The notes under the pieces are model-generated. The model was not told where the DNA came from. It saw only the letters and a program-made list of their open reading frames with translations, and ran no database searches. From Xanthomonas cassavae CFBP 4642 (GTDB taxonomy: Bacteria; Pseudomonadota; Gammaproteobacteria; Xanthomonadales; Xanthomonadaceae), in NCBI RefSeq assembly GCF_000454545.1, contig NZ_CM002139.1, positions 655,530-688,604 of the forward strand: DNA of 33,075 bases, written 5' to 3'. Of this stretch, positions 1 through 33,075 are shown piece after piece; position 1 is the first letter of the stretch, and each line of letters opens with the position of its first letter. A program made the translations under genes and the position numbers.

Positions 1-44
1 TTGCGCTTGCTGTTGTACTCCGCGTCGCCGAAGGTCAGTTGCAT
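1..44 (-). CDS. IS5-family transposase, N-terminal fragment (cut by window edge)
   Basis: Only the first 14 codons are inside the window; the gene runs off the left edge. The translation begins MQLTFGDAEYNSKR, which matches the start I know from IS5-family transposases of Xanthomonas (MQLTFGDAE followed by a basic stretch). These DDE transposases cut and join the ends of their own element. The ATG is the complement of positions 42-44. No catalytic residue is visible because the DDE domain lies outside. The family call rests on this short N-terminus alone, and intactness of the gene cannot be judged. Confidence 0.7.
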   Translation of the reverse strand, partial: MQLTFGDAEYNSKR

Positions 45-111
45 CGTCATCGTCCTGGTGCCTCTGTGCGATTGTCGCAGGATCAGGGGGAGTTGTTCAG
101 AGTTTCCTTAG
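1..111 (-). mobile_element. End of an IS5-family insertion sequence with probable TTAG target site
   Basis: The transposase start at 44 is followed upstream by about 60 bp of non-coding DNA and then the tetranucleotide TTAG at 108-111. IS5-subgroup elements duplicate YTAR tetranucleotides, and TTAG fits. Read on the minus strand, the element would begin at about 107 with GGAAACTCTGAACAA, a plausible terminal inverted repeat. The matching end and second TTAG would lie left of the window, so the boundary is inferred. Confidence 0.5.
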
Positions 112-251
112 AGCGGCTAACAGAACGTAGCGAGCAGTCGTCAGGTGGGTGTGGGCGGCGCGCAGGAACCGGAGTGTACGAGCGGTAATGAGGATTCCGA
201 GCACCGACCGCGCCCGTCTGACGGCTGCGCAGTAGTTTTATTAGCCGCTCT
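110..251. repeat. Imperfect long-armed palindromic intergenic element (about 140 bp)
   Basis: Two arms of about 35 bp face each other: 110-144 and 218-251. The outer 11 bases, AGAGCGGCTAA, pair perfectly, and most of the inner arm pairs with scattered mismatches. Between the arms lies about 73 bp of GC-rich DNA with no convincing gene. The layout resembles a small non-autonomous (MITE-like) or structured intergenic repeat. The sequence looks to me like a family dispersed in Xanthomonas chromosomes, but copy number cannot be checked here. The IS element to the left ends exactly at its outer tip. Confidence 0.6.
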
Positions 252-385
252 TAGTAAAAAGCTGAGCGGTTCGCAGGTTGGGTGTCCTTGCGGGTGCGGG
301 TCGCAAAACGACACGATGGCTGGCTAATCAGAAGCACGTCATGCAGTGCTTGCCACCCGCACACCGACACTCTCCATTGGTCCTT

Positions 386-637
386 GCCCGCGCACCGTCG
401 CGGGCCTTTGGCGGCATGGATGCCGCCAGAGAGCTTACATGGACATACTTGCAGCGTGTCCTGCGATGGTGGGCGGGCAAGGGCCCTGCAGCAAACGCGC
501 AGCGGCGAGGACGCAGTGCCCTCACCGCCTGGGCGACACGCCGTAAACCCATCCGTGGCGGCTCGATGGCGGTCTCCATGCCGCCATCGAGCCCGTAATC
601 GGCGAGAACACCGCACCAGATAATTGGCTGGTGGTGT
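386..637. repeat. Hairpin-rich dispersed repeat in a gene-free stretch
   Basis: Between the palindromic element and the first full gene (252-709) no open frame looks coding. The stretch instead holds a chain of stem-loops: 386-392 with 399-405 (7 bp), 410-417 with 420-427 (8 bp), a perfect 13-bp stem 560-572 with 581-593 around an 8-nt loop, and 614-619 with 628-633. The last could help end the transcript of the minus-strand gene that stops at 710, although no T-run follows. The sequence resembles repeats scattered through Xanthomonas intergenic DNA; that statement is from memory, not a search. Confidence 0.55.
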
Positions 638-709
638 ATTGAAGAACGAGGACACCACACCGCAGTGCCGTCAGACCCGCCGAGTCAGGCCAATCTCCAT
701 ACGCACATC

Positions 710-1183
710 TCAGCCCGCTTCGCGCATCCGCGAGGTCAGGCCCTTGAGGAAGGCGCGCAGCAGCTGGTCGCCGCAGGGGCGGAAGTTCTTGTGGCCGGGC
801 TGGCGGAACAGCGCCGACAGTTCCGGCTTGGACAGCGGGAAGCCGGCGCTGGCGAAGAGGGCGTGCATGTCCACGTCCTTCAGTTCGAAGGCCACGCGCA
901 GCTTCTTCAGCACCAGGTTGTTGCCGACGCGGGTTTCCAGCGGGCGTGGCGGCTGGCTCTCGTCGCGGCCGCGGAAACGCAGCACCAGGCCGTCGAGGAA
1001 GCGCGCCAGCATCGCATCGGTGCAGGGCTCGAAACCGGGCTCGTCTTCCTTTTTCAGCCAGGCCTGTACCTGCGGCTTGTCGAGCGCGAACTCGGGGTCG
1101 GCCAGGTGGGTGATCTCCACCACCTTGTCGTCGCTAAGGTCGAGCATGTAGCGGATGCTGCGCAGTACATCGTTGTGGATCAT
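710..1183 (-). CDS. yehS: DUF1456 family protein, YehS-like
   Basis: The 157-residue protein matches the DUF1456/YehS family of small conserved proteins of unknown function. The family carries two repeated helical units, each with a WL(K/R)KEDE-type or DHKNFR-type signature. Here they read WLKKEDEPGF near residue 42 and PGHKNFRPCGDQLLRAFL near the C-terminus, with NNLVLKKLRVAFELK between. The start at 1183 gives MIHNDVLRSIRYML, which lines up with the family N-terminus. An ATG two codons upstream (1189) is possible; the longer frame to 1222 adds residues unlike the family. It lies 115 nt after uraH on the same strand, with a hairpin between, so it is probably a separate unit. Confidence 0.85.
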   Translation of the reverse strand: MIHNDVLRSIRYMLDLSDDKVVEITHLADPEFALDKPQVQAWLKKEDEPGFEPCTDAMLARFLDGLVLRFRGRDESQPPRPLETRVGNNLVLKKLRVAFELKDVDMHALFASAGFPLSKPELSALFRQPGHKNFRPCGDQLLRAFLKGLTSRMREAG

Positions 1184-1256
1184 GACCATTCCGGAGCCCC
1201 GGCCTGTAGCCGGAAAGCGCATAGTCTACGGGGCCGGAGTGAAACAAGCCTTACAC

Positions 1257-1284
1257 GCCGGCGCGGGTGCAGCACCCGGCCGGC
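1257..1284 (-). terminator. Stem-loop downstream of uraH, possible transcript end
   Basis: A strong GC hairpin lies just past the uraH stop: inner stem 1264-1269 with 1273-1278 around a 3-nt loop, extended by 1257-1261 with 1280-1284 across small bulges. It falls where the seven-gene operon should end. No run of T follows on the minus strand, so it is not a textbook intrinsic terminator. Confidence 0.4.
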
Positions 1285-1298
1285 CGCGCGCCGCGCGC

Positions 1299-1631
1299 TC
1301 AACTGCCGCGATAGGTAGAGTAGCCGTACGGCGAGAGCAACAGCGGCACGTGATAATGGCCGTCGTCGGCGATGCCGAAGGCGATCGGTACCTGCTCCAG
1401 GAACGGCGGGTCGGCCAGCGGGGTGCCGACGGTGCGCCAATAGGCGGCCACATCGAACTCGAGCCGATAGCGGCCTGGCGACAACGCCAGCGCCGCCAGC
1501 GCCGGGCAGCGTCCATCGGGATTGGTGACTGCTTCCAGCCGCAGCGTGTCGCCGGCGAACAGGCGCAGCGGCACGCCGGCGGCGGGACGGCCCAGCGCGG
1601 TATCCAGGACATGGGTGGACAGCGTGCTCAT
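1299..1631 (-). CDS. uraH: 5-hydroxyisourate hydrolase (transthyretin-related, UraH/PucM)
   Basis: This enzyme hydrolyses 5-hydroxyisourate, the product of urate oxidation, to OHCU. The 110-residue protein has the family's normal length and both hallmark ends: LSTHVLD near the N-terminus, carrying an active-site His, and the C-terminal YRGS tetrapeptide. GHYHVPLLLSPYGYSTYRGS supplies the other conserved His. Its ATG overlaps the stop of the upstream urate hydroxylase gene by 4 nt (1628-1631), so the two are probably translated together. It is the last gene of the urate operon. No signal peptide is seen, so it should act in the cytoplasm. Confidence 0.95.
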   Translation of the reverse strand: MSTLSTHVLDTALGRPAAGVPLRLFAGDTLRLEAVTNPDGRCPALAALALSPGRYRLEFDVAAYWRTVGTPLADPPFLEQVPIAFGIADDGHYHVPLLLSPYGYSTYRGS

Positions 1632-3049
1632 GCCACCGCCTGGGTCGGTTGCGGCCACCGGCCGACGAATTCCGGCTGGTCGTAGGCCAGGTAGCCGTCG
1701 ACGATGGCCTGGCGATCGTCCAGGAACAGCTGGTCGGCCACCGCGCGGGCCAGCCGCGGCAGTGCCACCTTCAGCCCGGACAGCGCCGCGGCCGAGGGGC
1801 CGTGGTTGATCAGCGCCGAATAGTTGAAGGCGAACAGGCCGTGCAGCAGCGCGGCATCCTCCGGCGTGCGCGGCAGCAGCTCGAAGCCCGGCCCCAGATA
1901 GGGATGCGCATCCAGCACCGGATCGGCCTGGCCCGGCGGCGGCTGGTAGCGGTCGGCCCAGCAGGCGATGCGCCCGGACAGCGCGGCCAGCTCCGGGCGC
2001 AGCTGCGGGTCGGTGACCAGGCCGGTGGCGATGGCGAGGAAATCGAAACGGTGTTCGCCCTGCGGGGTGCGTACCACCACGGCGCCATCGCGCTCGGCCA
2101 CCTCGATCCACGGCGCGCCCAGATGCAGCGCAAAGCCGGTGTGCCCGCAGGCGCGCTGGAAGGTGTCGTTGGTGGGCGGTTGGTTGTGTGCGAAGAAGCT
2201 GGCCATCATGCGGTACTTGTCCGCATCGGGCAGCGTCAGGAACCGCGGAATGATGCCGGCCTGCTCCATATGGCGGAACGGATTGATGCGCGGCAGCGCA
2301 CTGCGGCGCACGAACACCTCGGCACTGGCGACGCCGTGGTCCAGTGCAAAACAGGCGTTGTCGAATGCGGAGGCGCCGCCGCCGAGGATGCCCACGCGCT
2401 TGCCGGCCAATGCGGCAAAGTCGATGTGGCCGGAAGTATGCGCGTAGCGATGCGCGGGCAGCGCGCGGCCGATCCAGTCCGGGACCACCCACTGTCCGCC
2501 GCCCTGGATGCCGGTGGCCAGGATCAGCTTGCGGGCCAGCAGCGGTGCCCCCATCGCCAGATGCAGGCGATGGATGCCGGGCGCGATGTCCGGCTCCACC
2601 CGCACCAGCCGGGTGGCATTGCGCACCGGCAGCCGCAGCACCGCGCGGTACCAGCGCAGGTAGTCCATCCAGCTGCCGCGCGGAATCTTGTCCAGCGCGT
2701 CCCAGGCGGCGGCGCCGTGTTGCGCCTCCCACCAGGCGCGGAAGGTCAGCGACGGCACGCCCAGGTCGATCGAGGTGATCTGCTTGGGCGTGCGCAGCGT
2801 CTGCATGCGCGCGTAGGTCACCCAGGGGCCTTCCTGGCCGGCCGGGTTTTCGTCGATGACCAGCACGTTGTGCACGCGCTCGCGCTGCAGCGCGAAAGCC
2901 GCGCCCAGGCCGCTCTGGCCGGCGCCGACGATGATGGCGTCATAGACATGCCCGGCCGGATGCACGCGCGGTTGCACCCAGGCATCGCCGCCGTGGGCCA
3001 GGCGTTGCAGGTCGCGGGCGAGGTCGCGTTCGAGGTGGGCCAGGCTCAT
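1628..3049 (-). CDS. hpyO: FAD-dependent urate hydroxylase, HpyO type
   Basis: This is a 473-residue flavoprotein with two dinucleotide-binding motifs: VGAGQSGLGA (GxGxxG at residues 42-47) for FAD and VGILGGGASAFDNA (219-232) for NAD(P)H. This two-site architecture is that of the HpyO enzymes, characterised from Xanthomonas campestris as a non-homologous replacement for HpxO and uricase; it does not resemble the salicylate-hydroxylase-like HpxO. It should convert urate to 5-hydroxyisourate, which fits its place between uraD and uraH, the next two enzymes. It overlaps both neighbours by 4 nt. The name rests on fold pattern and context; general FAD/NAD(P) monooxygenases look similar. Confidence 0.88.
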   Translation of the reverse strand: MSLAHLERDLARDLQRLAHGGDAWVQPRVHPAGHVYDAIIVGAGQSGLGAAFALQRERVHNVLVIDENPAGQEGPWVTYARMQTLRTPKQITSIDLGVPSLTFRAWWEAQHGAAAWDALDKIPRGSWMDYLRWYRAVLRLPVRNATRLVRVEPDIAPGIHRLHLAMGAPLLARKLILATGIQGGGQWVVPDWIGRALPAHRYAHTSGHIDFAALAGKRVGILGGGASAFDNACFALDHGVASAEVFVRRSALPRINPFRHMEQAGIIPRFLTLPDADKYRMMASFFAHNQPPTNDTFQRACGHTGFALHLGAPWIEVAERDGAVVVRTPQGEHRFDFLAIATGLVTDPQLRPELAALSGRIACWADRYQPPPGQADPVLDAHPYLGPGFELLPRTPEDAALLHGLFAFNYSALINHGPSAAALSGLKVALPRLARAVADQLFLDDRQAIVDGYLAYDQPEFVGRWPQPTQAVA

Positions 3050-3537
3050 GGCAGTGCCTCCAGGCGCAGGTGCACGATCTTGCCGATCTCGGCGAGGGCG
3101 GTGGCGATCTCGTCGCGGCGCGTCGCCTCCAGGCGGCGTTCCAGCTCGGCCAGGATGCCGGCCTTGTCGTGCAGCCGCACGCAGATCACGAACGGAAATC
3201 CGAAGCGATGCCGATAGGCTTGGTTGAGCGCGTGGAAGCGCTTGAATTCGGCCTCGCTGAGCCGGTCCAACCCGGCCGAGGCCTGCTCGGCGGCCGAGGC
3301 GGCAGTGAGCGTGCGGTCGATCGCCGCCTTGCCGGCCAGCGCCGGATGCGCGCGGATCAACGCGACCTGATCGTCCGGCGAAGCGTCATGCACCACCTGC
3401 ATCAAGCCGCGATACACATCATCGAACGGGCGACGCCGCGCGGCGCGCTCCACCACCCACGGCGAATGCTCGAACACCTCGCGATAGCACGCGACGAATG
3501 CCGCATCGTCCAGCACGGGATCGTCGCTCACGCTCAT
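3046..3537 (-). CDS. uraD: OHCU decarboxylase (UraD)
   Basis: This enzyme decarboxylates 2-oxo-4-hydroxy-4-carboxy-5-ureidoimidazoline to (S)-allantoin. The 163-residue length is normal for the family. The signature IRAHPALAGK (catalytic His at residue 64) and the block EFKRFHALNQAYRHRFGFPF followed by VICVR are typical of OHCU decarboxylases. The start at 3537 overlaps the hpxZ stop by 4 nt, and its own stop overlaps the hpyO start by 4 nt. The gene order uraD-hpyO-uraH places three consecutive steps side by side. Confidence 0.95.
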   Translation of the reverse strand: MSVSDDPVLDDAAFVACYREVFEHSPWVVERAARRRPFDDVYRGLMQVVHDASPDDQVALIRAHPALAGKAAIDRTLTAASAAEQASAGLDRLSEAEFKRFHALNQAYRHRFGFPFVICVRLHDKAGILAELERRLEATRRDEIATALAEIGKIVHLRLEALP

Positions 3538-3929
3538 GCGTGGCTCCCCTGCAGCGAGACATGCGCGGCCACCACTTTCCAGCCGTCGGCAAAGCGCACC
3601 CAGCTCTGGCTCTGGCGGCCGCGCGCGCTGCTGCCTTCGCGCAGGAATTCGGCATGCGTGGTGGCCAGATCCTGGCCGAAGCTATGCACCTCGACATGGG
3701 TGAGCCTGCGCTGCGGCGAGCCGCCGCGGCCGATGCGGAAGGCGCGGATCGCCTCGATGCCGTACAGCACCTCGCCCACGCCATAACGCACGGTGCTGGG
3801 CGCGGCATGAAACAGCGCATCCATTGCGGCGATGTCGTCGCGCATCAAGGCGTCCTCGTAGGCGTGGAAGGCGGCGCTCACCTGTGCGATCACCTCGGGC
3901 AGATCGATCTGCGCTGCATCGATGCTCAT
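3534..3929 (-). CDS. hpxZ: Oxalurate catabolism protein HpxZ (DUF3225, NTF2-like)
   Basis: This 131-residue protein of the DUF3225/HpxZ family has an NTF2-like layout: a helical N-terminus (FHAYEDALMRDDIAAMDALF), then YGVGEVLYGIEAIRAFRIGR and a beta-rich C-terminal half ending WVRFADGWKVVAAHVS. HpxZ accompanies oxalurate amidohydrolase genes in Klebsiella hpxWXYZ; its chemistry is not established to my knowledge. Here it sits in the urate operon about 8 kb from hpxY/hpxW. The start at 3929 gives MSIDAAQIDLPEV and overlaps the puuE stop by 4 nt; the longer frame to 3983 runs into puuE and is unlikely. Confidence 0.85.
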   Translation of the reverse strand: MSIDAAQIDLPEVIAQVSAAFHAYEDALMRDDIAAMDALFHAAPSTVRYGVGEVLYGIEAIRAFRIGRGGSPQRRLTHVEVHSFGQDLATTHAEFLREGSSARGRQSQSWVRFADGWKVVAAHVSLQGSHA

Positions 3930-4816
3930 GCCGGATGCACCTGCAGCCAATGGCGTGCGATATCCAGACGGCGCGCCACCCACGCATCGCCGCTGGCCAG
4001 CACGTGATCGACGAAGCGAGACAGCGCCGCGGCACGCGCCGGCTTGCCGGCGATGCGTCCGTGCAGGCCGATCGAGAGCATCCGCCCGCCTTCGCTGCGC
4101 AATTGCTCGAAGCCATCGCGCAGATAGCGAAAGAACGGCTCGCCATCGGCAAACCCGTTATAGGCCACGAACTTCATGTCGTTGGCATCCAGCGTGTACG
4201 GCACGATCAACTGCGCGCGGCCGTGGCGGTGGTCGTAATACGGCACATCGTCGGCATAGCTGTCAGCGTCGTAGACAAAGCCGCCTTCTTCGGCGATCAG
4301 GCCCGCGGTATTGGGGCTGGTGCGGCCCTGGTACCAGCCCAGCGGGCGGCTGCCGGTGACGCGGGTGTGCACGGCAATGGCCTGCGCGATATGCGCGCGC
4401 TCGGTGGCCGCATCGACATGCTGGTAGTCGATCCAGCGCAGGCCGTGGCTGGCGATCTCCCAGTGGGCGGCCTGCATGGCGGCAACGGCGTCGGGATTGG
4501 CAGCCAACGCGTTTGCAACGCCGAACACGGTCACCGGCACGCCGCGTGCAGTGAACAGCCGATGCAGCCGCCAGAAGCCTGCACGGCTGCCGTATTCGTA
4601 CAGGCTTTCCATCGCCATGGCGCGGGCAGCGGGTTGCGCTTGCGCGCCGACCATTTCCGACAGGAACGCCTCCGAGCCGGCATCGCCATTGAGCACGCAG
4701 TTTTCCGCGCCTTCTTCGTAATTGATGACGAACTGCACGGCAATCCGCGCGCCACCGGGCCAGTGCGCCGCAGGCGGCGTGGCACCATAGCCGACCAGGT
4801 CGCGCACGGCGCTCAT
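3926..4816 (-). CDS. puuE: Allantoinase PuuE (polysaccharide-deacetylase fold)
   Basis: PuuE opens the hydantoin ring of allantoin to give allantoate. It belongs to the NodB/polysaccharide deacetylase fold, not the amidohydrolase-type allantoinases. Visible motifs are NYEEGAE near residue 32, ASHGLRWIDY mid-protein (metal His), WYQGRTSPNT, and a late RMLSIGLHGRIAGKPAR segment. At 296 residues it is close to the usual length. The start at 4816 gives MSAVRDLVGYGATPP and overlaps the pucG stop as ATGA. No signal peptide is present, so it is cytoplasmic. Its place between UraD and the allantoate enzyme matches the reaction order. Confidence 0.93.
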   Translation of the reverse strand: MSAVRDLVGYGATPPAAHWPGGARIAVQFVINYEEGAENCVLNGDAGSEAFLSEMVGAQAQPAARAMAMESLYEYGSRAGFWRLHRLFTARGVPVTVFGVANALAANPDAVAAMQAAHWEIASHGLRWIDYQHVDAATERAHIAQAIAVHTRVTGSRPLGWYQGRTSPNTAGLIAEEGGFVYDADSYADDVPYYDHRHGRAQLIVPYTLDANDMKFVAYNGFADGEPFFRYLRDGFEQLRSEGGRMLSIGLHGRIAGKPARAAALSRFVDHVLASGDAWVARRLDIARHWLQVHPA

Positions 4817-6069
4817 GCCTTCAGTTCCGCGTGCCAGGCGGCCAGTGCCGCTTCCACTGCCAGGCCTTGCGTGCAGGCGTAGCCTTCGGCGCGCAGCACC
4901 GCTTCCAGCGCGGCCAGGGTGATCAGCACCTTGTGCTTCATCGCGTTGTAGCCCATCGCGCCGATGCGCCAGACGCGCCCCTGCAGCGGCCCGAACGCGG
5001 TGCCGATCTCGATCTCGAAATCCTCGCGCATGCGCCGACGCACCGCATCGCTGTCGATGCCCGGCGGAATCACCACGCCGGTGACGTTGGTCATGCGATG
5101 CGCATCGTCGCCGAACACCTCCAGCCCCAGCGCGCGGATGCCGGCGCTGACCGCACGCCCGGCCGCCGCGTGGCGCGCGAAGCGTGCGGGCAGGCCTTCC
5201 TGCAACGCCACGCGTGCGCATTCGCGGGCGCCGTACAGCATGGTGGTGGCTTCGGTGTGATGGTTGAGGCGCTTATCCGACCAGTAATCCATGATCATCG
5301 CCAGGTCGAAGTAATTGGAGGCGATGCGCGGGCCGCTGCCGTTGGCGATGTCCTCGCGCACGATGCCGCGCTCGACATGGCGGCGCGCAAAGATCGCCTC
5401 GGCCGCCGCGTCGGAGACGGTGATCGGCGCCGAGCCGGAGGGACCGCCCAGGCATTTCTGCAGGCCGCCGGTGACCACATCCACGCCCCAGCGGTCGCTG
5501 GCGATCTCCATGCCGCCGAGGGTGGCGGTTGCATCCACGTAACTCAGCGCCCCGGCCGCGCGGCATAGCGCCCCCAGGCCGTCGAGCGGCTGCGCCATGG
5601 TGGTGGAGGTGTCGCCGTGCACGGTGGCCACCAGCCTGGGCGCCACGCGTTCGATCGCCTCGGCAATGGCCGCCAGCGGCACCACCTCGCCCCAGGGCGC
5701 ATCCACGCTGTGTACCTGCGCGCCAAGGCGCTGAAGGATCTCGGAGAGCAACAGACCGAAGCGGCCGAAGTTGATCACCAGCACGCGGTCGCCGGGTTGC
5801 ACCAGCGACACCAGCGCCGCTTCGATGCCGGCGCGCGCAGTGCCGTCGACCAGGAACGTCCAGCGGTTGTCCGTGCCGAACAACGGCCGGTATAACGCCA
5901 TCACCTCGTTCATGTAGCCGGTCATCTCCGGGTCGAACTGCCCCAGCAGGTCGGCCGCCATCGCGCGCAGCACACGCGGATGCGCATTGACCGGGCCGGG
6001 GCCCATCAGCAGCCGCTGTGGCGGATCGAGTTCGGCGAAGGTGTGCAGGTGACGCAGGTCAGGTGACAA
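4813..6069 (-). CDS. pucG: (S)-ureidoglycine-glyoxylate aminotransferase (PucG)
   Basis: This class V aminotransferase should transfer the amino group of ureidoglycine to glyoxylate, giving oxalurate and glycine. Motifs are LLMGPGPVNAHPRVL (21-35), GDTSTTMAQPLDG (152-164) and the PLP lysine in VTGGLQKCLGGPSGS (Lys205). The start is best placed at a TTG codon at 6069: a GGGAG ribosome-binding site lies 6 nt upstream, while the first ATG (6006) would cut into the conserved GPGP segment. The gene overlaps the upstream amidohydrolase by 11 nt and puuE by 4 nt. Alanine-glyoxylate aminotransferase is the nearest alternative, but hpxY/hpxW nearby consume exactly the oxalurate PucG makes. Confidence 0.88.
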   Translation of the reverse strand: MSPDLRHLHTFAELDPPQRLLMGPGPVNAHPRVLRAMAADLLGQFDPEMTGYMNEVMALYRPLFGTDNRWTFLVDGTARAGIEAALVSLVQPGDRVLVINFGRFGLLLSEILQRLGAQVHSVDAPWGEVVPLAAIAEAIERVAPRLVATVHGDTSTTMAQPLDGLGALCRAAGALSYVDATATLGGMEIASDRWGVDVVTGGLQKCLGGPSGSAPITVSDAAAEAIFARRHVERGIVREDIANGSGPRIASNYFDLAMIMDYWSDKRLNHHTEATTMLYGARECARVALQEGLPARFARHAAAGRAVSAGIRALGLEVFGDDAHRMTNVTGVVIPPGIDSDAVRRRMREDFEIEIGTAFGPLQGRVWRIGAMGYNAMKHKVLITLAALEAVLRAEGYACTQGLAVEAALAAWHAELKA

Positions 6070-7342
6070 GGGGCGCTCCCAGGTGATCGATGAAGTGGCG
6101 CATGACCGCCAGTGCGACCTCGGCGTCGGCCGGGGCCACGTGTTCGTCCGGATGATGGCTGACGCCGCCGGCGCAGCGCACGAACAGCATGGCCGTCGGG
6201 CAGAGCGCGGCCATCGTCATCGCATCGTGGCCGGCGCCGGAGACCAACCGCCGTGGGGCGATGCCCTGCGCGGCGACGGCGTGTTCGAGCCGGGTCATCA
6301 GCGCCGGTGCGCAGGGGCTGGCGGCCAGGGTCTGCAATGGGTCGATGGCGATCGCAACGCCGCGTTCGCCGCCGATGCGGGCCAGTGCGTGTTCGATCGC
6401 GCGCACCGCGGCGTCGCGGGTGGCGTCGTCGCCGGCGCGCACGTCCAGCGTGCAGTCCACCCGCCCGGGCACCACGTTGACCGCGCCGGGGGCGAGCTGC
6501 AGTTTGCCGACGGTGGCCACCAGCGCGTTGCTGCCCTCGCGCGCGATGCGTTCGATCGCCAGCAATGCGTCGGCCGCGGCGCTCAAGGCATCGCGACGCA
6601 GCGCCATCGTGGTGGTACCGGCATGCCCGGCGCGGCCGTCGAAGCGCAGCGCAAAACGCCGTTGTGCGGCGATCGCAGTGACGATGCCCACTGGCAGGCC
6701 GTCGGCTTCGAGCACCGGGCCTTGTTCGATATGCGTTTCCAGATACGCCAGTACGCTGCCGGGCGCGCGTGCGGCGTGGTGGATCTGCGCGATGTCCAGA
6801 TCCCATTGTGCCAACGCGCTGGCGACATCGATGCCGGCCGCGTCGCTCAGCGCCAACGCGGCCGGGTCGAGCGTGCCGGCCACCGCGCGGCTGCAGACCA
6901 TGGAGGCGGGAAAACGCGAGCCTTCTTCGTCGCCGAATGCGATCACTTCGATGGCGAATGGCAGCCGGCGCACTTGCGCCTGCAGTGCGGCCACGCATTC
7001 GATGCCGAGCAGCACGCCCAGCGGACCGTCGTAGCGGCCGGCATCGCGCACGCTGTCCAGATGGCTGCCGATCAGCAGCGCCGGCGCATCGGCGTGTGTG
7101 CCCTCGTACCGCCCGATCAGGTTGGCGGTCGCGTCCAGGCGGACCTGCATGCCGGCCTGGCGCATCCACTCGCCCACCTGCCCCACCGCGGCGCGATGGG
7201 CCGGGCTCAGCCAGGCACGGAACAGGCCACCGGGCGTGTCGCTGAAAGGAGCCATGCCCAGCTGGTCGCAACGCGCCACCGCCCTTGCGCCGCCGGGGCG
7301 GTCAAGGTCAGCGGCGGACGAGGTGGACGGAATAGCGGGCAT
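6059..7342 (-). CDS. hpxK: Allantoate amidohydrolase (M20 family, HpxK/AllC-like)
   Basis: This 427-residue M20 metallo-amidohydrolase is predicted to convert allantoate to ureidoglycine, CO2 and ammonia. The two-metal site is visible: GSHLDSV (His94), YDGPLG (Asp105), GDEEGSRF (Glu139/140), ETHIEQGP and the C-terminal GGVSHHPDEH. RAGHAGTTTM is the usual dimerisation-domain signature, and SGAGHDAM is typical of the allantoate/carbamoylase branch. N-carbamoyl-amino-acid hydrolases share all of this, so the substrate is inferred from PuuE and PucG downstream. It is the first gene of the seven-gene operon and sits behind the LysR-type promoter at 7411-7477. Confidence 0.9.
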   Translation of the reverse strand: MPAIPSTSSAADLDRPGGARAVARCDQLGMAPFSDTPGGLFRAWLSPAHRAAVGQVGEWMRQAGMQVRLDATANLIGRYEGTHADAPALLIGSHLDSVRDAGRYDGPLGVLLGIECVAALQAQVRRLPFAIEVIAFGDEEGSRFPASMVCSRAVAGTLDPAALALSDAAGIDVASALAQWDLDIAQIHHAARAPGSVLAYLETHIEQGPVLEADGLPVGIVTAIAAQRRFALRFDGRAGHAGTTTMALRRDALSAAADALLAIERIAREGSNALVATVGKLQLAPGAVNVVPGRVDCTLDVRAGDDATRDAAVRAIEHALARIGGERGVAIAIDPLQTLAASPCAPALMTRLEHAVAAQGIAPRRLVSGAGHDAMTMAALCPTAMLFVRCAGGVSHHPDEHVAPADAEVALAVMRHFIDHLGAPLVT

Positions 7343-7410
7343 GGAGGGGACCGGCAGGGGCTGCAGGGGCGATGGAGGAGGCGGGCAGCGGGCAGAAGAA
7401 GGATGCTTCG

Positions 7411-7440
7411 ACTATAGGGAGCCGGTCCTGTCGCCATCAA
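7411..7440 (-). promoter_or_regulatory. Promoter of the hpxK-pucG-puuE-hpxZ-uraD-hpyO-uraH operon
   Basis: On the minus strand a -35 TTGATG (7440-7435) and a -10 TATAGT (7416-7411) are separated by 18 bp. This puts the start of transcription near 7404, about 60 nt before the hpxK ATG. The same block, with one base less in the spacer, stands before hpxD. Confidence 0.65.
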
Positions 7441-7462
7441 AGAGTTTTTTCGCCAGCTCGGG

Positions 7463-7477
7463 CTGCAAAAAATGCAA
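7463..7477. promoter_or_regulatory. Putative LysR-type (HpxR) operator, copy 1
   Basis: The interrupted palindrome CTGCAAAAAATGCAA is centred near -66 relative to the inferred start. The 17-mer TGCAAAAAATGCAACGC (7464-7480) is repeated exactly at 20870-20886 beside hpxR. Position and form match the recognition site of LysR-type activators. HpxR as the binder is inference. Confidence 0.6.
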
Positions 7478-7549
7478 CGCGCTTGTGGGGAGCACGCCCA
7501 TCCAACGTCGGGACTGAACACCGGGTGCGGCCGCCATGCCGATGCAGCG

Positions 7550-8488
7550 TTACGCCCCTTGTGCCGGCGGCGCCTCGCCAAACTCCTGGCGTAATGCGTC
7601 GACGCACTCGTCGACGAAGCGGCGCACCTTGGACGAGCCGCGACGTCCTTCCACATGCACCACATGCACCGGTTCCGGTGCGATTTCGAAGTCTTCCAGC
7701 ACGCAGGCGAGTTGCCCGCTGCGCAGGTGCTCGCGCACCTGGTAGGACGGCACCTGGGTCAGCCCCCATCCCTGCAGTGCGGCGTGGATGGCGGCGTTGG
7801 AGGCGCTGACGCTGAGCCGCGCGCCCACATCCACCAGATGCTCGCGGCCTTCCACCCGGAACGGCCAGCGCGGTGAGCGTTCGGCCGATGAGATCGTCAC
7901 GGTGGCGTGTTGCATCAGCGCATCCGGATGCGGCGGAACACCATGCGCGCGCAGATAAGCGGGCGTGGCACACACCATGCGGCGCACGCTGCCGACCGGG
8001 ATAGCGGTCAGCGACGAATCGGGCAATGCACCGATCCGCACGGCGACATCGATGCCCTCATCCAGCAGTGCCATCACCCGATCCAGCAGGATGGCGCGCA
8101 CCTGCACCTGCGGATAGCGCTGCAGGAAGCGTGTCACCACCGGCATCACGTGCAGGGCGCCGAACATCTGCGGTGCGGTCACGGTGAGCACGCCGCCGGG
8201 CAGCGCGTGCAGTCCGGCCGCGCGGGTTTCCAGTTCGTCCAGCTCGCTCAGCAGGCGCCGGCAATCGCTGGCGTATTGCTGGCCGGCTTCGGTGAGCCGC
8301 ATGGTGCGGGTGCTGCGGACCACCAGCAGCACGCCAAGGCGGCGCTCCAGCTGCGCAATGGTGCGGGTGACCGTGGCGGTGGAAATGCCGAGCTTGCGCG
8401 CCACCGCGGCAAAGCTCGCCTGCTCGGTCAGCGCCGCAAATAGCGTCATTTCCTGGATGCGATCCACCGGTGCCTCGCGCTCGACCAT
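7550..8488 (-). CDS. LysR-family transcriptional regulator (AaeR/DhmR-like group)
   Basis: This is a 312-residue LTTR with a winged-helix N-terminus: FAALTEQASFAAVARKLGIS, then TATVTRTIAQLERRLGVLLV. The effector-binding domain follows (VRIGALPDSSLTAIPVG). The start at 8488 gives MVEREAPVDRIQEMTLF; a GTG at 8467 would match the shorter N-terminus of many relatives. Further upstream extension of the frame is not protein-like for this family. It stands divergently to the alpha/beta hydrolase at 8683, the usual sign that it controls that gene. It ends about 70 nt before the operator upstream of hpxK, but there is no evidence it acts on the purine operon. Confidence 0.88.
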   Translation of the reverse strand: MVEREAPVDRIQEMTLFAALTEQASFAAVARKLGISTATVTRTIAQLERRLGVLLVVRSTRTMRLTEAGQQYASDCRRLLSELDELETRAAGLHALPGGVLTVTAPQMFGALHVMPVVTRFLQRYPQVQVRAILLDRVMALLDEGIDVAVRIGALPDSSLTAIPVGSVRRMVCATPAYLRAHGVPPHPDALMQHATVTISSAERSPRWPFRVEGREHLVDVGARLSVSASNAAIHAALQGWGLTQVPSYQVREHLRSGQLACVLEDFEIAPEPVHVVHVEGRRGSSKVRRFVDECVDALRQEFGEAPPAQGA

Positions 8489-8682
8489 CACCTTCGACAA
8501 GGCGCGAAGCCTAGCAGCCCGCAGTGATCGCGCCGCCAAGCTGCGCCTGCCCATATATGCGAGCGCAACCGCTGGGCACGGCATTGCGCGCCACGCAATG
8601 CTCCATTCAACGCCACGGTGGTTCTCGCGCCACGTCGGCAGACCTAGCATGGCCGCCATTCCACATGCCCTTGCCGGATCAC

Positions 8683-9741
8683 ATGCATGCCGAGTCACCC
8701 ACCACGTTCACGCCACACGACGTCCCGGCACTGCGCGAGCGCCGCAGTTTCCTGCGCGTGTCCTGGATCGGCACTGCACTGGCCCTGGGTGCCGGCGTAC
8801 TGCGAGCGGCCGACGCACCCGGCCACCATTTTTCACCCCTTGAAGGAGACAGCATGTCCCACGACCCCACCCAGCGCGTCCGCTATCGCACCCAGCAGGT
8901 TGGCGATGTCGAGGTGTTCTACCGTGAAGCGGGGCGCAAGGACGCGCCGGTGGTGTTGCTGCTGCATGGTTTTCCCAGCGCCAGCCACATGTTCCGCGAC
9001 CTGATGCCGTTGCTGGCAAGCCATTACCGCCTGATCGCGCCGGACCTGCCTGGCTTCGGCATGACCAAGGCGCCACCGCGCGGGCAGTTCGAGTACACCT
9101 TCGACGCGCTCTACAAGGTGATCGAAGGCTTCACCGATGCGCTGGGCCTGGCCCGCTATGCGCTGTACGTCTTCGACTACGGCGCGCCGGTGGGCCTGCG
9201 CCTGGCGGCCGCAAACCCGCACAGGGTCAGCGCCATCATCAGCCAGAACGGCAATGCCTATCTGGAGGGCTTCAGCGACCAGTGGGATGCATGGCAGGCG
9301 TACTGGCGCGAGCCGACGGACGCCAATCGCCAGGCCTGCCGTGCCTCATTGTCGGCGCAGACCATCCGTGAGTGGCAGTACGGCACCGGTGCCGACCCGA
9401 GCAGGCTCTCGCCCGACGGCTACACCCTGGATATCGCCTACATGGCGCGCCCGGGCGCCGAAGAGATCCAGCTGGATCTGATCCTGGACTACCGCAGCAA
9501 CCTGCAGGCCTACCCGGAGTTCCAGGCGTATTTTCGCGCCCATCAGCCGCCGTTGCTGGCGGTGTGGGGCAAGCACGATCCAGCGTTTGTCCCGGCCGGC
9601 GCGCAGGCCTATCGCACCGATCTGCCGAACGCTGAAGTGCACCTGCTCGACACCGGCCACTTTGCGCTGGAAACCCATGCGGCCGAGATTGCACAGATCA
9701 TCGGCGCGTTCCTGCCGCGCGCGCTGCAGACGGCGACCTGA
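8683..9741 (+). CDS. Alpha/beta hydrolase (haloalkane dehalogenase/epoxide hydrolase type), possible Tat substrate
   Basis: The core is an alpha/beta hydrolase with oxyanion motif HGFPSAS, nucleophile Asp165 in VFDYGAPVG, acid Asp in WGKHDPAF and His in DTGHFALE. An Asp nucleophile points to the dehalogenase/epoxide hydrolase branch, not to esterases. The start is uncertain. From 8683 the protein begins with a Tat-like leader, RERRSFLRV (twin Arg 20-21), a hydrophobic stretch and an AxA site at residues 43-45. An internal ATG at 8854 (residue 58, MSHDPTQRV) has a textbook AAGGAG five bases upstream and would give a 295-residue cytoplasmic form. Both may be used. The substrate is unknown. Confidence 0.82.
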   Translation: MHAESPTTFTPHDVPALRERRSFLRVSWIGTALALGAGVLRAADAPGHHFSPLEGDSMSHDPTQRVRYRTQQVGDVEVFYREAGRKDAPVVLLLHGFPSASHMFRDLMPLLASHYRLIAPDLPGFGMTKAPPRGQFEYTFDALYKVIEGFTDALGLARYALYVFDYGAPVGLRLAAANPHRVSAIISQNGNAYLEGFSDQWDAWQAYWREPTDANRQACRASLSAQTIREWQYGTGADPSRLSPDGYTLDIAYMARPGAEEIQLDLILDYRSNLQAYPEFQAYFRAHQPPLLAVWGKHDPAFVPAGAQAYRTDLPNAEVHLLDTGHFALETHAAEIAQIIGAFLPRALQTAT

Positions 9742-9848
9742 GTCGCCGGCATCGGGTTGTGGGATGCATTCAAGCCGCTGTCATGCGTGCTGTGCGTGGA
9801 AGACAATGACAAGCGGCTCCAGCCAGGCCACTGGTGGCCACAGCGCAT

Positions 9849-9869
9849 GCCGGCCGATCTGCGGCCGGC
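9849..9869. terminator. Stem-loop between convergent genes
   Basis: A perfect 8-bp GC stem (9849-9856 with 9862-9869) with loop ATCTG sits in the 168-nt gap between the convergent hydrolase and GvpU-like genes. It could block transcripts from both sides. No T-run accompanies it, so its role is inferred from position. Confidence 0.4.
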
Positions 9870-9909
9870 CGGGCTGCGCGATCAGCGGCGACCCGCGTGC
9901 CTGCCAGAC

Positions 9910-10368
9910 CTAATCGGCAGACAGCGAGCCCAGGGTGAAGCTGGACACCGCGTTGACCTTGCCGCGCCACAGCACGCCGCGGTTGCTTGGCAGCGGCTGG
10001 CCGCCGGGTGAGAAGCAACGCGCATCGATCAGGTGGATGAACTGCGGCGGTGCGCTGCTCTGCTGGCTCTCGTCATCGGCGTCGTAAATGCTGGCATGGC
10101 TGGCGAATGCAAGACGAATGTCTTCCTTCTCCTCGTCGCTGCCGGGAAACGCCGCAGAAAATTCCTGCGCAAAGGCTTCGAAGTACTGCTTGCCGCTCAC
10201 CAGCTGGCCCGAGACGATCACGCCTTCCACAAACAGGGTAATGCCGAACTGCGTATTCGACGCGTTGGCAATGCCGACCAGCTTCTGCAGATACCAATCC
10301 ACGCTCTGGCCATCGAAGGCCAGCTTGACGTCTTCCAGCGACGGTTGATGTTGATCCTGGTCTGTCAT
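9910..10368 (-). CDS. GvpU-like protein (gas vesicle accessory family)
   Basis: This 152-residue protein resembles GvpU of Bacillus gas-vesicle clusters as I recall it: a GITLFVEGVIVSGQLVSGKQYF block (residues about 44-65) and a C-terminal FIHLIDAR...PSNRGVLWRGKVNAVSSFTLG block. The start at 10368 gives MTDQDQHQP with a GAGGAG site 9 nt upstream. No gas-vesicle structural gene (GvpA, GvpN, GvpF/L) is in the window, and Xanthomonads are not known for gas vesicles, so the role here is unclear. It is cytoplasmic by composition. A 12-bp perfect palindrome lies at 10393-10404, upstream of the start. The family call is from pattern memory. Confidence 0.6.
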   Translation of the reverse strand: MTDQDQHQPSLEDVKLAFDGQSVDWYLQKLVGIANASNTQFGITLFVEGVIVSGQLVSGKQYFEAFAQEFSAAFPGSDEEKEDIRLAFASHASIYDADDESQQSSAPPQFIHLIDARCFSPGGQPLPSNRGVLWRGKVNAVSSFTLGSLSAD

Positions 10369-10594
10369 GGTGCTCTCCTCTAGGTGGATTCGACGACGCG
10401 TCGTGCGCATGGCGGATCTGGATCACTGACCATGCGTGCGCAAGCATGGCACACGTCTTCCCGCAGTGACTGCGGCCGGGTTCGCTCCGGCCGTGTCGAA
10501 AGCACCGTGTTGTGATGCATGAACGCCTGTGCCGCCTGCACGCGGCCTTGCGTCGGCGTGGCACCGCCGCGGTGGTCGCAGCCGCCTGCGGTGC

Positions 10595-12175
10595 TCACCA
10601 CCCTGCAACAACGCCGTCCGAGCGCGGGTCGCTGGCGCCGCTGATCACGCCATCGGCCTGCCGCACCAGTGCACCGGCGTGCCCCATCACCGCCGTGTAG
10701 GCAGGCAGCAGTTCCACCGCATGCCCGGCCTCGCGCAAGGCCTGCACCAGCGCTGGATCGAAGCGGTCTTCCAGCTTCAGCGTGGTGCTGTCCTCGCCCC
10801 AGGTGCGGCCGAGCAGCCAGCGCGGCGCCGTGATCGCCTGCTGCAGCGGCATGCCGAAGCGGGCGTAACGCGAAAACAGCGCGGCCTGGGTCTGTGGCTG
10901 GCCTTCGCCGCCCATGGTGCCGTAGGCCATGACGCGGCCATCGTCGAAGGTGGCCAGTGCCGGGTTGAGGGTGTGGAAGGGTTTGCGCCCCGGGGCGAGC
11001 GCGTTCCAGCCGTCTGCCGCCAGGCGGAAGCTGCAGCCGCGGTTCTGCCAGGTGATGCCGGTGCGCGGCAGCACCAGGCCGGAGCCGAACTCGAAGTAGG
11101 TGGACTGGATGCAGCTGACCGCCCGCCCGGCGGCGTCGATGGCACCGAACCAGACCGTATCGCCGGCCTGCGAGGGTTGCGGCCAGGGCTGGGCACGGGT
11201 CATGTCGATGCGTGCGGCCAGGGCGTCGAGCGCGGCGCCGTCGTCCAGCAATGCCTGTGCATCCAGCGTCATCCACGCCGGGTCGCCGACATGCGCATCG
11301 CGGATCAGGAAGGCCTGTTTGGTGGCTTCGATCAAGCCGTGCACATGCGCAAGGCTGTCGGCCTGGGTCACCTGCAGGCGGTCGAACAACGCCAGGATCA
11401 GCAGCGAGGCCAGGCCCTGGGTGGGTGGCGCGTGGTTGTAGACGCGTGCACCGGCAATGCCCACCGACAACGGCACGCTGCGATCGGCGCGGTGCGCGGC
11501 CAGGTCGTCGGCATGCAGCGGGCTGCCGAGCGCATGCAGGTCGGCGGCGATGTCGGCGGCGAGTTCACCGCGATAGAAGCTGTCCAGGCCGGCGTCGGCC
11601 AGCCGCTGCAGGGTGCGTGCCAGTTGCGCTTGCTGCAACAGCGCGCCTTCGCGCAGGGGCACGCCGTGGGGCTCGAAGATGCGTGCGTAGGCGCCGGGCT
11701 GGCAGCGCAGTTCGTCGCCCTTGCTGGCCGCGATCTGCGCCCCGCCCGCAGTGACCGGCACGCCGGCGCTGGCATGGTGGATGGCATCGGCGAGCAGGCG
11801 CTGCAGCGGTAGCCGGCTATCGGCCTGTTGCAGCGCCAATGCCCAGCCGGAGACGGTTCCGGCCACGGTATTGGCCGCACCGGGGCCGCGCCATGGGATG
11901 CCGGCCTGGCCGGCGTAGACGTCCAGGGTCGCTGCGCGCGCGGCGCGGCCGCAGGCATCGATGGCGTGGACGCGCCCATCCGGCTCGCGGATCAGCCAGA
12001 AGCCGTCGCCGCCGATGCCGGTCATGTGCGGGTACACCACGGCCAGACAGGCGGCGGTGGCAACGGCCGCTTCGATGGCGGTGCCGCCGTCGCGCAAGAC
12101 ATCGCGGCCGGTCTGTGCGGCCAGGTGATGCGGGGCCACCACCATCCCGCGGCAGGCGCGCAAGGTCTGCAGCAT
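10595..12175 (-). CDS. hpxW: Oxamate amidohydrolase HpxW (gamma-glutamyltransferase-like Ntn hydrolase)
   Basis: This 526-residue Ntn hydrolase of the gamma-glutamyltransferase family should mature by self-cleavage before Thr340 in GDTVWFGAID. Flanking motifs are PHMTGIGGDGFW near the N-terminus and IQSTYFEFGSGLVLPRTG after the nucleophile. The TVWF context and absence of a signal peptide separate it from periplasmic Ggt. In Klebsiella HpxW hydrolyses oxamate to oxalate and ammonia. Its ATG shares one base with the stop of the oxalurate amidase gene (TGATG at 12173-12177), which couples the two last steps of the pathway. The remaining alternative is a glutathione-type Ggt, which the neighbours make unlikely. 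Confidence 0.85.
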   Translation of the reverse strand: MLQTLRACRGMVVAPHHLAAQTGRDVLRDGGTAIEAAVATAACLAVVYPHMTGIGGDGFWLIREPDGRVHAIDACGRAARAATLDVYAGQAGIPWRGPGAANTVAGTVSGWALALQQADSRLPLQRLLADAIHHASAGVPVTAGGAQIAASKGDELRCQPGAYARIFEPHGVPLREGALLQQAQLARTLQRLADAGLDSFYRGELAADIAADLHALGSPLHADDLAAHRADRSVPLSVGIAGARVYNHAPPTQGLASLLILALFDRLQVTQADSLAHVHGLIEATKQAFLIRDAHVGDPAWMTLDAQALLDDGAALDALAARIDMTRAQPWPQPSQAGDTVWFGAIDAAGRAVSCIQSTYFEFGSGLVLPRTGITWQNRGCSFRLAADGWNALAPGRKPFHTLNPALATFDDGRVMAYGTMGGEGQPQTQAALFSRYARFGMPLQQAITAPRWLLGRTWGEDSTTLKLEDRFDPALVQALREAGHAVELLPAYTAVMGHAGALVRQADGVISGASDPRSDGVVAGW

Positions 12176-13635
12176 CACTGGCCCTGCGCGGGGGGGCTGA
12201 AGGCCAGGTGCCCATCGCGTTCGAGCTGCGCGGCGAGGGCGAACAGGCGGTCTTCGCGGCCGGGCGCGGCGATCAGCTGCACGCCCAACGGCAGGCGCCC
12301 CGGACGCGGCAGCGGCGCGGCCAGCACCGGGCACCCGGCCAGGCCAAGCGGCTGGGTGAAGATGCCCAGGTTGGCGCGTGCCGAGACAGGCAGGCCATCG
12401 ATCTGGATGGTGTCCTGATCGATGCGCGGCGCCACGCACGGCGTGGCGGGGGCGATCAGCACGTCCACCCCGTCCCACAGCGCCCGCATCGCGGTGGCGA
12501 ACCAGCGGGCGAACGCCTGCGCATCGGCCACTGCGCTGGCCGGCAGCTGCAACCCGGCCAGCAGGCGGTCGCGCGTGGCCGGGTCGAACTGCTCGGCCTG
12601 CGTTCCCAGGGCGGCGCGATGGCGGTGGCCGCCTTCGGCGGCGGTCAGCACGAAGGCCGCCGCGCGGGCACGTTCGGCGTCCGGCAACTGGATCACCGCG
12701 GTGCTGTTGCAGGCTTGCATCAGCGCGCCCAGGCCGGCCTCCAGCTCGGGATCGAGAGTGTGCTGGAACCAGCCGCCAAGCCGGGCGATGCGCAGCGTGT
12801 CGGCAGGGCAGGCGGCAACTGGCTGCCCGAGCATCACTTCGTGTACGCGGCGCAGATCGGCCACCGAGGTCGCGAAGGGCCCCACCACGTCCAGCGCATC
12901 GACGAAGGGAAACACGCCCTCCAGCGGAATTGCGCCATGGCTCGGGCGCAGGCCATATACGCCGCATAGCGCGGCGGGCACGCGGATCGAGCCGTTGGTG
13001 TCCGAGCCCAGCGCGAACGGCACCAGCCCCGCCGCCACCGCTGCCGCCGAGCCGCCCGACGAGCCGCCGGCCAGATGCTGGGGGTCGTGCGGGTTGGCGG
13101 TGGTGCCGTAGTGCGCGTTGACGGTGGCAAACCCGTAGGCGAATTCGTCCATGTTGGCCGTGCCGACCAGTACCGCACCGGCATCGCTCAGGCGTTGCAC
13201 CACCGCCGCATCGCGCTGGGCCGGCGCGCAGTGCGCGCGTACCGCCGCGCCGGCGGTGGTGACCTGGCCGGCGACATCGAACAGGTCCTTGACCACGAAC
13301 GGCACGCCCGCCAGCGCACCGCCATCGCTGCCACCGGTCAGCGCCGACTGCACGCGCGCGGCATCGGCGGCGGCGCGCGCCGGCAGCAGGCGGGTGATCG
13401 CACACAGGCGGTCGTTGGCCTGGTGGATGCGTGCCAGGGTCCGGGTGGCCAGGCGCGCGGCTTGCGCGGGCTGGCTGCGCGTGGTGGCGACGATGGCCGC
13501 GATCTGGCCCCGCGGGCCGGCCGTGTCGTGGGCGGCGGCGCGTGGCGGGGTGAAGCTGGCCAACACGTGCGCATGGCCGCGCAGGATGTCGGAATTGCGA
13601 TCGACGCCGGCTTGCCACTGCGCTGGGAGTTGCAT
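12175..13635 (-). CDS. hpxY: Oxalurate amidohydrolase HpxY (amidase-signature family)
   Basis: This 486-residue amidase-signature protein has the full catalytic set: Lys in VPFVVKDLFDVAG, cis-Ser in GGSSGGSAAAVAAG and the nucleophile Ser in GSDTNGSIRVPAALCG. It is close to the AtzE/AtzF and HpxY branch. With PucG making oxalurate and HpxW using oxamate, the inferred reaction is oxalurate to oxamate plus CO2 and ammonia. About 41 residues precede the normal amidase start (RGQIAAIVATTRSQPAQAA). The small HpxX (AtzG-like) partner found with HpxY in Klebsiella is not seen as a separate gene. An amide hydrolase for another substrate, or a GatA-like protein, is less likely given the context. Confidence 0.8.
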   Translation of the reverse strand: MQLPAQWQAGVDRNSDILRGHAHVLASFTPPRAAAHDTAGPRGQIAAIVATTRSQPAQAARLATRTLARIHQANDRLCAITRLLPARAAADAARVQSALTGGSDGGALAGVPFVVKDLFDVAGQVTTAGAAVRAHCAPAQRDAAVVQRLSDAGAVLVGTANMDEFAYGFATVNAHYGTTANPHDPQHLAGGSSGGSAAAVAAGLVPFALGSDTNGSIRVPAALCGVYGLRPSHGAIPLEGVFPFVDALDVVGPFATSVADLRRVHEVMLGQPVAACPADTLRIARLGGWFQHTLDPELEAGLGALMQACNSTAVIQLPDAERARAAAFVLTAAEGGHRHRAALGTQAEQFDPATRDRLLAGLQLPASAVADAQAFARWFATAMRALWDGVDVLIAPATPCVAPRIDQDTIQIDGLPVSARANLGIFTQPLGLAGCPVLAAPLPRPGRLPLGVQLIAAPGREDRLFALAAQLERDGHLAFSPPAQGQ

Positions 13636-14028
13636 GGGTCACCTTGGGGTTGGGAATCGGGAATCGAGAATCGGGAATGGATAAATCGGGTTTTTTTCTG
13701 GCTGATTGCAGTCAATGGGTTTGTTGGTGGTGCGTGGGAACGCGCGGCAATTGACTGCAGTACAGCGTATGAGCTGCGTAATCTGGTTATTAGAAGTAGA
13801 GAGCTGGATGAGGCTTGCGCTGCGGATGGAAGGACTCGATGGAAGCGCGGAAATGCGGGTTGCAGCTGCGTTGTCGGGGTGCCTCTGCGCGATCTAAGCA
13901 TGCGGGGGCGGCGTGAGGCGTCGTTTTGTCTCAGCGCCGGGATCTGCCGCTTTCCCGCGCGAGAGGGATTAGGGCGAGGTGCCCGGCCAGTTGACGACTG
14001 ATCAGGCGCGCGCTGGATCGCGTTCTAC
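13636..14028. other. Gene-free region upstream of hpxY with an inverted repeat
   Basis: No coding frame is convincing in these 393 nt. The region holds the heptamer tract, a T7 run at 13691-13697 and a perfect 10-bp inverted repeat (13707-13716 TGCAGTCAAT with 13750-13759) separated by 33 nt. The repeat lies 70-125 bp upstream of the hpxY start and could bind a regulator. I see no clear -35/-10 pair, and no copy of the operator found before hpxK and hpxD. Confidence 0.5.
13652..13679. repeat. Four tandem heptamers (GGGAATC type)
   Basis: Four adjacent 7-bp units, GGGAATC, GGGAATC, GAGAATC and GGGAATG, lie 17 nt upstream of the hpxY start. Such short GGGAATC tracts are common between Xanthomonas genes as far as I recall. 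They may vary in copy number between strains, which could shift hpxY promoter spacing. Confidence 0.65.
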
Positions 14029-15186
14029 CTACGCAACGCGCGACACGTCGTGATCAACTCCCTCATCTGTGCCGCGTGCCGCTTGGTCCCGTGGCAGTGG
14101 AGGCAACGGCCTGCCCACGGCCGGCGGCTGCGGTGCGGTGAGGCGGTCCACCAGGAGGTGTTCGAACGCCTCCACATCCACCGCATGCACCACCGTCTGT
14201 GCCTGCTCGCCCAGGCCGGGTTGGTAGCCCGGTGCCCATGACAGGATGTCGCCATAGCCCGCCTCGAAGGCAGTGTTGGTATCCACATACACCGTGTCGG
14301 TGCGGGTTGCGAGTTCTGGCCGCAGCCACAGTGCCGTGGCCAGCTCATCCCACATCGGAAAGCCCGGCTCGCGCCGGCGCAGTGCGTGCCCGATCGTCGT
14401 GTCGGCGGCACTCATGCGCGCGAGCAGGTGAGGGGTGAGTTCGGTGGCGGTGGAAGGGTCCACCGGCACCATGGCGATCTTGCGCCACGGGGCATGCATG
14501 ACGATGCGGGCCGCTTCCGGATCCCAGCGGATATTGAATTCGCGCCGCGGCGAATTGACGAACTCGCGCGCGAATTGCTGTGCGCTCACGCTGTTGCGTT
14601 GCTGCCGCGGATTGAGGCTGCCGCCCATGTAGACCAGTTCGCGTGCCAGCGTGGCGAACGCCGGGTCCAGCGATTGCGCCAGCGCCAGATTGGTCAGCGG
14701 GCCGGTGGCGATGATGCTCACCTCGCCCGGGTACTGGCGCACCATGCGCAGCATGAACAACGCGGCCGGCTCGTCGGCCGGGCGCACCACACTGGGATTG
14801 CCCAGCGCCAGGTCGGGCACTACGTCGTGCGCGTGATAGCGCGGCGCGCTCTGCACGGTGTCGCCATCCACCCACTGCCGCGTCCACGCACCTTTCCAGA
14901 CCAGCTTGCCGTACAGCGCTTCCCAGCGCTCGGTGGCGGCCTCGCTGTTGAGCAGCGGATGCACCGGGCCCGGCAGCACCGGAATCTGCGGGTGGCCGGC
15001 CAGTTCCAGCAGGCGGCAGGTATGCGCCAGCACTTCGTCGCGCCAGATGTTGCCGCTCACCGCGCTGATGCCGAGCACCTCGACCTCGGGCGATTGCAAC
15101 AGCAGGACATGCGCAGGCGTGAAGCCATCGATATCGTCTTCGAGGATGACGCGGCGTCTGGATGCGGTGGCGTTCGGGTCGGTCAT
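14029..15186 (-). CDS. Nucleoside hydrolase with variant metal-binding motif
   Basis: This 385-residue inosine/uridine-preferring nucleoside hydrolase-like protein should release base and ribose from nucleosides. Family features are VEVLGISAVSGN after the first strand, IIATGPLTNLALAQ, FNIRWDPEAARIVM, MVPVDPSTATELT and PMWDELATALWL. The N-terminal calcium motif differs: canonical DTDPGxDD is replaced by EDDIDGFTPAH (residues 16-26), and the usual HDP triplet reads WDE. Activity is therefore likely but not certain; substrate range may differ from classical enzymes. No signal peptide is present. It follows the adenosine deaminase gene on the same strand, 86 nt away. Confidence 0.8.
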   Translation of the reverse strand: MTDPNATASRRRVILEDDIDGFTPAHVLLLQSPEVEVLGISAVSGNIWRDEVLAHTCRLLELAGHPQIPVLPGPVHPLLNSEAATERWEALYGKLVWKGAWTRQWVDGDTVQSAPRYHAHDVVPDLALGNPSVVRPADEPAALFMLRMVRQYPGEVSIIATGPLTNLALAQSLDPAFATLARELVYMGGSLNPRQQRNSVSAQQFAREFVNSPRREFNIRWDPEAARIVMHAPWRKIAMVPVDPSTATELTPHLLARMSAADTTIGHALRRREPGFPMWDELATALWLRPELATRTDTVYVDTNTAFEAGYGDILSWAPGYQPGLGEQAQTVVHAVDVEAFEHLLVDRLTAPQPPAVGRPLPPLPRDQAARGTDEGVDHDVSRVA

Positions 15187-15243
15187 TGCGCTTTTGTCGT
15201 GGAAGGTCGAGTGCGTTGCAGCGGCGATGGATCAAGAGCGTTT

Positions 15244-15311
15244 GTAGGAGCGTGCCTGCGCGCGACGGGGAGTCACCGGTAAAGCCCGTTCGCGCTCAAG
15301 CGCGCTCCTAC
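15244..15311. repeat. Inverted pair of GTAG-headed REP elements overlapping the adenosine deaminase 3' end
   Basis: Two units with the GTAGGAGCG head face each other: GTAGGAGCG at 15244-15252 and its complement CGCTCCTAC ending at 15311. Each is followed by an imperfect CGCG-rich palindrome. This is the head-plus-palindrome structure of GTAG REPs known from Stenotrophomonas, Pseudomonas and Xanthomonas. The right-hand unit lies inside the reading frame of the deaminase gene and supplies its last codons. Confidence 0.75.
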
Positions 15312-16847
15312 CTGCAACAGCATGCGCTCGTACTGCGCCAGGTCGATTTCCAGCCGCCATTGCAGCTGCGCCTTCTCACTGGCCTGGCGAAAGGCGCGGC
15401 AGTGGGCATCGTCTGCCTCGCGTTGCAATGCGTCGTGGCAGGCCTGGACGCCAGTGCCATCGGCAGTCCACAGGCTGGCACCTGGCAGGAAGCCATACGT
15501 CAGCCCATTGCGGGCCAGCTGCTTGAGTGTGGGGTAATCGATGCCCTGTTCCTGCATGGCGCGTTGGTACTCGTGGGTCATGTCGGCACGCGACACGCCG
15601 GCATCGTCGGTGGACAGCACCACCGGCACGCCTGCGCGCAGGTACATCGCCAGCGGGTGTTGCGCGCCCTTGACGCCCAGAATCACGTCGTTGCTGGTCA
15701 GGTTGATTTCCACCGCCACATGCTGCTTGCGCATGCGCTCCAGCAGCCCGCTGGCATCGTCCTCGTAGGGCAGGTCCACACCATGGCCGATACGGCGTGC
15801 GCCGGCATCCACGGCCTGGCGGATATGCGAACGCAGCTGCGCCGGCGGTACCAGGCCCAGGGTCAGTTCGCCTGCATGCAGGGACAGCGGCACGCCTGGA
15901 TAGCGCGTGGCGAAGAAGCGGAACATCGCCATATGCCGCGAGTAGTCGGCCAGCGCCACCGGGTTGTCTTCGGGCGCGACGATGTTGACCGCCACCGCGC
16001 GGCTGCCACCGGCGGCCACCAGCGCATGGGCAAGCGCCATCTGCCCGAACACCACCGGCTGCGGCAGCACGCGCAGCACATAGGGCACGTAGCGATAGGT
16101 GACCCGGCAGCCGGGGCGCGCATCGGCCTGGTCGCAGCGCAGCACGCGGCGCACCTGCGCATCGATGTCGGCCAGCGCCGCCTGTGCGGCCTGCACCAGC
16201 GGCGGCAACGCCTGCTGCAGGGCGGCCAGGTTGGCACTGTCGTCATCGCCTCGCCAGGGCAGCGCTTGCATGCGCTGCGCGGCCTGATCCATCTGCGGTG
16301 GGTTGGCGATGATTTCCACGTAAGGCACGCGGTCGCGCGCGGCCTGGTCGAGCACCGCGGCCACGGTATCGGCCACGCGTGTGCGCACCACCGCATCGAA
16401 CTTGCCGAAGCTGCCGAAGAACTGGCCGTGCCCGGTGGGCTGCGCGGCAGTGGGCAGGAACCTGCGCATCGACAAGGCATCCACCACCCGCCCGTACAAC
16501 GCTGCATTGCGTGCGGCCAGGCCGCTGGCCGGCTCCTGCCCCGTGCCGCATGGCGGCGCGCGCAGGCTCAGGTCGTCCAGTTGTACGCAGGCGCCGTCTT
16601 CGCTGGCCCACTGCAGGTAGTCCTCGGCATACACCGAACCGGACAGGTGGTTGTGCAGGTCGCCGCCCTTGGGCATGGCCTGCAACCAGGCGCGCAGCTG
16701 TGCAGGGTGCGCGGCGGCAGCGTGGAACAGCTGCGCCACCTGTTGCTCGCGCTGCTGCGCGGGAGCAACGGGAGCCGTGCGTGCCTGGGCGATGCAGGGC
16801 AACAGCACGCAAACGCTCAGGATCAGATAACGATGCAGACTCGACAT
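15273..16847 (-). CDS. Exported adenosine deaminase
   Basis: This 524-residue protein of the adenosine/AMP deaminase superfamily has metal-binding GGDLHNHLSGS (His65, His67), SLHAGE, RIGHGVDL and LSTDDAGVS, all at the expected places. It should turn adenosine into inosine and ammonia. The start at 16847 gives a signal peptide, MSSLHRYLILSVCVLLPCIA with cleavage after AQA (residue 22), so it acts outside the inner membrane, like the secreted ADGF/CECR1 type and unlike cytoplasmic Add. It is long because of inserts between the conserved blocks. The last 12 residues are encoded by a REP unit. No strong ribosome-binding site is seen before the ATG. Confidence 0.9.
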   Translation of the reverse strand: MSSLHRYLILSVCVLLPCIAQARTAPVAPAQQREQQVAQLFHAAAAHPAQLRAWLQAMPKGGDLHNHLSGSVYAEDYLQWASEDGACVQLDDLSLRAPPCGTGQEPASGLAARNAALYGRVVDALSMRRFLPTAAQPTGHGQFFGSFGKFDAVVRTRVADTVAAVLDQAARDRVPYVEIIANPPQMDQAAQRMQALPWRGDDDSANLAALQQALPPLVQAAQAALADIDAQVRRVLRCDQADARPGCRVTYRYVPYVLRVLPQPVVFGQMALAHALVAAGGSRAVAVNIVAPEDNPVALADYSRHMAMFRFFATRYPGVPLSLHAGELTLGLVPPAQLRSHIRQAVDAGARRIGHGVDLPYEDDASGLLERMRKQHVAVEINLTSNDVILGVKGAQHPLAMYLRAGVPVVLSTDDAGVSRADMTHEYQRAMQEQGIDYPTLKQLARNGLTYGFLPGASLWTADGTGVQACHDALQREADDAHCRAFRQASEKAQLQWRLEIDLAQYERMLLQVGARLSANGLYR

Positions 16848-17174
16848 GCAGGAAACACTCGCTAAAGACAGTAGGGCCTGGTGGCTGCGGGCGGCTGCAC
16901 AGGGATGCCAGGCAGGAAAGCGGTGGCGTCCAAGGCAGGCATGGCAGATGCAGGCTGCCGCCACACAAGCACGATGGCGTGCGCAATGCCAGCAGGAGGA
17001 CTGGCGGACACCACATCACCGGCTCTGCGCAGGCGGTGCCTGACCGGCCGCACCATGCAGCCGGCAGCGTCGCTCGCGCGCCAGGCAATCACCGCCGCGC
17101 GTGCCAGGCTGCGCCGGTGACGACCACATGCGGCGCGACTGCGCGAGCACGCATTTGCGCATGCCAGCATCGGC
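16848..17174. other. Intergenic stretch between permease and deaminase genes
   Basis: These 327 nt hold no frame that looks coding and no obvious terminator with a T-run. The deaminase promoter should lie here if it is not co-transcribed with the permease, but I cannot point to a clear -35/-10 pair. Confidence 0.5.
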
Positions 17175-18488
17175 TCATTCCAGCGCATAGCGCAGCACGA
17201 ACAAGCCGGCGATCGCCCAGGTGGCCGGGTGCACGCCGCGCCAGCGGCCGCTGCCGAGCTTGAGCGCCGCGTAGGTGATGAAGCCCAGTGCCAGACCGGT
17301 GGCGATGGAATAGGTGAGCGGCATGGCGAGCATGCAGATCGCCGCCGGTAACGCTTCGTTGACATCGTCCCACTGGATCTGCGTGCACTCGCGCAGCATC
17401 ACCGAGGCCAGATAGATCAGTGCCGGCGCGGTGGCATAGGCCGGCACCATGGCCGCCAACGGCGAGAACAGCAGCGCCAGCAGGAACAAGGCGGCGACCA
17501 CCAGTGCGGTCAGGCCGGTGCGCCCGCCGACCTGCACGCCGGCAGCGCTTTCCACGTAGGCGGTGGTACTGGAGGTGCCGAGCAACGAGCCGGCCAGGAT
17601 GGCGGTGCTGTCGGCCAGCAGGGCGCGGTCGAACTGCCGGCGTTGCGCCTGCGTGCGCAGCAGGCCGGCGCGCTGCGCCACACCCATCAAGGTGCCGGTG
17701 GCATCGAACATCTCCACCAGCACGAACACCAGCACCACATGCAGCACCGCCGCAAGCGCACCGCTGCCGCCGTGGCCGTGCAGCGCGCCGGCAATATCTA
17801 GCTGCAACAGCGTCGGCGCCAGGCTTGGCGGCAGCGACAGCACGCCCTGGTAGCGCACCAGACCCAGCGCCAGCGCCGCGGTGGTGACGGCCAGGATACC
17901 GAGCAACATCGCCCCCCGCACGCGGCGCACGTCCAGTACGCCGATCAACAGCAGGCCAGCCAATGCCAGCAGCGGTTCGGGCCGATGCAGGTCGCCCAGG
18001 GTCAGCAGCGTTTGCGGATGCGCCACCACCAGCCCGGCCTTCTGCAGGCCGATCAGGGCCAGGAACAGGCCGATGCCGACCGCGATCGCGCTGCGCAATG
18101 TGGCCGGAATGCCATCCACCAGCCAGCGCCGCGCGCCGGTGACGGTCAGCAGCAGGAACAGGCAGCCGGAGACGAACACCAGCCCCAGCGTCTGTTGCCA
18201 GCTGTAACCCAGCGTGCCCACCACCGTGAAGGCGAAGAACGCATTCAGGCCCATGCCCGGCGCCATGCCGATCGGGTAGTGGGCCAGCACGCCCATCAGC
18301 AGCGAGCCCAGCGCCGCGGCCAGGCAGGTCGCCACGAACACCGCGCCATGGTCCATGCCGGTGGTGGCCAGGATGTCGGGGTTGACGAAGATGATGTACG
18401 CCATCGTCAGGAAGGTGGTGGCACCGGCCAGCAGCTCGGTGCGCGCAGTGCTGCCATTGGCGGCCAGCGCGAATCCGGGCCAGCGCAT
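17175..18488 (-). CDS. AzgA-type purine permease (NCS2 family)
   Basis: This 437-residue inner-membrane transporter is related to AzgA, the adenine/guanine/hypoxanthine permeases of the nucleobase-cation symporter-2 superfamily. Diagnostic pieces are FLTMAYIIFVNPDIL near the N-terminus, PIGMAPGMGLNAFFAF (about residues 72-87), LVEMFDATGTLMGVA and GTSSTTAYVESAAGVQVGGR. Hydrophobic segments fill most of the chain, consistent with about 12-14 helices. The start at 18488 matches the normal short cytoplasmic N-terminus. It lies 258 nt after hpxE on the same strand. Proton symport of hypoxanthine or adenine fits HpxDE and the exported deaminase. Confidence 0.9.
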   Translation of the reverse strand: MRWPGFALAANGSTARTELLAGATTFLTMAYIIFVNPDILATTGMDHGAVFVATCLAAALGSLLMGVLAHYPIGMAPGMGLNAFFAFTVVGTLGYSWQQTLGLVFVSGCLFLLLTVTGARRWLVDGIPATLRSAIAVGIGLFLALIGLQKAGLVVAHPQTLLTLGDLHRPEPLLALAGLLLIGVLDVRRVRGAMLLGILAVTTAALALGLVRYQGVLSLPPSLAPTLLQLDIAGALHGHGGSGALAAVLHVVLVFVLVEMFDATGTLMGVAQRAGLLRTQAQRRQFDRALLADSTAILAGSLLGTSSTTAYVESAAGVQVGGRTGLTALVVAALFLLALLFSPLAAMVPAYATAPALIYLASVMLRECTQIQWDDVNEALPAAICMLAMPLTYSIATGLALGFITYAALKLGSGRWRGVHPATWAIAGLFVLRYALE

Positions 18489-18746
18489 CAGCGTGCGTCC
18501 TCACCGCGGAACAAGGGAATCACACGGCAGGCAGGCATCGGCAAGGCTCTCTTCAACACAGGGCATCCAGAGCGCGGCCCGTGGATGCGGGCTGCTCATC
18601 TTGCCTTGTGCGTGCAGATTTGCCAGCGCCGTGGTCCATTGCAGCGCGTGATCGCCGTGGCGCATCGGGATGGCCGGTACCGGGGAGCGCTGCGCGGCCT
18701 GCCGGGAGCTGCGCAACGCCTGCGGTGCGCGCACGATGCTGCCGGC

Positions 18747-19706
18747 TCAAAGATCCAGCACCAGGCGCGGCGAGCGGCTGCGCGAGCAGCACAGGGTGAT
18801 CTGCGTATTGCTGGCCCGCTCGGCGTCGCTGAGCACGCTGTCGCGGTGATCGGGGACACCGGCGAGCACACCGGTCAGGCAGGCCCCGCACATGCCCTGC
18901 TCGCACGAGAGCGGCACCTCGATCCCGGCATCCAGCAGGGCGCTGGCAATGCTGCCATCGGCCGGTACCTGCAGCACGCGGCCGCTGGCGGCCAGTTCCA
19001 CTTCGAAAGCGCGCTCCGCACCGTGATCGTGGGCGGGATCGACCGCGGCGAAACGCTCGCGATGCAGTTGCGCCGCCCTCCAGCCACGCGCCAGCGCCAG
19101 TTGCGTGAAGTGATCCATGAAGGCCGCCGGCCCGCACAGGTACAATTGATCGCGTGCGCGCGCCTGGCCGAGCTCCTCGGGCACATGCACGCGCGGGCTC
19201 TGCCCGCCATCGCTCAGGTGCAGTTGCACCTGGCCGTGCAGAAAGCCTTGCTGCAGCCGCTGCCCGAAGGCCACATCGGTATGCCGGCGCACGTAGTAAT
19301 GCAGCACGAACGGCTCGCCGCGCGCTTCCAGCGCTTCGGCCATCGACAGCAGCGGGGTGATGCCGATCCCGGCGGCCAGCAGTACATGCCGTTCGCCCGG
19401 ATGCAGCGGAAACAGATTGCGCGGGCTGGAGATCTGCAGGCGGTCGCCGGGGCTGAGCTGCTCGCACAGGTGCCGCGAGCCACCGCGCGAGGCATCGGCC
19501 AATTTGACGCACAGCACATAGTGATCGCGCACATGCGGCGCGCTGGCGATCGAATACTGGCGGATCATGCCATCCGGCAAGTGCAGGTCCACATGCGCGC
19601 CTGCCTCGAATGCGGGCAACTCGCTGCCGATCGACTCCAGCCGGATCGCACGCTGGCGGGGGCCTTGCTCGGCCACTGCGGCCACACGCACTTCATGCAG
19701 GCTCAT
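18747..19706 (-). CDS. hpxE: Rieske oxygenase reductase component HpxE (FMN, NAD, 2Fe-2S)
   Basis: This 319-residue reductase of the phthalate dioxygenase reductase type has, in order, a flavin domain (RQYSIASAP near residue 49), an NAD domain (LLAAGIGITPLLSM, then YLCGPAAFM) and a C-terminal plant-type ferredoxin domain with CEQGMCGAC plus a final Cys in TLCCSRS. It passes electrons from NADH to the oxygenase HpxD encoded just upstream. The ATG at 19706 has AAGGAG 7 nt before it and lies 17 nt after the hpxD stop. A vanillate demethylase reductase would look the same; the substrate is inferred from the purine context. Confidence 0.82.
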   Translation of the reverse strand: MSLHEVRVAAVAEQGPRQRAIRLESIGSELPAFEAGAHVDLHLPDGMIRQYSIASAPHVRDHYVLCVKLADASRGGSRHLCEQLSPGDRLQISSPRNLFPLHPGERHVLLAAGIGITPLLSMAEALEARGEPFVLHYYVRRHTDVAFGQRLQQGFLHGQVQLHLSDGGQSPRVHVPEELGQARARDQLYLCGPAAFMDHFTQLALARGWRAAQLHRERFAAVDPAHDHGAERAFEVELAASGRVLQVPADGSIASALLDAGIEVPLSCEQGMCGACLTGVLAGVPDHRDSVLSDAERASNTQITLCCSRSRSPRLVLDL

Positions 19707-19723
19707 GGCGCGCTCCTTGGCGG

Positions 19724-20776
19724 TCAACGCAGGAAGAAGTCGCTATAGCCCTGGCTGCGCAGGCCACGGCGGTAGGCGATCGAACTGCGATCGGCCGGGA
19801 TGTGCACCTCCAGCAGCGGGTCCAGCGGCAGGTATTCGGGGCGCTGTGCTTCCACCATGGCGCGGTCTTCCTCGAACACGCGCAGGTTGAAGGCATGCAC
19901 GTCTTCCACCGCCAGATGGGTGTCGAAGTTGCGCGCGATCGGCACCAGCAGCCGCGTCTTGTGCTTGGACACCGGGCTTGCGGCATTCATGATCACCAGC
20001 CGCTTGCCCGGCACCGGGAAGTGGATGGTGAGCGTGGCGGTGAACGGCAGATGCACCTCGAAATGGCGCAGCCACTGGAAGCTGGGGTCAACGTCCGGCA
20101 GCGGCATGTCCACCGAATAATTGGCCACGCTGCTGAGGTAATCGGCGTTGAAACCGGTCGGCGTCTCGGTGGTGGTGTAGGCCGGCACGTCGCGCTTGTC
20201 CGGTTGGGCAAAGGTGGCGGTGTGCACGAAGGCGAAATGCGCCACGTCGATGAAGCCTTCCAGTTGCCGCGCCGCGCTGCCGCCGATGTCGAAGGCAGGG
20301 CAGACGATCTGCTGAAAGCCGTCCTCGTCCCAACCCGGCATCGGCGGAATCTGCACCTCGGCCTCGCTCACCCCGGCGGGTCTGGCCAGGCACACCCAGA
20401 TCAGGCCGTAGCGCTCGGCCACCGCATAGGTGTGCAGGCGCATCTTGGCCGGGATGTTCTGCGTGGGACTGGCCGGAATGTGATTGCAACGCCCGCCCGC
20501 GCCGAAGCGCAGGCCGTGGTACGCGCACACCACGCCGCCGCCATCGGCCGTGCCCATGCTCAGCGGCACGCCGCGGTGCGGGCAGACATCGCGCGCAGCC
20601 ACCAGCTCCTCGTCCAGCCGATACAGCACCAGCGGCTCATCCAGCAGGGTGGCCTTGAATGGCGCCTGCCCCACCTCGCTGCTCAGCGCCACCGCGTGCC
20701 AGTGCTGGGCCAGGCGCTGCCAGTCGGCCGCCTCGAAGGTGCAGTGCAGCGGCAGGGCGGGGACGGCGACATCCAT
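19724..20776 (-). CDS. hpxD: Rieske non-heme iron oxygenase HpxD (hypoxanthine hydroxylating)
   Basis: This 350-residue oxygenase subunit has Rieske ligands CPHRGVPL and CAYHGLRF near residues 65 and 84 and the mononuclear iron motif GFIDVAHFAFVH near 174. In Klebsiella the two-component HpxDE oxidises hypoxanthine to xanthine in place of a molybdenum enzyme. The arrangement here, with HpxE directly downstream, a divergent LysR gene and a purine permease, repeats that theme. Aromatic demethylases of the VanA type share the motifs, so the substrate is an inference from context. The promoter and operator upstream match those of the urate operon. Confidence 0.82.
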   Translation of the reverse strand: MDVAVPALPLHCTFEAADWQRLAQHWHAVALSSEVGQAPFKATLLDEPLVLYRLDEELVAARDVCPHRGVPLSMGTADGGGVVCAYHGLRFGAGGRCNHIPASPTQNIPAKMRLHTYAVAERYGLIWVCLARPAGVSEAEVQIPPMPGWDEDGFQQIVCPAFDIGGSAARQLEGFIDVAHFAFVHTATFAQPDKRDVPAYTTTETPTGFNADYLSSVANYSVDMPLPDVDPSFQWLRHFEVHLPFTATLTIHFPVPGKRLVIMNAASPVSKHKTRLLVPIARNFDTHLAVEDVHAFNLRVFEEDRAMVEAQRPEYLPLDPLLEVHIPADRSSIAYRRGLRSQGYSDFFLR

Positions 20777-20817
20777 GGGGCGGTCTCTGGCGTAGGGCGG
20801 GGAGCGGTGCCGGATTG

Positions 20818-20846
20818 ACTCTAGGAAGCCGGGGGTGTGTGATCAA
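20818..20846 (-). promoter_or_regulatory. hpxDE promoter
   Basis: On the minus strand, -35 TTGATC (20846-20841) and -10 TAGAGT (20823-20818) are 17 bp apart, putting transcription start near 20811, about 35 nt before the hpxD ATG. The distance from the -35 to the upstream operator equals that at the hpxK promoter. Confidence 0.6.
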
Positions 20847-20868
20847 ACATCGTTTTTCCGCAAAGCCA

Positions 20869-20883
20869 TTGCAAAAAATGCAA
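20869..20883. promoter_or_regulatory. Putative LysR-type (HpxR) operator, copy 2
   Basis: The interrupted palindrome TTGCAAAAAATGCAA (5-bp perfect half-sites) is centred near -65 of the hpxD promoter and ends 20 bp before the hpxR ATG. One site could therefore activate hpxDE and damp hpxR itself, the common LTTR arrangement. It shares 17 identical bases with the site at 7464-7480. Confidence 0.65.
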
Positions 20884-20903
20884 CGCCAACCGAGCTACGC
20901 CCC

Positions 20904-21821
20904 ATGCTGACCTTCTCCCGTTTCACCCGATACTTCATCGAAGTGGCCCGCTGCGGCAGCATCCGCAAGGCCTCCGAGGTGTTGCACGTGTCGGCCTCGG
21001 CGATCGACCGGCAGATCCTCAAGGCCGAGGAGGAACTGGGCGCGCAGCTGTTCGAGCGCCTGCCCGGGCGTCTGCGGCTCACTGCCGCCGGCGAGCTGCT
21101 GCTGGTGGACGTGCGCGGCTGGGAGAAGGCCTACGCGCGCACGCTGGAGCGCTTCGACGAGCTCAAGGGTCTGCGCCGCGGGCACGTGGAGATCGCCATG
21201 ATCGACGCGCTCAGCGAGGGCGTGGTGCCGGCGGCGGTGGCCGCGCTGGTGCAGGAGTACCCCGGCATCACCTTCAATCTGTCCACCGCGCGCAACCAGC
21301 GGGTGATGGAGATGGTGACCTCGGCGGACGTGGACATCGGCCTGCTGCTGGACCCGGTGAGCAGCGTGGACCTGGAGGTGCGTGCGTTCGCCGATATCCC
21401 GCTGGGCATTGCGATGCCGGTCGGCCACCCGCTCAGCACCCGCACCGAGTTGCAGCTCAGCGAGACGCTGGAACATCGTCTGCTGTTGCCGGCCGCGCCG
21501 CTGATCGTGGGCGAGCATGCCAAGGTGCTGTACCAGCGCCAGCATATCGATGTGAAGCGGCTCACCCACTGCAATGATGTACGCACGCTGCGCGGCCTGG
21601 TGCGTGCCGGTGCCGGCGTGGGGCTGATGTCGTGGCTGGACGCCGCACCCGACGTGGCCGATGGACGCCTGGCCTTCGTGCCGTTCCGCCAGCATCTGAC
21701 CAAGCCGATGACGCTGGCGCTGTGCGTGGCCCCACAGCGGCAGCTGTCGCGCTCGGCGCAACTGGCGATCCAGGCCTTGGCGGCAAAGATCGATGCGATG
21801 ACGGTGCCGGAGGTGGGGTGA
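20904..21821 (+). CDS. hpxR: LysR-family regulator divergent from hpxDE (HpxR-like)
   Basis: This 305-residue LTTR has an N-terminal helix-turn-helix (FTRYFIEVARCGSIRKASEV, then SASAIDRQILKAEEELGAQL) and an effector domain containing VDIGLLLDPVSSVDLEV. The start at 20904 gives MLTFSRFTRYF; an upstream ATG at 20835 would run through the operator and is unlikely. It is transcribed away from hpxD, and the operator lies between them. In Klebsiella HpxR activates hpxDE. The last 39 codons, including the stop, lie inside a perfect 190-bp tandem duplication. The recorded stop still gives a normal-length protein. Confidence 0.85.
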   Translation: MLTFSRFTRYFIEVARCGSIRKASEVLHVSASAIDRQILKAEEELGAQLFERLPGRLRLTAAGELLLVDVRGWEKAYARTLERFDELKGLRRGHVEIAMIDALSEGVVPAAVAALVQEYPGITFNLSTARNQRVMEMVTSADVDIGLLLDPVSSVDLEVRAFADIPLGIAMPVGHPLSTRTELQLSETLEHRLLLPAAPLIVGEHAKVLYQRQHIDVKRLTHCNDVRTLRGLVRAGAGVGLMSWLDAAPDVADGRLAFVPFRQHLTKPMTLALCVAPQRQLSRSAQLAIQALAAKIDAMTVPEVG

Positions 21822-21850
21822 GTGTCTTGCGCAAGCGGCCCTCACCCCTG

Positions 21851-21876
21851 CCCCTCTCCCGCAGGCGGGAGAGGGG
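21851..21876. terminator. Stem-loop after hpxR (first copy)
   Basis: A perfect 11-bp stem CCCCTCTCCCG/CGGGAGAGGGG with a 4-nt loop lies 30 nt past the hpxR stop. It is preceded by CCCTCACCCCTG, a flank that recurs inverted at 30897-30908. This is a dispersed repeat type that also sits where a terminator is expected; there is no T-run. Confidence 0.55.
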
Positions 21877-21899
21877 AACGGCAACGCACTCGCTCCGAA

Positions 21900-22016
21900 C
21901 CGATGACGCTGGCGCTGTGCGTGGCCCCACAGCGGCAGCTGTCGCGCTCGGCGCAACTGGCGATCCAGGCCTTGGCGGCAAAGATCGATGCGATGACGGT
22001 GCCGGAGGTGGGGTGA
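21900..22016 (+). pseudogene. Duplicated C-terminal fragment of hpxR
   Basis: The fragment carries the last 38 codons and stop of hpxR again, in the same frame as the parent because the period is 195 bp. It is separated from hpxR by the TGA at 21819 and has no start or ribosome-binding site of its own. Read-through of that TGA would add 65 residues to HpxR, but nothing suggests this happens. Confidence 0.85.
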
Positions 22017-22045
22017 GTGTCTTGCGCAAGCGGCCCTCACCCCTG

Positions 22046-22071
22046 CCCCTCTCCCGCAGGCGGGAGAGGGG
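22046..22071. terminator. Stem-loop (second, duplicated copy)
   Basis: This is the same 11-bp perfect stem with a 4-nt loop as at 21851-21876, carried along in the tandem duplication. Confidence 0.5.
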
Positions 22072-22243
22072 AACGGCAACGCACTCGCTGCAGGGCGCTG
22101 GTATGCAGGTACCGCTGGCGGCATCTAGTGCTGTCAGCTGTATTCGGGTCCGTAGAGCGCGCGTAGATGCGGACGAAAGGATGCAGACGTTGCTCGCCGC
22201 GCGCGGATACCACCGACAGCATGCAGATGCTGCAGCAGCTGTC

Positions 22244-22267
22244 CCTTCTCCCGCCTGCGGGAGAAGG
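22244..22267. repeat. Related stem-loop repeat upstream of tatD
   Basis: A 10-bp perfect stem CCTTCTCCCG/CGGGAGAAGG has loop CCTG, followed by GTGCCCGCAGGGCGGATGAGGG. This is a variant of the same intergenic repeat class as the hpxR hairpins. It ends about 70 nt before the tatD start and could also shield tatD from upstream transcription. Confidence 0.55.
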
Positions 22268-22339
22268 TGCCCGCAGGGCGGATGAGGGCAACGCTCACCC
22301 AGTACACTCGCAGCTGCTCTTTCAGACCACACCCGCACC

Positions 22340-23146
22340 ATGCAGTTGATCGATATCGGCGCCAACCTGACCCACGACTCCTTCGACCGCGATCGCGATG
22401 CGGTGCTGCAACGCGCCCAAGACGCAGGGGTGTCACAGCTGGTGATCACCGGCGCCAGTCGCGAGCATTCGCCGCTGGCGCTGCAACTGGCGCAGCAGCA
22501 TCCAGGCGTCCTGTACGCCACCGCCGGCGTGCATCCGCACCATGCGGTGGAATTCACCGCCGAATGCGAAGCGGAAATGCGTACCTTGCAGGCACATCCG
22601 CAAGTGGTGGCAGTGGGTGAATGCGGGCTGGATTACTTTCGCGATTTCGCACCGCGCCCGGCCCAGCGCAAGGCCTTCGAGCGTCAACTGCAACTGGCCG
22701 CCGACAACGGCAAGCCGCTGTTCCTGCACCAGCGCGATGCGCACGAGGACTTCCTGTCCATCATGCGCAGTTTCGACGGCAAGCTGGGTGCGGCCGTGGT
22801 GCATTGCTTCACCGGCACGCGCGAAGAACTGTTCGCCTATCTGGATCGCGATTACTACATCGGCATCACCGGCTGGCTGTGCGACGAGCGCCGCGGCGCG
22901 CACCTGCGCGAGCTGGTGCACAGCATCCCCGCCAACCGGCTGATGATCGAAACCGACGCGCCTTACCTGCTGCCACGCACGCTCAAGCCCATGCCCAAGG
23001 ACCGTCGCAACGAGCCGATGTTCCTGTCGCATATCGTCGAGGAGCTGGCACGCGACCGTGGCGAAGCCGTGGCCGCGACGGCTGCCAACAGCACGGCGGC
23101 GGCGCGCAGTTTCTTCCGTCTGCCGGTGCCTGCTGTGGCCGATTGA
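22340..23146 (+). CDS. tatD: TatD-family metal-dependent DNase
   Basis: This 268-residue TIM-barrel hydrolase of the TatD group acts as a 3'-5' exonuclease in known members. Metal ligands and signatures are visible: IDIGANLTHDSF at the N-terminus, GVHPHHA, GECGLDYFRDFAPRPAQRKA, HCFTGTREEL and ETDAPYLLPRTLKP. The KPMPKDRRNEP segment is typical of TatD proper and not of YcfH or YjjV. The protein is soluble with no leader. No tatABC gene is in view. The ATG at 22340 gives the exact family N-terminus, MQLIDIGANL. Confidence 0.93.
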   Translation: MQLIDIGANLTHDSFDRDRDAVLQRAQDAGVSQLVITGASREHSPLALQLAQQHPGVLYATAGVHPHHAVEFTAECEAEMRTLQAHPQVVAVGECGLDYFRDFAPRPAQRKAFERQLQLAADNGKPLFLHQRDAHEDFLSIMRSFDGKLGAAVVHCFTGTREELFAYLDRDYYIGITGWLCDERRGAHLRELVHSIPANRLMIETDAPYLLPRTLKPMPKDRRNEPMFLSHIVEELARDRGEAVAATAANSTAAARSFFRLPVPAVAD

Positions 23147-23147
23147 G

Positions 23148-23378
23148 TCAGCGGTTGCACGCCGCGGCCGCGTTACCGCGCAAGTGCAATGCCGGGATCG
23201 AGATGTCCTGACCATCAAGATACTGGTGCGCGGTGCATCGGTTCGCCGTCTGACGATAACGCAGTCGTCTTGCTCGCCGCTCTAAGCCGCCAGCAGCTCC
23301 CAACCTTCGCACGTCGCGATAGACGCGCAGTGTGAGGTCGGGATCCAGGCAGGGCAGGACGAGGTGACGAAGATGCAT
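23148..23378 (-). pseudogene. Decayed small gene, perhaps a VOC/glyoxalase-fold remnant
   Basis: An open frame from ATG 23378 begins MHLRHLVLPCLDPDLTLRVY then RDV, which resembles the first strand and helix of VOC-family proteins (HHLVLxxxDLxxSLxFYRDV). Beyond that the 76-residue frame becomes arginine-rich and no longer looks like the family, suggesting a frameshift or truncation. A MerR/SoxR-type promoter stands directly upstream. It could be an intact small gene of unknown type; the remnant reading is only suggestive. The rest of 23147-23533 holds no other gene. Confidence 0.3.
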
Positions 23379-23406
23379 GGCATTCAAGTCGATGGGAAGA
23401 GTCTGC

Positions 23407-23437
23407 ATTGGACAACCTCAATCGCAGTTGAGGTCAA
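23407..23437 (-). promoter_or_regulatory. MerR/SoxR-type promoter-operator
   Basis: The dyad ACCTCAA-N6-TTGAGGT (23415-23434) has the arms of the classical 18-bp SoxR box, CCTCAA...TTGAGG. On the minus strand it lies between -35 TTGACC (23437-23432) and -10 TCCAAT (23412-23407) with a 19-bp spacer, the over-long spacing characteristic of MerR-family promoters. The regulator is not adjacent; the MerR gene at 25860-26288 or a chromosomal SoxR are candidates. Confidence 0.55.
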
Positions 23438-23533
23438 GCGCTGCGTGGCGATTCCTGCAACGCGATGCGCCATCGTGCGGTGTTCCATGGCGATGCCCGG
23501 GACCGGCGCAAGGGTGGTTGCCGCCGCAGGCGC

Positions 23534-24421
23534 TCAGATCAACTCCGCCAACGCCCATAGATGGCGCACCAGTGGCGCGCTTTCCAGCGCGCCGGGTGCC
23601 ACCGCCAGCGCCAGCCGCGCCAACGGCATGCGCCCGTCGATATCCAGGTAACGCACACCCGGGCGTTGCAGTTGTGCGGTGGAGGCGGGAACCACCGACA
23701 CACCGAGTTCGGCAGCAACCAGATTGATGATCGACGACATCTGCGGTGCTTCCTGGGTGATGCGCAAGGTCACGCCGGATTCGCGGCAGGCGGCCAGGAT
23801 TTCGTCGTAGAGGCTGGAGCCGAAGCTGCGCGGAAACAGGATGAAGGGCTCGCCGACCAGCGCGGCCAGCGGTGCGCTGGCGCGCGCGGCCAGCGGGTGC
23901 GCGGCCGGCACCGCGATCTTCATCGGCTCATCGGCAAAGCGCAGCAGGTGCAGATCCGGCGGGGTGCTCAGCCCATAGCGCACGAAGGCCGCATCCAGGC
24001 GGCCTTCGGCCAGACCCACCAGCAGACTGGCGGTGTTGGTCTCTTCCAGCAGCAGTTCGACCTGCGGCCACTGTCGGCGGAAATCGCGAATCAATCGCGG
24101 CACCACCGGGCTGAAGGCCGCCGAGGCGGTAAAGCCCATGCGCAACCGGCCCGATTCTCCGCGCGCCACGCGACGGGCCGTTTCGGCGGCGCGTTCCACA
24201 TCGGCCAGGACCCGGCGCACTTCGCCCAGGAATGCCTCACCGGCGGGGGTCAGTTCGGCACCACTGTGGGTGCGGCGGAACAGCGGTGTGCCCAGTTCGC
24301 GCTCCAGGCTCTGGATCTGCTGGCTCAGCGGCGGCTGGCCGATGCCGACCCGCGTGGCGGCGCGGGTGAAGTTGCCTTCTTCGGCAACCGCCAGGAAATA
24401 GCGCAGGTGACGCAGCTCCAT
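23534..24421 (-). CDS. LysR-family regulator (BenM/CatM-like group)
   Basis: This 295-residue LTTR starts MELRHLRYFLAVAEEGNFTR with helix-turn-helix IGQPPLSQQIQSLERELGT, the sequence typical of the BenM/CatM/CbbR-like group. The effector domain carries GFTASAAFSPVVPRLIRDFR and LGVSVVPASTAQL. The start at 24421 matches the family exactly. It is transcribed away from an MFS transporter, with AT-rich repeats between them, so control of that transporter is the likely role. The inducer is unknown. Confidence 0.92.
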   Translation of the reverse strand: MELRHLRYFLAVAEEGNFTRAATRVGIGQPPLSQQIQSLERELGTPLFRRTHSGAELTPAGEAFLGEVRRVLADVERAAETARRVARGESGRLRMGFTASAAFSPVVPRLIRDFRRQWPQVELLLEETNTASLLVGLAEGRLDAAFVRYGLSTPPDLHLLRFADEPMKIAVPAAHPLAARASAPLAALVGEPFILFPRSFGSSLYDEILAACRESGVTLRITQEAPQMSSIINLVAAELGVSVVPASTAQLQRPGVRYLDIDGRMPLARLALAVAPGALESAPLVRHLWALAELI

Positions 24422-24432
24422 GGCATCTGTTT

Positions 24433-24461
24433 CATATATGGCAACTGCGAGCATCATATAT
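24433..24461. promoter_or_regulatory. Two CATATAT repeats in the LysR/MFS divergent promoter
   Basis: CATATAT occurs at 24433-24439 and 24455-24461, 22 bp apart, about two helical turns, in an otherwise GC-rich gap. This could be a pair of contacts for the LysR protein, or an AT-rich -10 region for the outward promoters. Confidence 0.4.
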
Positions 24462-24518
24462 TGGACAGGGGGTCGTGGCAGGCGAATACTCGCCATCCGA
24501 CGTCTCCACCGAGTCTGC

Positions 24519-25787
24519 GTGTCTTCTTCCGATCCCCGCCCATGGCCGAGCGCTGCCGCGCGTGTCGATACCGCCGCGCCGGCCACTGGCCGCATCCGGC
24601 TGGCCTTGTTCCTGGCCGGCTTTGCCACCTTCTCGCTGCTGTACAGCGTGCAGCCGGTGCTGCCGGAATTTGCGCGCAGTTTCGGCGTGGATGCGGCGGT
24701 GGCCTCGCTGCCGTTATCGCTGGCCACCGGCGGCTTGGCACTGGCGATCTTCTGTGCGGGCGCGGTGTCGGAAAGCCTGGGCCGGCGCGGGCTGATGTTC
24801 GTCTCGATCGCAGTGGCCGCGGTGCTCAATCTGGTGGCCGCCTTCCTGCCGGACTGGCATGCGCTGGTGGTGGTGCGCACCTTGTCCGGTATCGCGCTGG
24901 GCGGGGTGCCGGCGGTGGCCATGGTGTACCTGGGCGAAGAACTGCCCGCCAGCAAGCTGGGCGCGGCCACCGGCCTGTATGTGGCCGGCAATGCCTTCGG
25001 TGGCATGACCGGGCGCATCATGATGAGCGTGCTGACCGACCAGACCGACTGGCGCACCGCATTGGCGCTGCTGAGCGGGTTCGATCTGCTGTGCGCGTTT
25101 GCCTTCCTGTGGCTGCTGCCGCCTTCGCGTCATTTCGTGCGCCGGCATGGGGTCAACCTGCGCTTCCATCTGCATGCCTGGGCCGGGCATCTGCGCGACC
25201 GCAACCTGCCATGGCTGTTCGCGCTGCCGTTCCTGTTGATGGGCGTGTTCGTCAGCCTCTACAACTACGCCGGGTTTCGACTGGGTGGGGCGGAATTTGC
25301 GCTGAGCCAGAGCCAGATCGGCCTGATCTTCAGCGCGTATGTGTTCGGCATCGTCAGCTCGTCGGTGGCCGGCGCGGCATCGGATCGTTTCGGTCGCGGG
25401 CCGGTGGTCAGCGCCGGCATCGTGTGCTGCGTGGTCGGCGTAGCGCTGACCCTGGCGCATGTGCTGGCGCTGGTAGTGGCCGGCATCGTGTTGCTGACGA
25501 TCGGGTTTTTCATCGCGCATTCGGCCGCCAGCGCGTGGGTGAGCCGGCTGGGCGGGGCCCATCGCAGCCATGCCGCATCGCTGTATCTGCTGGCCTATTA
25601 CGCCGGCTCCAGCGTGATCGGGGCGCTGGGCGGCTGGTTCTGGCAGCACGGCGGATGGGCCGGGCTGGTCGGCATGTGCCTGACGCTGCTGGCGCTGGCG
25701 TTTGCTGCGGCGCATGTCTTGCGCCAACGCGCGAACGATGCCCGTCCCTATGGCCGCTTCGCGCCGCATCCAGCGCGTGGCGAATGA
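24519..25787 (+). CDS. MFS transporter
   Basis: This major facilitator superfamily protein of about 422 residues has roughly 12 hydrophobic segments. The loop 2-3 signature is GAVSESLGRRGLMF, its second-half counterpart is GAASDRFGRGPVV, and the central loop is basic (PPSRHFVRRHGVNLRFH). It resembles YnfM/arabinose-efflux type exporters. I place the start at a GTG (24519, VSSSDPRPWPSAAARV). The ATG at 24420 would overlap the start codon of the divergent LysR gene and leave no promoter. The substrate is unknown; control by the adjacent LysR is likely. Confidence 0.88.
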   Translation: MSSSDPRPWPSAAARVDTAAPATGRIRLALFLAGFATFSLLYSVQPVLPEFARSFGVDAAVASLPLSLATGGLALAIFCAGAVSESLGRRGLMFVSIAVAAVLNLVAAFLPDWHALVVVRTLSGIALGGVPAVAMVYLGEELPASKLGAATGLYVAGNAFGGMTGRIMMSVLTDQTDWRTALALLSGFDLLCAFAFLWLLPPSRHFVRRHGVNLRFHLHAWAGHLRDRNLPWLFALPFLLMGVFVSLYNYAGFRLGGAEFALSQSQIGLIFSAYVFGIVSSSVAGAASDRFGRGPVVSAGIVCCVVGVALTLAHVLALVVAGIVLLTIGFFIAHSAASAWVSRLGGAHRSHAASLYLLAYYAGSSVIGALGGWFWQHGGWAGLVGMCLTLLALAFAAAHVLRQRANDARPYGRFAPHPARGE

Positions 25788-25859
25788 GCCAGGCTGACAG
25801 GGCCGTGCAGCGATCGCAGCAGCGGTAAAAGACGCCTACGGCACGATTGGCGGCGTGCA

Positions 25860-26288
25860 CTAGCCGGACGAGGTGACGCGCTTGCCGCGCGCGCGTTGCG
25901 GCGCGGAAACCGCAGATGGTTGCTGCGCAAGGGTGGCCAGCAGACGCGCGCGTCTGCGCTGCAGATCGGCCAACTGGCGTTCGATCAGTTGCAGTCGCTG
26001 GCGATGTGCCGGCAGGGTTTCCGGGCAGAGCTGCGCGCCTTCCACCAGCCGCATGCAATCGGGAAAGCGGCGGATGTCCTCCAGGCTGAAGCCGGTCCCG
26101 ATCAGGCGCTGGATCTGACGCACCTGGGTCACGCAGCTGGCCGGAAACACCCGATACCCATTGGCGCTGCGCGAAGAGGTCAGCAGGCCCTGTGCATCGT
26201 AGTGGCGGAGCGCGCGCACGCTGACACCGCTCAGCTGCGCGAGCGTACCGATCCGCAGGGTGGGTGTGGATGTGGAAGAGGTCACCAT
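25860..26288 (-). CDS. MerR-family transcriptional regulator
   Basis: This 142-residue protein has an N-terminal MerR winged helix: LRIGTLAQLSGVSVRALRHY, then DAQGLLTSSRSANGYRVF, with IQRLIGTGFSLEDIRRF leading into a dimerisation helix. The C-terminal region has Cys in PDCMRL and LCPETL, followed by a basic tail. The spacing does not match the SoxR iron-sulphur cluster (CxxCxCxxxxxC), so the inducer is open. It is divergent from the exported hydrolase at 26379, whose promoter has the long-spacer MerR layout, so it probably controls that gene and itself. Confidence 0.88.
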   Translation of the reverse strand: MVTSSTSTPTLRIGTLAQLSGVSVRALRHYDAQGLLTSSRSANGYRVFPASCVTQVRQIQRLIGTGFSLEDIRRFPDCMRLVEGAQLCPETLPAHRQRLQLIERQLADLQRRRARLLATLAQQPSAVSAPQRARGKRVTSSG

Positions 26289-26315
26289 CTGCCAAGCATA
26301 CGTGGCACGCCACGC

Positions 26316-26346
26316 TTGACCCTCACATTGGTGTCAGGCGTCGAAG
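26316..26346 (+). promoter_or_regulatory. Long-spacer MerR-type promoter for the exported hydrolase
   Basis: The -35 TTGACC (26316-26321) is followed after 19 bp by the weak -10 TCGAAG (26341-26346). The spacer contains an imperfect dyad, CCTCACATTGGTGTCAGG. The layout is typical of promoters twisted into action by MerR proteins, and the MerR gene starts 28 bp to the left on the other strand. Confidence 0.5.
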
Positions 26347-26378
26347 ATGCGCGCTCCCGGGTTCTGGAGTGCATCTGG

Positions 26379-27314
26379 ATGTGGATTGATCCTGTTGCGC
26401 GGATGCGTATCCGTTGTTGGCGGCTCGCGCTCGCCGCTCTGCTGTTCTGTTTCTGCGGTATCGCCTCAGCGCACCCGCCTGCAACAACGCGCTCGCGCAG
26501 CTATAGTGTCACCGCTCCCGATGGCGTGGCCCTGGCCGTGCAGGAGCATGGCGCCAGCGACGGCCCGGCACTGGTCTTGGTGCACGGCCTGCTGGGCAGC
26601 CGCATCAACTGGGATGCGCAGCTGGCCGACCCGCAACTGCAACGTTACCGGTTGATCACCTACGACCTGCGCGGGCATGGCCTGTCCGGCAAGCCCACTG
26701 CCGCATCGGCCTATCAGGACGGCACGCGCTGGGCCGACGACCTGGCGGCAGTGCTGAAGGCCGCTGATGCCCACGATGCCGTGCTGGTGGGGTGGTCGCT
26801 GGGTGGAGCGGTGATCAGCAATTATCTCAGCCGGTATGGCGATGACGGCCTGGGCGGCGTGGTGTATGTCGATGGCGTGATCGAACTGCGCGCGCAGCAA
26901 CTGGGGGCACACCCGTCGATCTATCGCGACCTGGTGTCCGACGACCTGCGCACCCATCTGCAGGCGGTCCAGAACTTCCTGCGGCTGTGCTTTGCCACTC
27001 AACCGCCTGCGCCGGTGTTCGACACCCTGCTGGCCAATGCAGCCCTGGCCTCGTGGGACATGCAACGCGCAGTGCAAGGCATGTCGATCGATACCGCCGG
27101 CCTGCAGCGCACCCGGCTGCCGGTGCTGCTGCTGTACGGCGCGCGCGATGCGCTGGTGCGGAGCGCGCCGACGCTGGCGCGTGCACGTCAGTTGCAGCCG
27201 CGCGCGCAGATCCGCCTGTATCGGCAGGCAGGCCATGCCCCGTTTCTCGAAGAAAGCGCACGCTTCAATCGGGATCTTGCGCAGTTCATGGAGCAGGCTG
27301 GCGTTGCGCAGTGA
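26379..27314 (+). CDS. Exported alpha/beta hydrolase
   Basis: This alpha/beta hydrolase of about 311 residues has oxyanion motif LVHGLLGS, nucleophile elbow GWSLGG (Ser140), acid Asp in LYGARDALV and His in QAGHAPFLE. A signal peptide is clear: MRIRCWRLALAALLFCFCGI ending ASA, so it is periplasmic or secreted. Two starts are possible: ATG 26379, with GGAG 9 nt upstream, or ATG 26403 directly at the leader's basic end; I favour the first for its ribosome-binding site. It is divergent from the MerR gene. The substrate is unknown (esterase or lactonase type). Confidence 0.85.
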   Translation: MWIDPVARMRIRCWRLALAALLFCFCGIASAHPPATTRSRSYSVTAPDGVALAVQEHGASDGPALVLVHGLLGSRINWDAQLADPQLQRYRLITYDLRGHGLSGKPTAASAYQDGTRWADDLAAVLKAADAHDAVLVGWSLGGAVISNYLSRYGDDGLGGVVYVDGVIELRAQQLGAHPSIYRDLVSDDLRTHLQAVQNFLRLCFATQPPAPVFDTLLANAALASWDMQRAVQGMSIDTAGLQRTRLPVLLLYGARDALVRSAPTLARARQLQPRAQIRLYRQAGHAPFLEESARFNRDLAQFMEQAGVAQ

Positions 27315-27740
27315 GCGCAATGGGCAGCGGCGGGATTGCGTGGTGAGGGGTGCGCGTGTGCAATGACAAGCAATGATGCGCCGCGCTCGTACAACCGGCG
27401 TGTCGGTAAGCGCAAGGCCCGCTTGCCGACTGCTGCAATCCTGGGTGGCGGCCCCTCCTGTGACGGCGCGCCACCCTCCAGGCGGTTGCTTGGAATCGAC
27501 CATTCCGGCCCAATGTCATGAGCTCGCTCACAGCGGCACGCGTGGGCCATCCGCCTGCATCCGGCGCCTTCGGCAGCGCGTACTAGATGCCGAGCCGTGC
27601 CGATGACGCTGTGCACTGCAATCCACACGGTTCACTGCATCATCGAGCAAGCGTGCGCTGCAGCCGGTCCGGTAGAGCTTGCAGCGCGTTGCGCGCAGTG
27701 TGTGTCTGCAAGGCGATCCCATGCCAATTGGAGGTGTTCG
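27315..27740. other. Gene-free stretch with one hairpin
   Basis: There is no convincing gene in these 426 nt. An 11-bp stem with one G-T pair (27402-27412 with 27420-27430) lies 88 nt after the hydrolase stop and may act on that transcript. The right end holds the strong GGAGGTG ribosome-binding site of the sirtuin gene (27730-27736). No clear sigma-70 promoter is seen. Confidence 0.45.
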
Positions 27741-28622
27741 ATGACCGCTGTCCTAGCCCAAGCCGACGACGCGCTGCAGGCGTTCATCGAGCGCCACCAA
27801 CGCCTGTTCGTGCTCAGTGGCGCCGGGTGCAGCACCGATTCGGGCATTCCCGATTACCGCGACCTGCAGGGCGGCTGGAAGCGCCCGCAACCGGTGACGT
27901 TTCAGGCCTTCATGGGCGAGTTGTCCACGCGCCAGCGCTACTGGGCACGCAGCCTGGTGGGCTGGCCGCGGTTCGGGCTGGCCAACCCCAATGCCACCCA
28001 TCACGCACTCGCCGCGCTGGAAGCACGTGGCCAACTGGAATTGCTGCTCACCCAGAACGTGGACCGCCTGCACCAGGCTGCCGGCAGCCTGGCGGTGATC
28101 GACCTGCACGGCCGGCTGGATGTGGTGCGCTGCATGGGCTGCGAACGGCGCATGCTGCGCACCGAGTTCCAGCTGCTGCTCGAGCAGGCCAATCCCGGCT
28201 GGGCCGACCTGGAGGCCACCCAGGCGCCCGATGGCGATGCGGATCTGGACGATGTGGCATTCGACAGCTTCGTGGTGCCGCCATGTCCGGCGTGTGGCGC
28301 TGTGCTCAAGCCGGACGTGGTGTTCTTCGGCGAGAACGTGCCGCGCGAGCGGGTGGAGCGCGCGTTCGCGCATCTGCAGGCGGCCGATGCGGTGCTGGTG
28401 GTCGGCTCGTCGCTGATGGTGTATTCGGGCTTTCGCTTCGTGCAGGCCGCGGCACGCAATGGCGTGCCGATCGCGGCGTTGAATTTCGGGCGCACGCGCG
28501 CCGATGCGCTGTTGAGCCTGAAGGTGGAACGCTCGTGCGCCGATGCGCTGGCCTTTCTGCAACCACCGCCTGATCCACTGCACACCACAGCGGCCAGATA
28601 CGGCAGTGCGCGCTCTGCATGA
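27741..28622 (+). CDS. SIR2-family NAD-dependent deacylase (class II, SIRT4-like)
   Basis: This 293-residue sirtuin has NAD motif GAGCSTDSGIPDYR (27-40), TQNVDRLHQAAG, catalytic His123 in DLHGRL, zinc cysteines CMGC (131, 134) and CPAC (182, 185), and VVGSSLMVYSGFR. The GxPDYR form, unlike CobB's GIRTFR, points to the class II or SIRT4-like branch, known for lipoamidase, deacylase or ADP-ribosyl activity more than plain deacetylation. The ATG at 27741 is fixed by the GGAGGTG just upstream; the longer frame to 27597 is not family-like. It acts in the cytoplasm. The next genes are redox enzymes on the same strand. Confidence 0.92.
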   Translation: MTAVLAQADDALQAFIERHQRLFVLSGAGCSTDSGIPDYRDLQGGWKRPQPVTFQAFMGELSTRQRYWARSLVGWPRFGLANPNATHHALAALEARGQLELLLTQNVDRLHQAAGSLAVIDLHGRLDVVRCMGCERRMLRTEFQLLLEQANPGWADLEATQAPDGDADLDDVAFDSFVVPPCPACGAVLKPDVVFFGENVPRERVERAFAHLQAADAVLVVGSSLMVYSGFRFVQAAARNGVPIAALNFGRTRADALLSLKVERSCADALAFLQPPPDPLHTTAARYGSARSA

Positions 28623-28703
28623 CGCAGTGATCCATTGCCGCGGTTGTGCGGCGGCGCGGCACACAGTGCAATGGGCGTTCCCCCGTTGCGCCTGGATGTT
28701 GCC

Positions 28704-29801
28704 TTGAGCCAGTTGTTCACTCCCATCGCGTTCGGTCCGCTTGCGCTCGCCAACCGCATTGTCATTGCACCGATGTGCCAGTACTCCGCACAGGACGGCT
28801 GCGCCACCGATTGGCATCGCATCCATCTGGGCACGCTGTCGCAATCGGGCGCGGGCCTGTTGATCCTGGAAGCGGCCGCGGTGCTGCCGGAAGGGCGCAT
28901 CAGCTACGCCGATCTCGGGCTGTACGACGATGCCAGCGAGCGTGCGCTGCGCGATGTGCTGCAATCGGTGCGCGGCTGGTCGCCGATGCCGATCGGCATC
29001 CAGCTGGCACATGCCGGGCGCAAGGCCTCCACCGACCTGCCGTGGAAAGGCGGCGAGGCGATCGCGCCCGACCACGCCAATGGCTGGCAGACCGTGTCCG
29101 CCTCGGCGCTGCCGTTCCGCGACGGCCAGCCCTCGCCGCAAGCGCTGGATGAGGCCGGCATCGACGCGGTGGTGGCCGCATTCGTCGAATCGGCCACCCG
29201 TGCAGAACGCCTGGGCCTGCAGCTGATCGAGCTGCACGCCGCGCATGGCTATCTGATGCATCAGTTCCTCTCGCCGCTGAGCAACCAGCGCAGCGATGCC
29301 TATGGCGGCTTGCTGGAGAACCGTATGCGGCTGACGCTGCGCATCTTCGATGCGGTGCGTGCGGCGGTGTCGGCACGGATGGCGGTGGGCGTACGTATTT
29401 CGGCCACCGACTGGGTGGACGGCGGCTGGGATCTGGAGCAGAGCATCGCGCTGTCCGAGGCACTGGATGTACGCGGCGCCCACTGCATCCACGTGTCCAG
29501 CGGCGGGCTGGATCCGCGCCAGCAGATCGCGCTGCAGGACGGGTACCAGATTCCGTTTGCGCAGGCGATCCGCGCGCAGGTGGGCACGCCGGTGATCGGT
29601 GTCGGCCTGATCACCGAGCCGGCGCATGCCGAGGCAATTTTGCAGGATGGCCAGGCCGACGCCATCGCCCTGGCGCGCGGCATCCTGTACGACCCCCGCT
29701 GGCCCTGGCATGCCGCGGCCGCACTGGGTGCCAGCGTCACGCCGGCACCGCAATATCTGCGCAGCGAGCCACGCCAGGCGCGCGGCGTATTCGCCAGCTG
29801 A
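28704..29801 (+). CDS. Old yellow enzyme family NADH:flavin oxidoreductase (YqjM/XenA type)
   Basis: This ene-reductase of about 365 residues has an FMN TIM barrel: NRIVIAPMCQYSA with the flavin-tuning Cys25 of the YqjM/XenA class, GIQLAHAGRKAS, ELHAAHGYLMHQFLSP and NQRSDAYGG, and VGVGLITEPAHAEAIL. It reduces activated C=C bonds in vitro; natural substrates are usually unknown. A TTG start at 28704 (MSQLFTPIAFGPL) aligns with the family N-terminus; an ATG at 28671 would add 11 residues. It lies 81 nt after the sirtuin gene and 35 nt before a dehydrogenase, so the three may be co-transcribed. Confidence 0.9.
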   Translation: MSQLFTPIAFGPLALANRIVIAPMCQYSAQDGCATDWHRIHLGTLSQSGAGLLILEAAAVLPEGRISYADLGLYDDASERALRDVLQSVRGWSPMPIGIQLAHAGRKASTDLPWKGGEAIAPDHANGWQTVSASALPFRDGQPSPQALDEAGIDAVVAAFVESATRAERLGLQLIELHAAHGYLMHQFLSPLSNQRSDAYGGLLENRMRLTLRIFDAVRAAVSARMAVGVRISATDWVDGGWDLEQSIALSEALDVRGAHCIHVSSGGLDPRQQIALQDGYQIPFAQAIRAQVGTPVIGVGLITEPAHAEAILQDGQADAIALARGILYDPRWPWHAAAALGASVTPAPQYLRSEPRQARGVFAS

Positions 29802-29836
29802 CGCCCAACACGCAGGCCATACAGAAGAGGACACGC

Positions 29837-30712
29837 ATGCCGATAGGATTTCTGGGGTTGGGCACGATGGGCCTGCCAATGGCGCAGAACCTGCTGCGCG
29901 CCGGCTTCGAGCTGAGCGTGTGGAACCGCTCGCCGGAACGCGCGCAGCCGCTGCGCGATGCAGGTGCCATGGTGGCGGAGGCCGCGCAGGCCGCTGCGCA
30001 TGGCCCGTTGCTGTTTTCGATGCTCGCCGACGATAACGCGCTGCGCCAGACCGTGCTGGAAGGCGGCGTGCTGGATGCGCTGCCGGCCGGTAGCGTGCAC
30101 GTCAACATGGCCACCATCTCGGTGGCGCTGGCGCATGAATTGACCGCCCTGCATGCCGAGCGCGGTATCGCCTACGTGGCGGCACCGGTGCTCGGCCGTG
30201 TCGATGTGGCCGAAGCGGGCAAGCTCAACATCCTGGCCGCCGGCGACGATGCCGCGCTGGCACGCGTGCAGCCGATGTTCGATGCGCTGGGGCAGAAGAC
30301 CTGGCACATCGGTCGCGCGCCCGAGCAGGTCAATGCGGTGAAGCTGGCGGCCAACTTCTGCCTGGCCAGCGCCATCGGCGCCATGGCCGAAGCCAGCGCG
30401 CTGGCCCGCGGCCATGGCGTGGACGCCACCCAGTTCCTGGGCATGCTCACCAGCACCTTGTTCGCCGCGCCGGCGTACCAGGGCTATGGCCAGCTGATCA
30501 TGCAGCGCCAGTACAGCCCCGCCGGCTTCACCGCCACCCAGGGCCGCAAGGATGTGGATCTGGCGATCCAGGCCGGCGCCGAGAAGCAGGTTCCCATGCC
30601 GTTGGGTGAGCTGCTGCGCGCCAGCCTGGACGACGCGATCACCCACGGCGACGGCAATGCCGACTGGGCCGTTCTGGCCGAAGTGGCAGCGCGCCGCGCG
30701 GGGCAGGCGTGA
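29837..30712 (+). CDS. Beta-hydroxyacid dehydrogenase family oxidoreductase (GarR/HIBADH-like)
   Basis: This 291-residue protein has an N-terminal NAD(P) fold GFLGLGTMGLPMAQNL (4-19) and the catalytic lysine in VKLAANF (Lys169, with Asn173). The substrate-binding segment reads AAPVLGRVDVAEAGKL where classical members have APVSGG, so the acid recognised may differ from 3-hydroxyisobutyrate or tartronate semialdehyde. Imine reductases lack this Lys, which argues against that relative. The start is supported by GAGG 8 nt before the ATG. It follows the old yellow enzyme gene by 35 nt, probably in one operon. Confidence 0.9.
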   Translation: MPIGFLGLGTMGLPMAQNLLRAGFELSVWNRSPERAQPLRDAGAMVAEAAQAAAHGPLLFSMLADDNALRQTVLEGGVLDALPAGSVHVNMATISVALAHELTALHAERGIAYVAAPVLGRVDVAEAGKLNILAAGDDAALARVQPMFDALGQKTWHIGRAPEQVNAVKLAANFCLASAIGAMAEASALARGHGVDATQFLGMLTSTLFAAPAYQGYGQLIMQRQYSPAGFTATQGRKDVDLAIQAGAEKQVPMPLGELLRASLDDAITHGDGNADWAVLAEVAARRAGQA

Positions 30713-31425
30713 GCCGCATGGCGACTGAGCTAGCGTGTTTTGCGTTGAAGCGTCTTGGCTGGTGCGAGTTCGGTAGCTGGAAGAGAGTAGGCGCTCCTGC
30801 ACGGTCGCCTTTAGTTCAAAGCACACTCCACTCCCGCGATTGAAGAACACTACCCCGGCTGGTGGAATAAGGCCCCTCTCCCCGCGGGAGAGGGGTTGGG
30901 GTGAGGGTACGTCAACCGACATAACTGAAGCGCAGCCCACCAGTTGCGTTGAGCGGCAGGCAACCAGACCGCGGCGAGCCTTCTGCACAGCTAAACCCAC
31001 AGGCACAGGCGCGCAGTCCGCGCGCAGTCACTGGCAGGCATATGGCGATCCGGTCCTGCGCTGGCCTGCCTCACAACCGGAGCGAGATCCGCTGCTGCCA
31101 CCCATCACAAGCCCTGTGTGCAGCGTCCCCTTGAGCAGCCACTCAAGCCACCACCCAAGGCGCAGTAGATAAACGAACGCCGCCGCACAGCACATCGCAG
31201 GCCCGTGGCAGCTTGATGTCGTTCTCCAGGCCCCGGTTGGCTTGAGGCAATCTCCGCAAGCGGCTAAGGTGCCTGCTCGATTCGGTCCGGTAACGATCTG
31301 CGCGATGCGCACGGCGTTGCAGCCATCACCAGCGCCTTCAGGGAGAATGCGATGCGACACCTGCACATCGGGCCCGGTTCCTCCGCGTGCCCATCGCGCG
31401 GAGCGACCTATGCCGGTGACGCACC
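30713..31425. other. Long gene-free stretch with one stem-loop repeat
   Basis: No frame in these 713 nt looks coding. A perfect 10-bp stem CCCCTCTCCC/GGGAGAGGGG (30873-30882 with 30886-30895) is followed by TTGGGGTGAGGG; it is the same repeat class as at 21851, in the opposite orientation, and may end the dehydrogenase transcript. The right part, before the XVIPCD gene, may be decayed coding DNA, but I recognise nothing in it. Confidence 0.5.
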
Positions 31426-31818
31426 ATGACCACCCCGCCAGTCATCGACAAAGGCCAGGTCGGCCCGGACCATCCCGAGCATCCGGATCATTACCTGTTC
31501 GCGCAGATCCGCGAGGCGGTGAGCGTGCTCGATGCCGAATTGAACAAGCCCACCGACGAGGCCAGCGAACGCATGGCCGCACGCCTGCTGCCGCTGGCCA
31601 AGCAGCATGGCTTCGATCAGGTGGACCATGTAGTGCTCAGCCGGCATGTCGGCGAAGTAGGCGAGAACGTGTTTCTGGTGCGTGGCGAGCTGTCCGATCC
31701 GGCGCACCTGCGTGCGCACATCACCACCCAGGATGCGATGGAGACCTCCGTGGAAGATTCGCTGGCGCAGCTGGATGAAATCAATCGTCGCCTGATGCTG
31801 CGCCTGCCGCCGCGCTGA
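31426..31818 (+). CDS. Orphan XVIPCD protein (type IV effector secretion-signal domain)
   Basis: The 130-residue protein is almost entirely a XVIPCD, the C-terminal domain that hands Xanthomonadaceae effectors (X-Tfes) to VirD4 of the bacteria-killing type IV secretion system. Its pattern is clear: GPDHPEHPDHYLFAQIREAV, then SERMAARLLPLAKQHGFDQV, DHVVLSRH, GENVFLVRGELSDPAHLRAH and the VEDSLAQLDEINRR tail. Full effectors carry a toxin domain in front. Here a TGA lies 9 nt before the ATG in the same frame, so none is attached. No adjacent immunity gene is visible. It may be a truncated effector, or a stand-alone protein that uses or competes for the secretion system. Confidence 0.75.
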   Translation: MTTPPVIDKGQVGPDHPEHPDHYLFAQIREAVSVLDAELNKPTDEASERMAARLLPLAKQHGFDQVDHVVLSRHVGEVGENVFLVRGELSDPAHLRAHITTQDAMETSVEDSLAQLDEINRRLMLRLPPR

Positions 31819-32020
31819 CGCATCCGACCGACGCGTGACCCCCGTCGCAAGCCGTTGTGCACGCGGTCTGCAGAGTACCAACCGCCGTGATCGGGGTCGA
31901 CTACATCGTCGCAGATCGCGACCGTGCCCCATCTGCAGCACGGCTTCGCAGCACGCCGCGAACCTGCGTGCCGCAAAAGTTACCGACGCAAACACTGCGC
32001 CGGTGGCCGCATGCATTGGC

Positions 32021-32026
32021 TATCAT
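32021..32026 (+). promoter_or_regulatory. -10 element placed for a leaderless purU transcript
   Basis: TATCAT ends 6 nt before the purU ATG, so transcription would begin at or beside the A of the start codon. No ribosome-binding site precedes the ATG. No good -35 is seen. Confidence 0.35.
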
Positions 32027-32032
32027 CGCCCG

Positions 32033-32884
32033 ATGCGCTCCGACTACATCCTCACGCTCTCCTGCCCTGACCGCACCGGTATCGTCTATCGCGTGACCGG
32101 TCTGCTGTTCGATCTGGCCTGCAACATCCTCGACGCGCAGCAATTCGGCGACGACGAAAGCGGCCGCTTCTTCCTGCGGGTGCATTTCAACAAACCGCCC
32201 GGCACCGGGATCGCCACCCTGGAACAGCGGTTCGCTCTGCTCGCCAACGAGTTCCAGATGGCCTGGCAATTGCACGATGCGCGCCGCCGCGCGCGGTTGC
32301 TGGTGTTGGTGAGCAAGCAGGGGCATTGTCTCAACGACCTGTTGTTTCGCATGCACAGCCGGCAACTGCCGGTGGACATCGTGGCCGTGGTCTCCAACCA
32401 TGCCGACTTCGCGCCGCTGGCCGCGTCCTATGGGATTGATTTCCACCACCTGCCGGTCAGTGCAGACACGCGTGCCGCGCAGGAAGCCCAGCTGCTTGCG
32501 CTGGTCCAGGAGCTGCACATCGACCTGGTGGTGCTGGCGCGCTACATGCAGATTCTCTCGCCTGCGCTGTGCCGCGCATTGGCCGGGCGCGCGATCAACA
32601 TCCACCACAGCTTCCTGCCCAGCTTCAAGGGCGCCCAACCGTATCACCAGGCGCACGCGCGCGGGGTCAAGATCATCGGCGCCACCGCCCATTACGTTAC
32701 CGAGGACCTGGACGAAGGCCCGATCATCGAGCAGGACGTCGCCCGCGTGGATCACGCCATGACCCCGCGCGACCTGGTACGCCTGGGCAGCGACACCGAA
32801 TCGCTGGTGCTGGCCCGTGCCGTGCGCCGCCACGTCGAGCATCGCATCGTGCTCAACGGACATCGCACGGTGGTGTTTCGCTGA
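32033..32884 (+). CDS. purU: Formyltetrahydrofolate deformylase (PurU)
   Basis: PurU hydrolyses 10-formyl-THF to THF and formate, balancing one-carbon units and supplying formate for PurT in purine synthesis. The 283-residue protein has an N-terminal ACT domain (YILTLSCPDRTGIVYRVTGL, residues 5-24) and a formyltransferase domain with the catalytic set Asn189, His191 in NIHHSFLPSFKG and Asp in HYVTEDLDEGPIIEQD. Length is normal. The start at 32033 matches the family; the frame continues upstream only as non-family sequence. It seems to be its own transcription unit. Confidence 0.95.
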   Translation: MRSDYILTLSCPDRTGIVYRVTGLLFDLACNILDAQQFGDDESGRFFLRVHFNKPPGTGIATLEQRFALLANEFQMAWQLHDARRRARLLVLVSKQGHCLNDLLFRMHSRQLPVDIVAVVSNHADFAPLAASYGIDFHHLPVSADTRAAQEAQLLALVQELHIDLVVLARYMQILSPALCRALAGRAINIHHSFLPSFKGAQPYHQAHARGVKIIGATAHYVTEDLDEGPIIEQDVARVDHAMTPRDLVRLGSDTESLVLARAVRRHVEHRIVLNGHRTVVFR

Positions 32885-32929
32885 CGACGTGCCCGCCGCC
32901 TGCAGAAGGGTGGGTACCCTCTCGGCCTC

Positions 32930-33013
32930 ATGTTCAAGGCGGGCCAAGAGATGCATCCCTACTCACACAGCGTCGAACATTGCCGCCATCAATACGGGCT
33001 CAGATGCACATGA
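32930..33013 (+). CDS. Possible 27-codon upstream ORF
   Basis: A short frame, MFKAGQEMHPYSHSVEHCRH plus 7 residues, ends with a TGA that overlaps the next gene's ATG by four bases (33010-33013). It has no ribosome-binding site. The overlap could couple its translation to the following exported protein, or be chance. I do not recognise the peptide. Confidence 0.2.
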   Translation: MFKAGQEMHPYSHSVEHCRHQYGLRCT

Positions 33014-33075
33014 ATTTCCCTGCCGCATGGATGTTGGCGCTTGCCTTGGTTACGGCTGATACGCCGGCCTCGGCG
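33010..33075 (+). CDS. Exported protein, N-terminal fragment (cut by window edge)
   Basis: The last 22 codons in the window read MNFPAAWMLALALVTADTPA followed by SA: a short n-region, a hydrophobic core and a likely cleavage site after ASA, so a secreted or periplasmic protein begins here. An in-frame ATG two codons earlier (33004) is an alternative start. The mature part is outside the window and the function is unknown. Confidence 0.5.
   Translation, partial: MNFPAAWMLALALVTADTPASA

Follow-up and report, generated by a model that had tools for sequence, protein, structure and literature searches.

Purine genes lie in two separated groups in the stretch of Xanthomonas cassavae CFBP 4642 DNA analysed here (33,075 nucleotides, contig NZ_CM002139.1, positions 655,530 to 688,604; hereafter the window). 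One group contains hpxDE, whose products, according to PMC7373994, oxidise hypoxanthine via xanthine to uric acid. The other is a urate and allantoin operon, and the promoters of both groups look alike. Are the two operons under the control of one regulator, and if so, of which one? The genes in question are as follows.

1299..7342, minus strand: seven overlapping genes, hpxK first and uraH last
7550..8698, minus strand: a second LysR-type gene (best NCBIfam matches YafC and AaeR, below cut-off)
10595..18488, minus strand: purine permease, adenosine deaminase-like, nucleoside hydrolase-like, AtzE-family amidase (hpxY-like) and gamma-glutamyltransferase family (hpxW-like) genes, with no promoter block of their own
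18747..19727, minus strand: hpxE, ferredoxin/FAD reductase (matches to related reductases, all below curated cut-offs)
19724..20776, minus strand: hpxD, Rieske oxygenase (PF00355, PF19112)
20904..21821, plus strand: hpxR, LysR-type regulator divergent from hpxD (PF00126, PF03466)

The seven-gene operon runs in the order hpxK (allantoate amidohydrolase), a class-V aminotransferase gene (hpxJ-like), the allantoinase gene puuE, hpxZ, uraD, a flavoprotein gene and uraH. We take hpxK and hpxJ to be the proper names of the allantoate amidohydrolase and class-V aminotransferase genes. HpxR contains an N-terminal LysR helix-turn-helix domain (PF00126, E 1.6e-18) and a C-terminal LysR substrate domain (PF03466, E 2.5e-35). 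It is 54% identical to a protein from Gibbsiella that UniRef lists under a name starting with 'LysR family hpxDE opero', and 100% identical to the HpxR of X. floridensis over 305 residues; the hpxK of the window is at most 92% identical to that of the named relatives.

A pattern scan of the window found the 17-mer TGCAAAAAATGCAACGC exactly at 7464-7480 and 20870-20886, as originally predicted, and nowhere else even when up to 3 mismatches were allowed. None of 100 dinucleotide shuffles contained two matches. The second copy indeed lies between hpxD and the divergent hpxR. ATCAAA stands at the same distance from the 17-mer in both places (28 bp, start to start) with a T-run in between, which agrees with the original prediction, although its coordinates are 7436-7441 and 20842-20847, one base away from those first given. 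On the operon strand, GTTGCATTTTTTGCA is common to both copies, and both also contain an A-tract, a -35 with TTGAT and a -10 of the form TAnAGT. The common block, consisting of inverted repeat, A-tract, -35 and -10, thus extends over about 75 bp (about 7407-7481 and 20813-20887) rather than the 45 bp first proposed, and the two blocks are 13.4 kb apart. Their elements are listed below.

7407..7481, minus strand: hpxK-side promoter block (R3 match 7407-7480, 64.1 bits, with the window included in R3; held-out R1 E 1.1e-7)
7463..7477, minus strand: putative HpxR site, reading TTGCA-N5-TGCAG along the operon strand with one outer base mismatched (ortholog footprint)
7435..7440, minus strand: -35 TTGATG of hpxK
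7411..7416, minus strand: -10 TATAGT of hpxK, spacer 18
20813..20887, minus strand: hpxD-side promoter block (R3 match 20813-20886, 71.2 bits, with the window included in R3; held-out R2 E 2.7e-6)
20869..20883, no strand assigned: putative HpxR site, TTGCA-N5-TGCAA without mismatch, separated by 20 bp from the start codon of hpxR
20841..20846, minus strand: -35 TTGATC of hpxD
20818..20823, minus strand: -10 TAGAGT of hpxD, spacer 17

Both predicted -35/-10 pairs could be read on the minus strand, as TTGATG-18 bp-TATAGT at hpxK (7440 to 7411) and TTGATC-17 bp-TAGAGT at hpxD (20846 to 20818). A consensus promoter scan reported the hpxK pair, and the hpxD pair was absent from its list. The inverted repeat TTGCA-N5-TGCAA had been expected near -65 at both promoters. 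Its position was confirmed: the centre precedes the first -10 base by 54 bp (hpxK) and 53 bp (hpxD) and thus lies at about -65 of the inferred starts. The repeat is perfect only at hpxD (20869-20883); the hpxK copy has one outer base off (CTGCA-N5-TGCAA on the plus strand, 7463-7477). Relative to these inferred start sites, a dyad of the T-N11-A type typical of LysR-activated promoters (TGCA-N5-TGCA) is therefore present near -65. A second conserved element, the A-tract/-35, overlaps the -35 and is 94% identical among orthologues; that HpxR contacts it is our proposal.

We also considered other functions for these blocks. An Rfam scan of the window at gathering thresholds gave the sRNA sX9 at 115-189 as its sole match, so a riboswitch or another known RNA family at the blocks was rejected. 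One terminator-like site overlaps the T-run, yet the scan gave 5 such sites against a shuffle mean of 5.7, and the T-run is not convincing as a terminator.

Conservation at both promoters in relatives had been set beforehand as the observation on which the prediction would stand or fall, and within Xanthomonadaceae the motif is kept at both. Upstream of hpxK, the block was found in 29 of 30 genus loci, and the 30th locus ends 1 bp from the gene. These loci represent 30 of the 31 hpxK-bearing genomes; the remaining one (G112) is covered by locus L078. Upstream of hpxR, the block was present in 33 of 46 named loci, which are exactly those with hpxD divergent from hpxR. The other 13 have a permease gene opposite hpxR (11 enterobacterial loci) or neither gene (X. 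cucurbitae and X. bonasiae). The hpxR neighbourhood was charted in all 46 loci; the block was searched by script in 34 of them, and L048 and the 11 enterobacterial loci were read by eye.

Sequence comparison located the conservation within the block. When 11 hpxK promoters belonging to the same sub-type as the window were compared, pairwise identity was 94% in the repeat, 94% in the A-tract/-35 and 86% in the -10, versus 30% in the 50 bp upstream and 40% in the leader. For 12 hpxD promoters the values were 91.5%, 94% and 93%, with 46% in the leader; the sequence upstream of these blocks lies inside the hpxR gene and is 83% identical. A second hpxK sub-type has a different -35 region, with repeat core and spacing unchanged. 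The resemblance of the two blocks, 13.4 kb apart, might be thought to reflect a recent duplication or a chance AT-rich spacer without function. We consider this extremely improbable, since each copy is kept separately across the genus and Stenotrophomonas while the hpxK upstream and leader sequences are only 30-40% identical.

The block is also specific within genomes. Its 14-bp core TGCAAAAAATGCAA occurs exactly only at the two blocks in the 5.27-Mb genome, with one more place at 1 mismatch and 9 at 2 mismatches; a reversed control pattern gave 5 matches at up to 2 mismatches. In 35 genus genomes, 77 matches at up to 1 mismatch were found, compared with 4 for the reversed control. At least one such match was present in 34 of the 35, and 23 genomes had two on one contig, 12-30 kb apart. 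Three of the 77 lie in two genomes without hpxR and hpxK (G106 and G107), so lone one-mismatch matches can be due to chance.

Three models were then used. R1 was built from the hpxD blocks of 15 relatives (15 of 20 distinct blocks, 5 near-duplicates being left out) and contains neither an hpxK block nor window sequence. R2 was built from the hpxK blocks of 21 relatives (20 of 29 distinct blocks plus L078), leaving out the window's own hpxK block and 8 near-duplicates. R3 is a combined model that includes the window and was trained partly on the family genomes surveyed below.

The two held-out models, each lacking the window and the other promoter, cross-recognise the hpxD and hpxK blocks. In the X. 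cassavae genome, the only match of R1 besides hpxD was the hpxK block (E 1.1e-7), and R2 recognised the hpxD block with an E-value of 2.7e-6. Across the genus, R1 recovered the hpxD side in 32 of 35 genomes. On the hpxK side of the 31 hpxK-bearing genomes, it gave E<0.01 in 14, only the repeat half in 12 (E 0.04-0.44) and no match in 5, because many species have the sub-type with the different -35 region. R2 recovered the hpxK side in all 31 of these genomes. Of the 33 genomes with hpxR, 32 gave an R2 match at the hpxD side (31 at E<=0.0014 and one at 0.015, the best being 1.7e-6). No third target common to the 35 genus genomes was found, the best other match having an E-value of 0.06 with R1 and 0.16 with R2.

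The distribution of the block follows that of hpxR. HpxR (E<=1e-60) was detected in 27 of 297 family genomes, and R3 was run on the same number; the genomes listed by the two surveys agree. All 27 genomes with HpxR had a best R3 match of E<=8.1e-10. Among the 270 without HpxR, nothing better than E 0.0071 was found and 14 had a match at E<=0.1, under filters stricter in this survey, so that weak matches were lost. The block is restricted to hpxR-bearing genomes within the family sample. Six of the 27 genomes with HpxR (G058, G194, G212, G258, G302 and G321) were outside the R3 training set, although their kin (G006 and X. bonasiae) were inside. In 368 further genomes of the class, R3 gave E<=0.01 in 12 and <1e-3 in 3 (best 5.6e-4); values near 1e-3 or 1e-4 are accordingly counted as weak.

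Rearranged loci show the same association. In six genomes of clade g7 (G006, G058, G194, G212, G302 and G321) and in X. bonasiae, the gene next to hpxK on its upstream side is hpxR itself, and the block stands in the interval. In G258, of the same clade, hpxR is about 15 kb away from hpxK and the hpxK block is retained.

The neighbouring LysR gene at 7550-8698 could govern the hpxK promoter instead of HpxR. In the window it is the immediate upstream neighbour of hpxK, orthologues of at least 75% identity take this place in three other loci (L123, L139 and L142), and at a contig end of G098 (L188) a 137-residue stretch of 73% identity lies about 0.4 kb from an hpxK-type block. Against this, the orthologue is missing in 24 of the 28 genus hpxK loci showing at least 1.1 kb of upstream sequence (view up to 1.6 kb), whereas all 28, plus one of two loci with shorter upstream sequence, carry the block. 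The gene also diverges from an alpha/beta-hydrolase gene (PF00561), a likelier target. We therefore rejected it as the hpxK regulator, for its patchy presence while the block stays, and give this explanation very little credence. In the second hpxK sub-type, another LysR gene, divergent from hpxK in 18 of 19 loci and 26-28% identical to the 7550-8698 gene, may share or have taken over hpxK control. This protein carries PF00126 and PF03466 (in L117), and the -35 region differs in its sub-type; however, repeat core and spacing are constant and hpxR and the hpxD site are still present. Such shared or transferred control is unlikely, and it is inapplicable to the window, which belongs to the first sub-type and has no such gene there. 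HpxR thus appears to be the best-supported regulator of both promoters.

Some LysR regulators repress, and HpxR might repress both promoters until relieved by a pathway intermediate. The site close to hpxR would suit repression of hpxR itself, but LysR activators are usually arranged in just this way, with one site at -65 and another element lying over the -35, and we regard general repression as improbable. Our preferred reading, with a probability of about 0.83, is that both blocks are LysR-type promoters of one HpxR regulon, in which HpxR would bind both and co-activate hypoxanthine oxidation together with urate and allantoin breakdown. Within the original prediction of co-activation, common HpxR control is supported by conservation, cross-recognition and co-occurrence with hpxR; HpxR binding, and activation rather than repression, are what knowledge of the LysR family would lead us to expect.

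In the proposed mechanism, an HpxR dimer or tetramer would occupy TTGCA-N5-TGCAA, the inverted repeat of T-N11-A type whose centre is at about -65, and would touch a second, weaker element formed by the A-tract and TTTGAT, overlapping the -35. With a purine-pathway inducer bound, HpxR would recruit RNA polymerase both at hpxDE and at the hpxK-hpxJ-puuE-hpxZ-uraD-flavoprotein-uraH operon, turning on hypoxanthine oxidation and urate/allantoin breakdown together. Since the regulator would act at either end of the pathway, its inducer could plausibly be an intermediate such as xanthine, urate or allantoin. As 20 bp separate the hpxD-side site from the start codon of hpxR, HpxR probably also restrains its own expression through this site. 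The best R3 score in the window beyond the two blocks was 3.7 bits, so there is no third block, and the permease, hpxY and hpxW genes have none of their own; read-through from the hpxD promoter into the permease, deaminase and hydrolase genes is likely.

Additional blocks were observed in some relatives. A separate block precedes hpxE in Stenotrophomonas sp. MMGLT7 and in a Lysobacterales MAG, where inserted genes split hpxE from hpxD. The inserts are an amidohydrolase gene (PF01979, tested in L046) and a TonB-dependent receptor gene (PF00593, tested in L044). These blocks are hpxD-like, since R1 scored higher than R2 (52 versus 29 bits, and 34 versus 11 bits). In G258, a block precedes the purine permease gene (38 bits with R1, 18 bits with R2), and a weak candidate site (E 1.4e-4) precedes a purine nucleoside permease family gene (PF06516). 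The latter is tentative, because it is no stronger than a site in G194 (E 1.6e-4) beside which no purine gene was noticed. Perhaps the regulon spreads by copying or re-evolving the whole 75-bp cassette of operator and core promoter before separated purine units, with hpxD, hpxE, the permease and hpxK, and possibly the purine nucleoside permease, as targets; we offer this idea tentatively and lean somewhat against it.

Losses were found as well. X. cucurbitae has kept hpxR (93% identity), whereas its block has decayed and R1 gives no match at E<=10. A genome-wide search for hpxK at E<=1e-60 was negative, and neither hpxD nor hpxE lies less than 10 kb from hpxR. For the co-control reading this species counts on both sides, the block having gone along with its genes but hpxR persisting. 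In the 11 enterobacterial loci (Rahnella and Rouxiella), the regulator is 53-57% identical and a permease gene, not hpxD, is divergent from hpxR. The block upstream of hpxR has diverged there, with R3 matching 1 of 11 (E 0.039), and at hpxK the 1.5 kb of upstream sequence lacks a block in 6 enterobacterial loci. These enterobacterial loci argue against the co-control reading.

In Klebsiella, a LysR gene stands beside hpxDE, and HpxR is known at hpxDE. The adjacency in the window resembles this arrangement. A possible difference is that here the same block also stands at the allantoate/urate operon. The hpx system of Klebsiella pneumoniae, with HpxR and hpxDE, was reportedly described by de la Riva et al. 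in 2008. No HpxR regulon of two operons turned up in the part of the literature that was searched. CynR, IlvY, OxyR and other LysR-type regulators have T-N11-A sites, according to PMC5002191. Like these, the system here combines a dyad-symmetric T-N11-A site, a second element near the -35 and a divergent regulator gene; it differs in the half-site TTGCA and in that its targets are two promoters of a single pathway, or three in some relatives. HpyO is a urate hydroxylase of Xanthomonas (Michiel et al., PMC4562309). The position of the flavoprotein gene between uraD and uraH fits the conversion of urate to hydroxyisourate and suggests a putative HpyO-like enzyme.

Given here with coordinates and with support from the whole genus, the proposed extension of HpxR control to the urate/allantoin operon appears to be new. 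As a kind of system, a LysR regulator serving a handful of pathway operons is ordinary, and the present case extends a known regulator in a solid though fairly unremarkable way. The regulon is genus-wide and directly testable at base-level coordinates, with regulator, sites and expected targets named, and the gains and losses of sites alongside gene rearrangements form a neat natural test. In these bacteria, one LysR regulator would coordinate aerobic purine breakdown in its upper half, from hypoxanthine, with its lower half, from urate to oxalurate, by way of two promoters.

Of the 19 loci in the genus that carry the second hpxK sub-type, 18 have a LysR gene, distinct from hpxR, divergent from hpxK, the first gene of the urate/allantoin operon, and the -35 region of the hpxK promoter differs in second-sub-type loci. 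One example of this gene is:
L117:3103-3993, LysR gene other than hpxR, divergent from hpxK

In X. cucurbitae (L043 and L190), hpxR is retained and looks intact; hpxK, adjacent hpxDE and the predicted binding block were all absent. In two other relatives, Stenotrophomonas sp. MMGLT7 and a Lysobacterales MAG, hpxD and hpxE are separated by inserted genes, an amidohydrolase (PF01979, tested in L046) and a TonB-dependent receptor (PF00593, tested in L044). The inserted stretches are:
L044:1018-4784, genes between hpxD and hpxE
L046:4653-8680, genes between hpxD and hpxE

The combined model of the hpxD-side and hpxK-side blocks (R3) also matched G194:C1:4141417-4141463 (L183) with an E value of 1.6e-4, and no purine gene was noticed near this match, which serves as a yardstick for weak R3 matches. 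Three genomes of the class outside the family gave R3 matches with E values of 5.6e-4 to 8.7e-4 (L191, L192 and L193).

The window also contains an sRNA:
115-189, minus strand, sRNA sX9 of Xanthomonas (Rfam RF02228, 81.4 bits)

A perfect tandem duplication occupies window positions 21705-22089 (195-bp unit, 2.0 copies, 100%). The 3' end of hpxR falls inside it, and the gene is intact because its stop codon sits in the first copy.
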